Shown: in pieces, positions 1 to 41,264 of the stretch
Layout: the number at the start of each line of letters is the position of its first letter
Position numbering within the stretch: the first letter of the stretch is position 1
Virus record (IMG/VR): IMGVR_UViG_3300024262_003478
Location: 1 to 41,264 of that record
From: a virus
Reading direction: 5' to 3' (one strand)
Length of the DNA: 41,264 nt
Notes under the pieces: generated by a model
What the model was told of the DNA's origin: nothing
What the model saw: the letters and a program-made list of their open reading frames with translations, nothing else
The model's database searches: none
Program-made: the position numbers and the translations under genes

Positions 1-90
1 CAAAAAGTTGATCCTTTTCCTGCCCTGCCGCATCATCATTTCTGCTTCGGATTTAATTTGTTCTAAGCTATAAACTTTTTTGAATTTCAT
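1..90. repeat. Left copy of 90-bp terminal direct repeat; 5' part of a 62-aa gene
   Basis: Bases 1-90 match 41111-41200 without a mismatch. On the minus strand the segment holds the first 30 codons of the 62-aa gene whose full copy lies at 41012-41200, starting at the ATG at 90-88; the reading frame runs off the window edge at base 1. The simplest reading is that the window is one turn of a circular or circularly permuted molecule of 41,110 bp, in which this start codon lies 20 bp inside the end of the HNH gene at 68-496. Confidence 0.93.
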
Positions 91-496
91 TTTCAATATA
101 AATTTTTTTATCTGGATTCTTTAACCATTGATACATACATGGTCCGGATATATTAAATCTGTCTCCTAATTGTTCTAATGTCATACCGTATTTACGGATA
201 TATTTTGATGTTTTATTTCTATCGCCATATTCTTTGCTATGTAAAGGCCAATGACATTGGTTGCATAAAGGAATTAAATTACTTATAGAATGATTACTTT
301 TATCTCCGTCTATATGATGAACTAAATTTGCTGGCCTGCCGCATATCTCACATTTGCCTTTTGTTTTTTTCAAGGCCTCTATTCTCCTTTTCTTCAGTAA
401 TATACAATTGGGATACTCGGAAGTTCCACCATTCCAGCGAGGATTACCTTCTCCTGTCATTCTTTTTTTGTGCATTTCTCTTAAGTCTTTACGCAT
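68..496 (-). CDS. HNH endonuclease, free-standing homing-type
   Basis: Protein of 142 aa. Residues about 13-24 resemble a NUMOD3-like motif (GEGNPRWNGG). The central HNH fold has CEIC near residue 49, the HHIDGD catalytic core near 60, the N of SNLIPLC, and a closing CNQC, giving a zinc-bound beta-beta-alpha-metal nuclease. The C-terminus (about 104-127) looks like a small helix-turn-helix (GMTLEQLGDRFNISG). No strong ribosome site precedes the ATG. It follows the HTH gene at 544-744 and its stop lies inside the next gene (ATG at 90), so it sits in the early leftward operon. The family comprises mobile phage genes that nick or cut uninfected alleles; the allele fork at the right end of the window, which lacks this gene next to the 62-aa gene, fits recent insertion. 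Confidence 0.85.
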   Translation of the reverse strand: MRKDLREMHKKRMTGEGNPRWNGGTSEYPNCILLKKRRIEALKKTKGKCEICGRPANLVHHIDGDKSNHSISNLIPLCNQCHWPLHSKEYGDRNKTSKYIRKYGMTLEQLGDRFNISGPCMYQWLKNPDKKIYIENEIQKSL

Positions 497-543
497 ATTT
501 TCTATTTACTATATTTACTAATTAATAATACAATATAGTGAAT

Positions 544-744
544 TTAATTGCTAAAAAAAATGTCCTCTATTTTCAAATCAAACCAGTCTGCGATCAATTT
601 CGCTCTTTTTAGTGTTGGAGTCCTTTTATCATTAACATAAACAGATAATTCTGATCTGGCTATCCCTATGCTTTTGGCTACAAAGTCCATTCTTAAGCCT
701 TTTTCTTCTATCAGCTTTCTGAGTTTAGTTTTAGTGTTTTTCAT
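544..744 (-). CDS. Cro/CI-like helix-turn-helix regulator
   Basis: Protein of 66 aa consisting of a single XRE-type five-helix DNA-binding domain. The recognition region is FVAKSIGIARSELSVYV (about 21-37), followed by the usual NDKRTPTLKRAKLIADWFD. The size matches Cro-type proteins with no oligomerisation domain. The ATG at 744 has AAAGGAT just upstream. It is the first gene behind the strong leftward promoter at 857-884 and faces the rightward regulator at 971, so it is placed like Cro in a bistable switch. It could also be a plain early repressor; no operator has been demonstrated. Confidence 0.82.
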   Translation of the reverse strand: MKNTKTKLRKLIEEKGLRMDFVAKSIGIARSELSVYVNDKRTPTLKRAKLIADWFDLKIEDIFFSN

Positions 745-856
745 ATATCCTTTATTTACATACTATCAATGACAATGTTTATCATAACTCTATATATATT
801 ATGTCTACTTTCATTTACTCTATATAAATATTATAAATATTTCAATATTGTCTATG

Positions 857-884
857 ATTATATACCTTTTAAAATCCTTGTCAA
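857..884 (-). promoter_or_regulatory. Strong leftward early promoter
   Basis: Read on the minus strand: TTGACA (884-879), 16-bp spacer, TATAAT (862-857), both hexamers perfect for sigma70/sigmaA. Transcription would start near 850, giving a leader of about 105 nt that carries the ACTCTATATA repeats before the HTH gene at 744. It is the best candidate for the promoter driving the early leftward genes. Confidence 0.75.
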
Positions 885-922
885 TACCCTATCAAATATT
901 TTTTAAAAAACTTTGAAATATA

Positions 923-931
923 TGTTATAAT
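923..931 (+). promoter_or_regulatory. Extended -10 element for the rightward regulator
   Basis: TGtTATAAT at 923-931 is an extended -10; the -35 position (903-908, TTAAAA) is poor. The expected start is near 938, about 33 bases before the TTG start at 971. The -35 regions of the two divergent promoters are about 20 bp apart, so occupancy of one would influence the other. Confidence 0.5.
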
Positions 932-970
932 TACTATGCAATAATTGGAATAGTAGTAAAGGAGTAAATA

Positions 971-1339
971 TTGGTAAATAAAAAAAGTAAAACATACAAA
1001 GATTTTGGAGTTGCTTTAGATGAATTAAAAGAAGATATGGAAATTTCATTTGAAACAATAGGAATAAAAGCTCAGATATCTCCAAGCTATCTCTGGAAAA
1101 TAACTAAATTAAGAAATCCTACAATGCCTAAAGATGAGATAATAAAAAAAATTGCAAAGTTCTTTTATGTAAAACCAGAATATTTTTATGAATGGCGTTT
1201 AAAACGTGTCTTAGATTATATAGATCAAAACCGCAAATTCCTGGACATAATAGAACGGGCCATGAAGAAGTATACACCTGCTGAAGTAGGTAAAGAAGAA
1301 GAATATGAAGAAGAATTAGTATCAGAAAAAAAGGGATAA
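971..1339 (+). CDS. XRE-family regulator, probable lysogeny repressor
   Basis: Protein of 122 aa starting at TTG, chosen because AAAGGAG lies 6 bases upstream at 958-964. An N-terminal helix-turn-helix domain (about 8-78) shows IGIKAQISPSYLWKI as the scanning/recognition helices and a typical closing segment KIAKFFYVKPEYFYEW. The C-terminal 40 residues are helical and very acidic, with no peptidase motif, so it is not a LexA/CI self-cleaving repressor. It starts the only multi-gene rightward unit and is divergent from the Cro-like gene, so repression of the leftward early promoter is likely. A copy of its first codons recurs at 3681. Confidence 0.78.
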   Translation: MVNKKSKTYKDFGVALDELKEDMEISFETIGIKAQISPSYLWKITKLRNPTMPKDEIIKKIAKFFYVKPEYFYEWRLKRVLDYIDQNRKFLDIIERAMKKYTPAEVGKEEEYEEELVSEKKG

Positions 1340-1437
1340 ATAAAAAGTCTAATAGAAGTAAAATAATTGATTTTTTAAAGTATAAGAGAAAGCATAAAAA
1401 AAATTGTGCTTAATTATGAAAGGAGGCGAAATTATAA

Positions 1438-2286
1438 ATGAGCAAAAAGTTATATTTTACTATTCCATTTTTGGTTTTAGTATTGGTTTTTGGTTTTGGG
1501 TTATTTACATCGTGTAAAGCAGAAGAAATAATTGAAGAACCGGTAGTAGAAGAAATAGTAGAATCAGAAGAAGAAATTATAGAAGAGCCAATTGAAGAAA
1601 TAATAGACTTAACTCAAAATTTTGATGGCGTAGAAATAAAGTGTACCAGAGTCATAGATGGAGATACAATTGAAATTGAAGACGAAACTGGAAAAAAATA
1701 CAGAGTTAGATATATAGGAATTGATACTCCAGAAACTTCAGAAGATTATGGAAATATCGCTACAGAAAAAAATAAGGAATTAGTTGAGGGTAAGGTAATT
1801 AAACTTGAAAAAGATATATCAAATACAGATAAATATGGAAGGATATTAGCTTATGTCTATGTGGGAGATATCTTTATAAATGCTTATCTTGTTCAAGAAG
1901 GATATGCTCAAATTTTCACATACCCTCCAGATGTAAAACATGCTGATTATTTCTTAGAACTTCAACAAGAAGCTAAAGAAAATAATAAGGGATTATGGGG
2001 TATTGAAATAATTGAAGAAGAAAAAGAACAGGAACAGATTCAAGAACAGCCCCAAGAACCAGAGGAAGAAGTAATAATAGAAGAACCAGCCAAAGAAGAA
2101 CAACCTATAAAAGAAGAACCAAAACAAGCTCAATATTGTGGAAGTATAAATTCCGATGTATACCATTATCCCTCTTGTGGTTCAGCTAAACGGATAAATC
2201 CTGAAAACCTAATTTGGTTTAGTGATGAAAATGATGCTAAATCCAAAGGATATAGACCTTGTAAAAAATGTAATCCACCTGGATAA
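1438..2286 (+). CDS. Secreted lipoprotein with staphylococcal-nuclease domain
   Basis: Protein of 282 aa. Residues 1-26 are a lipoprotein signal (Lys-rich start, hydrophobic core, lipobox LFTSC with Cys26). A Glu-rich spacer (28-57) leads to an SNase domain (about 62-188) with DGDT (74-77), Arg91, Asp96-Thr97, Glu99 and Arg135 in TDKYGR, matching D19/D21, R35, D40-T41, E43 and R87 of micrococcal nuclease in order and in spacing within each cluster. A second Glu/Pro-rich linker (192-230) joins a C-terminal segment with YHYPSC and CKKC that resembles small Ada-type metal-binding modules. AAAGGAGG precedes the ATG. A phage-encoded, surface-anchored, calcium-type nuclease expressed beside the repressor suggests a role in the lysogen, for example cutting incoming DNA; that role is inference. 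Confidence 0.9.
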   Translation: MSKKLYFTIPFLVLVLVFGFGLFTSCKAEEIIEEPVVEEIVESEEEIIEEPIEEIIDLTQNFDGVEIKCTRVIDGDTIEIEDETGKKYRVRYIGIDTPETSEDYGNIATEKNKELVEGKVIKLEKDISNTDKYGRILAYVYVGDIFINAYLVQEGYAQIFTYPPDVKHADYFLELQQEAKENNKGLWGIEIIEEEKEQEQIQEQPQEPEEEVIIEEPAKEEQPIKEEPKQAQYCGSINSDVYHYPSCGSAKRINPENLIWFSDENDAKSKGYRPCKKCNPPG

Positions 2287-2355
2287 AAAGATTGTGCCTG
2301 ATTGATGGCTACAATGCATTTTAAGGACATTTTTGATATGGACACTAATTCTTAA

Positions 2356-3675
2356 ATGAATCTATTAAATAAGTTTAAAAAACTTTCACAACTTAAAAAA
2401 AATATATTTTCAGGCACTCTTTTAGCAGGAACACATATTATATTATTATTAGTTGCTTTTCCAATATATATTAGGTATCTAGGTGTAGAGAGATATGGAT
2501 TGTGGGCAGTAATTTCAGTTGTACTTTTTTTTAGCCAAATGGGAGATTTAGGAATTAATGAAGCTGTAATAAAATATACAGCAGAGGAATATGGGAAAAA
2601 AAATTTTCAAGAGATTAATTCATATATTGTTACCGCTAACTTAATATTAATTATACCTTCATTATTAATTATAATTGCATTAACGATTTTTAATGAAAAC
2701 ATATTGGATTTATTAAAATTAACTGGCAGTCTTCGTCAAGAGATTAAATATTTAATTCCATTTTTTGGCATTTTAACATCTTTAATATTTTATTCAAATA
2801 TTATGTGGGGTACATTAAAAGGAGTTGGACGTGTTGATTTGGCCAATTATATTTTTATAATTGTTAGCTTTTTACAAGTAATAATTTCTATTATTTTAAT
2901 AATTTTAGGTTTAGGGGTGTGGGGATTATTTTTGGGTAATTTCATTTTATATATTTTTTTATTTATTTTATGCTTTTTAATACTAAAGAAAGTTTTTAAA
3001 TTAGAGATATTTAGATTAAATTATTTTGATATTAGAAAAATAAAAAAATTAACAAAATTTGGTGGTACTATATTTGGAAGCCGGTTAATTGCAATGTTCT
3101 TAGATCCTTTCAACAGAATAATTATTACAAGGTTTATAGGTTTATCGGCAGTGGCATATTATGACATTTCGCTAAAAGTGGTTTTATCTCTAAGGAGTCT
3201 TTTTCAAATGGGACTAAGTGCAACTATGCCGAAAGTTAGCGAGTTGAATGTAAGCAGTGTAAATCCAAAGTTAGAAATTTCTAATATACATAGAAAAGGA
3301 ATGAGATTTATATTGTTTTTTGCATTGCCATTTTTTGTGCTAATGTTTTTATTTGGAAAACCAATTCTAAATTTATGGCTAGGAAATAATTATGGTATTA
3401 ATATCTTGATGTCTTTAAGATTTTTTTTGGTAGCTTATTTTATTAATCTATTAAGTGTTCCGGCATATTATATTTTTATGGGGATTGGTAAAGTAAGATT
3501 ATGCTTTAATAATATTGCTATTCAATCTTTAATTAATGCAATTGTTATTTTATTTATTATTATGATTAGAGATAGAATAAGTTTAATAGAAGTTATATCA
3601 ATTTCTTGTATCAGCATTATAATATCAGCATTCTATATATTAGTTAAATTTAAATTGTTAAAATTACAGGGATGA
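2356..3675 (+). CDS. Oligosaccharide flippase, Wzx/MATE-like
   Basis: Protein of 439 aa with about 12 hydrophobic helices and short basic loops, the length and pattern of the polysaccharide transporter family (Wzx, RfbX; MVF clan). The start region carries the typical FSGTLLAGTHIILLLVAFPIY helix and the G(V/L)ERYGLWA motif after the first helix pair. These proteins flip undecaprenyl-linked oligosaccharides to the outer leaflet. The ribosome site is weak. It lies 69 bp after the nuclease lipoprotein on the same strand, and it has no polymerase or transferase beside it, so in a lysogen it would act on host sugar lipids, altering surface glycans (inference). Confidence 0.88.
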   Translation: MNLLNKFKKLSQLKKNIFSGTLLAGTHIILLLVAFPIYIRYLGVERYGLWAVISVVLFFSQMGDLGINEAVIKYTAEEYGKKNFQEINSYIVTANLILIIPSLLIIIALTIFNENILDLLKLTGSLRQEIKYLIPFFGILTSLIFYSNIMWGTLKGVGRVDLANYIFIIVSFLQVIISIILIILGLGVWGLFLGNFILYIFLFILCFLILKKVFKLEIFRLNYFDIRKIKKLTKFGGTIFGSRLIAMFLDPFNRIIITRFIGLSAVAYYDISLKVVLSLRSLFQMGLSATMPKVSELNVSSVNPKLEISNIHRKGMRFILFFALPFFVLMFLFGKPILNLWLGNNYGINILMSLRFFLVAYFINLLSVPAYYIFMGIGKVRLCFNNIAIQSLINAIVILFIIMIRDRISLIEVISISCISIIISAFYILVKFKLLKLQG

Positions 3676-3680
3676 GGATT

Positions 3681-3761
3681 ATGAAAAGTAAAACATATAA
3701 AGATTTTGGTGATACCTTTTGCTTGGCCTTGGGATATCAAAAAAATCTCAAAAAGACTTAG
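3681..3761 (+). pseudogene. Remnant of a second copy of the 971 regulator gene
   Basis: A GAGG site precedes an ATG that opens 26 codons beginning MKSKTYKDFG, then stops. Bases 3684-3709 match 983-1008 with one mismatch, the start of the HTH gene. Further on, another frame encodes ISKRLRNL, similar to ITKLRNP of the intact regulator, so the copy seems shortened and frameshifted. It marks the right edge of the regulator-nuclease-flippase block. Confidence 0.6.
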
Positions 3762-3778
3762 AAATTTAAAATAAGTAA

Positions 3779-3809
3779 AGGGGATAACATACATAGTACA
3801 TTATCCCCT
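3779..3809. terminator. Convergent terminator hairpin
   Basis: Perfect 9-bp inverted repeat AGGGGATAA (3779-3787) and TTATCCCCT (3801-3809) with a 13-base loop, between the rightward flippase block and the leftward holin gene (stop at 3816). AT-rich tracts flank both sides (AATTTTTG rightward), so it probably terminates both converging transcripts. Confidence 0.65.
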
Positions 3810-3815
3810 AATTCC

Positions 3816-4091
3816 CTAATTTTTGATAGCCCCATAAGCCTTTAGCAAATCAAAGAAACTACCGGCAGCAAATACTGCCCCAGCGGATACTACAAGTTCA
3901 AAGAAACTACCCCCTAAGGTAGCAGAAACTATTACAGCATATATAACTGCAACAGAGCCATTTACAGTTGTAATAAGTTTAGCATCAAAATCTTTCTTTG
4001 CTATCACTTTGGCAATCTGCCAAGCTCCAAATACTACAAACACCATGAGAAATGTAAGTACATTAATATCTAATATAAAACTAAAATCCAT
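3816..4091 (-). CDS. Putative holin
   Basis: Protein of 91 aa with three candidate hydrophobic segments (about 7-27, 43-62 and 66-80), and a short polar end; this size and topology fit small phage holins, which form lethal membrane lesions and release endolysin. It is the last leftward gene before the convergent terminator and its ATG overlaps the stop of the lysin gene by one base (TAATG). The family is assigned by size, topology and position; no specific holin motif is recognised. Confidence 0.7.
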   Translation of the reverse strand: MDFSFILDINVLTFLMVFVVFGAWQIAKVIAKKDFDAKLITTVNGSVAVIYAVIVSATLGGSFFELVVSAGAVFAAGSFFDLLKAYGAIKN

Positions 4092-4765
4092 TATTTCACC
4101 CCCTCTAATTTCTTCCTTAAATCTTTTACAATAAAAGCCTTATTCACACCTGCTACTGGACTGGTAGCATATCTTACATTTACACCAGCCTCACAGTTGC
4201 CATTATAATATTTGCCTATAAATACAAGATAATATTCCTTCCACCACTCCGCCCAATCCATTATGCAAGCTCCATAACTTTTGAACTTACCTGCGCTCAC
4301 ATAAGGACTGCTATCGTAAGCCTTATAGCCAAACAAATTAAATTTCCTTGTTGCTATGTAGCTCCGTCCCCAGTCGGACTCTAAAATAGCGTGTGCGATT
4401 ATATGCAATATATTAACTCTATGCTCCCCTGCAGCATCTTTGAAAGCCCAAGACAAACCAGATAGTTTATACTTGAGCAGATACTTTTCCATATCGTAAC
4501 AGCTTACTTCTTCTATATTATCCAATATAGGTTCAAATACTTCCGGGCAATAGTTTTTTGCATTGTATTGCTTAATTTTTGCACGTGTTAAATCCCCTAC
4601 CACCCCATCAGGTCGTAGTCCAGTGTGAGATTGAAAGCCCTGCACGCATAGAATAGTACTCGTATCATATACGCTTGTCGGCTGTATCTTATAGCCCAAA
4701 TCATCAAGATATCCCTGTATATCTAATACATCATTGCCTCTGCATCCTCTTTTAAGTAGTCTCAT
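4091..4765 (-). CDS. Endolysin: peptidoglycan-binding plus glucosaminidase domain
   Basis: Protein of 224 aa. Residues 1-68 form a PG_binding_1 repeat (RGNDVLDIQGYLDDLGY ... FQSHTGLRPDGVVGDLTRAKI). The rest (about 95-222) is a FlgJ/LytG-like N-acetylglucosaminidase fold with AHAILESDWGRS, the NLFGYKA signature and a following DSSPYVSAGKFKSYGACIMDW stretch; the Glu of ILESDWG is the likely general acid. AAGAGGT precedes the ATG. It is followed at once by the holin, so the pair is a normal lysis cassette. There is no signal peptide, in keeping with holin-dependent export. Confidence 0.87.
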   Translation of the reverse strand: MRLLKRGCRGNDVLDIQGYLDDLGYKIQPTSVYDTSTILCVQGFQSHTGLRPDGVVGDLTRAKIKQYNAKNYCPEVFEPILDNIEEVSCYDMEKYLLKYKLSGLSWAFKDAAGEHRVNILHIIAHAILESDWGRSYIATRKFNLFGYKAYDSSPYVSAGKFKSYGACIMDWAEWWKEYYLVFIGKYYNGNCEAGVNVRYATSPVAGVNKAFIVKDLRKKLEGVK

Positions 4766-4802
4766 AATTACCTCTTATTAATAAGCCATATATATTTGTA
4801 AT

Positions 4803-5930
4803 TTACTGATAGGAAGCGTGTACATTCAGTCTTTTAAACCAGATAGCAGGTTCAGAACTTTCTTCATATATTTTTATTACATCGGTGGCTCTTATAATTC
4901 CAGTTTCCTCAACTCCGATTTTTTTCTGATATGCTTTTACCTGTCTTTCGGTAGCTGCTCCAAAATCGCCATCATATTTTCCATAATCATTTGCCACATC
5001 ATAATCTTCTTCAAGTATCTGCTGTAGCCACCTGACACCTGGATGCTTTACTCCCCTTTTCATAGTTACTAATATCATATCGTCATCTCCCATAATTATT
5101 GGTTCAATAATATTTGGTACAGGTTTATTATCTTTTATCATCTGCTTAAAAGTTTCCCAGTAAGGATTTACCTGTCCCCTGTATATAAAAGATAATTTCT
5201 TATATTTAGGCTGGTCTCTGTCCATTTTTATAAATACCATGCAAAAATCCTCACACCCAATTTCAATAGCTTTCTTTAGCTGGTAATGCAATATATCAAA
5301 TCCATCAGCGGTCCAAATATTATTATTTGTATCATTAGCTTCTGTACAGGACAATCGCTTGCCATATTTTGTTGCAAGCTCTCTGTACCATTTTGCGTTA
5401 TCTCTAATTTTAGATTTTGTCTCCCAACCAGCCTGCATGTGAATGTCCAAAACATTAAAAGATGTCTGGTGAACCCTGCATATATACTCATAGTAGTCTT
5501 TTCTATTATTGCCAAAATTACCAGCACCTATATCAAATCTGCCATTTACCTGGCTATGAAATATATCAAGGTAATATCCATAACTGTATGGTGAGTAAAT
5601 TTCATTAGCTTCATTATCCAGTGTAAACCTACAGAATCTCTTTAGCTGGCTGTAACTTATACCGTGCATATAAGCCCTGTGTATTAATTGATTTAATATA
5701 GCTTCTGTGAATGTTCTTAAATTTGCCTCACTATGCCAGCCACAATTTGTGCCATCGCCATAACTATCAACATTTATAATCATTTTAATTCTATTAGCCA
5801 GGCTCATTTCAACTATGTTCCAGCTTATAGGGTCATGCCTCGTAGATTGCACGAAACGTATTTCATTTACTGTAGTATCAGGTGTAGTGGAACTCCAACC
5901 CCCACATGCATCACCTATGAATGTACTCAT
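4803..5930 (-). CDS. Putative clan GH-A-like glycosidase with peptidoglycan-binding domain
   Basis: Protein of 375 aa. The first 270 residues look like a TIM-barrel glycoside hydrolase: LDNEANE (Glu107) would be the strand-4 acid/base and CTEAND (Glu197) the strand-7 nucleophile, as in clan GH-A enzymes. Residues about 285-355 are a PG_binding_1 repeat (GVRWLQQIL ... GDFGAATERQVKAYQ). It lies between a small membrane protein and the lysin. It may be a second lysin, or a virion-associated wall or capsule hydrolase. The specific family is not recognised, and the two-Glu assignment is inference. Confidence 0.6.
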   Translation of the reverse strand: MSTFIGDACGGWSSTTPDTTVNEIRFVQSTRHDPISWNIVEMSLANRIKMIINVDSYGDGTNCGWHSEANLRTFTEAILNQLIHRAYMHGISYSQLKRFCRFTLDNEANEIYSPYSYGYYLDIFHSQVNGRFDIGAGNFGNNRKDYYEYICRVHQTSFNVLDIHMQAGWETKSKIRDNAKWYRELATKYGKRLSCTEANDTNNNIWTADGFDILHYQLKKAIEIGCEDFCMVFIKMDRDQPKYKKLSFIYRGQVNPYWETFKQMIKDNKPVPNIIEPIIMGDDDMILVTMKRGVKHPGVRWLQQILEEDYDVANDYGKYDGDFGAATERQVKAYQKKIGVEETGIIRATDVIKIYEESSEPAIWFKRLNVHASYQ

Positions 5931-5938
5931 AATTTACC

Positions 5939-6121
5939 TCAAAAAATAAAGTATGCTATTATACCACCGAAAAGTCCTGTAATTAGAAGCCCTATAAATG
6001 TCCATATAAATTTGTTGTGGAACGCTACAGTGCCGTTTAATGCAACAAGTTGGATATATATTTTTATCACCAGTTCCTTTGTCGGTAGTTTTAATAATTC
6101 TTTTGCTGATATTTTTTCCAT
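5939..6121 (-). CDS. Small membrane protein, XhlA-like
   Basis: Protein of 60 aa when started at the ATG 6121-6119, which has GGAGG 5-6 bases upstream; an in-frame TTG further up lies within that ribosome site and is unlikely. An amphipathic N-terminal half (KISAKELLKLPTKELVIKIY) is followed by one transmembrane helix at the C-terminus (WTFIGLLITGLFGGIIAYFIF). This layout recalls XhlA-type lysis proteins. Its TGA overlaps the GAGG of the glycosidase gene, so the two are probably translationally coupled. Confidence 0.65.
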   Translation of the reverse strand: MEKISAKELLKLPTKELVIKIYIQLVALNGTVAFHNKFIWTFIGLLITGLFGGIIAYFIF

Positions 6122-6133
6122 AAAATCCTCCAA

Positions 6134-6162
6134 TAAAAAAACCTCCTAAAAATTAGGAGGCT
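6134..6162 (-). terminator. Intrinsic terminator before the lysis genes
   Basis: Perfect 8-bp stem (TTAGGAGG/CCTCCTAA, 6142-6149 with 6153-6160), three-base loop, then seven U on the minus strand (6141-6135). It lies after the tail-fibre-like gene and just 13 bases upstream of the XhlA-like start, so either the lysis genes use another promoter or readthrough is controlled. The right arm also looks like a ribosome site (TAGGAGG). Confidence 0.8.
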
Positions 6163-6185
6163 CATTATCCATAAAATTGTTTCTA

Positions 6186-6749
6186 TTATACTTTTACTTC
6201 GTATGCTATCCAAAATCCCCAATAAGTATTTTCTTGTATATCTTCAGCTTGTGTTTCATGTTTTAAATCTCTGCAATAAAATTTCAGATTTGAATATGTT
6301 CCAGCAGTAAAAATTGATTTAGTTGCAAAAGTTCTTGATGTAAAAGTAGTCCAGGTTAAAACAGGTGCATGCCAGGTCCCGTTATTTATTCCAATTACCC
6401 ATGCGCTATGTATAAAATCCTTATCTATCCCGACAGGTAGTATTATTGAAGACAGTAGCATTGGGAAAAATGGGTCTTCTCCTTGACTATAAGTGTAAAC
6501 TACATCACTGTCATTCCATTTATACTTACTGTCAAAGGCATATTGGAATATAACTTTCTTGCCTTCTGGCACTACTAAAGAAGCTATAAGTATATCAGCA
6601 TCTTTATTTATTCCAGCATCTATTATTCTTACAGCATCAGAAAAAAGAACTTTCCTTTCCATTTTGAGATTTTTTATATCTTGTTCTAATCTATTCAATC
6701 TCTCTGCCAAAAGACTCACATCTTGAGGTGAAAATTTTGTTATGCTCAT
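6186..6749 (-). CDS. Putative tail fibre or baseplate accessory protein
   Basis: Protein of 187 aa. Residues 5-35 are a short heptad coiled coil (LAERLNRLEQDIKNLKMERK), suggesting a trimer; the rest is rich in aromatic and beta-prone residues like a receptor-binding tip. AAAGGA precedes the ATG. It is the last of the tail genes, directly after the Gp37-like protein, the position where siphoviruses encode host-contact proteins. No family recognised. Confidence 0.55.
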   Translation of the reverse strand: MSITKFSPQDVSLLAERLNRLEQDIKNLKMERKVLFSDAVRIIDAGINKDADILIASLVVPEGKKVIFQYAFDSKYKWNDSDVVYTYSQGEDPFFPMLLSSIILPVGIDKDFIHSAWVIGINNGTWHAPVLTWTTFTSRTFATKSIFTAGTYSNLKFYCRDLKHETQAEDIQENTYWGFWIAYEVKV

Positions 6750-6761
6750 AATTCCTTTCTT

Positions 6762-7772
6762 CTACTGAAACTCCACAAATATATTTTCTTTTTCGTTCTG
6801 GTCAACTGATACCGATAATTTCTTAATACGCTTATAAGTATCAATATTAAGATATCCCTTGCGAACACGTAACTTTACCTCATCACCCACGCCATAAGAT
6901 TTGAGAGCCGTGTCCACTGTACTTCTTACATGGCATCCATAAATTTGAGTAGGCTCAAAATATTCATCTACATACTTTTTAGCATGCTCGGTCAAAGTGT
7001 CTTGCAGAATTACATCTGGATGGATAAATGACTTTTGCATAAGTCCGTAAATTCCCTGTGATTGCATATTATGGGCAACGCTATAAAGTAAGTCTACCCC
7101 TTCCCCACTTCCAATCGTATTAGCTTGATTTACCAAATCTCTTATTGAAAAATTAAAGTTAATTCCAGTTATATTCTTTCCATATTCAAGTACTATTGCA
7201 GGAAGTCGCCTGCCCTGATGTGCGTAAACGTTTAGGACTTTGCCTCCTGTAATCTCTATATCACAACCGTTTATAACTTCAGTCATTTGCTGATAAGCTT
7301 CATAAACATTTTTGAACGGCGAATAAGTTCTATCCCTTGTAATCCCTGTAGTAACATTTCCTTGTGTAATCCCGCAATCTCCATTGGGTAGATTTTGAAA
7401 GTCATCTATAAGCGTCCACAGGATAGTTCCCTGTTCAACATCGGTGAATACCTTACCTGCTGGACTTACTTCCATTTTTTCAAGTAGTGCAAGATAACCG
7501 CTGAAGATTAAAGTTAGCTTACCTGATATGTCCCCTACATTTCCGCTAACTCCTGATAGTATCCCACTCCAAAGTTTTCTATCGCCTCTAAAAATATCTA
7601 TGTAGTGTCTTGCAGGAAATAGGTTGTCTTGAGTAAATTTAGGGTCGTCAATATTGAAGGAAATATTACATCCACCAGCACGGTTTAATTCCCAAAAATA
7701 TTGGAAGCTATTCCATGATGTGATTTCCTCAATATAATTTCCTGCTGCATTTTTAACTTTCAGAGAATACAT
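6762..7772 (-). CDS. Siphovirus Gp37-like tail protein
   Basis: Protein of 336 aa. The start (YSLKVKNAAGNYIEEI) and the NRAGGCNISFNIDDPKF block followed by RHYIDIFRGDRKLWSGIL match the ReqiPepy6 Gp37-like family of Gram-positive siphoviruses, a baseplate/tail-tip component distal to Dit (Tal-like N-terminal region). The C-terminal part contains a VGDEVKLRVRKG domain common to these proteins. It lacks the long C-terminal extension or peptidase domain seen in full tail-associated lysins. The SD GAAGGAA is good. Confidence 0.75.
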   Translation of the reverse strand: MYSLKVKNAAGNYIEEITSWNSFQYFWELNRAGGCNISFNIDDPKFTQDNLFPARHYIDIFRGDRKLWSGILSGVSGNVGDISGKLTLIFSGYLALLEKMEVSPAGKVFTDVEQGTILWTLIDDFQNLPNGDCGITQGNVTTGITRDRTYSPFKNVYEAYQQMTEVINGCDIEITGGKVLNVYAHQGRRLPAIVLEYGKNITGINFNFSIRDLVNQANTIGSGEGVDLLYSVAHNMQSQGIYGLMQKSFIHPDVILQDTLTEHAKKYVDEYFEPTQIYGCHVRSTVDTALKSYGVGDEVKLRVRKGYLNIDTYKRIKKLSVSVDQNEKENIFVEFQ

Positions 7773-7773
7773 T

Positions 7774-7848
7774 TTAAATTCCTTCTGGTACTAATATTTT
7801 AGGTTTATATATTTTATTATGTCCGCTTGCTCCCTGTTTTGTTATCAT
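7774..7848 (-). CDS. 24-aa micro-ORF between baseplate genes
   Basis: ATG at 7848-7846 preceded by GTGAGGAT, then 24 codons (MITKQGASGHNKIYKPKILV...) ending in TAA one base before the next ATG at 7772. Good ribosome site, tight coupling and lack of another role for this 105-bp gap support translation. The composition (Gly, Lys, Pro, His) is not membrane-like. Function unknown. Confidence 0.5.
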   Translation of the reverse strand: MITKQGASGHNKIYKPKILVPEGI

Positions 7849-7877
7849 TAAATCCTCACTTTTAAACTATATATAAT

Positions 7878-8972
7878 TTATATTTTATAAAATCCTTCTG
7901 CACCTATTTTTCTATTTGCTCCTAATCCATAGTTAGAAGAATCATATTTCATTGCATAGATTAAAGTATTAAGGATATAACCAAAACCACCTATCATATT
8001 AGTGTCCGCTACAAGACAAGATACGGGACTATAGATATCTATATTATCTATCGGGAGTGTAGCTTTAAGCTGATATCCTGCTGTACCACCTGTTGTACCA
8101 TTTGCAGCCAATATAAATCTACAAATATTTCCTTTAATACTAAAATAAGCAAAATCTGTTGAAACTGATGTATAAGTCATAGAAGCACCTGCTGAATATG
8201 CAGGAGTCCAATTAAATGTTTGAGGAAATCCTAATGGATTTTCTATATGGCTATAATAGGCATCTGTTAAGGTAGCATTAGGTACTGTATCTCCTACAAC
8301 TGTTAAGAGTGTATCGGCTACAGTGATAATATAATCATACAACCATGTACCAGAATCATTATTTTGATATCTAATTTTATCGCCTTTTTGATATATTAAA
8401 GCTGCACCACTTGCTACCGTAATCTTATTTGCAGCATTATAGGTAAATGTTCCTGCTGTGTCCCAGCCTTTTTCTGATACATTTTGCAATCCTATCCTTT
8501 TTCTCTGGTCTGTAATATTAGCATTAGTAATTGTAGTAACATTTGCACCTACAGCAACAAGTACCAAATCCAATGCGTCATCTGGAAGTGCTGGAGCTGA
8601 AGGTGTACCTGCTGGTGTTCCTGTAAGGACTTGCAATTCCCATTCGTCATCTGCACCGCTAATATCGGTACTATCTTTTACCTGTGCTACTACCCTGTCA
8701 ATTCTATCGTTAGAAGCGTCGCTGGCTGCAATTGCCTTGTTGACAACAGCGTCATTATATATGCGGTAATGCCCCTGTGTTGCAGATTGGTCGCCCTGAA
8801 CGTATGCAGAACCAGCGGCTACGTTTACAGACATATCAGGCGTGCCAGCTTCGGCTACCGCCAAATCGCCAGAAGCAACTATTCCCTCAGTTAAAATATC
8901 ACGCCAGTGCTGCCTATCAAATTTTCCAGCGTAAGATAAAGTATCTAAAAAACTCGGTTTTATTTCAGCCAT
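7878..8972 (-). CDS. Baseplate or receptor-binding protein
   Basis: Protein of 364 aa. The first 150 residues (FDRQHWRDILTEGIV ... VNVAAGSAYVQGD ... YRIYND ... DRVVAQVKDS) match a domain common near the base of phage tail fibres, upper baseplate proteins of Gram-positive phages, including the typical DQRKRIGL end. The C-terminal half is Thr/Ala/Gly-rich and beta-prone, like a receptor-binding knob. AAAGGAAGTG is a strong ribosome site. It sits between Dit and the Gp37-like protein. Confidence 0.65.
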   Translation of the reverse strand: MAEIKPSFLDTLSYAGKFDRQHWRDILTEGIVASGDLAVAEAGTPDMSVNVAAGSAYVQGDQSATQGHYRIYNDAVVNKAIAASDASNDRIDRVVAQVKDSTDISGADDEWELQVLTGTPAGTPSAPALPDDALDLVLVAVGANVTTITNANITDQRKRIGLQNVSEKGWDTAGTFTYNAANKITVASGAALIYQKGDKIRYQNNDSGTWLYDYIITVADTLLTVVGDTVPNATLTDAYYSHIENPLGFPQTFNWTPAYSAGASMTYTSVSTDFAYFSIKGNICRFILAANGTTGGTAGYQLKATLPIDNIDIYSPVSCLVADTNMIGGFGYILNTLIYAMKYDSSNYGLGANRKIGAEGFYKI

Positions 8973-9012
8973 TTATATTCACTTCCTTTAATAATTTTTT
9001 ATAATATTCAAA

Positions 9013-9891
9013 TTAAATCCAACCCGACCTAAATATAATTTCGCATTTTCCATTTACGTTCCCCAATCCATCCCTAAATTCTATGGAATTGTTACCCATT
9101 TTTAGTTTCCAAAATTGGCTATCTAAACTAAGATAATTGTATCTACTTGCCGTACCGTTCAAAAGTATGGTCTTTTCTAAAAAATCTATCTCTAAATAAT
9201 CACCATCGGCAACCACCAAATTAATTAGTATCTCTTTTGCGTCATCATCATTATTTCTGATTTTAGGTGAGGACAATGGCCCGTACATTTTAACTATTGG
9301 AATTACTGGATAATTGCCATTATTTGTACAGGTAATTTTGCCACCAACCTGTATCGTTCCATAAGTCTTGGGATAGACTTTTGCATATACTCTACCGCCT
9401 ACAGCAGATGGGATATAAACTGTTTTAATTAGTTCCTCTTGAGAATAAATGTGTGGGTCTATTGCTATTAGATTAATCAAAAATGGTCTTATATATTTTT
9501 CTGAATAGGTCTCTGCAATACTTTTACTGAAAACCTTACAATAAACCTGCTTTGCAGCCTGCCCTGATAATTGGTATGTAAGCCAATGATAATTGCCATC
9601 CTTAATAAAAGCATCCTCTAAATTTTGTCTTTTGGTAACTAAATCAGATTCAGATGCGGCTATGATTTTACCTCGCAGAGTTACCAGCCTTTCAGCAAGC
9701 AAGTGTGCATAATCAATCTGCCCGTCCATAGCAGCCCTATCCTGTCTCTCATCCCTAAGCGCAGGGTCATCAAGCCCTGAAATATTAGTTAATACATAAA
9801 TCCAATCAATATTTGCCCTTACTCCAGACAGCCAGTCAGTAGATTGATTATTTAAGGTCAGCAAATTATATGTAAAAGTAGTGTTTATCAA
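9013..9891 (-). CDS. Distal tail protein (Dit-like)
   Basis: Protein of 292 aa. It starts at TTG with GGAGAG nine bases upstream; the TTGA start-stop overlap with the tape measure gene supports this start. The N-terminal part (RQDRAAMDGQIDYAHLLAERLVTLRGKIIAAS) is the belt domain of siphovirus Dit proteins, which form the hexameric hub at the tail tip; the C-terminal half is a galectin-like beta region with the NNGNYPVIPIVKMYGPL signature. Position right after the tape measure is canonical. Confidence 0.82.
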   Translation of the reverse strand: MINTTFTYNLLTLNNQSTDWLSGVRANIDWIYVLTNISGLDDPALRDERQDRAAMDGQIDYAHLLAERLVTLRGKIIAASESDLVTKRQNLEDAFIKDGNYHWLTYQLSGQAAKQVYCKVFSKSIAETYSEKYIRPFLINLIAIDPHIYSQEELIKTVYIPSAVGGRVYAKVYPKTYGTIQVGGKITCTNNGNYPVIPIVKMYGPLSSPKIRNNDDDAKEILINLVVADGDYLEIDFLEKTILLNGTASRYNYLSLDSQFWKLKMGNNSIEFRDGLGNVNGKCEIIFRSGWI

Positions 9892-12413
9892 CTTATCTCT
9901 CCAATCTTCTGTGCAAATAATGTAGCAAATGTTTGGCTCGCAAGTTCCTCGTTATATTCCATGTGCAGATGTATGTCTCCAGTTTTGCCACCTTCAATGG
10001 TTTTATTTCCTTTAGCAATCTCAAATAGTAATTTAGCCTGCTGCTGCGAATTTAGTATAACTTCGTTCTTATGCACGATTGCAGGTATACCGCCTCCATC
10101 ATATGGCGGAGTTACCCAACCAGGAGCAGCGTGTGGAAGTCCGCCAGTAGCAAATCTTTGTATGCCTTGAGATGTTACATAACCGCCTTCTTTGCCTCCA
10201 GTTCTGCCATAGATTGATTCGTAATTTGTTGATATAGTCACAGATTTACTTTTTACTTTTGCTATTTCAGCAATAACTTTACCTATTTCAACCATAGCCC
10301 CCGATACATCAGCATCTATGTTTATCAATCTATCTTTAGAAACCTCATCAAGTTTAATTCCCATATCATGGGCTTTACCAATAACTCCATCCATTTGTTT
10401 CACTAATTCCTGTTTTCTCTTGATGCTTGTGCCTTCAGCATTGTATTCTTCCCAGATAGAACTAATCAGGTTTTCCATTGCGTCTTGGGTATCATATATA
10501 GCTTTCTGTTTTTCTCTCTCCGTAGAATTAACATCTCCCATAACTTTGTCTAAATTGTCTAAAGCATCCTCATAATCCCATGTAGTCTCTGTAACAGATT
10601 GGTTAAGGTTGTAGAGTTTAAACAGTGAGCCGATTAAATCATCTATAGAATCTGTTAAATCATCGGCTGCTTCTTCCTGGTCGTCCATAGCTTCTGTGGT
10701 ATCACCAATCGCCCCTTCTGTTTTATTCTGTGCTTTTGTATGTCCTTCTACAGCTTTGGTAAAATACTCTGTTTTTTTAGCAGTATCAACAAGGGCTTCA
10801 ATTTCCTTTTTCATTAAATCTATATTTTCCTTTTTTGTATTAATACCCTCATAATAGCGATTTGTAATTTCTACAACTTTATCTGCAAGTTCAGGATATT
10901 GCTGTGTGAGTTCTTTTACTCTTTCTATCAATTTTTGAGTTTCTTCTCTTTGTTCTTTATTTTTTATAGATAGCCCACCAAAAGCACGTTCTAAATGAGT
11001 TAATGCACTTTCCAAATCTTCTGCTTTTTGTTCAGCATCATATATTTCCTGCGAAGTTCTATATATAGCCCAGCCACCAGCGACTACTGCTAATGCGAGC
11101 GGGCCCCAAGTAGCCAAGAGTCCTTTGGAAGCAACATTTAATCCAATTACTCCTTTCGTAACCTGTGGAATTACAACAGTAAGTTTACCAAATATTGATA
11201 AGGCTGGCCCCAGAACTATAAGAACCAGACCCATGTTTACCGCAAGTTTCTTCTGCCCTTCGGTTAAATTATCAAACCAATCTATTGCTTTTTTAACCTG
11301 TTTAAGTAAATCCTCAAGGTTTGGTCGGAGTACATCAAATATAGATATACCTACATTTATAAGCTCATTTTTAAGCTGTTCCACTTGTGCAGTAAAGGAT
11401 TCCATTTGTTTTGCGGCTACATTTTCAGTGAATCCAGTAGCACTTCTTAAACTTCCCTCATAAGTTCTAATTGCGTCAGAAGTTCCAAGTAGGGACATCA
11501 TTGCGGAAATTGACCTATCCTGGAAACCCAACATCATTAAGGTGGCTCTTTTTTCCTTATCAGACATTCCACTAAGAGCAGTTTCCAAATCACCAATAAC
11601 ATCAGCCATATTGCGCACTTTACCAGTTGAATCAAAAACGCTTATATTGAACTGGTCAAATACTTCCTCATTGTTTATAGCAGACCTCTGCAGGTCCCTT
11701 AAAACTATATTAAGATAATTACCCGCTTCTGAACCTTTTACGCCCTGGTCAGCCCATGCAGCAAGCACAGCCACACCTTCCTCAATATCTTTATTGAGTA
11801 GTTTAAGTGCGGCACCTGCTTTATTCGTTAAGCTTTCAGAAAATTGTTCTACGGTTGCATTGGACAGGGTATTGGCTTTAACCAGCACATCGGAGACTCT
11901 TACCATATTCTTCATGTTTTCAATAACATCATCTCTCATGGTAAGACCTAAAGCAGATTGAGCATCAGTAAGTAAATCGGTAGCACGTGCCAAATCAAAA
12001 TTACCAGCCTGCGCAAATCTTGCAACTCGTGGCAAGGCTTCAATAGATTGTGCTGCGTCAAGTCCAGCAGAAGCCAAGTAGAAATAAGCGTCTGCCCCTT
12101 CTTTTGCACTAAAGGTCGTATAATCCACTATACTTTTAGCGGTCTGTTCCATTTGTCTACGTATCTGTGGACTAACATTATTCATAATAGCAAGGGATTT
12201 TGTCATGCCACTATCAAAGTCCATACCTGCTTTAGTGGCAGCAATTCCTACCGCCATTAAGGGCAGGGATACCCCCATAGTAAGGGTGCGTCCAAATGAC
12301 TGCATTTTTCTGCCAGCAAGAGCTACCCTACTTTCCGCAAGTTGCATGCCTTGATTAAATCGAGTGGAGTCCAATCCAAGCTCCGACCAGATAGTTCCCA
12401 TATTACCAAACAT
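9888..12413 (-). CDS. Tail tape measure protein
   Basis: Protein of 841 aa. The N-terminal 350 residues form a TP901-type tape measure core (AGRKMQSFGRTLTMGVSLPLMAVG ... DFDSGMTKSLAIM ... FSAKEGADAYFYLASAGLDAAQSIEALP). Two hydrophobic stretches near 390-450 fit the pore-forming region, then coiled coils (about 460-700) and a Gly-rich C-terminus. At 0.15 nm per residue it predicts a tail near 125 nm. AAGGG precedes the ATG and TAATG overlaps the upstream chaperone ORF. Confidence 0.92.
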   Translation of the reverse strand: MFGNMGTIWSELGLDSTRFNQGMQLAESRVALAGRKMQSFGRTLTMGVSLPLMAVGIAATKAGMDFDSGMTKSLAIMNNVSPQIRRQMEQTAKSIVDYTTFSAKEGADAYFYLASAGLDAAQSIEALPRVARFAQAGNFDLARATDLLTDAQSALGLTMRDDVIENMKNMVRVSDVLVKANTLSNATVEQFSESLTNKAGAALKLLNKDIEEGVAVLAAWADQGVKGSEAGNYLNIVLRDLQRSAINNEEVFDQFNISVFDSTGKVRNMADVIGDLETALSGMSDKEKRATLMMLGFQDRSISAMMSLLGTSDAIRTYEGSLRSATGFTENVAAKQMESFTAQVEQLKNELINVGISIFDVLRPNLEDLLKQVKKAIDWFDNLTEGQKKLAVNMGLVLIVLGPALSIFGKLTVVIPQVTKGVIGLNVASKGLLATWGPLALAVVAGGWAIYRTSQEIYDAEQKAEDLESALTHLERAFGGLSIKNKEQREETQKLIERVKELTQQYPELADKVVEITNRYYEGINTKKENIDLMKKEIEALVDTAKKTEYFTKAVEGHTKAQNKTEGAIGDTTEAMDDQEEAADDLTDSIDDLIGSLFKLYNLNQSVTETTWDYEDALDNLDKVMGDVNSTEREKQKAIYDTQDAMENLISSIWEEYNAEGTSIKRKQELVKQMDGVIGKAHDMGIKLDEVSKDRLINIDADVSGAMVEIGKVIAEIAKVKSKSVTISTNYESIYGRTGGKEGGYVTSQGIQRFATGGLPHAAPGWVTPPYDGGGIPAIVHKNEVILNSQQQAKLLFEIAKGNKTIEGGKTGDIHLHMEYNEELASQTFATLFAQKIGEIS

Positions 12414-12613
12414 TATTTGCCCTTCTTACCTAAGTTTTGAAATTCCTTATTCTGCTCAAACAACTTTTCCCTGTAAGTTTTCTCTCCAGCCTTCCATTTC
12501 ATATACATATAGAGACTGGCTTCATCAACGCAAAAAGCTTCATAATCATTTTTTACCTTTAACATTTCTGATACTTTTTCCTTTGTCTGTCCCGCTACGG
12601 TTGAAATTCTCAT
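12413..12613 (-). CDS. Second tail-chaperone ORF, possibly made by frameshift
   Basis: An open frame of 66 aa between the tail assembly chaperone and the tape measure, overlapping the former by 68 bp. In siphoviruses this slot holds the T half of a G/G-T chaperone pair. It lies in the +1 (or -2) frame relative to the first ORF. The ATG at 12613 has only a weak AAAGAG site, which favours production as a fusion. The sequence is charged and helical (KWKAGEKTYREKLFEQNKEFQ), as usual for T segments. Confidence 0.7.
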   Translation of the reverse strand: MRISTVAGQTKEKVSEMLKVKNDYEAFCVDEASLYMYMKWKAGEKTYREKLFEQNKEFQNLGKKGK

Positions 12614-12995
12614 AAAGCTCTTTGATTTTACGAAAGGGATACAAAGCCATCACCCCTTTTTGGGTATAGTCAAATATACACACCAGTTGTTCGTCAGTCA
12701 GTATATCCGCTACATCGCTGTATTTAGGTTCTACAAGTGCCACTTCGGCAACTTTGCGCATAATCTCGTTGTACTTGAGCAGATTACCTTTCTGCAGATC
12801 CCCTTCAAATAGCTGTTGAGCTTCAGCCAGAAGCCCGTTAGGAATTATATCCTTTGCGCAAAGTTCCATTAAGGATGGTCTTTTTACTCTTGCTACAAAT
12901 GGAGTTTTCTCGTCAAAATCAGGTAAATCTATTACCTCGCCATTTTTGGCTTTCAGCTTTTCTATATCACTTTCTGTGATAACTTTTTTTTCCAA
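12546..12995 (-). CDS. Tail assembly chaperone (G-like)
   Basis: Protein of 149 aa starting at TTG with GAGGAG upstream. The TPFVARVKRPSLMELCAKDIIPNGLLAEAQQLF pattern is typical of the chaperone of Gram-positive siphoviruses, which coats the tape measure during tail assembly. It lies between the major tail protein and the tape measure. The last codons hold the candidate slip sites GGAAAAAG (12581-12574) and AAA-AAA-TGA (12554-12546). Confidence 0.8.
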   Translation of the reverse strand: MEKKVITESDIEKLKAKNGEVIDLPDFDEKTPFVARVKRPSLMELCAKDIIPNGLLAEAQQLFEGDLQKGNLLKYNEIMRKVAEVALVEPKYSDVADILTDEQLVCIFDYTQKGVMALYPFRKIKELYENFNRSGTDKGKSIRNVKGKK

Positions 12996-13021
12996 TTTTT
13001 TCTCCTCTATTTAATTTTTAT

Positions 13022-13600
13022 TTACTCTACTCCGCTAACTTTTTCATAAGTAACCGCAGATAGTATATCTTCACTATCAGAGTCATTTCTCCTTGCTTCA
13101 ATTGTGTAACTTGGAGCGCCAAAAGTCTTATCAGCGTTCTCATCAGAGGCTCGTCTACCCTTGCACATTGGGTAAGTATGCTTTATAAAACCGTCCTGTG
13201 GGGAGTTAGCATCGCTGGAAGTATAGTTTGCAATCCATACTGTCATCTCAAATGGGTATGCGTCTTCAGATGAGGCTATAGGACTTGCCCATTTTCCACT
13301 TGCAGGTGTTGCCACACCACCGCAAATTGTCTCATCTACTTCAGGAACTAATGCAGCCAATGTCAATGTCAAATCTACTCCCATAAACTTGTCATCCTCA
13401 TTAATTACTGCAACAATCTCATCTCCACCTCTCTGTATTGCCTGCTCACCGTCTACATAGACATATGCTTGTCCAAACCTCTGTGGCTTGTCAATATCGT
13501 ACTCTGTAGCGCTAGCATCTTTAGCTCCTGTAGCGAGTAAGCCTTTAATTCTTACCTGCCTTACTCCATATACAATTTTATCTCCAGTTGTGTCAGCCAT
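13022..13600 (-). CDS. Major tail protein
   Basis: Protein of 192 aa starting at the ATG 13600-13598, which has AAAAGGAG six bases upstream; a longer frame reaching 13648 would run through a terminator hairpin and is rejected. The sequence (MADTTGDKIVYGVRQVRIKGL ... DIDKPQRFGQAYVYVDG ... GGDEIVAVINEDDKFMG ... TYPMCKGR) matches the beta-rich tail tube proteins of the TP901-1/phi13 type. It is the highest-expressed tail gene in such phages and has its own hairpin upstream. Confidence 0.82.
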   Translation of the reverse strand: MADTTGDKIVYGVRQVRIKGLLATGAKDASATEYDIDKPQRFGQAYVYVDGEQAIQRGGDEIVAVINEDDKFMGVDLTLTLAALVPEVDETICGGVATPASGKWASPIASSEDAYPFEMTVWIANYTSSDANSPQDGFIKHTYPMCKGRRASDENADKTFGAPSYTIEARRNDSDSEDILSAVTYEKVSGVE

Positions 13601-13631
13601 TGTAATCTCCTTTTCTTTTGTTTTTGATATA

Positions 13632-13660
13632 TAAAAAAAGCACCTCAAACGAAGTGCTTA
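13632..13660 (-). terminator. Intrinsic terminator upstream of major tail protein
   Basis: Stem AAGCACTTC/GAGGTGCTT (13659-13651 with 13646-13638, one G-U pair), loop GTTT, then seven U at 13639-13633 on the minus strand. It lies between the tail-terminator-like gene (stop 13693) and the major tail gene (start 13600). Confidence 0.8.
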
Positions 13661-13692
13661 ATTATTGAAATATTTAGTTGTAAATTAATCAG

Positions 13693-14067
13693 TTACGGCC
13701 GGACGCCCGGGACATCAAAGTCCACACGCTTCATGAAGTTCCCGTTTTCCTCTTTATAATCCTGCAACGTTTTTACATACTCCGGCCTAAAGATAAGTCC
13801 GGTAGTAGATGTTATTGTAACCTTATTAAGTTTATTTCTAACCAGTATAGCTAAAGCATCTAAGCTTATAAAACTATTGGGACTACCATAAATAAATACT
13901 GAAAAGCTCATCATTGAACCAAGCATATTTTCAACCACAGGATCATCACCCAATAACTTAATTACTGCATAAGGTGTAATAGTTTCGTTAGGGGCAGTAT
14001 AAGACTGATAAATTCTGCTGCCAAATTCTGTTATTTCACATAATTCTGTATATAATGCTGTTCTCAT
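13693..14067 (-). CDS. Tail terminator / tail completion protein
   Basis: Protein of 124 aa (MRTALYTELCEI ... ITPYAVIKLLGDDP ... FSVFIYG ... LDALAILVRNKL). Size, beta-alpha pattern and position between the HK97 gp10-like gene and the major tail gene match gpU/gp17-type tail terminators (DUF3168-like), which cap the tail tube. The ATGA overlap shows coupling to the previous gene. Confidence 0.62.
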   Translation of the reverse strand: MRTALYTELCEITEFGSRIYQSYTAPNETITPYAVIKLLGDDPVVENMLGSMMSFSVFIYGSPNSFISLDALAILVRNKLNKVTITSTTGLIFRPEYVKTLQDYKEENGNFMKRVDFDVPGVRP

Positions 14068-14402
14068 GAGTGCTCCATTATTCTTTTTACATTATGCCAC
14101 CAATCATTTTTGATAGCATTTATGGTAGGCTCTAAAATTGAGTACCTGCCATTAAAACCCAGTTCCAGATGTACCCCGTAAGTGACTCTATGGCCATGTT
14201 CAATAACTTTATCTTTTGGTCTCCATTTGCCATATAAGCCCTGTCTTGCATTACTGGTTCTATCAATCCAGCGAGCTTCTGCCTTAGATTTTGCTGCTGC
14301 CTCGCCTGATGTTTTTCTACCCAAGCCATCAATGCCAGCCATCTTCTTTGCTTCCCAAATACGCATATTTCTTATTACGTTTCCTGCGCCGTTATCTCTC
14401 AT
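14064..14402 (-). CDS. HK97 gp10-like minor head-tail protein
   Basis: Protein of 112 aa, basic, with NARQGLYGKWRPKDKVIEHGHRVTYGVHLELG and FNGRYSILEPTINAIKNDWWHNVKRIM. The HLELGxxGR...L.P....... pattern is typical of gp10-like proteins acting at the head-tail joint. Overlapped by ATGA at both ends. Confidence 0.62.
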   Translation of the reverse strand: MRDNGAGNVIRNMRIWEAKKMAGIDGLGRKTSGEAAAKSKAEARWIDRTSNARQGLYGKWRPKDKVIEHGHRVTYGVHLELGFNGRYSILEPTINAIKNDWWHNVKRIMEHS

Positions 14403-14776
14403 AACTCTATCAACTCACATTCTTTAAAAACTATACTTCCTTTAGTGTAAACATTCTTTACATCCTTAACTTCATAACTCTTATCACCATAAGTGAAAGT
14501 ATCGGTATTGGTAGCGGTTTTACATTTTATCTTAGCATCGTATTTTGCTATCATTTTTGTAACTCTGCTACTGGAATAACCGCCAGTATCCACGTTTAAT
14601 ATCCTTGCACGCTTGTTATAAATCCGTACGTCCTGGCTTGCCAGTATAGCGGTAGATGTTGTATAGCCACCAGCCCCATCAGGGACATTGTAAGTTGTGC
14701 GTGTGATTTCAATAGACGCTTTATTTTGGTTTATAAGATTTATTTGGTTATTACGGGTACTTGTTATTAATGACAT
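14399..14776 (-). CDS. Head-tail stopper-like protein
   Basis: Protein of 125 aa, mostly beta (NQASIEITRTTY-like strand, VPDGAGGYT loop, TDTFTYGDKSYEVKDVKNVYTKGSIVFKECELIEL). The pattern and the third place after the adaptor gene match SPP1 gp16/HK97 gp7-type stoppers. GAGG lies upstream and the ATG follows the TAA of the adaptor gene directly. Confidence 0.58.
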   Translation of the reverse strand: MSLITSTRNNQINLINQNKASIEITRTTYNVPDGAGGYTTSTAILASQDVRIYNKRARILNVDTGGYSSSRVTKMIAKYDAKIKCKTATNTDTFTYGDKSYEVKDVKNVYTKGSIVFKECELIEL

Positions 14777-15262
14777 TTATCCTCTTTCCATCTCGTTGGA
14801 GTCACTCGGTCTAAGTTCCCAATACTTAGAAATGCAATATTCCTTATTATATTTATCCTGCGGTACTTCCTCGTCTCCAAGTTTCACTTTACCGCTAAAG
14901 GTAGCCTTTGCTGCCCTTACCAACCAAATGTCTGAAGCTGTTTTGTATAAATTATAATAATTAGCTTTGATGTAAACCGCTGTTTGTGCGGTGGTAAAAG
15001 TATAAATTCCATTGATGTCATCCCCCGTATAATCCCCTTCATTTATTGGAGTATCTTCAGCAGAATCAAGTATTACATTATCCAAATATTTGTAGTCACA
15101 TAACCAAATCAGATAATCATCATTTTCATAAGCTAACGCTACATCGTCTAAGTAGTCTCTGTACTTATTCAGATATTTTGTAATTTCATCATCTGTAAAA
15201 TCTTCTGAATCCTCATCCTCATCTTCAATTAGTATTCTTACTTCATCAATTAGCTGGGACAT
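14777..15262 (-). CDS. Head-tail connector adaptor (gp6/gp15-like)
   Basis: Protein of 161 aa. The acidic helical start (QLIDEVRILIEDEDEDSEDFTDDEITKYLNKYRDYL) is typical of gp6-like adaptor proteins that dock under the portal. Ribosome site GGGAGG. It restarts the morphogenesis genes after the glycosylation block, and its first 17 bases overlap the end of the last glycosyltransferase, so the block is fused into the operon. Confidence 0.68.
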   Translation of the reverse strand: MSQLIDEVRILIEDEDEDSEDFTDDEITKYLNKYRDYLDDVALAYENDDYLIWLCDYKYLDNVILDSAEDTPINEGDYTGDDINGIYTFTTAQTAVYIKANYYNLYKTASDIWLVRAAKATFSGKVKLGDEEVPQDKYNKEYCISKYWELRPSDSNEMERG

Positions 15263-15854
15263 TTATTTTAGCCTCCCTCACCATAAGAATTTTATAATAT
15301 TTTTTCTTATCCTTTTTCCTATCAGCACTCCGCAAATCATTTCTATGCAGTAGCTCAAATTCTGTTACCTTCTGGCTGGTATATCCTTCTCCTACCCTGT
15401 CTAAATTTGCAAATAACTTTCCTTTGTCTAAAATCATCTTGTGCGTTCCCCAATAGTGCAGCCCATCCTTGTATCTGAAAAATCTATTAGTGCGCCTGTG
15501 CCTTCGTCTATCGCCCTGCTCGCCTATTTGTATTATACCAGTATCAGCTTCCAGTTGGGGAATTTCACCAACCAGTATTTCGTCTGTATCCAGGTTCAAA
15601 CAAATATCACCGTCTTTTAGTTGGTCAAGATATATATTCCTCTTTTCAACCTCATCAAGTCCACCGATTAAAGTAACTGATACCTTGTCTTTTAAATATT
15701 TCAAAGTACCATCCGTGGAAAAATTACTATCCCCAGGAAAGTCTGCAAATCTGCCGTCAATACAAATAATTTTGTCTACTTTACCAATTACAGATTCTAC
15801 ACATTCTTTTATAAGTGGCCAGTCGTTATAAGTTATTATCGTTGCTACTAACAT
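15246..15854 (-). CDS. GT2-type glycosyltransferase
   Basis: Protein of 202 aa with a GT-A fold start (LVATIITYNDWPLIKECVESV), CIDGRF in place of the usual D-G-S, and the metal-binding DTDE at 89-92. The C-terminal half is basic (QGDRRRHRRTNRFFRYKDG) and ends in a short acceptor region with GLHYWGTHKMI. It should transfer a sugar from a nucleotide donor. It is the last gene of the glycosylation block, overlapping the methyltransferase upstream by 7 bp and the adaptor gene downstream by 17 bp. Confidence 0.75.
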   Translation of the reverse strand: MLVATIITYNDWPLIKECVESVIGKVDKIICIDGRFADFPGDSNFSTDGTLKYLKDKVSVTLIGGLDEVEKRNIYLDQLKDGDICLNLDTDEILVGEIPQLEADTGIIQIGEQGDRRRHRRTNRFFRYKDGLHYWGTHKMILDKGKLFANLDRVGEGYTSQKVTEFELLHRNDLRSADRKKDKKKYYKILMVREAKINVPAN

Positions 15855-16366
15855 TTCGATTCCCAGTAACCAATATTTCCCATTACTTTGACATTACCAA
15901 GCTCGTTTACAAATTTGATAACCCATTGAGATACCTTTCTGGGATGTACCTTTGTATCGTGAAACAAAACTCTGCCACATCTTTTAACCAATTCAAAATC
16001 AGCTTTTACATTTTCATAAGAGTGATTGCCATCAATAAAAGCAAAATCAAAATCTATATCTTTGAGTATACTTTTTATATCTAATTCTCCCTTTACCAAA
16101 TGAAATGTAATTTTATCTGTGACTTTTAAATCATCCCACATTTTATATTTTTCGGGATAATCAACAATATCAAATGTATGAACTTTTTTTGCAAAATCTG
16201 CTATATATGCAACTGACATTCCTTTATATGTCCCTATTTCAATTGCTGTATTAATTTTTATACTGGGAAAAAATTCTATGAAATCCTTCTCCAAAGTAGC
16301 AGAACCAGAGCCCTTAAATAAATCATTATCTTTAGTATACTCAAACACACGTATCACTTTATTCAT
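15848..16366 (-). CDS. Class I SAM methyltransferase (Methyltransf_24/CmcI-like)
   Basis: Protein of 172 aa. Motif I is AIEIGTYKGMS (about 41-51), the acidic loop end is HTFDIVD, and DFAFIDGNHSYENVKADFELV with the later GRVLFHDTK gives the metal-assisted type seen in CmcI and sugar O-methyltransferases (Asp and His near FIDGNHSY). GGAG lies ten bases upstream of the ATG. It is in the glycosylation block, so a sugar hydroxyl is the likely substrate (inference). Confidence 0.78.
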   Translation of the reverse strand: MNKVIRVFEYTKDNDLFKGSGSATLEKDFIEFFPSIKINTAIEIGTYKGMSVAYIADFAKKVHTFDIVDYPEKYKMWDDLKVTDKITFHLVKGELDIKSILKDIDFDFAFIDGNHSYENVKADFELVKRCGRVLFHDTKVHPRKVSQWVIKFVNELGNVKVMGNIGYWESKC

Positions 16367-16367
16367 G

Positions 16368-17507
16368 TCAAACTCCTAACTCCCCTTGATAAATATAATA
16401 AGGTTCTGGCCCAAGCCAGAAATTATCATCTATAAAATCCTTTGCTTTCATATCGTTATATATTTTTGTCCCAGGCAACACCCATAATTGTTTTAATGAA
16501 CCCACGTTATCAGGCTGTATTATCTCCAAAAACTGCCTCGTTTCCTCTCTGGTCTGTTCATTATTTAACATTCCGTTATATATCATCAATGCACATAAAT
16601 TGATGCCAACTTCTTTTACTGCTAATGCTGCCTTGATATTTTGTTCAACTTTAATGTGCTTATTATATGCATCTAAAACCTGCTGGCTTCCTGATTCAAA
16701 CCCAATTGAAACTTCATAACAACCAGCTTTTTTGAGTAGATTAGCCAATTCGATGTCCATACCATCTGCTCTCATAGTTGCAAAGAAACGAATGCCCTTA
16801 CTGGCAAGACGGCCCATGATTTCTTTGGTAATATCAAGATTGCATGACAAGCTATCATCTTCAAATACAAAATGCCTTTTATTAAATCTGTCTATAATAT
16901 AATCTATTTCTTCTACGATATTATCAGCAGTTCTAACTCTGTATTTCTTCCAAACTTTATGCGTTGAGCAAAATGTACAATTTCCCGTGCAGCCCCTTGA
17001 TGCTATAATAGGCACTCTTATATCTGCTTTACCAATATATTTATCATTATCAAGATTCGCTAACTCCCATGCAGGAAATGGTATTGTATTAATATTAAGC
17101 TCAGGACTTTGTGTGAACTTATCACCATTACCAATTAAAATCTTCTCTAAACTTGCTTCCCCTTCACCAATAACTATGTAATCTATATATTCATAATTCT
17201 CTGCTAATTGCTGTGCCATAATTGAAGCATGAGGGCCACCAGCTATTGTTTTAGCATCGTATGTTTTGGCAATCTCTAAAACTTTTAAAGATTTATGCCT
17301 TCCTGGAGTAAGCATTTGCACACCCACAAAATCAGGCTTAAACTCTTTTAATTTTGCCTCAAAGTCAACCCAATTTCCTAAAAAGCCGTCATAATATTTA
17401 ACCTCGGCAATGTTTTTAATATAACCAGCTAAATACAATAATCCTAATACTGGATTTGAACGCCCACCCTGTGAGACATTAGGAGGGTTTACTAATAATA
17501 GTTTCAT
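16368..17507 (-). CDS. B12-binding radical SAM enzyme
   Basis: Protein of 379 aa. Residues 1-128 form a cobalamin-binding Rossmann domain (LLLVNPPN, GVQMLTP, IAGGPHAS, VIGEGEASLEKIL); the classic DxHxxG histidine is absent (DGFLGN), as in many base-off members. The radical SAM core follows with Cys173-x3-Cys177-x2-Cys180 in SRGCTGNCTFCS, then FEDDS and SIGFESGS. Such enzymes often methylate unactivated carbon. It ends one base before the ATG of the O-methyltransferase-like gene and overlaps the upstream methyltransferase by TAATG, so it probably modifies the sugars or acceptor made by this block. Confidence 0.85.
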   Translation of the reverse strand: MKLLLVNPPNVSQGGRSNPVLGLLYLAGYIKNIAEVKYYDGFLGNWVDFEAKLKEFKPDFVGVQMLTPGRHKSLKVLEIAKTYDAKTIAGGPHASIMAQQLAENYEYIDYIVIGEGEASLEKILIGNGDKFTQSPELNINTIPFPAWELANLDNDKYIGKADIRVPIIASRGCTGNCTFCSTHKVWKKYRVRTADNIVEEIDYIIDRFNKRHFVFEDDSLSCNLDITKEIMGRLASKGIRFFATMRADGMDIELANLLKKAGCYEVSIGFESGSQQVLDAYNKHIKVEQNIKAALAVKEVGINLCALMIYNGMLNNEQTREETRQFLEIIQPDNVGSLKQLWVLPGTKIYNDMKAKDFIDDNFWLGPEPYYIYQGELGV

Positions 17508-18193
17508 TATTTATTCTTGTGTTTCATAACAAATAATCCATCTAAACCTTTCCAACCTAAACCTGCAAACTTATTCTTATCTCTGAAATCAGCACCAGAT
17601 ATTAAATCATTATCAAATTTTATCTTCTTATATAGAGGATAATCCTCTTCTAATCCAAGTTTGTCCATTTGTTCAATATACCAATCTCTTGTTTGTGCAG
17701 TTCTTCTATTACCACCATACATGCTTCTAACAGGAAATATAAAATTAGGTGGATAACCTTTACGTCTAAATAAAAAATGAAACCATGTTTGAATATATAA
17801 AAGTAAAGTATCTGTAAAAATTTGAGATAACCCCTTTAAAGCAATAAGAATTTCATCTTCTTCAAGGTATTCTATGGTATTAATTGCAAATACAATCTCC
17901 CATTTTTTATCCCAATTAACTGTATCTATCATATCGGCCTGAAAAACATTTTTAGCAATAGAATTGTCAACTGCATATTGCACAATATCAAATCCTTCAG
18001 CGTTCTCACCTAATTCTTGCAGATAATGAGTTATCCATCCCATGCCACAACCAACTTCAAGTATCTTCTTATTATGAAAATATTTTGATATTACTTTGGC
18101 AGATTCTGGATAATGAATTGTTCGTTGTGTATTATTTTCTGCATTATTACGTGAATCAAAAAATTTTGGTTTAAATCTATCTGATTCTCTCAT
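17507..18193 (-). CDS. Class I SAM methyltransferase
   Basis: Protein of 228 aa with motif I ILEVGCGMGWITHYL (44-58), FDIVQYAVD after strand 2, FQADMID and WEIVFAINTIEYLEED after strand 4, the layout of Methyltransf_11/25 enzymes. The C-terminal part (about 150-225) is a lid with aromatic residues. Target unknown; its place between a glycosyltransferase and the B12 radical SAM gene points to a sugar or a glycolipid-like acceptor. Confidence 0.8.
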   Translation of the reverse strand: MRESDRFKPKFFDSRNNAENNTQRTIHYPESAKVISKYFHNKKILEVGCGMGWITHYLQELGENAEGFDIVQYAVDNSIAKNVFQADMIDTVNWDKKWEIVFAINTIEYLEEDEILIALKGLSQIFTDTLLLYIQTWFHFLFRRKGYPPNFIFPVRSMYGGNRRTAQTRDWYIEQMDKLGLEEDYPLYKKIKFDNDLISGADFRDKNKFAGLGWKGLDGLFVMKHKNK

Positions 18194-18928
18194 TTATTCC
18201 CATTCCTTTGGTATTTCTTTTAAATTGTCCTCTTTAATTAGTTTGTATTTTTTTTCAATAAAGTGCTTCTCACCATTCAGCGGTATCCCTTTTTTTGCAC
18301 TTCGTTGTGCCCATTTCATATATCTTTTCCCTTTTTCAAATAATTCAGCATCACTCTTAAGAAGTGAATAATGTTTTAATGCGATATTATTATCATGAAC
18401 TACGTTAAAACCCTCAATTCCTTTCATGATCCATTTGCCATTAAAACACAGATGCTCATGTACCTCACCATAATATTCCGTTCTGGTGTCTTTCCTATAT
18501 AGCCTTAGATGTGGTTCAAGTCCCCTGTCAGAATTTATTGTCTTAACATCTCTGATTAAATTTGCTGTCGGGAATACAAAACCAAATACATCCTTGTGCT
18601 TGTCGGCTCTTATTTCATCTATTAACCGTGATATTGATTTTGAATATGTCTCATCGACATCTATCTGCAAAACCCACTCTGATGTAACTTCTGCAAGTGC
18701 GATATTTTTCTGTTCTGAAAACGAATCTGGCATCTCGTTTATTCTTAAACATATATTTGCGCTATCCTGCTTTTGGAAGTATTTAATCTTATCTACCGTA
18801 TTATCTTTCGAGCCACCATCTATTATTACATACTGGTCAGGCTTGACATAATCCCTTAACCACTCAAGCGTTTGCAATATAAAACTCGATTCATCCTGAC
18901 AGATTGTTAGACTTGAAACTTTATCCAT
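18194..18928 (-). CDS. GT2 family glycosyltransferase
   Basis: Protein of 244 aa from the ATG at 18928-18926, which has AAGGAG seven bases upstream; an in-frame TTG six bases earlier is less likely. GT-A motifs: LTICQDESSFILQTLEWL, VIIDGGSKDNT (34-44), SFSEQKNIAL and the metal-binding DVDE (90-93). The region around 145-170 with YYGEVHEHL is typical of SunS/WaaE-like transferases. The start overlaps the end of the preceding gene by eight bases (ATGGATAA). Confidence 0.85.
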   Translation of the reverse strand: MDKVSSLTICQDESSFILQTLEWLRDYVKPDQYVIIDGGSKDNTVDKIKYFQKQDSANICLRINEMPDSFSEQKNIALAEVTSEWVLQIDVDETYSKSISRLIDEIRADKHKDVFGFVFPTANLIRDVKTINSDRGLEPHLRLYRKDTRTEYYGEVHEHLCFNGKWIMKGIEGFNVVHDNNIALKHYSLLKSDAELFEKGKRYMKWAQRSAKKGIPLNGEKHFIEKKYKLIKEDNLKEIPKEWE

Positions 18929-19670
18929 TCTCAAGCTCCTTAAATAACGCTAAATGCCATTCTCTAAATTTATCCCAAGTAAAATTTATTGAATACCTAT
19001 CCTTTTGCATTATAGATTTTTCAATAGACTTAAAATAGTTTATTAACTGGCTGTAATCCTTATATATAAAATCAATATCGGTTTTAAAGGTATGTATAAA
19101 ACCTATATCCCTTGACACTACTGGCACTCTTGCATATATGGCATTTAATATATCCATAGAGCCACCTTCCGCAAGTGATGTTTGAAGTAAATAATCTATA
19201 CTCTGGAAAAACTTATCATTGGTTATATCTGTATGTTTAAATTCAAAAATACCCAATAAATCCTTTTTAAGTCTCTCAAGTTCGCCTCTGTTTTTTCTAC
19301 CGGTTGAGTAATCTCTACCACTTGTTCCTATTACAATTTTCTTTTTGCTGTTAATAGAAATTCCCATATACGGGCATACCTTAATTTTAGAAGATTCTAT
19401 TCCGTGTTTTATAAGCTCGCTTTGTCCATAAGATGACATACAAATAATCAAATCAGCTTTGTCTAAAATAGTTGTATCATCATCATCAAGGTGCGTAAAG
19501 AACACAATATCAAATTTAGATTTTATGAGGTTAAAATGTTGCCAGTATTTCCAATTCACATAATATGTTATATCTGCTCTTTTGTTATCCAGAACTCTGC
19601 CAATTTTTACAATCTCTCTGCCAATTTTGTTGAGTATCCAACCATCGTCAGGGTATATTATTCCAATCAT
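18921..19670 (-). CDS. GT4-like glycosyltransferase (GT-B fold)
   Basis: Protein of 249 aa. The N-terminal half is a Rossmann-like domain with FFTHLDDDD and ADLIICMSS; the C-terminal half holds IVIGTSGRDY and the nucleotide-sugar signature TSLAEGGSMDILNAIYARVPVVSRDIG, with Glu in the usual position. It is shorter than the usual 350-400 aa of GT4 enzymes, so the N-terminal domain is reduced. TAATG overlap with the 796-aa transferase. Confidence 0.75.
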   Translation of the reverse strand: MIGIIYPDDGWILNKIGREIVKIGRVLDNKRADITYYVNWKYWQHFNLIKSKFDIVFFTHLDDDDTTILDKADLIICMSSYGQSELIKHGIESSKIKVCPYMGISINSKKKIVIGTSGRDYSTGRKNRGELERLKKDLLGIFEFKHTDITNDKFFQSIDYLLQTSLAEGGSMDILNAIYARVPVVSRDIGFIHTFKTDIDFIYKDYSQLINYFKSIEKSIMQKDRYSINFTWDKFREWHLALFKELENG

Positions 19671-22060
19671 TAGTATGCTCTCTTATTACTTTTATGTTTT
19701 TTCCATTCAAAATCTTTCGTAGGTAGGGTTCCTATTTTTAAGCCAAGTTTCCATGCAACATAATCCAAAGATAACTGATCCCTATGTGAGCCATTTTCAA
19801 TCCCTCTCCAAACACCCTCGCCAAACTCTTTTACAATATCAGTATGTTTTCTTAAAATGATATTACCTGCATGTAATCCATAATCTTTCGGATATCCTTC
19901 CTTTGCGATTTTTGTAATTTGCCCATCTATAACATTTGGATAATCAAGCCTGTACTGCTTACAGACCTTTGCTTCCCCATATAAACATTTCCTGGCAAGA
20001 TGCAGTTTCATTAAAATATCACAATCATTAGTCAATAATCTGTTTATATCAACCAGTATTTTAAAATTACAATCTATATATAGACTAACTTCAGCATCTG
20101 GGAAGTATCTACATAAAAGCCACTTGTATAATCTTGATTGCCTTCTTGGCTCAAGTATCTGATCTACTTTTATCACATTCCAGAAATTACTTTTAATATC
20201 AGTATTGCTAAAGAGATAAAATTCCCAATCAGGATTTGGATAATGGTCTTCTATGATATTATCATATTCACCTATATTGACCGATACTACTATCTTATTA
20301 TGCTTTTGTTTTTTTTTTATGTTCGTTATCTTTACATCATTTGCTACATATATATCTGTATCCTTTTTTTTACGCAACCTTTCAAGCGCTTCTGCGGTTA
20401 CCTTTCTACTATTTATTTTGGATTCCACCGCTGTTCTGTGTCCATAATGATGCACATAGGAATGTTTAATCCAATAAGTTTTATATCCAACTTTTTTTAT
20501 ACGATTATAAAAATCAGTATCATCGTAATATGCAATAGGAGACATGCGATAATCAAATACCCCGATTTTATCTATCACATCCTTACTGGTAAGAAAACAA
20601 AATCCAACAAGTTCAATTTCCTCATATCCTCTTGGCAATATATTGGGAATATTCTGTATTTCTTCATCCTTCATATCAAATCTTCTTCTTGAATAATTTA
20701 TAATCATCTGTTTAGTTCTTGACCATGAAGTAGAGGGGCCAAGTAATCCTACATCCGGTAAGCTAAAACCAGCTTTAAGTTTTTTTAACCAATCTTTTGT
20801 AACTATAGTATCAGAATTCAAAAAACAGAGATAATTATAACTTGCTGTTTTAATGCCCTGATCAGTACCATAAGAAAATCCCTTATTTTCTTCATTAGTT
20901 ATCAATGTAAATCCAAGTTTTGCTTGCTGTTCAGATATATATTTTTTGGTAACTACGTTAGAGCCGTTATCTATTATAATAAGTTCATAATCAGAGGTAT
21001 ATTTAATCACGCTTTCAAGACATTTTTTAAAATAATCCAAGGCATCTCTTACAAGAATGATTACTGATACCCGAGATGTTTTTGTTTCTACCTTGCCAAG
21101 TTCTACGTCATTGACTACATATAAATCTGATGACTTTTTACGTTCGTCAAGTTTTTTCTTGTTCTCCCCTCTTGTAACTGTATTCAATCCCATTTCATTT
21201 GTAGTTTTACTTCCAAAATGATGGACATAAGAAGCCGTACACCATACCATTTTAAAACCAGTCTTATCAACCCTCCATGCAAAATCTACATCTTCATGCC
21301 AGGCAAGTCCATATCTTCTCCAATCAAATACTCCAATCTTATCAAATACTTCACGCTTAACAATCCAGCAAAATGCTGTAAGGCGAGTAATTGTATATTT
21401 TTCAGGGGCTATATCTGCATAGTGATTAATTGTAGTTTCATCTTCAATCTTAAACCTACCTATTGATTCTGGGATAGTCTGCATTGGAACTGTTCTACAA
21501 GTGGAAGGGCCTACTATTCCAACATTATTAGTATACTTAAATCCTTTAAGCATCCTTGGAAGCCAATCATGAGTAACCACACAGTCGGAGTTTATAAAGC
21601 AGATATAATCAAATGTAGCTATCTTTATACCCTGATTCCAACCGTAGGATATTCCCATATTTTCCTTATTGGTTATGAGCTTATAATCTATATACCCTAT
21701 ATTTTTAAGGTATTTTTTAGTCTCGGCATTAGAGCCGTTGTCTATAATTATGAGTTCATAGTTATCTGTATATAAAGCAATACTCTCAATACATTTCTTC
21801 ACATATTTAAGAGCATCCTTTATAAGGACAATTATTGAAACATTCTCGTGTTTTATATAATCTTTTAATTTTATAAATTCAGTACCATGTTTAGATATTA
21901 TGATTTTTTTAGATATTATGGTTTTACTTTCACTTGGATAATGTGCAACACCTTTATTTATCCATCTCTCAGCAATCTTATCTGGTATATTAGCCTCATC
22001 ACCCTTTTTATATCTTACTGGATGCAGATTCTTATCCCTGTTTAAAATTACCTTAATCAT
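19670..22060 (-). CDS. Three-domain glycosyltransferase with virion-type N-terminal module
   Basis: Protein of 796 aa from the ATG at 22060-22058, which overlaps the end of the preceding gene (ATGATTAA); a TTG start 57 bases earlier is less likely. Residues 1-45 match the N-terminus of the 121-aa protein next door (AERWINKGVAHYPSE against ADRLVNRGKAHLLPE). Residues 72-320 are a GT2 domain (IIIDNGSN, INSD 156-159, WHED 254-257). Residues 330-580 are a second, clearly duplicated GT2 domain (IIIDNGSN, LNSD 414-417, YYDD 511-514). Each ends in a similar SDLYVVNDV/TDIYVANDV segment. Residues 588-796 resemble the DUF616/TOD1-like transferase domain (EPRRQSRLYKWL, YIDCNF). It could add at least two or three sugars in succession. 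Confidence 0.85.
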   Translation of the reverse strand: MIKVILNRDKNLHPVRYKKGDEANIPDKIAERWINKGVAHYPSESKTIISKKIIISKHGTEFIKLKDYIKHENVSIIVLIKDALKYVKKCIESIALYTDNYELIIIDNGSNAETKKYLKNIGYIDYKLITNKENMGISYGWNQGIKIATFDYICFINSDCVVTHDWLPRMLKGFKYTNNVGIVGPSTCRTVPMQTIPESIGRFKIEDETTINHYADIAPEKYTITRLTAFCWIVKREVFDKIGVFDWRRYGLAWHEDVDFAWRVDKTGFKMVWCTASYVHHFGSKTTNEMGLNTVTRGENKKKLDERKKSSDLYVVNDVELGKVETKTSRVSVIILVRDALDYFKKCLESVIKYTSDYELIIIDNGSNVVTKKYISEQQAKLGFTLITNEENKGFSYGTDQGIKTASYNYLCFLNSDTIVTKDWLKKLKAGFSLPDVGLLGPSTSWSRTKQMIINYSRRRFDMKDEEIQNIPNILPRGYEEIELVGFCFLTSKDVIDKIGVFDYRMSPIAYYDDTDFYNRIKKVGYKTYWIKHSYVHHYGHRTAVESKINSRKVTAEALERLRKKKDTDIYVANDVKITNIKKKQKHNKIVVSVNIGEYDNIIEDHYPNPDWEFYLFSNTDIKSNFWNVIKVDQILEPRRQSRLYKWLLCRYFPDAEVSLYIDCNFKILVDINRLLTNDCDILMKLHLARKCLYGEAKVCKQYRLDYPNVIDGQITKIAKEGYPKDYGLHAGNIILRKHTDIVKEFGEGVWRGIENGSHRDQLSLDYVAWKLGLKIGTLPTKDFEWKKHKSNKRAY

Positions 22061-22418
22061 TCCACTTCTCAAACTTGTTTTTTTTCTTCCTTTTTCTTTT
22101 AGGTTTAGATTCTTCAAAACTTGTAAATCGTTCTGGGATAGGCTCTATTAAATCAACATCAGTTACAACCTCTTTTACTGGTTCAGCAAGTTCTCTAACT
22201 TCTCCTACTTTTATTTTTATTTTTTCTAATGGGACTTTAATAGGCCACTTGGCTTTTCCAGAATATTCCTCTATTACTTTTATTTCTTTTTTAGTAGGCA
22301 CGTAATCGCTGAAAGGTATTTCTGGTAGTAAATGCGCCTTACCTCTGTTGACTAATCTATCAGCTTCCCTCTGCCTTACTTCTTCTACCTTACCAGTTTT
22401 GTTAATTACAATTTTCAT
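22053..22418 (-). CDS. Small head-associated protein sharing a module with the big glycosyltransferase
   Basis: Protein of 121 aa encoded just after the major capsid gene. Residues 1-34 (MKIVINKTGKVEEVRQREADRLVNRGKAHLLPE as a whole; key part ADRLVNRGKAH) resemble short N-terminal modules of small proteins that follow capsid genes in many phages. The middle is Pro/Glu-rich and the end strongly basic (KPKRKRKKKNKF). TAGGAG precedes the ATG. It may be a head decoration or completion protein, or the acceptor/adaptor for glycosylation. The function is not known; the shared module is seen directly. Confidence 0.65.
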   Translation of the reverse strand: MKIVINKTGKVEEVRQREADRLVNRGKAHLLPEIPFSDYVPTKKEIKVIEEYSGKAKWPIKVPLEKIKIKVGEVRELAEPVKEVVTDVDLIEPIPERFTSFEESKPKRKRKKKNKFEKWND

Positions 22419-22437
22419 AAATACTCCTAAGATTAAT

Positions 22438-22459
22438 GCGGACTTTTAAGGTAGTCCGC
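22438..22459 (-). terminator. Stem-loop behind the capsid gene, probably an attenuator
   Basis: Perfect 7-bp stem GCGGACT/AGTCCGC (22438-22444 with 22453-22459) and eight-base loop, between the capsid stop (22474) and the start at 22418. No U tract follows, so it may slow or process the transcript, keeping the glycosylation genes below capsid level, rather than fully terminating. Confidence 0.5.
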
Positions 22460-22473
22460 TAACCTTTGCTATT

Positions 22474-23370
22474 TTAAAGTCCTGTAACTTTTGCGAAAGC
22501 ATTTACATCTCTCATTCTAAATGCTCTTCTAACCCATAACTTTATAGCTTCCATATTCTTTTCCCACAAATTATAAGTTTTTTCACCTATAGTAATAGTG
22601 GCTTGATTGGTTATGTCGTATTTTACTCCACCTCTTAAACCCTCAAACCCATATGTCCAATCTCCTACAATTAACTCATAAGCAGCGGGAGAACCAACCT
22701 TTAACATATTTCTGCTAAATCTTATGGGATAGCCATACAATGTTGCAGGCTCTTTTGCATTAGCAGGTTGAAATATGGGAAGTCCATCCTCATCTCTCAG
22801 ATTTCTAAGTCTTGCTTTTAGAGTAGTATGTGCAGCCCATGCTATATTATCCTGGAAACCATCTTCTTCTATACAACCCAATGCATTAGAAATATCTATA
22901 AGTAAATCATCTCCAGTTGGATATGCAATAATATGTTCTGCTGGAATATCTCCACTTATATTTTCCGCAAAAGTTCCTACATCTTCGTAACCCATATAGA
23001 TTCTATCCAGTTTTTTAGCAATAGCTTTTTCACACTCTCCTCTTAAGAAACTATCAACAGCTATATTTGCGTTTTCACTCCACTCTTCAGTTAGAGGCAC
23101 AATTACAGCTATTTCTTTTGTAGTAAGGGTTAGCTGCTCAAAAGTTCCTTTACTCTTAGGTTTTTTTCCACCTTCAGTTCCTACAACTCCAGCCTCTATT
23201 TCATCGCCAACCATATTTATATCCAGAGTCTTAGAAGTCATAGGCCACTTTCTAAGAAATGGTTGGCAAACAGATTTTATTTCAATATTACGTAACATCT
23301 CAACTGCTAATGGTGCTGGTACAACATACTTACCATCAGCATCAACTATTCCACTATAAAAATCACCCAT
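22474..23370 (-). CDS. Major capsid protein, HK97 fold
   Basis: Protein of 298 aa. The start (VVPAPLAVEMLRNIEIKSVCQPFLRKWPMTSKTLDI) and GTEGGKKPKSKGTFEQLTLTTKEIAVIVPLTEEW are typical of the N-arm, E-loop and P-domain of gp5-like capsid proteins; the later GLRGGVKYDITNQATI and WVRRAFRMRDVNAFAKV are the A-domain and end. There is no long delta domain, in keeping with a separate scaffold encoded upstream. AAAGGAG sits within the end of the scaffold gene (TAAAATG). Confidence 0.9.
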   Translation of the reverse strand: MGDFYSGIVDADGKYVVPAPLAVEMLRNIEIKSVCQPFLRKWPMTSKTLDINMVGDEIEAGVVGTEGGKKPKSKGTFEQLTLTTKEIAVIVPLTEEWSENANIAVDSFLRGECEKAIAKKLDRIYMGYEDVGTFAENISGDIPAEHIIAYPTGDDLLIDISNALGCIEEDGFQDNIAWAAHTTLKARLRNLRDEDGLPIFQPANAKEPATLYGYPIRFSRNMLKVGSPAAYELIVGDWTYGFEGLRGGVKYDITNQATITIGEKTYNLWEKNMEAIKLWVRRAFRMRDVNAFAKVTGL

Positions 23371-23371
23371 T

Positions 23372-23986
23372 TTATTTTCTCCTTTGTCTTATCATCTCAC
23401 CAAATAACTCATCAGGGTCTTTTGAACCTTTTAAATCTTTCTTGGCAAAGTTTCCACTACCAGGTTTGCCTAGTTCGGTTTCCTTGATAAGGTATGGTTT
23501 ACTTTTTGCTATTTTGTCTATTACCTGCTCTACAGTCTTTTGGTCTACATCTTCTTCAGAAGCCAGTTCAGCTTTAGCCAGAAGTTTTACAACATCTAAA
23601 TCTGCAAAGTTCTTATCGGATGCAACAGTTAGAATAAGATTATCAATCTCCTTGTCCTTATACTCTGTCTGGATGTCTACTAACTGTCCCTCAAGCTCTA
23701 AAATCTTCTTCTGCTGTTTTTCAGTATCTGACAATTTAGCATCTTCAAGTTTTTTAAGTTCTGCCTGAACCTTTGCAAATTCAGTCTTTAACTTTGACTT
23801 ATCGGTTCTGTACTTTTTAGCTTCTTCCCTAAGTTCCCTTACATAGCTGTAGTCAAACTTGCTTTTTCCTTCTAACTGGTCAATACTTGCCTGTATTGCC
23901 TTTGCCTCATCGGAGGTCTCTCCATGCTCACTTACAGCACTTTCAAGTTCCGTGTTTAGTTGCTCTAAACTTTTTTCGTCTGCCAT
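23372..23986 (-). CDS. Capsid scaffolding protein (Gp20-like)
   Basis: Protein of 204 aa, acidic and almost wholly helical with a long coiled coil (about 50-120: LREEAKKYRTDKSKLKTEFAKVQAELKKLEDA) and a basic C-terminus (GNFAKKDLKGSKD ... GEMIRQRRK) that would bind the capsid inner face. It is the phage minor structural protein GP20/scaffold type. AAAGGAAGTG precedes the ATG. Confidence 0.83.
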   Translation of the reverse strand: MADEKSLEQLNTELESAVSEHGETSDEAKAIQASIDQLEGKSKFDYSYVRELREEAKKYRTDKSKLKTEFAKVQAELKKLEDAKLSDTEKQQKKILELEGQLVDIQTEYKDKEIDNLILTVASDKNFADLDVVKLLAKAELASEEDVDQKTVEQVIDKIAKSKPYLIKETELGKPGSGNFAKKDLKGSKDPDELFGEMIRQRRK

Positions 23987-24013
23987 CTCGGCACTTCCTT
24001 TCGTTTCGTTGCA

Positions 24014-24041
24014 TAAAAAAAGACGTCCAAACTGATGTCTT
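24014..24041 (-). terminator. Intrinsic terminator upstream of scaffold and capsid genes
   Basis: Stem AAGACATC/GACGTCTT (24041-24034 with 24027-24020, one mismatch), loop of six, then a U tract at 24021-24015 on the minus strand, 28 bases before the scaffold ATG. A possible promoter TTGATG...TATATA just upstream (24078-24055) has poor spacing. Confidence 0.68.
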
Positions 24042-24080
24042 AGATATGCGGTTTATATATATTTAAAAATCCATCAAGGA

Positions 24081-24308
24081 TTATCCTGCTTCGTGAAAAC
24101 TGCCTTTATGTTCCTCACAATGTTTTCTTGCCTGTTCTTTACTCCACTTACTTTTAGGATATCTGAAACTTTGCGTCGTGGTTGTCTTTTGTCCTTTTAG
24201 TCTGCCGATAATTATTGATAATCTACCCTGGCTTATACGTCTAAAACTACCCTTTTCAAAACCATCGGGACTTTTAATTCTGCAAGAACTTTCGTTAGGA
24301 TACGGCAT
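24081..24308 (-). CDS. Small conserved head-region protein
   Basis: Protein of 75 aa: MPYPNESSCRIKSPDGF ... GRLSIIIGRLKGQKTTTTQSFRYPKSKWSKEQARKHCEEHKGSF. This PNE-C-R ... G(R/K)LKG ... QS(F/Y)R(Y/F) ... W...AR.HC..H.G.F pattern is a widespread domain found alone or fused to phage prohead proteases and MuF-type proteins. Here it is free-standing, and no protease is encoded near it. GGAGGA lies upstream. Function unknown. Confidence 0.65.
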   Translation of the reverse strand: MPYPNESSCRIKSPDGFEKGSFRRISQGRLSIIIGRLKGQKTTTTQSFRYPKSKWSKEQARKHCEEHKGSFHEAG

Positions 24309-24337
24309 AATCTTGCGCTCCTCCTTGAATAATTAAT

Positions 24338-24366
24338 TTGTAATATTCATTTGTATATGGTATATT
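24338..24366 (+). promoter_or_regulatory. Rightward promoter of the HNH gene
   Basis: TTGTAA (24338-24343), 17-bp spacer ending TGG, TATATT (24361-24366): an extended -10 promoter. The GTG start at 24373 lies seven bases after the -10, at the expected transcription start, so the message would be leaderless. There is no ribosome site, which fits. Confidence 0.6.
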
Positions 24367-24372
24367 AATAAT

Positions 24373-24840
24373 GTGAATAAATTTTTTAAAATAGGAAATC
24401 AAAGATTTATAAAAGTTAAATGTCCCGATTGTGAACTTATGCACAATGTTTCTCATAAAAATTATTATGCTCAAAAAAATGGTAAACGTAATCTTTCTTT
24501 TAGGTGTACTAAGTGTGGACACGCCAGAGCAATGAAAACAAGGAGGAATCCAAATTTGAGAAAAGTTAATTCCAATGGCTATATTAAAATTTATGTTCCG
24601 GAAAATCCTATGTCTGATAAAAGAGGTGAAGTCTATGAACACCGTCTTGTAATGTCTAAGATTCTTAATCGTCCTCTTCAAAGTTGGGAACACGTTCATC
24701 ATAAAGATGGGAATAGGGCAAATAATTCTCCAGATAATCTTGAACTTCACCCCAATAGCGAACATCAAACAATAAGATTTATGAAAGAAAGAATTTATTA
24801 TCTTGAAAATTTGCTTACAAAACATAATATTCCTTTTTAA
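24373..24840 (+). CDS. HNH endonuclease, inserted on the opposite strand
   Basis: Protein of 155 aa starting at GTG. An N-terminal zinc ribbon (CPDC near 18, CTKC near 54) is followed by RKVNSNGYIKIYVPENP, YEHRLVMSK and the HNH core WEHVHHKDGNRANNSPDNLEL, typical of phage HNH homing nucleases of the HNH_3 type. It is the only rightward gene inside the late region. It interrupts the gene order between a 125-aa gene and the 75-aa head gene and brings its own promoter, as mobile nucleases do. Confidence 0.88.
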   Translation: MNKFFKIGNQRFIKVKCPDCELMHNVSHKNYYAQKNGKRNLSFRCTKCGHARAMKTRRNPNLRKVNSNGYIKIYVPENPMSDKRGEVYEHRLVMSKILNRPLQSWEHVHHKDGNRANNSPDNLELHPNSEHQTIRFMKERIYYLENLLTKHNIPF

Positions 24841-24855
24841 AATCATTTATTATTT

Positions 24856-25233
24856 TCACTTATGCCACCTTAATAAACTAATCGGATTAACTCCCCATTT
24901 ACCTTTAGGGCTGGGTTCATAGGGTGCTGTTTCGCAAATCATATTAGCTTTGCCATATAAACTCTTAGTCTTATCTTCAAGAATAACATCAACTCTAAAA
25001 TCTATCTCGTGTCTGCAATTCGTTATAATTTCTTTATCGTAAAAATAAAAATCTATAAGCTTATATATGCCAAATATTTTTTCAAATTCTTTTTCATTAT
25101 TATGGTATAACCAAGTTCCTTGTATATATTTATTTGCTTTTTTAAAATCCTTGTCTTTCCAGCTTTTAAATAGTTTTGATACTACATATTCCGATGTATT
25201 TTTATTATCTAAATTTAATTTCATTAACTTCAT
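24856..25233 (-). CDS. Hypothetical protein behind the MuF gene
   Basis: Protein of 125 aa with a helical first half (YVVSKLFKSWKDKDFKKANKYIQGTWL) and a beta second half (IDFRVDVILEDKTKSLYGKANMICETAP), reminiscent of NTF2-like or lumazine-binding-like small domains, though this is only pattern likeness. No signal peptide. TAATG overlap with the MuF gene; an AAAGGCGG site lies inside that gene's end. Possibly a moron or minor head component. Confidence 0.6.
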   Translation of the reverse strand: MKLMKLNLDNKNTSEYVVSKLFKSWKDKDFKKANKYIQGTWLYHNNEKEFEKIFGIYKLIDFYFYDKEIITNCRHEIDFRVDVILEDKTKSLYGKANMICETAPYEPSPKGKWGVNPISLLRWHK

Positions 25234-26180
25234 TATGCCGCCTTTAAATAAATATCATCATACCACTGCCCGAGTTCAGGATGTGAACTTTTATTATCCA
25301 TAAACTCTATCCAATTCGTAGTAAAATCTTTTGAACTAATAGCAACATCTGACGTATAGCACATACATTGGGGATGTTGCGGTATCATTGGTACACTCTC
25401 TGGTTTATATACTCCAACTCCCAATCCTTCGTCACCACCACTTGCAATATCCGCACAGATAGGACAAGGGTCTCCTGATGTGTGCCATTGCATACCTATC
25501 AAGCCAGGATTATTCATTGACGCTAATCTATCAGCTTCATTAAATGCCGCAGTCCGTTCAGTCCTTAAAAGTCTTGCTGCGTCAAAGGATACATTTCTAC
25601 CATGCAGTTTAGTTCTAATTGCACGTCTATCGGGATTAAGAAGTTTATCAAGTCGTGCCTCAAGTATCTTATCTGACGCTGGACGTCCTGATGCTATTTC
25701 TTCAAGCACTATCCGTTCAATTTCCCGTTTGGTACGTTTATTAAGTATCCATATTCTATCAGATAGTTTTAAGCCATCGGATAAAATTCTATCATATGTT
25801 AGTTTAACTGCCTCATTTGGCACACTATACAGTACCCTTTGCATATTGACATCAAAACCAGCCTCGCCAAGCCTCTGACTGTACTTTTTCAGCATTATGC
25901 GGTTTACATCTGCACCTACATCCGCACTTTCAATCAGTGCCTTATCAAGTATGCTTTTAAAGTCATCGGTTAGTTTAGAGGCTTCTTTTAGAAGTTCCCT
26001 GACTGCATATCGTTTCTGTGTATAACTCCATGTTTTTTTATCAATTATTGCCAGAGCCTCACGCTTTGCGTTGCCAGCAAAGTCAATATAAAGCCTGCCT
26101 AAAGCCCTGTCCTGCGCTGCGGTAAGTTTGGTATACTTTTCTCGGTTAGCCAGAATATATTTTTTCCATTCATCTGACAT
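25233..26180 (-). CDS. Minor head protein, SPP1 gp7/MuF-like
   Basis: Protein of 315 aa from the ATG at 26180-26178, which follows GGGG by seven bases; a GTG at 26204 lies inside a terminator hairpin and is less likely. The C-terminal MuF domain shows LLRTERTAAFNEADR, WHTSGDPCPICADI and the closing PMIPQHPQCMCY, the standard signature. Such proteins are packaged in few copies near the portal and are involved in DNA ejection or head assembly. Confidence 0.87.
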   Translation of the reverse strand: MSDEWKKYILANREKYTKLTAAQDRALGRLYIDFAGNAKREALAIIDKKTWSYTQKRYAVRELLKEASKLTDDFKSILDKALIESADVGADVNRIMLKKYSQRLGEAGFDVNMQRVLYSVPNEAVKLTYDRILSDGLKLSDRIWILNKRTKREIERIVLEEIASGRPASDKILEARLDKLLNPDRRAIRTKLHGRNVSFDAARLLRTERTAAFNEADRLASMNNPGLIGMQWHTSGDPCPICADIASGGDEGLGVGVYKPESVPMIPQHPQCMCYTSDVAISSKDFTTNWIEFMDNKSSHPELGQWYDDIYLKAA

Positions 26181-26193
26181 TAATTTTCCCCAT

Positions 26194-26218
26194 AAAAAAA
26201 GCACCCTTTCGAGTACTT
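26194..26218 (-). terminator. Intrinsic terminator upstream of the MuF gene
   Basis: Stem AAGTACTC/GGGTGCTT (26218-26211 with 26206-26199, two G-U pairs), GAAA tetraloop, then U7 at 26200-26194 on the minus strand. It ends the small gene cassette 26250-26773 and lies 14 bases before the MuF ATG. Confidence 0.8.
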
Positions 26219-26249
26219 GATTATATTAAATTTTATTTTTAAATATTAC

Positions 26250-26399
26250 TTATAACATTAAACAAATCATAACAACATATACCATACTGACTTTCCGTAT
26301 AAAATCAATTAAGGTAATGCCTTCAATTTCAATTTCAAAAACAGGTAATATTATGTTATGGCTTAATACATCTTTAAATTGTCGAGCCAACTCTTTCAT
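26250..26399 (-). CDS. 49-aa protein with hydrophobic C-terminus
   Basis: ATG at 26399-26397 comes directly after the TAA of the ribbon-helix-helix gene (TAAATG). The product starts MKELARQFKDVLSHN and ends in a hydrophobic stretch (VSMVYVVMICLML) that could anchor in a membrane. It is too short for confident calling, but coupling and position in a promoter-to-terminator unit support it. Function unknown; a toxin-like role is one possibility. Confidence 0.5.
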   Translation of the reverse strand: MKELARQFKDVLSHNIILPVFEIEIEGITLIDFIRKVSMVYVVMICLML

Positions 26400-26525
26400 T
26401 TATTTCTCTAATCCTTTTTCAATCAATTCTATAATTATGCTATTTATATTATTTCTGGTATCTGAATGGATTTGCCATATTTTATCATAGAGTTCATCTG
26501 GTAGACGTAAAGTTAAGATTTTCAT
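26400..26525 (-). CDS. Ribbon-helix-helix DNA-binding protein
   Basis: Protein of 41 aa: MKILTLRLPDELYDKIW then helix B ending IIIELIEKGLEK. The N-terminal strand (ILTLRLPDEL) and the following two helices are the MetJ/Arc/CopG fold; it would bind DNA as a dimer via the strand. Its ATG overlaps the TGA of the upstream gene (ATGA). It likely regulates its own cassette, as antitoxins of this fold do. Confidence 0.72.
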   Translation of the reverse strand: MKILTLRLPDELYDKIWQIHSDTRNNINSIIIELIEKGLEK

Positions 26526-26773
26526 TTGGACACCCTCTTAATATAAATAGTCATTGGTTCACCTGAAAAAACTTTGCCAATTGGATTTTCTTTAAATGGC
26601 TTCCACGTAATTCTTTCAAAATTTCCACTTGCTATTTTTTCTACTGGTTGTTTGGATTTTAACACCGTATTGGCTATCTCCTCTGCTTTAGATAAAAGTA
26701 ACCAATAGATACTTGTTTGTGCATATTTATAAATAGCATTTTTTAATTCTTCTTCCGATATCAAATATTCCAT
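26522..26773 (-). CDS. Hypothetical protein, first gene of a small cassette
   Basis: Protein of 83 aa with a helical first half (SEEELKNAIYKYAQTSIYWLLLSKAEEIANTVL) and a basic beta-prone second half (KPFKENPIGKVFSGEPMTIYIKRV). AAAGGAG is seven bases before the ATG. Directly behind the promoter at 26813-26841 and overlapping the ribbon-helix-helix gene. No family recognised; it could be an effector or toxin partner. Confidence 0.7.
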   Translation of the reverse strand: MEYLISEEELKNAIYKYAQTSIYWLLLSKAEEIANTVLKSKQPVEKIASGNFERITWKPFKENPIGKVFSGEPMTIYIKRVSK

Positions 26774-26812
26774 AAATAGACTCCTTTATAATCTTAATTA
26801 TATTGTAAGTCT

Positions 26813-26841
26813 ATCATAATATAATGATGTCAATTTGTCAA
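26813..26841 (-). promoter_or_regulatory. Sigma70-like promoter of the 26250-26773 cassette
   Basis: On the minus strand TTGACA (26841-26836), 17-bp spacer, TATGAT (26818-26813). A second TTGACA lies at 26833-26828. Transcription would begin near 26806 and reach the ATG at 26773 after about 33 bases. It lies between the portal stop (26852) and the cassette. Confidence 0.75.
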
Positions 26842-26851
26842 ATAATATATT

Positions 26852-28306
26852 TTATTTATTTTCCCCGTAAACTCCACCCATATTCTTTTCTTGCTCATTC
26901 TGTTCTTCCAGTATTTCAGCCGTTAATTTTTCAGGGTCCTCTATCCCCATCAAATCCATCTCATGCTTAATTGAACTTAACCCAGCCGACAGCCTCATTA
27001 TTGCAGTTTCAACTTCCTCCTTTTCATTTAACGGTACTGGCATATGTGTGATAATTTCAATGTCCATATCTTCGGGGTACGAATAAGATTCATAAATTGC
27101 CCTCATCTTCAGGCTGTCAGAATACATCTGCTCCAGTTTAGGCTTCCAGATAGTATTCTTGATATTGGTTTTTGATATCATAGAAGCAAACATTAGCTTT
27201 AAGGCTACTCCCGATAGATTGCCAAGTTTAGTTACTACTGACGGATTTATTTGTATTACGCTTGAAAGCTCAAACATTATATCTTTTAGATTATCTATGT
27301 GATTTTTTAAGGTATCAGTGTAAGCAAATTTAGATTCCAGCTTAGTTATGCTGGGCTTTACATCACCTGTTCCTGCACTAATTAAATCCCATACTGCACC
27401 TGGCTTCGTCTTTGGTTTGTTCTTATTACCTTTTGCATCAGTAAACTGCTTGATGTTAAGCATTATAGTTATTGCAAACATCTCAAAACGTAGTGCATCT
27501 GAAGAGTCCGAATACTTTTTGTTTAACTCATCAATTATCGGTATCAGGTCTGTAAGCTCGCTATATCCAAATACCATGCCAATAGCAGGGTTGTTTGGGA
27601 TAATATAGACTGGTATAAAATCAATATACTTTTTGCCATTGCCTAAAAATATCGGCTCCTGGATAACTTCCTCCACTTGCAAATTCATCTTCACGCTGTA
27701 GGTAGCTTCACTAAACAAACACTTGCCGTCTATCATTTCAAAGGTCTGCTTCCAGATAATATCATCGGACTTAAAAGCTACAAAATGAACTTTAGTTAGC
27801 TTCTCGTAGTCATCAAATGCAGTTATAGGAAAACATTCTATTCGGGGACGGGGTAAAAAACGTATTCCAAGCTTACTGTCATAAATCATCTTAAATACTG
27901 CACCACCAGAAGTATTGCACTCTTTGGCTGCCTGCTGAAGTTTCAAGTCCATCCTGTTTATTTTATGAATTGTGTACAGGTCTTTTTCTACTACATCAGC
28001 CTTCTTCTCGTTGGCTTTCTTCTCGGTACTTACAGCAATATCAATAGGCTTTTCAAACTGCCAGCCTGCGAGTTTATCCACGATATACCGACTATAATTT
28101 ATCGGTATTTGGGCAGGTTTTCTATCAGATGTTTGTTTAAATTCAGGGTATTTTTGCTCAATGTGCTTGAACACATCGTTTTCGTAATAATCATAATACT
28201 TTATAAGTGCGTTTAGTTGCGCCAGTTGTGCTTCAGTAAATACCGAATATGCTGTATTTTTGGTTTCTTCAGGATATACCAGTTGTATTAATTTTCTTAA
28301 ATCCAT
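26852..28306 (-). CDS. Portal protein, SPP1 gp6-like
   Basis: Protein of 484 aa. The YYDYYENDVFKHIEQKYPEF start, NYSRYIVDKLAGWQFEKPI, FEMFAITIMLN and LSNVVIQINPS-like ELSSVIQINPSVVTKLGNLSGVALKLMF blocks are typical of SPP1-family portals (wing, clip, stem helix with SGVALK). The acidic tail (EILEEQNEQEKN) is normal. The portal forms the dodecameric DNA gate at one capsid vertex. Order terminase-portal-MuF is conserved. Confidence 0.9.
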   Translation of the reverse strand: MDLRKLIQLVYPEETKNTAYSVFTEAQLAQLNALIKYYDYYENDVFKHIEQKYPEFKQTSDRKPAQIPINYSRYIVDKLAGWQFEKPIDIAVSTEKKANEKKADVVEKDLYTIHKINRMDLKLQQAAKECNTSGGAVFKMIYDSKLGIRFLPRPRIECFPITAFDDYEKLTKVHFVAFKSDDIIWKQTFEMIDGKCLFSEATYSVKMNLQVEEVIQEPIFLGNGKKYIDFIPVYIIPNNPAIGMVFGYSELTDLIPIIDELNKKYSDSSDALRFEMFAITIMLNIKQFTDAKGNKNKPKTKPGAVWDLISAGTGDVKPSITKLESKFAYTDTLKNHIDNLKDIMFELSSVIQINPSVVTKLGNLSGVALKLMFASMISKTNIKNTIWKPKLEQMYSDSLKMRAIYESYSYPEDMDIEIITHMPVPLNEKEEVETAIMRLSAGLSSIKHEMDLMGIEDPEKLTAEILEEQNEQEKNMGGVYGENK

Positions 28307-28526
28307 AATATTCCTTTATTAAAATTTCTTTTTCAATCCCATGTCCGCAACAAGCCGATTTAACACCTTTAATATAACCCAAGCAAGCGTCATATCCTTC
28401 CCGTGTTGGCATTTTTCCACATCTTATACAGGGTCTTTCAATATCGATAGATTGCTTATTGTCTGCATAAACCCAATCATTGTTGTAAATAATTTTATGT
28501 CCTCTTTGATGTGAATACGCTGTCAT
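28269..28526 (-). CDS. Small zinc-binding protein between terminase and portal
   Basis: Protein of 85 aa with an RGHKIIYNNDWVYADN start, CIRCGKMPTREGYDACLG and SACCGHG. The cysteine and histidine arrangement (CxxC ... C ... CCGH) suggests a zinc site. This protein is a recurrent small neighbour of large terminase genes in phages of Gram-positives; its role is not established. AAAAGGAAAT precedes the ATG, and its end overlaps the portal start by 38 bp. Confidence 0.68.
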   Translation of the reverse strand: MTAYSHQRGHKIIYNNDWVYADNKQSIDIERPCIRCGKMPTREGYDACLGYIKGVKSACCGHGIEKEILIKEYYGFKKINTTGIS

Positions 28527-28536
28527 TTATTTCCTT

Positions 28537-29775
28537 TTATCTAAATGAAAAATCAGCGAGTTTGGATTCGCCCATAATATCAAATCTTGAATACGCTCCA
28601 TATTTCATACTGTCGCAGAAGTGGTCTTGAAACTTAACTGGCTCCTCCATTACATTGCCGTCCTTATCTTCACGTCTTTTATAGCTCTGCAATTCCTTGA
28701 TTCCATTTGTACTCTCTGCAGTAACTCCGAGCATATGTGTCTTGCAATAATCTATCCCGGCCGTTACATCTTTACGGGCCTTGTGGACATTAAATCCAGC
28801 ATGATAAAACTCATTAATCCTATCCGGTTCAGAAGGATCTGCGTAAATCTCCCTGTACCTCTGTTCTACCGGTATTAATTTCTTTGCCCGTTCTATAAGT
28901 TCAGTATTGGTAAGTCCACTCTGGTACAGGAGTTCGTGAGTTATAAAGTCATTTTCAATCCAGTTAATTTCAGTCAACGCCGATGAGTTTGAATATCCGA
29001 AGTCCAGGCCGTATGTTATATCATCAACTTTTAGGCCATCTATAAACTTAATGCCGTCTTTTATCTCAACCTTACTATAAGTCTTCCACTTACCATATAT
29101 GATATTTTCAAGTATGCCCCACTGGCTTAACCTGAATATTTTATACAGGTTTAAATCAATGTCTTTTAGCCTATCAAGGCGCTTTCTATCTGTACTGGAA
29201 GCAAATGGATTATCATCTATTGTTGAATAATGTACCGCTGTATCCTCATCGGGTTTATCTACAATTTCAGTCTTAATCCAGGACAGTGCCGACAAAGGAT
29301 TGCAGGACAGAAACATCTGGTTAATTCCATCAGTCTGACGCCTCATCAGAATATCAAGATTTATAAATTCCTTAAACGTAATATCAATCGCTTCTTCTAC
29401 CCAGATATAATTGCCCTGCTCCAATGACTTGAGCTTGTCTACATCATCAAGGCCTGTAAAAAGAATTGAATTTAGTGAACCGTCTTTGCGTGTTATTTCA
29501 AGTTCAGTATTATTTATATTTACATATTTGTAGCAGTCATATTTCTTTAGAAAATCTACAACTAATTGAAAACAACTTTTTTTAACTGCTACCCTCGTTT
29601 TACGAAGTATAAGTGTTCGTTTGTTTTCTTCGCCAAAAAACTTATTGACTAAAAGATGCAACGCCACACTCCAGGACTTCGTGCTGTCCCTGCCACCTAC
29701 CAAAAAGTTTATTCTTTTGTCTGTTTGACATAGCCAGTTAAATACATTACTTGCTTTCAGGTTTCTTATTTCCAT
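28537..29775 (-). CDS. Terminase large subunit (PBSX-like)
   Basis: Protein of 412 aa. The ATPase has Walker A GGRDSTKS (27-34), Walker B IWVEEA (124-129) and the coupling motif SCNP (157-160). The RNase H-like nuclease has Asp258 in LDFGYSN, ADPSEPD near 320 and CDSMKYG near 393. It translocates DNA into the prohead and cuts it. Overlap of 29 bp with the small subunit gene. The type is used by headful packagers, in keeping with circular permutation. Confidence 0.93.
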   Translation of the reverse strand: MEIRNLKASNVFNWLCQTDKRINFLVGGRDSTKSWSVALHLLVNKFFGEENKRTLILRKTRVAVKKSCFQLVVDFLKKYDCYKYVNINNTELEITRKDGSLNSILFTGLDDVDKLKSLEQGNYIWVEEAIDITFKEFINLDILMRRQTDGINQMFLSCNPLSALSWIKTEIVDKPDEDTAVHYSTIDDNPFASSTDRKRLDRLKDIDLNLYKIFRLSQWGILENIIYGKWKTYSKVEIKDGIKFIDGLKVDDITYGLDFGYSNSSALTEINWIENDFITHELLYQSGLTNTELIERAKKLIPVEQRYREIYADPSEPDRINEFYHAGFNVHKARKDVTAGIDYCKTHMLGVTAESTNGIKELQSYKRREDKDGNVMEEPVKFQDHFCDSMKYGAYSRFDIMGESKLADFSFR

Positions 29776-30088
29776 TTAATATCTCTACTTCAAATTTTAA
29801 TGGCTCAATGCCACTTATTTCAGTATGTTGCATATCAGGTACAAACTTCTTCATCAGTGCTATCATCACAGCAGGGTTCATATATGCCATCCTTACAAAC
29901 TTCTGGAATATGCCTGGTTCGTTTTCCTGTGCTGCATATTCTTCTTCGGCTGCAATAGCTTCCTCTAACATACTAATGCTAAATTTATTTTTAGCTCCCT
30001 TAGGTCTACCAGGGTTATCTTCTTTAAATTTACCTGTATTCTCATCGTTATACCGTTTATCATCCGTTTTTATCGGTTTATCACCCAT
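29747..30088 (-). CDS. Putative terminase small subunit
   Basis: Protein of 113 aa. The N-terminal part has NPGRPKGAKNKF, an AT-hook-like basic patch common in small terminase-associated proteins, then helices (ISMLEEAIAAEEEYAAQ ... FVRMAYMNPAVMIALMKKFVPD). Position directly before the large subunit and size are the main support. It would recognise the packaging site. Confidence 0.68.
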   Translation of the reverse strand: MGDKPIKTDDKRYNDENTGKFKEDNPGRPKGAKNKFSISMLEEAIAAEEEYAAQENEPGIFQKFVRMAYMNPAVMIALMKKFVPDMQHTEISGIEPLKFEVEILNGNKKPESK

Positions 30089-30320
30089 TACTAATCACCG
30101 CTTTTAATGCTCTATTAGTTTCCACAATCGCACTCTTATAAGATTTCAATTGCTCCACCTTAATCCTTGCTTCTCCCAGTTGCCTGCTTGCGTCAAATAG
30201 TTCCTTTTCCAAGTCTATTAGTAGATTAGTATTTTCTAACATCATTCTTTGTGCTGCATGAACATTGAGTTCCTGTATTTCTTGAGCTGTTAATTTTTTT
30301 AACCTATCTTTTATTTCCAT
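30081..30320 (-). CDS. Small coiled-coil protein upstream of terminase
   Basis: Protein of 79 aa from ATG 30320-30318 (MEIKDRLKKLTAQEIQEL...), helical throughout with a heptad region (LIDLEKELFDASRQLGEARIKVEQLKSYK). An in-frame ATG at 30347 has a GGAAGAG site but lies inside a terminator hairpin, so the shorter form is preferred with some doubt. Stop overlaps the small subunit start by eight bases. It may assist terminase; no family recognised. Confidence 0.6.
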   Translation of the reverse strand: MEIKDRLKKLTAQEIQELNVHAAQRMMLENTNLLIDLEKELFDASRQLGEARIKVEQLKSYKSAIVETNRALKAVISNG

Positions 30321-30333
30321 GATTTTTGCAAAT

Positions 30334-30359
30334 AAAAAAGAGCCCATTTCTGGACTCTT
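30334..30359 (-). terminator. Terminator just downstream of the late promoter
   Basis: Stem AAGAGTCC/GGGCTCTT (30359-30352 with 30345-30338, one G-U pair), six-base loop, U6 at 30339-30334 on the minus strand. It lies about 50 bases after the expected start of the promoter at 30419-30449, an arrangement like the lambda pR'-tR' late control element. Confidence 0.78.
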
Positions 30360-30418
30360 CCTTGATATTTAGTTTTAAATATTTTGGTTGCTTCTGACTG
30401 TTATTGCTTATCTTAGAT

Positions 30419-30449
30419 ATTTTAGCATACTTTAGGTATGTTTTGTCAA
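30419..30449 (-). promoter_or_regulatory. Candidate late promoter upstream of terminase
   Basis: On the minus strand TTGACA (30449-30444), 19-bp spacer ending TGC, TAAAAT (30424-30419). The long spacer is offset by the TGn extended -10. The expected start is near 30412. It overlaps the last four bases of the upstream gene and is directly followed by a terminator. Confidence 0.62.
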
Positions 30450-30754
30450 GTCCTATTTTTTATACCATCTGGAATATCCCTATAATATCCAGTATATCTG
30501 CGGCTTATGTTTTTTATTTTTCTCAAGTGCCATTCGCAATTTTTCTTTGCATCAATAAGTTTGGATAATATTAATTCTTTTTCTATAAATCCCTGTTTCG
30601 CAAGAATAGCGAGATATCCTCTCTTACTTGAACTCTCTATTATATCAATAAAATCTGAATAACTTTCAATAGCTTCTATTAAATTCTTATCATATATTTC
30701 ACATTCTCTTTTTTTATAAACTAAAATTAATTTATTATACTTTCTCTTTCTCAC
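30446..30754 (-). CDS. Hypothetical protein, end of early region
   Basis: Protein of 102 aa starting at GTG with GGAGGATAA upstream. Helical and basic (KRKYNKLILVYKKRECEIYDKNLIEAIESYSDFIDII ... AKKNCEWHLRKIKNISRRYTGYYRDIP). ATGA-like overlap with the preceding gene. Its position just before the late promoter is where phages often encode a late activator or antiterminator, but nothing in the sequence proves this. Confidence 0.65.
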   Translation of the reverse strand: MRKRKYNKLILVYKKRECEIYDKNLIEAIESYSDFIDIIESSSKRGYLAILAKQGFIEKELILSKLIDAKKNCEWHLRKIKNISRRYTGYYRDIPDGIKNRT

Positions 30755-30960
30755 TTATCCTCCCTGTCAAATCCTGGTGGCGTGCGCATAAGCTTATCGT
30801 AGAACTTAAAAGGTTTATCCTGCCTTCTAACTGTGATATTTTGCTTAGAAGGTCTGCGGTAATGCCTATCACCTACTTGATTAAGAATTGCAAGGGACTC
30901 ATCTGAAATTATGTCAATAAAGAGAAACGAATTTTTTATCTGCTTTTTTATCTTTACCAT
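30751..30960 (-). CDS. Small basic hypothetical protein
   Basis: Protein of 69 aa, very basic (VKIKKQIKNSF ... DRHYRRPSKQNITVRRQDKPFKFYDKLMRTPPGFDRED). AGGAA precedes the ATG. It is the first gene after the terminator at 30974-31014. The RRPSKQNITVRRQDKP segment could bind nucleic acid. No family recognised. Confidence 0.6.
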   Translation of the reverse strand: MVKIKKQIKNSFLFIDIISDESLAILNQVGDRHYRRPSKQNITVRRQDKPFKFYDKLMRTPPGFDREDK

Positions 30961-30973
30961 AATTTTTCCTAAT

Positions 30974-31014
30974 AAAAAAAGGACTCCCAGAACCTTTTGA
31001 GTTCTGAAAGTCCT
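30974..31014 (-). terminator. Intrinsic terminator in the early region
   Basis: Long two-part stem (AGGACT ... AGAAC paired with GTTCT ... AGTCCT, 31014-31001 with 30993-30980, three-base internal loop), then U7 at 30980-30974 on the minus strand, 14 bases before the next ATG at 30960. It ends the transcript of the genes above. Confidence 0.8.
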
Positions 31015-31042
31015 CTTATGTTGTAAGCCAGACTTATATTAT

Positions 31043-31294
31043 TTAATTATTAAAATCACTTGGTTTTATTTTTTTTAGTGCCTTAAAAAATTTAGTTTGC
31101 ACAGGCTTGTGCCATTCAGTTGGTAGCCCGTTTTGAACCTTCATTTTTATTACAGTACCAAACTTTAAATCCTCCATATCTTGAAGTAATGCTTTTTGTG
31201 AAGGATTAATAAAAACAAGGCAAGAATTACTACCTGGTTTAATTTTTGTTCTGTCAATAAAATCAAATAATTCTTTTGTATCTACTTCTATCAT
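31043..31294 (-). CDS. Hypothetical protein
   Basis: Protein of 83 aa (MIEVDTKELFDFIDRTKIKPGSNSCLVFINPSQKALLQDMEDLKFGTVIKMKVQNGLP...). Mixed alpha-beta, no motif known to me. AGGAT lies close to the ATG. A possible -10 (TATAAT at 31315-31310, minus strand) lies 16 bases upstream, so it may have its own promoter. The last gene before the terminator at 30974. Confidence 0.6.
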   Translation of the reverse strand: MIEVDTKELFDFIDRTKIKPGSNSCLVFINPSQKALLQDMEDLKFGTVIKMKVQNGLPTEWHKPVQTKFFKALKKIKPSDFNN

Positions 31295-31309
31295 ATCCTA
31301 TTTTCCTAT

Positions 31310-31332
31310 ATTATACTTATATGTGTAACAAT
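31310..31332 (-). promoter_or_regulatory. Weak promoter candidate for the gene at 31043
   Basis: On the minus strand a perfect TATAAT (31315-31310) in a 53-bp gap; the -35 region is poor (TTGTAT with a 15-bp spacer). The start would be near 31303, leaving a short leader that holds AGGAAAATAGGAT before the ATG at 31294. Confidence 0.35.
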
Positions 31333-31347
31333 ACAAATGCTATTTTA

Positions 31348-31716
31348 CTATCTTAAATTCTGCATACGACTATGTCTTTGCAACCTTATAATCTCATCAA
31401 ATCTGGCATCGGCTTTTTCTTTGTATTCAGTAACTTGCTTTTTTAATTTGGCTATCTCAGCTTCCAGCCCTCCAATAACATCCTCGTCTATGCTTATCAG
31501 TTCGCCATTATAATTTTGTTCATCTGCCTCGTCTGGAAAAGTAGTAAAATTTAATATCAATTCAAACTCATTTTCTATAAGTTTTTTGATGGAAATCATT
31601 ATACGTCTTGTAAATTCTTTACTATCTTTCTTATCCAATTTAAATAATTGACGCCCTATTTCATCTCTGGTAAATATCCCTAAAAGTTCATTCTCTACTT
31701 TTTTATAATCTATCAT
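31348..31716 (-). CDS. Hypothetical helical protein
   Basis: Protein of 122 aa. The first part (VENELLGIFTRDEIGRQLFKLDKKDSKEFTRRIMISIKKLIENEF) is helical, the C-terminal 40 residues form a coiled coil (VIGGLEAEIAKLKKQVTEYKEKADARFDEIIRLQRHSRM). GGGGGAA precedes the ATG. An oligomeric early protein of unknown role. Confidence 0.62.
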   Translation of the reverse strand: MIDYKKVENELLGIFTRDEIGRQLFKLDKKDSKEFTRRIMISIKKLIENEFELILNFTTFPDEADEQNYNGELISIDEDVIGGLEAEIAKLKKQVTEYKEKADARFDEIIRLQRHSRMQNLR

Positions 31717-31728
31717 TGTTCCCCCTTT

Positions 31729-31863
31729 TTAATCTGGATAATCGTCACTTGTCATAAATAAATTGTCTATACAGGTACAGTCTTCTAATTTCCTTCCACA
31801 GTCTTCACATCTTTCAACTTCAACATCCATACAATCATCATATTCTCCACCTTCTATGCTCAT
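31729..31863 (-). CDS. 44-aa acidic zinc-ribbon-like protein
   Basis: ATG at 31863-31861 overlaps the TGA of the upstream gene (ATGA). The product is acidic (MSIEGGEYDDCMDVEVE) and has RCEDCGRKLEDCTC, a CxxC ... CxC half of a zinc ribbon. It fills what would otherwise be a 143-bp gap, and its TAA is followed by the GGGGGAA site of the next gene. Function unknown. Confidence 0.65.
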   Translation of the reverse strand: MSIEGGEYDDCMDVEVERCEDCGRKLEDCTCIDNLFMTSDDYPD

Positions 31864-32276
31864 TTCTCCACCACCCTTATAATTATTTTTTTGCCATCAT
31901 GTTCTATTCCAAAACAATCATTTACAGGTTTGTTGTCTATCAAATAACGCTTAGCAAACTTGCAATATTCTAATTTACCTTCTGCAATTACCTCACCTTC
32001 TGGAATTAGCTGGCAGATTTCCTTAATAGAGTCTTTAAAAGCCTTATCCAATGTTTCATCAAGGGCTCTATCCTTTAGTTTTTTGTCATTCATTGCATCT
32101 ATGATTTTCCTGCATAATCTATGTAATGTTAAGTCTACCTTATCCCTATCAAGCACTTGCAATTTAGCCAAGAGATTGGTGGCAAATCTATGTATATTTA
32201 TTTCTTTATCTGGTACAGATTTAATTGCGTTTACAAACTCATCTGCTTCCTTAATTATTATTTCTTTATTTGTCAT
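31860..32276 (-). CDS. Hypothetical protein with a repeated EIC-AEG domain
   Basis: Protein of 138 aa. A helical N-terminal part leads to SIKEICQLIPEGEVIAEGKLEYCKFAKRYLI, then a beta end (FGIEHDGKKIIIRVVE). The EICxLxPxxxVIAEG segment recurs in the 147-aa protein at 32739-33182, so the two are related early proteins. GAGGTAGAAG precedes the ATG. Function unknown. Confidence 0.65.
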   Translation of the reverse strand: MTNKEIIIKEADEFVNAIKSVPDKEINIHRFATNLLAKLQVLDRDKVDLTLHRLCRKIIDAMNDKKLKDRALDETLDKAFKDSIKEICQLIPEGEVIAEGKLEYCKFAKRYLIDNKPVNDCFGIEHDGKKIIIRVVEK

Positions 32277-32478
32277 CTTCTACCTCCAAAATATCGTTAA
32301 TCATTGTTAAAAAATCCGCATAATCCACCAAGTCTAATTTCTCTTTTGCCTCATGCATAATTTTTACAATCTGGTCAATTAAGCCTTGCTGGTAATGCTC
32401 TATTTTAGCTTGGCGTTTCTCTTGATAATGTAATTCATAATCGCTATAGTCTTTGGTATCACAATAGACCTTAGTCAT
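32266..32478 (-). CDS. Hypothetical 70-aa helical protein
   Basis: Charged, helical (DYELHYQEKRQAKIEHYQQGLIDQIVKIMHEAKEKLDLVDYADFLTMINDIL). AAGGAGG is an excellent ribosome site. It overlaps the following gene by 11 bp and abuts the preceding one. No family recognised. Confidence 0.62.
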   Translation of the reverse strand: MTKVYCDTKDYSDYELHYQEKRQAKIEHYQQGLIDQIVKIMHEAKEKLDLVDYADFLTMINDILEVEDDK

Positions 32479-32739
32479 CTAATCCTCCTTAAAACATTTC
32501 TTGCAATATAAAATATTTTTGCTGACATTATCTTTGGTCAATTTAACGTTGCATTTATAGCATAATAATCTACTATCAATCTGTCTTTTCTCGTCCCACC
32601 ATTGCCCTGCTTGCTGTTTAGGGGTACAAGGATTATCCTTACGCTCTTTAAGTAGCTCTTGGTAACATTCTGACTGACCTTTACCGCTACCATAAGCCCT
32701 CAAGTAAGCATCCCCCCAACATTTTTCACACATTGGCAT
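32479..32739 (-). CDS. Small zinc-binding protein
   Basis: Protein of 86 aa with three CxxC knuckles: MCEKCW at 3-6, LCYKCNVKLT near 64 and YCKKCFKED at the end. The last two form a zinc ribbon. GGAGGT precedes the ATG and TAATG links it to the upstream gene. The CNVKLTKDN..YCKKC pattern resembles ribbons of small phage proteins; possibly nucleic acid binding. Confidence 0.68.
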   Translation of the reverse strand: MPMCEKCWGDAYLRAYGSGKGQSECYQELLKERKDNPCTPKQQAGQWWDEKRQIDSRLLCYKCNVKLTKDNVSKNILYCKKCFKED

Positions 32740-33182
32740 TATTCTACCTCCAATATTAATTTGCCTTTTTTGCCCAAATAATTAAATAATTCTACTTCAA
32801 CAAATATTTTTCCTACAAACATATCACCTAAATAGTCGATTACTTCCCCTTCTGCAATCACAACCTGATTTTTAGGCTGGAGTTTGCAGATTTCAGTTAT
32901 CAATGGTTCCATTACTTTGTTGATTGCTTCTGTAGTCTTTATATTACTTCCTCTCTTTGAAAGACCATGACTACTATGCAATTCCCAAAAGTATTGTTCA
33001 ATAATCTCATACGCATTTGAAATTCTTATTATCTTCTCAACTTCTTTTTCATTTAAATACTTAGGTTGCAACTTACTAACCTTACTTATCAAGTACCTTA
33101 TCTGCTTTTGCGTTATGCCCAAATCTACCACACCAGCATCCTGTAAATCTGTTATTATGCCTAATACTTTTTTATCTAACAT
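32739..33182 (-). CDS. Hypothetical protein, paralogue of the 31860 gene
   Basis: Protein of 147 aa. The N-terminal half is helical and contains a possible HTH-like segment (GITQKQIRYLISKVSKL). The C-terminal half has LITEICKLQPKNQVVIAEGEVIDYLG, matching EICQLIPEGEVIAEG of the protein at 31860-32276, then beta strands. TAATG links it to the 54-aa gene upstream. Function unknown. Confidence 0.65.
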   Translation of the reverse strand: MLDKKVLGIITDLQDAGVVDLGITQKQIRYLISKVSKLQPKYLNEKEVEKIIRISNAYEIIEQYFWELHSSHGLSKRGSNIKTTEAINKVMEPLITEICKLQPKNQVVIAEGEVIDYLGDMFVGKIFVEVELFNYLGKKGKLILEVE

Positions 33183-33346
33183 TATTTATCCTTTCTTTTA
33201 TAAGTTAAACACTTGCCTTTTTTATCAACACATATTTCACCTGATATGCAATATCTAATATCCTCTGTTTGAAACTTATGTAGTTCTTCATCTTTTTCAA
33301 GAGCATTATTATATTCACAAAATTTCCTATCACAAAATATAGCCAT
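33182..33346 (-). CDS. 54-aa cysteine-rich protein
   Basis: ATG at 33346-33344 overlaps the stop of the upstream gene (TAATG), and its own TAA overlaps the next ATG in the same way. Cys at 5, 10, 33, 39 and 46 (FCDRKFCEYN ... YCISGEICVDKKGKCL) could hold a zinc ion. It precisely fills a 163-bp gap. Function unknown. Confidence 0.66.
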   Translation of the reverse strand: MAIFCDRKFCEYNNALEKDEELHKFQTEDIRYCISGEICVDKKGKCLTYKRKDK

Positions 33347-33801
33347 TATTCCTCACTTTCTTTTATAAGTTGCTTTAATAATTTTATTTTTGCTATTAGG
33401 GGATTATTGTGTCCTTTGATTAATATAACATCTTCAGGGTCTTCCAACTCCCTATCATTAATTTGCACCCACCAACCATAATTGGGTTGTTTTGTAGTTC
33501 CAACATTGTAATCATAATTTCTTTCCTTACATATTTTTAATATCTTGTTATCTAACCAGCCATCTGATGGTAGCCAAACAACCATGCTCCGTTTGTAAAA
33601 ATAAACATCTTTTCCACTCCAATCACCGCTAAACAAATACTTGTTATTTATGCCTTTTGAAAATGCCCTATAAATATTTTCCTTATATTCGTGATTATCA
33701 ATTTTTATGGCTACCTCACAACAATAATCTAACTGCTTCTTAAATCCTTGTATCGCTTCACAATCCGCCTCTCGCATATACTCCTCTGTAAAATTATTCA
33801 T
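33346..33801 (-). CDS. Hypothetical early protein
   Basis: Protein of 151 aa from the ATG at 33801-33799, which overlaps the TGA of the upstream gene (ATGA) and has GGAGGGAGAGG upstream; a TTG 21 bases earlier lies within that ribosome site and is rejected. Aromatic-rich alpha-beta protein (NKYLFSGDWSGKDVYFYKRSMVVWLPSDGWLDNKIL). No family recognised. Confidence 0.65.
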   Translation of the reverse strand: MNNFTEEYMREADCEAIQGFKKQLDYCCEVAIKIDNHEYKENIYRAFSKGINNKYLFSGDWSGKDVYFYKRSMVVWLPSDGWLDNKILKICKERNYDYNVGTTKQPNYGWWVQINDRELEDPEDVILIKGHNNPLIAKIKLLKQLIKESEE

Positions 33802-33965
33802 ATCCTCTCCCTCCAAATCCAATATCCTTTGCCGTCAATAAATAATCTACCCAGCTTCTCCATGCTTAAAAATTTCTCCTCAAACTCCTTCAGTAATTTA
33901 TCCTTCTCTAAAATCATTGCAATTAATTTTTCTTTGCCTAATTGTTGTAACCTTTGATAGTTCAT
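33798..33965 (-). CDS. 55-aa coiled-coil protein
   Basis: ATG at 33965-33963 overlaps the TGA of the radical SAM gene (ATGA), and the stop overlaps the next start in the same way. The product has a leucine-heptad helix (LQQLGKEKLIAMILEKDKLLKEFEEKFL) then LGRLFIDGKGYWIW. Coupling on both sides supports it. Function unknown. Confidence 0.62.
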   Translation of the reverse strand: MNYQRLQQLGKEKLIAMILEKDKLLKEFEEKFLSMEKLGRLFIDGKGYWIWRERI

Positions 33966-34858
33966 AACAGCCCCTCTATACTTAATAATTTTCTATATTT
34001 CCTATTTTCAAACATATCTAAAAATTGATTAAAACTCATCCCCTGAAACCATTTATGATTATTTACCCATTGAGATAGGGGTATTAATTTGCGATCCTTT
34101 GAAAAGTTATATCTCATAACATAGGCATTTTGATTTCTTGATTTTAGGTAATTTGCTCTGAATAAATCCTCTTCCAAGGTAGTATTAAAGCCAGTTAGCA
34201 TTAGCCAGGTACAGCGATTAATCCCGTTTTTTTGAAGTAGAGTTATAGCCCTATCTACATCATCAAAATAATCCAAACTATCAAAAGCAAAATGCAGTTC
34301 CTTATGTCTAATTGTTTTTAACTCATCTATAATATCTTGATTCAGTAATCTACAGTCCAGTCCTTGGTTAAAATCCAACCTGATTTTATTTTCTCTTGCC
34401 TGCTTACATATCAATTTAAAATGTTCGGGCAGTGCTAAAATATTATTATCAAGTAAAATTATATCTTTAGATTCGCTATCCCATAAATCCAGTAAATCAC
34501 CAACTGCCCTAATCTTACCTTCCTTCTCTGGCACAATACACCAAGGACATTTTCTAATACAACCACGACTACAAAAACCCATATTTATTCGTGGTTTAAT
34601 TTTTTCTATTTCATCCGGTAAATTAATACTAAGACTATAACCACTACCACCAATTAGGCATTTAGGATCATCTTCCCAGTCAAAACATTTAGATCTATTT
34701 CTTTTAAAAACACAGGATACATAGATTTTATCTGCTAAGGGTTTATATAAAGGAAAATTCCATACAACCTCATTACCTCTATTAAGATAATATTTTTCAA
34801 TCTTCTTTAAGGCTAAATTAGGAATTTTACTATCTATGTCTATTATCAATATTTTCAT
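33962..34858 (-). CDS. Radical SAM protein
   Basis: Protein of 298 aa. The N-terminal 90 residues look like a reduced cobalamin-binding-type Rossmann domain (KILIIDIDSKIPNLAL ... YVSCVF). The iron-sulphur motif is Cys100-x3-Cys104-x2-Cys107 (RGCIRKCPWC), followed by LDNNILALPEHF, DFNQGLDCRLL, HFAFDSLD and the YNFSKDRKLIPL end. It forms a 5'-deoxyadenosyl radical; similar proteins occur in early regions of other phages without known substrate. Overlap ATGA with both neighbours. Confidence 0.83.
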   Translation of the reverse strand: MKILIIDIDSKIPNLALKKIEKYYLNRGNEVVWNFPLYKPLADKIYVSCVFKRNRSKCFDWEDDPKCLIGGSGYSLSINLPDEIEKIKPRINMGFCSRGCIRKCPWCIVPEKEGKIRAVGDLLDLWDSESKDIILLDNNILALPEHFKLICKQARENKIRLDFNQGLDCRLLNQDIIDELKTIRHKELHFAFDSLDYFDDVDRAITLLQKNGINRCTWLMLTGFNTTLEEDLFRANYLKSRNQNAYVMRYNFSKDRKLIPLSQWVNNHKWFQGMSFNQFLDMFENRKYRKLLSIEGLL

Positions 34859-34950
34859 ATCAGCCCCCTAACCTTTCCTATAATCCAACTTACTATAGCC
34901 AGCATAAATATTAATATTGCAAATAATAGATTTTTAGTTAGTCTTATCAT
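34855..34950 (-). CDS. 31-aa single-pass membrane peptide
   Basis: ATG at 34950-34948 directly follows the TAA of the upstream gene, and TGA overlaps the start of the radical SAM gene. The product is one hydrophobic helix (LLFAILIFMLAIVSWIIG) flanked by basic residues (MIRLTK, KVRGLI). The exact fit in the gap supports it. Function unknown. Confidence 0.55.
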   Translation of the reverse strand: MIRLTKNLLFAILIFMLAIVSWIIGKVRGLI

Positions 34951-35409
34951 TTATAATACCGCTTTCAGTTTTTCTATATCCCTGCCAAGCTTATATTTAC
35001 TACTTTCCAAACTTTTTATAACCTCTTTAGCTTCTTTTTTTGTTACCAGCATTTGCCCTAAAATATCATTAATTAGATAATCTTTTAGGTCCAACACAAC
35101 CAGCTCTATTTGGCTATTAGGTAGATGAATTATAAGTTGCCAATTCTTGTTAGCCGGTGTTTGTGTAATTGCCTGCTTTATATCAAGCAGTATTTTTCGT
35201 CTAAATTCTTTCTCGCTACCATGATATTTACACTCAATCGTATAATTTTTAAGGGGGGTCGTTTGCCAGTAATCCCTCAAGTCACCCTTGTGATCCGCCC
35301 CACCAGATAATTTTGTTTTTGTATAACCAGAACCTAAAATCTCATTTATTATGTCAACTATTTTGCGCTCATATTCATTGCCAACTTTTTTAGGATTTTT
35401 CACTACCAA
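34951..35409 (-). CDS. PD-(D/E)XK nuclease, resolvase-like
   Basis: Protein of 152 aa with KVGNEYERKIVDIINE (helix with Glu), SGGADHKGDLR (Asp43) and TIECKYHG (Glu59, Lys61), the motif order of Hjc/phage resolvase-like nucleases. It probably trims branched DNA before packaging or during replication. Located directly after the replication protein gene (7-bp overlap). No RusA or RuvC-like resolvase is seen elsewhere. Confidence 0.75.
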   Translation of the reverse strand: MVVKNPKKVGNEYERKIVDIINEILGSGYTKTKLSGGADHKGDLRDYWQTTPLKNYTIECKYHGSEKEFRRKILLDIKQAITQTPANKNWQLIIHLPNSQIELVVLDLKDYLINDILGQMLVTKKEAKEVIKSLESSKYKLGRDIEKLKAVL

Positions 35410-36158
35410 CCTCCTTTATTGTCCTTACAAACCTTACACATCTCCAACATATTGCCTGCTGCTGTATAGGTAGGGTTATCACATTGGCGTCCCTTGCCCT
35501 TATAGCAGGCTTTGGCATTTGCAAGTAGCTTAGTGTGGTCAATTTTTTTATAACTACCCTCACCTATAACCTTATCCACTACCCAACTTAAAATTGCCTT
35601 ATAATCTGATTTATAGGTCTTCCCATGTGATCCTTTATAATTACTTAATACTGTAATCATTTTATTAGTATTTTCTTTTCCGTATTTCTCTATTAGCTTT
35701 CTGTATTCTTCTTCAGTCATAAAAACATCGTCGGCATACTTTACTTTACTTTCCTTTACTTTACTTTCCTTTACTTGTGTTGGAGTAGTTACGGAGTGTT
35801 GCTGTAATAACTCTGGAGTTGGTAAAGGAATGTTGGATTTACCTTCCCTTTTGGGATTTAAAGATGGCTGTTTTTCAACAAAATCAGGTACATTTAAAAA
35901 CATATCTCCATTAACCTTATATCGGATTATCAATTTATTTAATTCTAAGTCTTTTAAATATTCTTCTATTGTCTTTATTGTTTTGTTTAATCTTGTAAAA
36001 ACCTTTCCTCTAACAACTTGCGAATCGCCTGAAAAACAACCATTAATATCAAGATGTGTAAGCAACCATGTGTATAAAAGCCTCGCACCATCTGTTTTCA
36101 ATTTTGGTAACTTATGGCTATCTGAAATTGATTTTAGTATTATTCTACCTGCTGGCAT
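35403..36158 (-). CDS. DnaD-like replication protein
   Basis: Protein of 251 aa. The N-terminal winged-helix part (PKLKTDGARLLYTWLLTHLDINGCFSGDSQVVRGKVF ... TIEEYLKDLELNKLIIRYKVNGDMFLNVP) is typical of phage replisome organisers. A low-complexity linker (KVKESKVKESKVK) precedes a DnaD-type helix set (EEEYRKLIEKYGKENTNKMITVLSNYKGSHGKTYKSDYKAIL). The C-terminal tail has CYKGKGRQC and MCKVCKDN, a probable zinc site. It would recruit the host helicase loader, since no helicase or polymerase is encoded. Confidence 0.76.
   Translation of the reverse strand: MPAGRIILKSISDSHKLPKLKTDGARLLYTWLLTHLDINGCFSGDSQVVRGKVFTRLNKTIKTIEEYLKDLELNKLIIRYKVNGDMFLNVPDFVEKQPSLNPKREGKSNIPLPTPELLQQHSVTTPTQVKESKVKESKVKYADDVFMTEEEYRKLIEKYGKENTNKMITVLSNYKGSHGKTYKSDYKAILSWVVDKVIGEGSYKKIDHTKLLANAKACYKGKGRQCDNPTYTAAGNMLEMCKVCKDNKGGW
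35740..35776. repeat. Tandem 15-bp repeats in the replication gene, possible origin
   Basis: Two perfect units TTTACTTTACTTTCC (35740-35754, 35755-35769) and a partial third (35770-35776). They encode the KVKES linker of the replication protein on the minus strand. Iterons inside the initiator gene, as in lambda O, mark origins in many phages; here the repeat may also be simple low-complexity coding DNA. Confidence 0.6.
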
Positions 36159-36421
36159 TTATTCTCCTTCCATCTCAAATCTAATACCTCCTGCCCTAAT
36201 CTCTGCTTCTTTATCCTATCTAATTTAGCATTTGCTTTTATCTCTTTAATTTTATCTTCAACTGATTCTGCGGAGTGCTTGCTATCCTGCATAAAATGAA
36301 TCGTGTACCAATCTCTTACACATTCCCACGTACCCCGCATTTTACATAGCGACCTTCCTGGACTGCTGTCGTTAAAATCCTCTTTATTGTCGCTTTCGTA
36401 CTCACAAACTAAACATTTCAT
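36140..36421 (-). CDS. Hypothetical protein with cysteine pairs
   Basis: Protein of 93 aa. The N-terminus has MKCLVCEYES, then SLCKMRGTWECVRDW, a possible zinc site, followed by a charged helix (VEDKIKEIKANAKLDRIKKQRLGQEVL). AAAGG precedes the ATG. Overlaps the replication gene start by 19 bp, so it may be a partner of replication. No family recognised. Confidence 0.62.
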   Translation of the reverse strand: MKCLVCEYESDNKEDFNDSSPGRSLCKMRGTWECVRDWYTIHFMQDSKHSAESVEDKIKEIKANAKLDRIKKQRLGQEVLDLRWKENKCQQVE

Positions 36422-36459
36422 TTAATAGCCTTTATCTCTTCCCAATCTCTTTACTGCTA

Positions 36460-37095
36460 TCAATTGGGGAACTCTTGTATTTTTTCTTTCCATTTAAGAT
36501 TATCTTTTAGGAATATTGGTATATTTAATTCCATCGCCTGATTAATAATATTTTGTACCCACTCTTTTTTGTGGACTGGTTTTGGAGTTAAGCCACCAAT
36601 TATTATCCAATCTAACGATAAATATTTTGTTATTGGTTCTGGTTCAGACAATAATGGTTCGTAGGATATAAATTTAATGTTATCCATTCCCGAAAAAGAA
36701 CCGTGTATGTGGGATTGATTTTTCTCTTTTCCGGTAATAGTAGTACCAAGCCAGCAATTTTTGGGAAATATAAAATCTTGATACCTTTGAGGAAATTTAG
36801 TTAAAAATATAAAAGTATGATAACTTGGTAAAGCATAAATATGAAACAATATTTCGTTTACCCATTTTTTAGGTATCCAATCACCAAAAATTTCATGAGT
36901 AGAACCTACAAATATTTTAGATGGTTTTTTAATTTTTTCTAAATCATAAAATATATCCGAATCCCATCTAATTTCTGGATTCCAACCAAATCTCTTATAC
37001 ATTCTAATAGCATAGCAATACCAACAATCATTTTTACATAACCCCTTAATCGGATTAATTGTATAATCGCACCATTCTATTTTTGTTCTATTCAT
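36460..37095 (-). CDS. DUF5131 (phage Gp37/Gp68-like) protein
   Basis: Protein of 211 aa. MNRTKIEWCDYTINPIKG followed by Cys20-x3-Cys24-x2-Cys27 (CKNDCWYC) is the exact start of the DUF5131 family; later KIFVGSTHEIFGDWIP, FIFLTKFPQRY, WLGTTIT, ISYEPLLS and DWIIIGGLT match its conserved blocks. The cysteine motif and TIM-like pattern suggest a radical SAM relative. The protein is a little short for the family. Substrate unknown. It overlaps the 3D-domain gene (ATGA). Confidence 0.85.
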   Translation of the reverse strand: MNRTKIEWCDYTINPIKGLCKNDCWYCYAIRMYKRFGWNPEIRWDSDIFYDLEKIKKPSKIFVGSTHEIFGDWIPKKWVNEILFHIYALPSYHTFIFLTKFPQRYQDFIFPKNCWLGTTITGKEKNQSHIHGSFSGMDNIKFISYEPLLSEPEPITKYLSLDWIIIGGLTPKPVHKKEWVQNIINQAMELNIPIFLKDNLKWKEKIQEFPN

Positions 37096-37631
37096 TTAAT
37101 AACCTTAACCTCCAATTCCTTTACTCCAAATCCAAAAGCCTTGTTTAAATCATTACCAAAATACAGGTCAAGATGTTTGCCCTTAATTGCACCACCAACA
37201 TCCACAGCTAAAAACGGCTCAATGGCTGTGCCAAATTTTACCAGCACCACAGAACCATAAGGGATTAACTGATTATCTGTAGCACAGAAATTGAAGTACT
37301 CGCTCCACTTCTCTATATCTATTCCACTTGCAGAAATATTGTTACAGCCCTCATCTAAACTTGTATATCCAGTACAAAGGTATTCTTCCCAGCCGTCATA
37401 AAATCCCTTCTCTGCTGCAAGTATCTTATAGTTCAGATACAGGGTATTATAACTACCCTGTAAGTCGTTGTAGTTGGCTGTAAACTCATTAAGTTTTTCT
37501 AAGTGGCTAAGTTGCTGCTGTTCTATTAAAGCAACATATTCACTGTTCCCTTTATCCTGCATAAGCAGCACAAATGACATTATAATTACTACAAAAAATA
37601 GGTTTACGATAATTACATTTTTAATGTTCAT
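37092..37631 (-). CDS. Membrane-anchored 3D-domain protein
   Basis: Protein of 179 aa. One N-terminal transmembrane helix (VIIVNLFFVVIIMSFVLLM) and a coiled coil (about 33-75) precede a 3D domain (about 85-165) with CTGYTS, IPYGSVVLVKFG, and the Asp triad region AVDVGGAIKGKHLDLYFG, the double-psi barrel of MltA/Rpf-like enzymes. It faces the outside of the membrane and may cut peptidoglycan. Its place in the early recombination block is unusual for a lytic enzyme. AAAGGTAG precedes the ATG. Confidence 0.78.
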   Translation of the reverse strand: MNIKNVIIVNLFFVVIIMSFVLLMQDKGNSEYVALIEQQQLSHLEKLNEFTANYNDLQGSYNTLYLNYKILAAEKGFYDGWEEYLCTGYTSLDEGCNNISASGIDIEKWSEYFNFCATDNQLIPYGSVVLVKFGTAIEPFLAVDVGGAIKGKHLDLYFGNDLNKAFGFGVKELEVKVIK

Positions 37632-37633
37632 TA

Positions 37634-37960
37634 CTACCTTTCATTCTTTGTTATTTCCACTTTGGCCCATCTCAAGGACACCGCAACCTCCTGCGCTGTA
37701 ATTCTAAACTTATTGCGCTTCTGGCCATCAGTCTCCCAGAAGTCCTGCTTGAGTATGCCACTTACAACCACCCTGTCGCCTTTCTTTAAAGCGGCCACAT
37801 TCTCGGCTGGCTCGTTCCAGACATTGACGTCAATAAACATACTGTCCCGATCCTTGCCCTGTGATGAAGCCAGACAAAAACTGCATACAGCATTGCCGCC
37901 TGATGTGAAACGCAGTTCAGGGTCTGCTACTATGTTGCCGGTTATTGTTATATTATTCAT
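37634..37960 (-). CDS. ssb: Single-stranded DNA-binding protein
   Basis: Protein of 108 aa, one OB fold: MNNITITGNIVADPELRF, AVCSFCLASSQ, FIDVNVWNEPAENVAALKKGDRVVVSGIL, KFRITAQEVAVSLRW. This is the bacterial SSB core without the acidic C-terminal tail that recruits host proteins. It lies directly after the Erf gene, overlapping by ATGA, and the two probably work together in annealing. Confidence 0.9.
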   Translation of the reverse strand: MNNITITGNIVADPELRFTSGGNAVCSFCLASSQGKDRDSMFIDVNVWNEPAENVAALKKGDRVVVSGILKQDFWETDGQKRNKFRITAQEVAVSLRWAKVEITKNER

Positions 37961-38580
37961 GCCACCCCCTCGTTAATTCTACTTTTTAACTTTGCAACCA
38001 ATTCCTGTTTTGTACCCTTAAAACTTTTCATAAAAGCCTCTGCTATTTTGGGACTGTTGAAAGCTAAGGATTTTAGTTTGTCTATTTCAGTTTCATTTTT
38101 TGGGGTAGCTTCTTCTATCACACCAAGGTCTTTGCCATTACTTTTGCCGCTATCATTTTCAGGATCATCACCAGTCGGGATTAAAAAATTAGTATTTAGC
38201 ACATACTTTATCCCTCCGGTAATAGCCTTGTACAATCCCTTGTCGCCAGTATCAGTTCCACTGCCTGCCCAGTTGCCATAAAGTTGCTCATCAGTATCAA
38301 TGTCAGCAAACAAGTATGTACCCTGTGCAATTGTGCAAAACTGTTTTGTGCCTTTATGTGTCGGGCTTATTTCATATTCCCTTACATCATTGGTAGAATA
38401 ATTAAACATAATGCCCTGTTCTTCAAATGCTGCTTTAATCGTTTCTTTGATTTTAGCCTCTGATAAGTAGCTATAGCCCTGCATTTTGTTTGTCTTATCC
38501 TTTTGCAGGTATCCGATTGACTTGCTAACTTCAATCAATTTTTGTTTTAAGTTCTTTTTTTCATTCTTTTTCTCACTCAT
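37957..38580 (-). CDS. erf: Erf-family single-strand annealing protein
   Basis: Protein of 207 aa. KLIEVSKSIGYLQKDKTNKMQGYSYLSEAKIKETIKAAFEEQGIMF and the WAGSGTDTGDKGLYKAITGGIKYVLNTNFLIPTGDDPE block are the ERF signature. Erf rings anneal complementary strands and help circularise permuted phage DNA. It lies between the Cas4-like nuclease and SSB, a complete recombination set. This fits a headful, terminally redundant genome. Confidence 0.9.
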   Translation of the reverse strand: MSEKKNEKKNLKQKLIEVSKSIGYLQKDKTNKMQGYSYLSEAKIKETIKAAFEEQGIMFNYSTNDVREYEISPTHKGTKQFCTIAQGTYLFADIDTDEQLYGNWAGSGTDTGDKGLYKAITGGIKYVLNTNFLIPTGDDPENDSGKSNGKDLGVIEEATPKNETEIDKLKSLAFNSPKIAEAFMKSFKGTKQELVAKLKSRINEGVA

Positions 38581-39272
38581 TTTTTAACACCCACTTTCTT
38601 TGTAAAATTATAAAAGTCATCGCTGCTGTTTTTGATTTTCTTGTGCAACTGATAATTTTCCAAGCAGTTCAAAAATATCATTTTGCAGTACTCAATATTT
38701 GGAACTATACTCTCCATAAATCGTTCACTATTTGCTCGCGGTATATTAAGTATTCTTGCTTGTACTAATTTATATTTATGCTCTTCAACCAAAATAAAAT
38801 AACCGCCACCAACCTGGATATAATGTTCATCATAAATCCCAGAACCAGTTTTTAGGTCTACAATTTCAAGCTGTCCATCAACCTTTCCATAAATATCAAG
38901 TGTGCCACCAAAATTATATACATCAGAAACTAAAGGTTTTTCAATTATAATGAGTTCAAGTTTGTGTCCTTTAGCCCAAGTGTCAAAACTTTTAACGGAA
39001 TTTTTAGCAGCCCCAATTTGGTTTTTAGAGTAATCATCGGTACTGGTTTCAATTCCCTGTAGTTGATTGGTAATCATCAAATGTGCCAGAGTTCCAATAT
39101 CGGCTTTATCATCTACATATTTTTTAGTATCCGTGCCTTCCAAGCCCATTCTATTAGCCCAATTAATCAAGGTTCTTTTACTCCAACCCAGTTCTCCTGT
39201 TATCGTGGTAACTCCAGGACATCGTACTCCATCAGAATTTTTGTATCTGATATGTGCTTTATACTTTGTCAT
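38577..39272 (-). CDS. Cas4/RecB-like PD-(D/E)XK exonuclease
   Basis: Protein of 231 aa. Motifs in order: GTLAH (60-64), FGGTLDIYG (Asp126), IVDLKTG (Asp139, Lys141) and YIQVGGGYF (Tyr151, Gln153), the RecB-type nuclease core. The N-terminal GVRCPGVTTITGELGW is typical of phage members paired with annealing proteins. It would resect ends for Erf. No four-cysteine iron-sulphur cluster is obvious. Confidence 0.82.
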   Translation of the reverse strand: MTKYKAHIRYKNSDGVRCPGVTTITGELGWSKRTLINWANRMGLEGTDTKKYVDDKADIGTLAHLMITNQLQGIETSTDDYSKNQIGAAKNSVKSFDTWAKGHKLELIIIEKPLVSDVYNFGGTLDIYGKVDGQLEIVDLKTGSGIYDEHYIQVGGGYFILVEEHKYKLVQARILNIPRANSERFMESIVPNIEYCKMIFLNCLENYQLHKKIKNSSDDFYNFTKKVGVKK

Positions 39273-39375
39273 TTTTAACCTCTGTTTTTATATCATGCAA
39301 ATTGTCCATTATTTCCTCCAACAGATTAATCGTATGCTCTATAAACGTGCATAATTCATCTTTAGTCATTTTCAT
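39259..39375 (-). CDS. 38-aa acidic helical protein
   Basis: ATG at 39375-39373 with AAGGGA upstream, overlapping the TGA of the preceding gene (ATGA); the end overlaps the nuclease start by 14 bases. Product MKMTKDELCTFIEHTINLLEEIMDNLHDIKTEV is a single amphipathic helix pair. Coupling on both sides is the main support. Confidence 0.55.
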   Translation of the reverse strand: MKMTKDELCTFIEHTINLLEEIMDNLHDIKTEVKNDKV

Positions 39376-39593
39376 AATTCATCCCTTTCATATTTCAATT
39401 CATCCAGCATTTCTATTGCATTTTCTCTATTAGCGTCCTGCGCTAATTCCTTTGTAAAATCCTCATCTACTTGTTTTGCCCATGCGTCCCTTGCTATGAA
39501 GCACAATGAACATGAGCCAGTACCGTCCTTAATGCTACTATTTTGCTTTCTTATCCACCTTGGCATTTTGCATGTGTCGCATTTTCTTATCAT
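39372..39593 (-). CDS. Small zinc-binding protein
   Basis: Protein of 73 aa from the ATG at 39593-39591, which has GAGAGGA nine bases upstream; longer in-frame starts exist but lie in or before that site. CDTC (4-7) and CSLC (near 28) form a zinc site; the rest is acidic helix (VDEDFTKELAQDANRENAIEMLDEL). Resembles small phage ribbon proteins. Function unknown. Confidence 0.62.
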   Translation of the reverse strand: MIRKCDTCKMPRWIRKQNSSIKDGTGSCSLCFIARDAWAKQVDEDFTKELAQDANRENAIEMLDELKYERDEL

Positions 39594-39696
39594 TATTACC
39601 ATTCCTCTCTTTCGCGAATTTACAATGTTCACAATCGTAAAATTGATTTTTATAATCTGTGCAAGTTTTGCACTTTTTAAATTTTCTTTTTTTCAT
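39538..39696 (-). CDS. 52-aa basic double-CxxC protein, overlapping the next gene
   Basis: An ATG frame from 39696 to a TAG at 39540-39538, reading KKRKFKKCKTCTDYKNQFYDCEHCKFAKERNG: CxxC ... CxxC spaced as a zinc knuckle, strongly basic. It overlaps the 73-aa gene by 56 bp in a different frame. There is no clear ribosome site, so the call rests on the cysteine pattern and the filling of a gap. Confidence 0.5.
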   Translation of the reverse strand: MKKRKFKKCKTCTDYKNQFYDCEHCKFAKERNGNNDKKMRHMQNAKVDKKAK

Positions 39697-39704
39697 ATTG
39701 TATT

Positions 39705-39905
39705 TTATTTAGTTCTAACATCTGATAATTCCAATTTCTTTTTAAGTTCAGAGTTTTCTTTTTCTAATAGCAAAATATATTTAACTTGTGATTCATATAT
39801 TCTTTTATATTTATTCCATACGGGATTCCCCTTTAAAAATTCTTCGGGTATCTCTACTTTAGCTTTTTGTATTAATTTCTTTCTTATTTCATCTTCCATT
39901 ATCAC
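39705..39905 (-). CDS. Small coiled-coil protein
   Basis: Protein of 66 aa from GTG (or 64 aa from the ATG two codons on), preceded by GGGGT. EEFLKGNPVWNKYKRIYESQVKYILLLEKENSELKKKLELSD ends in a leucine-rich coiled coil. This NPVWxxYKRI...YxxLLxxExxxL pattern is common in small phage proteins of unknown role. Confidence 0.6.
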   Translation of the reverse strand: MIMEDEIRKKLIQKAKVEIPEEFLKGNPVWNKYKRIYESQVKYILLLEKENSELKKKLELSDVRTK

Positions 39906-39955
39906 TACCCCACCCCACTTAAAGTAGCTTCACTTTCTTTGTTAATTAAATTAGA

Positions 39956-39979
39956 GAGGGTAGTTTTTATGCTACCCTC
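39956..39979. terminator. Hairpin at the end of the 71-aa gene
   Basis: Perfect 8-bp stem GAGGGTAG/CTACCCTC (39956-39963 with 39972-39979), eight-base loop. The stop codon of the leftward gene (39969-39967) lies in the loop. The U tract is better on the plus strand (CACTTTTTG) than on the minus strand (TCTAATTT), so as a leftward terminator it would be weak. Confidence 0.45.
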
Positions 39980-40182
39980 ACTTTTTGCTGTTTTTTACAA
40001 TTCAGCGTATCTTCTATTTGCCTATTTACACATCTTCCTTTCTCTATGCTTTTGGTAATGCTGTTTATGTTAATAATCAGATTTCTTTTTATTTCCGAAA
40101 GACTGCTCAAGACGTCCATCTGTAACGACATCGAATCCATGTGTGTAAATAAGGCGTCTCTCAATTTGCTGCTATTTTTCAC
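39967..40182 (-). CDS. Hypothetical 71-aa helical protein
   Basis: Starts at GTG; the ribosome site AAAGGAGGTGA lies inside the end of the HTH gene, so the two are coupled. Helical (SKLRDALFTHMDSMSLQMDVLSSLSEIKRNLIININSITKSIEKGRC) with a basic end. No family recognised. Confidence 0.62.
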   Translation of the reverse strand: MKNSSKLRDALFTHMDSMSLQMDVLSSLSEIKRNLIININSITKSIEKGRCVNRQIEDTLNCKKQQKVRVA

Positions 40183-40185
40183 TTG

Positions 40186-40413
40186 TCACCTCCTTTCTAA
40201 AATTGTATTAAGTTCCTCTTCTGTCCAAAGCTGTCCCATACTGGCTTTTAATGTCTCCGACATTTTTTCAGCTAATTTCATATCAGGTAATATTTTTTTA
40301 GTTTCAATAAAAGATAAATAATATCTTTTTATCCCCAATTCCTCTGCAAGGTCTATCTGTCTCAAATTTCGTTTTTTCCTAAAATAAACTATGCTTTTGT
40401 CGTCTTTATACAT
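40186..40413 (-). CDS. XRE-family regulator with leaderless start
   Basis: Protein of 75 aa, one HTH domain: FRKKRNLRQIDLAEELGIKRYYLSFIETKKILPDMKLAEKMSETL. The recognition helix (IKRYYLSFIE) is typical. The ATG at 40413 has no ribosome site and lies five bases after a -10 element, so the message appears leaderless. A perfect dyad (40451-40468) just upstream is a likely operator. It opens the recombination/replication gene cluster and probably controls it. Confidence 0.8.
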   Translation of the reverse strand: MYKDDKSIVYFRKKRNLRQIDLAEELGIKRYYLSFIETKKILPDMKLAEKMSETLKASMGQLWTEEELNTILERR

Positions 40414-40417
40414 AATG

Positions 40418-40445
40418 GTATTAGTTAATAGTTTTCTATCGTCAA
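40418..40445 (-). promoter_or_regulatory. Promoter of the HTH gene, giving a leaderless message
   Basis: On the minus strand TTGACG (40445-40440), 16-bp spacer, TAATAC (40423-40418); the A of the ATG is at 40413, the expected start point. Leaderless regulator messages are known from lambda-like repressors. Confidence 0.55.
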
Positions 40446-40450
40446 AATTG

Positions 40451-40468
40451 TGTTAACTTGCGTTAACA
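40451..40468. promoter_or_regulatory. Perfect operator-like dyad
   Basis: TGTTAAC-TTGC-GTTAACA, a perfect 7-bp inverted repeat around a 4-bp centre, 5 bp upstream of the -35 of the leftward HTH promoter and between the two divergent genes. The half-site spacing suits a dimeric HTH regulator. In this position it could activate the HTH gene or repress the rightward gene. Confidence 0.65.
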
Positions 40469-40523
40469 TCAAATCAGTTCTATATATCAAACCCATATTT
40501 TCCTTTTTTATCTCTCCCCCCTC

Positions 40524-40532
40524 TGCTAAAAT
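40524..40532 (+). promoter_or_regulatory. Extended -10 for the zinc-ribbon gene
   Basis: TGcTAAAAT at 40524-40532, identical to the TGcTAAAAT of the late promoter at 30427-30419; the -35 region (TTTTTT) is poor. The start would be near 40539, about 31 bases before the ATG at 40570. Confidence 0.4.
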
Positions 40533-40569
40533 GATATTTGACTTATAAAAATTAAAGAGAGGGGAAATT

Positions 40570-40707
40570 ATGCCAACTACAGGAGAAAAACCAGGCAAGG
40601 GTAGATATATCTGTAATAATTGTGGGACTGTTGTTATTTTAGATGATAATACAGACACTTTACCTCCTTGTCCTAAATGTCATAAAACTTCTTTTAGAAG
40701 AGCTTAA
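40570..40707 (+). CDS. Small zinc-ribbon protein
   Basis: Protein of 45 aa: MPTTGEKPGKGRYICNNCGTVVILDD ... TLPPCPKCHKTSFRR. The CNNC ... CPKC ribbon and the TGEKPGKG start match a widespread family of tiny bacterial zinc-ribbon/rubredoxin-like proteins. AGAGGGG precedes the ATG. It runs rightward against the leftward operon, and its last 48 bases are antisense to the 3' end of the gene at 40660-41049. It may be a moron expressed in the lysogen. Function of the family is not known. Confidence 0.8.
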   Translation: MPTTGEKPGKGRYICNNCGTVVILDDNTDTLPPCPKCHKTSFRRA

Positions 40708-41049
40708 AAACTCCTCTATCGCCTCATCTGAATAGCCAAAGGCTTTGCCCAGTACCCAATGCTCATAAATAGTCTTTGGCTCTTCAGGTAAATTTTTAAT
40801 TACATCAAGCATAAATTTTCTTTTGTAAATCCACATCGTTGTCCAGGCAGGATAAAGAAACTCCCTAAAGGATAAAAGCTTATGGCCCTTTATAAACTTT
40901 TCAGCTTCTTTAATATACCGGTCCTGTATCGGAAACATTGCACAAGGTTTAGACCCCGTTAGAACTGCCTCACAATATTTATCTATTTCTCCTTGCAAAT
41001 ATTCGTTCATTTCATCTTTCTTTCGGATAATAATATTCACGATGTCCAA
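40660..41049 (-). CDS. Conserved phage hypothetical protein
   Basis: Protein of 129 aa (NIIIRKKDEMNEYLQGEIDKYCEAVLTGSKPCAMFPIQDRYIKEAEKFIKGHKLLSFREFLYPAWTTMWIYKRKFMLDVIKNLPEEPKTIYEHWVLGKAFGYSDEAIEEFL). I recognise it as a family common in early regions of Clostridium-like phages, without known function. Its 3' end lies opposite the zinc-ribbon gene. It overlaps the 62-aa gene by 38 bp. Confidence 0.7.
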   Translation of the reverse strand: MDIVNIIIRKKDEMNEYLQGEIDKYCEAVLTGSKPCAMFPIQDRYIKEAEKFIKGHKLLSFREFLYPAWTTMWIYKRKFMLDVIKNLPEEPKTIYEHWVLGKAFGYSDEAIEEFLSSSKRSFMTFRTRR

Positions 41050-41200
41050 TAAATTCCTTGTAGAATTTAGCTATATCTTTTTTATCAAATCCTACCATTG
41101 TCATCAGTTCCAAAAAGTTGATCCTTTTCCTGCCCTGCCGCATCATCATTTCTGCTTCGGATTTAATTTGTTCTAAGCTATAAACTTTTTTGAATTTCAT
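41012..41200 (-). CDS. 62-aa early hypothetical protein
   Basis: Helical, basic (LEQIKSEAEMMMRQGRKRINFLELMTMVGFDKKDIAKFYKEFIG). The ATG at 41200 marks the exact end of the 90-bp terminal repeat. In the circular form it lies 20 bp inside the HNH gene; in the alternative right end (41201-41264) a different upstream sequence precedes it. No ribosome site is obvious in either context. No family recognised. Confidence 0.65.
   Translation of the reverse strand: MKFKKVYSLEQIKSEAEMMMRQGRKRINFLELMTMVGFDKKDIAKFYKEFIGHREYYYPKER
41111..41200. repeat. Right copy of the 90-bp terminal repeat
   Basis: Identical to 1-90. Identity ends at 41200/90, directly at the A of the ATG of the 62-aa gene, so the two alleles diverge exactly at the start codon. 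Confidence 0.93.
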
Positions 41201-41264
41201 ATCAGTTGTAATTGTTTGTCAGATTTTCTAATGTCTATGTTATTATTTATAATTTTGTTTCCTT
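41201..41264. other. Alternative sequence upstream of the 62-aa gene
   Basis: These 64 bases do not match 91-154. They are AT-rich and non-coding, with AATGTCTATG, which resembles ATTGTCTATG at 847-856 in the immunity region. They may be an allele in which the control region lies next to the 62-aa gene without the HNH gene, or an assembly branch. Confidence 0.5.

What the first reader, a model, noticed from the sequence alone, without database searches (positions are those of the whole stretch)
1438..2286. Surface-anchored nuclease moron: candidate superinfection exclusion system
A lipoprotein signal, full SNase catalytic set (Arg91, Asp96, Thr97, Glu99, Arg135) and long Glu-rich spacers would place a calcium-dependent nuclease on the cell exterior. 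It is co-directional with the repressor and so likely made in lysogens. Phage lipoproteins that block DNA entry are known (for example Ltp of Streptococcus phage TP-J34), but a nuclease version would act by cutting DNA at the envelope.
Basis: partly seen in the sequence, partly recalled or inferred. Interest (0 to 1): 0.8.

Follow-up and report, generated by a model that had tools for sequence, protein, structure and literature searches.

The report
Phage-carried, membrane-anchored DNA-cutting enzyme
[quoted passage not shown] similar enzymes are already known from other phages and probably act as a barrier to incoming DNA, but whether this one blocks rival phages is untested.

Summary
ORF 1438-2286 (+) encodes an exported, probably lipid-anchored nuclease with an intact staphylococcal-nuclease (SNase) active site and Glu-rich spacers. 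The operon (XRE-type HTH, nuclease, flippase) runs opposite to the rest of the phage between a divergent promoter region and a terminator, includes the phage's lowest-GC stretch, and the nuclease was not found in two complete relatives: a moron cassette.

"Superinfection exclusion" is unproven. No integrase or resolvase was found in the phage or those relatives, so lysogeny is uncertain. The best-studied relative, YokF of phage SPbeta, is known for cutting external DNA and lowering transformation about tenfold.

Verdict: a new member of a known kind (YokF-like phage-borne surface nuclease), most likely an envelope barrier to foreign DNA. Phage exclusion is possible but not shown.

The parts
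1438..2286 (+). Anchored nuclease gene, 282 aa: signal + LFTSC lipobox (aa 1-26), Glu-rich spacer (27-60), SNase domain (65-188), second acidic spacer (189-228), Ada-like Zn domain (229-282)
1438..1515 (+). Export signal ending in the lipobox-like LFTSC (Cys26)
   Evidence: Passes a PROSITE-type lipoprotein rule, the only one of 65 window genes to do so
1630..2001 (+). SNase catalytic domain with D74, D76, R91, D96, T97, E99, Y133, R135
   Evidence: Pfam 3.7e-24; PDB sequence and fold matches
2122..2283 (+). C-terminal Ada-like Zn-binding domain; His in place of the methyl-acceptor Cys38
   Evidence: Pfam Ada_Zn_binding 4.8e-8; alignment to 1ADN
971..1339 (+). HTH (XRE-like) regulator, first gene of the operon, candidate repressor
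   Evidence: Weak PHROG transcription-regulator matches (4.4e-5), PADLOC capH HTH 1.7e-7; no Pfam match
2356..3675 (+). Polysaccharide (Wzx/MATE-type) flippase, third gene of the operon
   Evidence: Pfam Polysacc_synt 1.2e-20, MatE 9.5e-13
544..744 (-). Divergent Cro/C1-type HTH gene
   Evidence: Pfam HTH_3 9.9e-10
857..884 (-). Leftward promoter-like site, 12/12 sigma-70 consensus
   Evidence: consensus match only
903..931 (+). Rightward promoter-like site with extended -10, reading into the HTH-nuclease-flippase operon
   Evidence: consensus match only; promoter-like sites in the region as a whole are no more frequent than in shuffles
3779..3809 (.). Terminator-like hairpin (14-bp stem) between the cassette and the convergent late operon
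   Evidence: T-run scored on the minus strand
3684..3709 (+). 25/26-nt copy of the start of the HTH gene (983-1008), beyond the flippase; possible recombination scar

Best explanation
The gene is a moron encoding a YokF-like secreted nuclease tethered to the outer face of the host membrane. It is transcribed from an immunity-type promoter region together with an HTH regulator and a flippase. The lipid anchor and acidic spacers hold an SNase domain in the cell-wall space, where it cuts DNA exposed at the surface: DNA being taken up by competence, DNA from lysed neighbours, or phage DNA stalled at the envelope. The Ada-like zinc domain probably helps bind DNA or the wall. The net effect is a barrier to incoming DNA that favours the resident phage; the co-expressed flippase may also change the surface polysaccharide. 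Shown: ORF, domains, intact active site, operon layout, recurrence of anchored SNases beside repressors in other phages. Inferred: export, anchoring, activity, Ca2+ dependence, timing of expression, benefit.
For: Intact SNase active site and fold. Export/lipobox signal, with lipoprotein homologues of the same whole-length plan on a Carboxydocella plasmid (36% over residues 1-281, E 2e-55) and in Peptoclostridium (35%). Closest phage nucleases are anchored: YokF lipoprotein, A403 and AP45 with transmembrane segments. Repressor-proximal position recurs in L021, L022, L024, L025, L027, A403 and AP45. Moron signature: reverse orientation, divergent promoter region, terminator-like hairpin, lowest GC in the genome, nuclease absent from two complete relatives. 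YokF lowers transformation about tenfold (PMC4774983) and is a surface-bound lipoprotein involved in external-DNA metabolism (PMC3929857).
Against: No activity, localisation or expression data. The lipobox is atypical at -3 and -1. The host is unknown; in a two-membrane host the protein would face the periplasm. No integrase was found, so the argument that MGE nucleases protect an integrated prophage from being removed by transformation may not apply to this phage.
Confidence: 0.55

Rival explanations
1. Dedicated superinfection exclusion: the anchored nuclease cuts the DNA of a second phage as it crosses the envelope, protecting the infected or lysogenic cell.
For: Anchored SNases recur in the repressor-proximal slot of other phages, and TP-J34 ltp, a proven exclusion lipoprotein with anchor-spacer-domain layout, occupies the equivalent slot (repressor, metalloprotease, ltp). 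The operon also carries a flippase that could change phage receptors, as P22 lists gtrABC among its exclusion systems (PMC10883804).
Against: Ejected phage DNA normally travels inside the tail and may never be exposed to a wall-space nuclease (own knowledge). No literature example of an SNase excluding phages was found. No Ltp-type domain match. Lysogeny itself is uncertain.
Confidence: 0.2
2. Nutrient role: the nuclease degrades external DNA so that the infected or lysogenic host can use it as a source of nucleotides and phosphate.
For: Deleting yokF and its paralogues greatly reduced growth of B. subtilis on external DNA (PMC3929857, citing Sakamoto 2001).
Against: Does not explain why such genes sit next to phage repressors so often, nor the pairing with a flippase.
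Confidence: 0.13
3. Lytic-cycle role: the nuclease degrades host or debris DNA at or after cell death, for nucleotide supply or to free virions from released DNA.
For: [quoted passage not shown] SPR and phi3T homologues are annotated 'chromosome degrading nuclease'. The phage has no detectable integrase and may be lytic.
Against: The gene is not in the late operon; it lies on the opposite strand, behind an early/immunity-type promoter region and beyond a terminator-like hairpin.
Confidence: 0.1

Closest known systems
YokF of Bacillus phage SPbeta (and phi3T, SPR homologues)
   Same: Phage-borne lipoprotein, charged spacer, SNase domain (37% identity over the domain)
   Different: YokF ends in a CxELRxxYPxGVP...DxDxDxxxCER (Excalibur-type) tail, not an Ada-like Zn domain; yokF lies near the SPbeta integrase, not beside a repressor; SPbeta is a proven temperate phage
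Lipoprotein nuclease AVX40773 of Carboxydocella thermautotrophica plasmid pCCELLA01 (and WP_025436980 of Peptoclostridium acidaminophilum)
   Same: Same full-length plan: lipobox, spacer, SNase, spacer, Ada-like domain; 36% identity over residues 1-281
   Different: Plasmid-borne, without a repressor or flippase next to it; function untested
Membrane-anchored SNases of Anoxybacillus phage A403 and Aeribacillus phage AP45
   Same: Phage SNase (42-43% identity) behind repressor and Zn peptidase in a divergent lysogeny operon
   Different: Anchored by transmembrane segments rather than a lipobox, Excalibur-type C-terminus, and the operon ends in a recombinase gene that the window phage lacks
Ltp of Streptococcus thermophilus phage TP-J34
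   Same: Lipid anchor, spacer, exposed domain; gene next to the repressor in the lysogeny module (PMC3952083)
   Different: Ltp has a repeat domain that blocks DNA injection and is not a nuclease; no such domain here

Membership tests
SNase family (PF00565) | SNase fold with the catalytic Asp/Arg/Glu set | tested here: met
   Pfam 3.7e-24, residues conserved, fold match
SNase family (PF00565) | Ca2+-dependent DNA/RNA cleavage | not testable with these tools
   Needs an enzyme assay
YokF-like phage-borne surface nucleases | N-terminal lipoprotein signal or membrane anchor | tested here: met
   Signal plus LFTSC passes a PROSITE-type rule; the strict Gram-positive consensus is not fully met at -3 and -1; localisation not measured
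YokF-like phage-borne surface nucleases | Carried by a temperate phage | tested here: inconclusive
   Divergent HTH/promoter region present, but no integrase or resolvase found
YokF-like phage-borne surface nucleases | Excalibur-type C-terminal tail as in YokF | tested here: not met
   C-terminus is Ada-like instead, so it is not filed as a YokF orthologue
Ltp-type superinfection exclusion lipoproteins | Ltp repeat domain | tested here: not met
   Pfam and PHROG scans show only SNase and Ada-like domains
Ltp-type superinfection exclusion lipoproteins | Gene in the repressor-proximal module | tested here: met
   Directly downstream of an HTH gene with a divergent Cro-like gene; the HTH assignment rests on weak matches
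Ltp-type superinfection exclusion lipoproteins | Blocks DNA entry of a second phage | not testable with these tools
   Needs plating and DNA-entry assays
Ada methyl-phosphotriester repair domain | Methyl-acceptor Cys38 | tested here: not met
   Aligned residue is His; the other three Zn cysteines are kept

The most novel reading that the evidence does not exclude
Anchored SNases inserted next to phage repressors form an unrecognised, recurrent class of nuclease-type superinfection-exclusion proteins that stand in the genomic slot of Ltp but destroy incoming DNA at the envelope, here paired with a flippase that also changes the receptor layer.
Probability: 0.2. Interest if true: 0.7.

Novelty: new member of a known kind. 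Interest (0 to 1): 0.4.

Why it matters
Surface nucleases on mobile elements are known to limit transformation. Their repeated placement beside phage repressors, in the slot used by a proven exclusion lipoprotein, gives a direct and cheap test of whether phages also use extracellular nucleases to keep rival DNA out. The nuclease-plus-flippase pairing suggests a cassette that remodels the cell surface.

Tried and rejected
(1) Xer-dependent integration through a dif-like site near the switch: best matches to B. subtilis and E. coli dif are no better than shuffled sequence. (2) Finding the host through TerL: one 37% match in a Ca. Magnetobacteriaceae MAG, too distant to name a host. (3) Single-protein scans of IMG/VR with the nuclease, flippase, HTH and endolysin gave no confirmed relatives; the flippase also has no match in the phage or plasmid collections. 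(4) Known defence-system models: PADLOC gave only an SNase-region match to C3a212 'SNc+LTD'; the window protein shows no such second domain, so it was not filed there. (5) An Ada-type repair role for the C-terminus: the acceptor Cys is missing. (6) Sakamoto 2001 (YokF) could not be read; statements on YokF rest on PMC4774983 and PMC3929857.

Full report
WHAT IS THERE. The window is an IMG/VR phage record of 41,264 bases. Bases 1-90 recur at 41111-41200, so the genome is effectively circular and probably complete. Almost all genes run on the minus strand: early and recombination genes, terminase, portal, capsid, tail and lysis. One three-gene cassette (and a lone HNH ORF at 24373-24840) runs the other way. 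The cassette is an HTH regulator (971-1339), the nuclease (1438-2286) and a polysaccharide-type flippase (2356-3675). It faces a Cro-like HTH gene (544-744) across a 226-bp stretch of 20% GC with back-to-back promoter-like sites: 12/12 leftward at 884-857 and 10/12 rightward at 903-931. A terminator-like hairpin (3779-3809) separates the cassette from the late operon. These are consensus matches; promoter-like sites in the region as a whole are no more frequent than in shuffles.

THE PROTEIN. Residues 1-26 form an export signal ending in LFTSC. It is the only one of 65 window genes to pass a PROSITE-type lipoprotein rule. F at -3 and S at -1 are unusual, but two full-length homologues have more canonical lipoboxes at the same place. 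A Glu-rich spacer leads to an SNase domain (Pfam 3.7e-24) whose model matches solved SNase at a target-normalised TM of about 0.8. Aligned to the solved Ada domain it keeps three zinc cysteines, but the methyl-acceptor Cys38 is His. It is therefore a structural or binding module, not a repair enzyme.

A MORON, NOT A CORE GENE. TerL relatives G001 (40.6 kb) and G002 (39.9 kb) have direct terminal repeats and so look complete. They share many structural genes with the window, their recognised genes lie on one strand, and neither has a match to the nuclease. The lowest-GC stretch of the window genome is this region (flippase 24%, genome 34%). A 25/26-nt copy of the HTH gene's start lies just beyond the flippase, consistent with insertion or exchange by recombination.

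LIFESTYLE. Neither the window phage nor G001/G002 has a detectable tyrosine integrase or serine resolvase; the control genomes were positive. A TerL-alignment scan of 84,980 genomes confirmed one distant relative, though such pattern scans can miss divergent ones. A dif-like attachment site was looked for and rejected. So 'made in lysogens' is not established. The switch-like promoter region suggests a latent or regulated state, but the phage may be non-integrating or lytic.

COMPARATIVE EVIDENCE. The annotated phage SNases closest to the window are in A403, AP45 and the SPbeta group. In A403 and AP45 the gene product is anchored by transmembrane segments and the gene lies in the lysogeny operon behind repressor and Zn peptidase, ahead of the recombinase. 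An alignment-based IMG/VR scan followed by ORF and Pfam checks found the same kind of place in L021 (repressor, M78 peptidase, nuclease, integrase), L024 (CI-type HTH with S24 domain), L025 (repressor, bPH_3/SHOCT protein, nuclease) and L027 (repressor, M78 peptidase, further ORFs, nuclease). L022 has an HTH-nuclease pair converging on lysis genes, as in the window; its product has a signal peptide but no lipobox was tested. That is 5 of the 10 best loci; if 7.5% of a genome is taken as repressor-proximal, the binomial chance is about 4e-4. This figure is rough. The 7.5% is my assumption, the positions were read by eye, the search alignment contained A403 and AP45, and L025/L027 belong to that lineage (59% identity). 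Excluding those two and the SPbeta-like L029, 3 of 7 remain (L021, L022, L024), with at most about 50% mutual identity in the pairs checked. TP-J34 ltp, a proven exclusion lipoprotein gene, sits in the same order: repressor, metalloprotease, ltp. Homologues with the same lipoprotein-SNase-Ada plan occur on a Carboxydocella plasmid and in Peptoclostridium, so the architecture itself is not new and hints at a Clostridia-like host.

MECHANISM. The best-supported reading is a YokF-like surface nuclease acting as a barrier to DNA at the envelope. Published statements on YokF: a prophage-encoded DNase that lowers transformation by an order of magnitude (PMC4774983), and a surface-bound lipoprotein which, with its paralogue, supports growth on external DNA (PMC3929857). 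Phage exclusion is a reasonable extension supported by genomic position, but nothing found here shows that such a nuclease reaches phage DNA, which usually travels inside the tail. The flippase could add receptor change; P22 gtrABC is listed among that phage's exclusion systems (PMC10883804).

VERDICT. The gene is real, intact and sensibly read as a surface-nuclease moron; the exclusion claim is open. It is a new member of a known kind, in a recurrent genomic position worth testing.

Noticed in passing
3684-3709 (and 983-1008): A 25/26-nt copy of the start of the HTH gene lies beyond the flippase and opens a 26-aa ORF (MKSKTYKDFGDTF...); it looks like a scar of the event that brought in the nuclease and flippase.
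   Followed up: partly
1-90 and 41111-41264: The first 90 bases recur at 41111-41200, followed by 64 bases that occur nowhere else in the window. The upstream neighbour of that gene differs between the copies (HNH gene at 68-496 or not), which suggests a population variant without the HNH gene.
   Followed up: partly
15246-22418: Glycosyltransferases, methyltransferase-like genes and a radical-SAM-like gene sit between head and tail genes; G001 and partly G002 carry comparable sets. Possibly virion or surface glycosylation.
   Followed up: no
L002 3509-4531; L025 3899-4597; L004 5704-6186; L027 3469-4533; L102 3457-4527: Anchored SNase genes have recurring neighbours: a bPH_3/SHOCT protein (L025, similar ORF in A403), a PH-domain protein (yokE in SPbeta) or a DUF4236-type protein (L027, Geobacillus plasmid pBt40). 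They may be functional partners.
   Followed up: partly
33962-34858 and 36460-37095: A phage radical SAM protein (phrog_9298, 1.4e-59) and a phrog_2045 protein of unknown function (7e-43) lie among the early genes.
   Followed up: no
24373-24840 (+): An HNH endonuclease ORF on the opposite strand inside the head-gene operon; similar HNH genes lie near TerL or portal in G001 and G002. Probably a mobile endonuclease.
   Followed up: no
L020 3960-5873: A 637-aa phage protein with an internal hydrophobic segment, an SNase domain 56% identical to the window's, and what looks like a lamin-tail-type C-terminus, a plan resembling the PADLOC C3a212 'SNc+LTD' model.
   Followed up: no

Follow-up and report, generated by a model that had tools for sequence, protein, structure and literature searches.

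Gene content and organisation of the cassette

The window, i.e. the whole stretch of 41,264 nucleotides of viral DNA that was analysed, carries on its minus strand, at 15246-22418, an eight-ORF glycan-enzyme cassette flanked by a major capsid protein (MCP) gene and a conserved head-tail gene. The cassette comprises four glycosyltransferase (GT) genes, one of them with three GT domains, two methyltransferase genes, a gene for a B12 radical SAM enzyme and a gene for a 121-aa protein. The original prediction of eight genes was confirmed, all ORFs being present at these coordinates on the minus strand, as was their abutting or overlapping arrangement (intergenic values of +1, 0, -1, -7, -14 and -17 bp). 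The features described below lie on the same strand unless stated otherwise.

The left neighbour of the cassette is the MCP gene (22474..23370), whose product has an HK97 fold (PF05065, 8.2e-31; phrog_10, 1e-40). The cassette starts 55 bp further on with the gene of the 121-aa protein (22053..22418), which consists of an N-terminal domain of about 30-45 aa, a linker and a basic C-terminal tail, and which has homologues at the same place in relatives with an intact left side. It is followed by a GT of 815 aa if read from a TTG codon (19670..22117), made up of a small N-terminal domain, two GT2 domains and a TOD1/MUCI70-like GT domain (Pfam GT2+GT2+TOD1). The TTG start would mean a 65-bp overlap with the small-protein gene; the ATG at 22060 is the likelier start, with which the protein has 796 aa and the overlap shrinks to 8 bp, because AGAAGTGG lies just upstream and the counterpart in the related contig L006 begins at the same codon.

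The next genes encode a GT4-type GT of 249 aa (18921..19670), with relatives in L010, L020 and L042; a GT2 of 246 aa (18194..18934; PF00535, 3.4e-13, 50 bits); a SAM methyltransferase of 228 aa (17507..18193; PF13489/PF13649, motif EVGCGMG); a B12-binding radical SAM enzyme of 379 aa (16368..17507; PF02310 and PF04055, CxxxCxxC motif CTGNCTFC), with AprD4 (6fd2) and OxsB (5ul2) as relatives in the PDB; a SAM methyltransferase of 172 aa (15848..16366; PF13578, 1.9e-12), which recurs in L010, L041 and L042; and a GT of 202 aa, hereafter tGT (15246..15854). The Pfam families of the two methyltransferases are MTase_24 and MTase_23/25. Two of the four GTs are below the Pfam cut-offs, namely the 249-aa GT (21.2 against 26.4 bits), which has same-slot relatives at 36-58% identity, and tGT (18.7 against 23.3 bits), for which the predicted fold supports a GT. 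The enzyme classes of the original prediction are thus borne out by Pfam, fold or relatives, while its "small head-type protein" is backed only by position and by weak DUF7210 and PHROG matches. No membrane segment was detected among the cassette proteins tested, none having a mean KD19 hydropathy of at least 1.6.

Downstream, the tGT gene overlaps by 17 bp the gene of a putative head-tail adaptor (14777..15262). Its position and this overlap are as originally described; its identity is based on synteny, Pfam and PHROG searches with the product having given no match. At the other end, the MCP-cassette gap contains a GC-rich hairpin without a T-run (22438..22459), predicted by folding and probably an attenuator or an mRNA-processing element. 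A hairpin folds in this gap in all 14 loci examined, with differing sequences, so that equal co-expression of cassette and capsid is unlikely, which qualifies the initial proposal of expression together with the virion proteins.

Constant ends of the slot

The N-terminal domain of the first enzyme (MIKVILNRDK...GVAHY; 21937..22060), of about 42 aa, is the same domain as that of the small protein. Its AlphaFold2 model (pLDDT 92.5) has an L9-N-domain/YqbF-like topology. Across the relatives this domain is fused to GT2 and GT4 enzymes and, in a distant phage, to a methyltransferase-like protein. The DUF7210 Pfam profile matches 6 of 16 domain members (best E-value 0.00027), none above the cut-off (14.8 of 27 bits for member 1), and no significant match was obtained when the sequence of the small domain was searched against the PDB. 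Fold and weak profile matches liken it to the small phage proteins of the YqbF/DUF7210 type, from which the family studied here differs in that the domain additionally occurs as a fusion with GTs and with a methyltransferase-like protein. The yqbF gene also sits after the capsid gene of its element. Ribosome docking through the L9-like fold was considered and rejected, the Foldseek E-value being only 0.06 and the L9 Pfam match 0.058 in one member.

The right end is formed by tGT, whose predicted structure is a SunS/ThuS-like GT-A fold. Indeed, the six best Foldseek matches of the model in the PDB are all SunS/ThuS chains (E-values 7e-8 to 2e-7, TMq 0.64-0.69), the next match being at 2e-5; the similarity is structural, with 18% sequence identity. 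The tGT profile also gives weak matches to ThuS and to the flagellin GlcNAc transferase GmaR. A SunS/ThuS-like fold is found as well in GTs whose acceptors are sugars. The tGT gene precedes the adaptor gene wherever the contig extends that far, with an overlap of 4-20 bp in 10 of the 12 loci compared and a spacing of about 290 bp in the other two (L018 and L052), and tGT co-diverges with the adaptor (Mantel r 0.90, 0/2000 permutations). A profile search of genome contigs with tGT, made to find a host, returned only three weak non-phage GT matches, and neither tGT nor the 249-aa GT had a match in cultured phages. On the basis of the structural model, tGT is proposed to be a protein-priming glycosyltransferase.

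Comparison with related viral contigs

The same gene order in metagenomic viral contigs, suggested earlier as a check, was found: glycan enzymes occupy this slot in about 20 distinct related IMG/VR contigs, so its content is not due to chance. The slot is retained from 100% down to 41% MCP identity, without any empty-slot relative among these loci, and also in a deeper relative (MCP 31%, about 54% GC). At 23-28% MCP identity (L043-L045), no glycan enzymes are present at the slot position, nor are they in cultured phages related through portal and MCP, namely Bacillus phage 268TH002, which has a head fibre gene there, and Bifidobacterium phage Bbif-1.

The inner genes are highly variable, the 59 found in 16 loci falling into 34 families, 18 of which are singletons. 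In brief, Pfam assigns to the relatives' middles FkbM methylation, transketolase/epimerase and TupA-like ATP-grasp enzymes; among annotated loci, the B12 radical SAM enzyme is confined to the window and to L002, a near-copy of it. In L006, L010 and L014, DNA homology to the window is lost just past the ~42-aa domain and regained at or just before tGT, with breakpoints at 21934-21937 and about 15847-16082. Between L005 and L034 the inner genes are 66-73% identical, compared with 51% for MCP, 38% for MuF and 44% for tGT, and thus the middle has been transferred horizontally, as a set. Common sets occur in L005/L034/L052 and in L006/L014, in both cases across MCP types; a link between capsid type and cassette type was therefore rejected. 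The dN/dS values of 0.09-0.34 in unsaturated pairs indicate purifying selection, the small protein standing apart with 0.52. As judged from gene order and content, this comparison shows an old, hypervariable glycan-enzyme locus with constant ends. The earlier wording of a cassette spliced into the head operon suggests a one-off insertion, but the group inherited the slot from its ancestor and exchanges what it contains.

Proposed function of the locus

The block, with its constant ends and exchangeable middle, probably serves to glycosylate the virion. This reading is the best supported because of the unchanged location of the block within the head operon of deeply diverged relatives, the peptide-GT-like fold of tGT, its co-divergence with the adaptor, the absence of membrane proteins and the precedent of mycobacteriophage Corndog. 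In that cluster O tailed phage, the head operon encodes the gp35 O-methyltransferase and the gp36-38 GTs, which were detected during infection inside the cells but were not reported in virions (PMC4351075); virion proteins of Che8, Corndog and Myrna are glycosylated according to Freeman 2023, as cited in PMC12363180, PMC11256854 and PMC12619734. GT and methyltransferase genes likewise lie within the virion structural operon of the window. However, the Corndog set is located between portal and protease, whereas the present slot lies between MCP and adaptor and has swapped content, constant ends and a fused domain; in addition, tblastn with three window GTs (815, 249 and 202 aa) found no mycobacteriophage record. 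The resemblance is claimed as analogy, not homology. Virus-encoded GTs also build particle glycans in chloroviruses and Mimivirus (PMC8456856); these are eukaryotic giant viruses, and the likeness noted here concerns the GTs.

In the proposed mechanism, the soluble, constant tGT would place a first sugar on a conserved virion protein during assembly. This acceptor need not be the MCP itself, since MCP type changes independently of the cassette. The middle enzymes would then lengthen the glycan (GT2, GT4 and TOD1 domains) and tailor it, by O- or C-methylation in the window and by FkbM methylation, transketolase/epimerase sugar building and TupA-like ATP-grasp ligation in relatives. The ~42-aa domain could dock the first inner enzyme to the head as it grows, or to the partner of the small post-MCP protein, a role suggested by its recurrence, which might also reflect a mere recombination hot-spot. 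Homologous recombination via the constant ends would swap the entire middle, leaving close relatives with different glycans. We infer that the enzymes are active in this way and that the benefit is a masked or altered particle surface. The methylated oligosaccharide on a capsid or head protein put forward in the original prediction thus remains favoured as virion glycosylation, not as a fixed pathway, the window holding one of many exchangeable sets. It can be suggested only tentatively, at slightly less than an even chance, that the locus determines a "particle serotype", in which a constant protein-priming GT and a capsid-docking domain, the latter a plug-in module on unrelated enzyme folds, permit swaps of whole glycan-enzyme sets and produce sister phages with different surface glycans.

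The cassette could instead serve to remodel a glycan on the host surface, for serotype conversion or superinfection exclusion, its late-operon location being incidental. The sets of GTs, methyltransferases, epimerases, transketolases and TupA-like enzymes do look like surface-polysaccharide clusters, the opposite strand encodes a lipoprotein-like nuclease, and a Wzx/MatE-like flippase gene lies in the window 11.6 kb from the cassette (2356-3675, plus strand; PF01943, 1.2e-20), without a match in cultured phages. However, a search of six related slot-bearing records did not turn up this flippase, and neither the window cassette nor the relatives' cassettes tested contain a membrane-bound initiating transferase, flippase or polymerase; the gtr-type O-antigen conversion layout, with a membrane flippase and a membrane-anchored GT beside GTs, was not found in the cassette. 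Moreover, tGT is soluble, SunS/ThuS-like and co-divergent with the adaptor, and host conversion would be of little use when expressed late. Bacterial capsule and O-antigen loci also have constant flanking genes around an exchangeable glycan-enzyme middle; the present slot differs from them in lacking polymerase, flippase and lipid-carrier enzymes and in its location in a phage head operon. A host-surface role is accordingly unlikely, and is retained as a minority view on account of the flippase-like gene at a distance from the cassette.

The conserved ends at which the breakpoints fall, together with the HNH, YopX-like and DNA methylase-like genes within L034 and L052, would fit a mere recombination hot-spot gathering unrelated morons without common function, its ends kept for exchange homology. 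We regard this as quite improbable, as the inner genes of all relatives are overwhelmingly glycan enzymes under purifying selection and sets travel jointly (L005/L034/L052; L006/L014). Phage GTs can also attach a variety of glycans to DNA as hypermodifications (Pyle 2024, as cited in PMC12619734), but glycosylation of phage DNA bases is highly improbable here, given that the whole record has no thymidylate-synthase-like (hydroxymethylase) match, that the cassette adjoins the MCP gene and not replication genes, and that tGT resembles peptide glycosyltransferases. The latter resemblance, SunS and ThuS being soluble peptide S-glycosyltransferases that act on bacteriocin peptides, could point to a secreted glycocin-like glycopeptide with the 121-aa protein as precursor. 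This is hardly credible: that protein lacks cysteine and ends in a basic tail, the block encodes no ABC transporter or protease, and no glycocin precursor and exporter were found among the ORFs of 13-24 kb. tGT is also a shorter protein than SunS/ThuS.

Biological significance

To our knowledge, only a few cultured phages are known to glycosylate their virions with enzymes of their own, and there the modification has been studied as antibody evasion. In the present uncultured lineage, a dedicated and ever-swapped glycan slot in the head operon suggests that the glycans of the particle are under strong diversifying selection in the absence of mammalian immunity, for which defence, adhesion, protist grazing or stability are candidate pressures. 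The virion-glycosylation reading yields a testable order, with a constant priming enzyme followed by variable extension, and designates tGT, with its predicted fold, as a candidate protein glycosyltransferase; the small domain may target unrelated enzymes to the phage head.

Genome context and the glycan block

The window, a single IMG/VR virus record, carries an exact 90-base repeat (copies at 1-90 and 41111-41200 of its 41,264 bases), so the phage genome is probably near-complete and circular or permuted. Its late genes form a minus-strand operon in the order terminase, portal, MuF, scaffold, major capsid protein (MCP; 22474-23370), glycan block (15246-22418), head-tail proteins, tube, tape measure, and tail and lysis genes. 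Between MuF and scaffold, the head operon holds an opposite-strand ORF that resembles HNH endonucleases (24373-24840, +) and is likely a homing endonuclease; the early region encodes a second, weak radical-SAM protein (33962-34858, -) and a DUF5131 protein (36460-37095, -).

The positions and families of the eight block genes agreed with the original prediction. For the 815-aa gene, the family held but not the start, which is probably the ATG at 22060 (796 aa, 8-bp overlap); the gene to the right of the block (14777-15262) had been called an adaptor, a name based on synteny. A GC-rich hairpin (22438-22459, -) occupies the gap between the MCP gene and that of the 121-aa small protein (22053-22418, -) which begins the block. 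Each of the 14 loci examined (the window and 13 relatives) has such a hairpin 3' of its MCP gene (z -1.0 to -5.6). The hairpins differ in sequence, lack a T-run and possibly act as an attenuator or mRNA-processing site balancing capsid and enzyme levels.

Constant ends and exchanged middle

About 20 distinct phages with the head module of the window were recovered by IMG/VR scans, followed by scripted ORF calling and BLAST annotation. The small protein and glycan enzymes follow the MCP in every locus that has an MCP identity of at least 41% and is intact on that side of the MCP, and a terminal glycosyltransferase (tGT; in the window 202 aa, 15246-15854, -) precedes the adaptor gene in every locus long enough to include it. 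These two genes overlap by 4-20 bp in 10 of the 12 loci compared and lie ~290 bp apart in contigs L018 and L052; in L058, a different structural gene is located 3' of the tGT. The order is kept in L059 (MCP 31%, portal 32%, ~54% GC), namely MCP, a domain-methyltransferase fusion, two GT4 enzymes and tGT; the methyltransferase half of the fusion has a BLAST match to an L003 methyltransferase and no Pfam family match. L003 and L004, which come from separate metagenomes, carry identical cassettes. In an unrelated phage (L054:9491-16043), genes for GT4/GT2 proteins are flanked by MuF-like and head-tail-like genes, possibly an independent instance of the same architecture.

The 59 inner genes from 16 loci fall into 34 families (18 singletons), including GT2, GT4, TOD1, FkbM and other methyltransferases, SPASM radical SAM, NAD epimerase, split transketolase and TupA-like ATP-grasp. 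L006 is ~78-93% identical to the window in portal, MuF, tube and tape measure. DNA homology between the two spans the small protein and the ~42-aa front domain of the first enzyme (21937-22060), ends at 21936 and restarts at 15847 within the tGT; homology to L014 and L010 ends at 21934 and 21937. Five common inner genes of L005 and L034 are 66-73% identical, versus 51% for MCP, 38% for MuF and 44% for tGT, and L052 carries the same inner set. This sharing, together with tGT-adaptor co-divergence (Mantel r 0.90), indicates from sequence comparison that the middle is transferred across lineages as one set, while the tGT belongs to the backbone. The slot also gathers other cargo, since DNA methylase-like and YopX-like genes interrupt the glycan genes in L034:10963-20390 and L052:7040-17170. 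The measurable cassette genes had dN/dS of 0.09-0.34. Two MCP types, ~42-52% identical, are exchanged while their neighbours remain 84-92% identical (window 22474-23370 versus L006:2787-3683), and they assort independently of cassette type.

Putative acceptor and docking domain

The AF2 model of the tGT (pLDDT 90.4) matched SunS and ThuS far better than any other structure, and a profile search gave weak matches to ThuS and GmaR. SunS, ThuS and GmaR all act on polypeptides, which is the main reason why a protein acceptor is preferred for the tGT.

The front domain (AF2 pLDDT 92.5) is the same domain as in the small protein; its fold weakly resembles (E 0.06-0.16) the ribosomal protein L9 N-domain and, among phage-like proteins, YqbF, and its closest Pfam model is DUF7210. 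Its fusion partners are a GT2 chain (in the window, L003, L035 and L041), GT4 enzymes of two kinds (L005, L006, L014, L034, L049, L051, L052; and L010) and a methyltransferase-like protein (L059); in L020 it lies inside a TOD1-GT2 protein. The fusion is absent from L012 and L016, and the nearest GT4 beyond the lineage (L053, 46%) lacks the domain. The domain may be a mere recombination joint; its recurrence on unrelated folds suggests a common docking role.

Virion or host surface

A host-surface role is disfavoured by the inner proteins tested from eleven loci, none of which has a 19-residue hydropathy mean of at least 1.6. The window does encode a Wzx/MatE-like polysaccharide flippase (2356-3675, +). 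Its gene sits in an opposite-strand, low-GC (~28%) island that also encodes an HTH protein (971-1339, +) and a lipoprotein-like thermonuclease (1438-2286, +) and that looks like a host-directed moron region. The flippase was not detected in the six related slot-bearing records searched; the nuclease and HTH protein had no match in these records in a search run without positive control.

Virion glycosylation by the cassette is considered quite likely. In Corndog, the genes for an O-methyltransferase (gp35) and glycosyltransferases (gp36-38) lie between those for portal and protease; the four products were detected in infected cells, with no report of them in virions (PMC4351075). Virion proteins of Che8, Corndog and Myrna are glycosylated according to Freeman 2023, as cited by later papers (PMC12363180, PMC11256854, PMC12619734). 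Glycosyltransferase/methyltransferase sets in phage head operons and virion glycosylation were thus known beforehand; new here are a slot whose content is swapped, a SunS-like enzyme that stays constant and a fused domain that recurs. Taken jointly, and somewhat tentatively, the tGT would prime the glycan, the middle enzymes would extend it and the front domain would dock its enzyme.

Follow-up and report, generated by a model that had tools for sequence, protein, structure and literature searches.

A mini-domain shared by a phage glycosyltransferase and the small protein encoded behind the capsid gene: a candidate targeting module for exchangeable enzymes

The locus and its glycosyltransferase cassette

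To our knowledge, the route by which phage glycosyltransferases (GTs) find virion proteins is an open question. The locus analysed here poses it in a particular form, as a large GT is encoded among head genes, and its N-terminus resembles that of the small protein encoded between it and the capsid gene. The initial annotation had proposed that this shared segment could dock the enzyme on the capsid, or mark the two proteins as partners. We refer to the whole stretch of DNA analysed, 41,264 nt in length (IMG/VR virus record IMGVR_UViG_3300024262_003478, positions 1-41,264), as the window, and to the shared segment as the module. The small gene does lie directly after the capsid gene, both on the minus strand; the name "head protein" given to its 121-aa product reflects gene position only. 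The features of the window that the analysis draws upon are as follows.

28537-29775 (-): large terminase gene
26852-28306 (-): SPP1-type portal gene
23372-23986 (-): scaffold-like protein gene
22474-23370 (-): HK97-type major capsid protein, 298 aa (PF05065, 107.9 bits against a cut-off of 24.2 bits; phrog_10, major head protein)
22053-22418 (-): 121-aa small protein, N-terminal module and Lys-rich tail, the latter predicted disordered
22329-22418 (-): module of the small protein, short form, residues 1-30 (hhalign against GT modules; pLDDT 91-93)
22053-22060 (-): 8-nt overlap of the end of the small-protein gene with the ATG of the GT gene, ATGATTAA (read from sequence)
19670-22060 (-): 796-aa GT bearing the module, ATG start (PF00535, 162.6 bits against 23.3, two stretches matched; PF04765, 42.4 bits against 21.4)
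21926-22060 (-): N-terminal module of the GT, full form, residues 1-45 (profile comparisons; AF2 pLDDT)
21332-21838 (-): first GT2 domain of the 796-aa GT, residues 75-243 (PF00535)
20561-21073 (-): second GT2 domain of the 796-aa GT, about residues 330-500 (PF00535; approximate limits, based on alignment)
19742-20191 (-): TOD1/MUCI70-like domain of the 796-aa GT, residues 624-773 (PF04765)
18921-19670 (-): GT-B-like glycosyltransferase without module (weak PF00534; relatives in L052, L057 and L080)
18194-18934 (-): GT2 glycosyltransferase without module (PF00535, 50.3 bits; no module match)
17507-18193 (-): cassette methyltransferase (PF13489, 28.1 bits)
16368-17507 (-): cassette B12-binding radical SAM protein (PF04055, 81.5 bits; PF02310, 65.1 bits)
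15848-16366 (-): cassette methyltransferase (PF13578, 48.4 bits)
15246-15854 (-): final cassette gene, GT2-like (weak PF00535)
2356-3675 (+): flippase-like gene

Behind the 796-aa GT, the cassette continues with six more GT, methyltransferase and radical-SAM genes (15246-19670), in none of which a profile scan found the module. It is followed on the minus strand by a head-completion-like gene and then by tail genes. A gene of 203-208 aa similar to the final, GT2-like one also closes the cassette in the related phages L004, L006 and L008. Elsewhere in the window, an SNase with an Ada-type metal-binding domain and the polysaccharide flippase-like protein are encoded at 1438-3675 on the plus strand, opposite to the phage genes, and are possibly host flank or cargo. 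In the early region, one gene matches radical SAM weakly and another encodes a DUF5131 protein (33962-34858 and 36460-37095, both on the minus strand). The C-terminus of the capsid protein, AKVTGL (22474-22494), was considered as a glycan site; it recurs in most capsids, even at identities as low as about 35%, but reads AKVLL in L063 and L064.

Homology of the two N-termini and the family they belong to

Compared directly, the N-termini of the GT and the small protein gave a modest match (BLASTP, E 0.014). Their BLOSUM62 score of 46 was equalled or bettered by about 4 in 5000 shuffles, and they formed the best pairing among all N-termini in the window. What the pairwise match leaves weak was settled by family profiles, which make the homology firm. 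A profile of GT modules (A12) was compared by hhalign with one of small proteins (A9), selected for the location of their genes after that of the capsid (probability 98.1, E 6.3e-14); the score was 68.9, against a maximum of 15.4 for 200 column shuffles. In each of nine genomes that have both genes, the start of the small protein matched the GT start of its own genome (0-1 of 2000 shuffles equal or better). A module profile whose model includes both window sequences matched exactly twice in the whole 41-kb window, at the GT (9.5e-25) and at the small protein (5.2e-13). Chance resemblance was ruled out by the shuffles, the per-genome pairs and the profile comparison. Homology of the two N-termini, as initially claimed, is confirmed by these sequence comparisons, while the shared segment, first given as 45 residues, is corrected to about 40 (GT residues 1-41, small protein residues 1-30).

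Structure prediction gave the same mini-fold for both N-termini, not unrelated folds. The GT module was predicted as strand, hairpin, strand and helix (AF2 pLDDT about 91 over residues 1-40), and residues 1-30 of the small protein as strand, strand, helix and strand, with a short turn replacing the 10-residue hairpin of the GT. The long form of the module is found in the small proteins of L017, L057, L074 and L052, and the short form in the others. Because the small protein of L017 unites the full module with the same C-terminal motif as the 121-aa protein of the window, the short form is most readily explained as a module variant.

Fold models of both modules retrieved overlapping sets of small uncharacterised phage proteins from BFVD, including proteins named DUF7210 (E about 0.01, probability 1.00). 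With Foldseek, the GT module also resembled the ribosomal L9 N-domain and GINS, and YqbF (2hjq) was within the first ten matches at a weak E of 0.22. Comparison of module profiles A5, A10 and A13 with the PDB by sequence gave nothing convincing. The module is a DUF7210/YqbF-like mini-domain, very common in tailed phages as a free small protein. It is related to DUF7210 (PF23843), yet is not filed as a member because its scores fall under the Pfam cut-off of 27 bits (14.2 bits for the GT module; 19 bits for the best relative, L057, with the full profile). A module private to the GT and the small protein, as a mark of this pair, was ruled out by this wide occurrence in phages.

Free module proteins occur directly behind the capsid gene in the enterobacterial prophages L018 and L044, in Campylobacter PC10 and in Geobacillus TP-84, this adjacency being known from a handful of examples. 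PC10 and the Salinibacter phages were reached through weak tblastn matches with the module consensus in named phages, used as leads. In L053, a Syntrophomonadaceae prophage, the module is fused to a Rho_N domain two genes after the capsid gene, and in VWB the free module protein, gp43, is encoded among tail genes. No mention of DUF7210 was found in the open-access literature searched.

Enzyme exchange behind a constant module

Relatives were collected with capsid, module and GT queries, giving 13 distinct phages: that of the window, L004 (= L011), L006 (= L007), L008, L017, L052, L057, L060, L061, L063, L064, L073 and L074. The enzymes behind the module differed among them. Two GT2 domains with a TOD1-like domain were found in the window and L006, and two GT2 domains in L052, L061 and, judged from incomplete sequence, L017. 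GT4-type enzymes were found in L004, L008, L060, L063, L064, L073 and L074. In L057, the first GT has no module, and the next one (TOD1-like plus a GT2 domain) carries it internally, at about residues 235-277. The small module protein and the module-GT are kept as a pair in 11 of the 13 phages, L008 and L057 being the exceptions. In L008, the interval between the capsid gene and the module-GT (L008:2811-3000) holds no small module protein, unlike in all other relatives.

L060 and L061 were 90% identical in the capsid and 77% in the module, against 22% in the enzyme body; L017 and L061 were 92% identical in the enzyme body. Between the window and L004, the small proteins were 92% identical and the capsids 50%; at the DNA level, 95% identity covered the small gene and the opening 20 nt of the GT gene. 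The module had accumulated more synonymous change than the enzyme (0.82 versus 0.30 for L063/L064 and 0.62 versus 0.23 for L017/L061), which suggests an older module and a later replacement of the enzyme behind it. As judged from sequence variation, the module is under purifying selection (pN/pS 0.07-0.43, rough values owing to the short sequences). Phage GTs, capsid glycosylation and DUF7210-like small proteins were already known; what appears new from these alignments is a module that stays constant while the GT2-type or GT4-type enzyme behind it swaps, once with the module internal. A constant module ahead of exchangeable GTs was not found in the open-access literature, covered mostly at title and abstract level.

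Some of these genomes showed other features of note. The cassette of L008 (4283-6099) includes an epimerase-like protein and two proteins resembling transketolase halves by eye, possible sugar-precursor genes. ORFs like HNH homing endonucleases are scattered among the head and tail genes (L011:5329-7891 and L057:5956-6441). The short contig L052 (PWVL01000014.1) was binned together with a genome of the Desulfuromonadales, which is a weak hint of the host.

A search with the GT2 body of the window led to a second, unrelated clade, contigs L080-L086, with a different portal, a head protease and a different capsid. The gene order is portal, module-GT, GT, methyltransferase, protease and capsid, which places the module-GT between the portal gene and that of the protease; in L080, some 2 kb separate it from the capsid gene that follows. 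The module passed the profile in five of the seven records (E 2e-9 to 5e-4), L081 and L086 being weak, and the clade-2 module family matched the GT modules of the first clade at 96% (E 2e-9). A profile scan of the clade-2 records with a module-GT detected no second module. Head-gene clusters of both clades thus carry the combination of module and GT, which need not adjoin the capsid gene. The gene immediately after the clade-2 capsid gene in L080 encodes an 82-aa protein with a Lys/Arg-rich tail (8734-8982); it looked module-like by eye, but had no profile match and was rejected as a module.

Proposed targeting to the phage head and other readings

That the module stays while enzymes are exchanged suggests, without proving it, that the enzyme is carried by the module to virus heads under construction. 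The best explanation, unproven and to which we give a probability of about one half, is that the GT N-terminus is a targeting module that docks at the head for virion glycosylation. A DUF7210/YqbF-like mini-domain, commonly free near the capsid gene, would have been joined to GTs encoded among head genes. It would probably bind a component of the assembling head, be it the lattice of capsid subunits or a site that the small protein uses as well, and thereby keep the enzyme at the head. Virion proteins, the likely acceptors, would be glycosylated during or after assembly, and different enzymes could be exchanged behind the constant module.

Head docking is favoured by the location of the module-GT in the head cluster in both clades, by the virion-borne relative in TP-84, by the weak resemblance to lambda gpFI and by the capsid glycans of mycobacteriophages. 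Several observations count against it. The module and the small protein do not follow capsid identity, as the comparison of the window with L004 illustrates; the clade-2 fusion stands behind the portal gene, away from the capsid gene; VWB has its free module protein among tail genes; L008 has a module-GT and no small protein; and the module is missing from the first GT of L057. The original proposal was supported in part: the module is real, homologous in the two proteins, with a common predicted fold, selected, kept across repeated enzyme exchange, recurrent in an unrelated clade and akin to small proteins encoded beside capsid genes, at least one of which is in the virion; docking on the capsid is its proposed role.

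The module might instead bind its own copy, the GT pairing with the small protein or oligomerising while the capsid is left untouched. Both neighbouring proteins do carry the module, their genes overlap and may be translationally coupled, and the pair is widely kept among the 13 phages. The module-GT of L008 nevertheless occurs without a small module protein, and for that of clade 2 no second module could be detected in its record; we regard such self-association as unlikely. A tether to DNA or to the packaging complex, with the GT acting on phage DNA or packaging proteins, would fit the predicted likeness to the L9 N-domain and GINS, the Rho_N fusion of L053, the Lys-rich tail of the small protein and the proposal that gpFI works via non-specific DNA binding (PMC4856287). 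It seems distinctly improbable for a GT module that is acidic, with no obvious basic surface in its sequence, and for a cassette that lies in the head region with methyltransferase and radical SAM genes; among the window proteins scanned, which were part of the ORFs, there was no base-modification enzyme.

A slimmer chance is left for modification of the host envelope, in which the enzymes would change glycans on the host surface, to mask receptors or convert the serotype, and the role of the module would be unrelated to the virion. Some phage GTs are known to act in this way (PMC12619734), and the window does encode a flippase-like protein. Yet two unrelated clades have the cassette within the head operon, the module is without membrane features, and its free relatives are encoded among head genes. 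Least probable of all is that the module has no role in the enzyme, and is the conserved edge of an exchange cassette that provides shared DNA for crossovers. Exchange boundaries do lie at both module ends, and the near-identical DNA of the window and L004 reaches just into the GT gene. Module DNA has itself diverged, with synonymous differences as high as 0.9, and the protein is conserved all the same, so that it is the amino acids, not DNA identity, that have been kept; the module also persists internally in L057 and in the second clade.

Under the preferred reading of head docking, a constant, selected module related to capsid-side proteins, placed before changing enzymes, would be a direct and testable answer to the question of GT targeting. 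A wider version, which we hold more tentatively, would make the head-side module an interchangeable address tag in tailed phages, behind which unrelated GT families are plugged for delivery to the assembling capsid. If true, this would be a targeted virion-glycosylation system able to change the sugar and keep the target. The module might be usable as a tag by which enzymes are directed to phage heads, and the many tiny unnamed proteins whose genes lie near those of phage capsids would gain a testable role.

Comparison with known systems

Capsid glycans are known in mycobacteriophages (PMC12619734, PMC11256854). In the virion-glycosylating members (Che8 and others; Freeman 2023, cited in both), phage GTs have been linked to the glycans of capsid proteins, and no module of the window's kind is described in the passages covered. 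Maravista, which is related to these phages, has its GT genes near the 3' end of the genome, whereas those of the window stand among head genes. Known members of DUF7210 (PF23843), phrog_2616, phrog_829 and YqbF (PDB 2hjq) appear to share this kind of mini-domain, by weak profile matches and fold search, as free small phage proteins of no known function; in the window, it heads a glycosyltransferase instead. A close counterpart of the small protein is TP-84 gp13, a 64-aa module protein with a Lys-rich tail encoded directly behind the capsid gene. It was detected in phage particles by mass spectrometry (PMC5889276) and, unlike in the window, has no fused glycosyltransferase. Salinibacter phage 2_1 (OR896244) encodes, in its capsid region, a GT2 protein in which one segment resembles the module (phrog_2616, E 1e-3) and which adjoins a free module protein. 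The segment follows the GT2 domain, unlike in the window, and is weakly supported (profile E 0.04); the gene (L049:2808-4294) is possibly a further independent fusion.

Lambda gpFI (PF14000, PDB 2lsm), a DNA-packaging chaperone, is like the small protein of the window in having its gene directly behind the capsid gene (lambda E-FI-FII). The module was weakly similar to the C-terminal domain of FI (hhalign 14-60%, E 2e-3 to 9e-5), and none of 200 column shuffles reached the score in the FI comparison of A12 with A11. With single sequences, hhalign against gpFI gave P 0.05; the match was better with families, and still weak. A search of the 121-aa protein with an E limit of 1 did not match PF14000, which lambda FI itself hits with 199 bits; 2lsm was outside the Foldseek and VIA matches listed, which tells nothing either way. 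The 121-aa protein is without the N-terminal domain of FI, and its module comes first. Since gpFI has been described as attached to the gpE lattice (PMC4856287), this weakly similar, prohead-bound chaperone may well serve as a precedent for docking of the module at the head.
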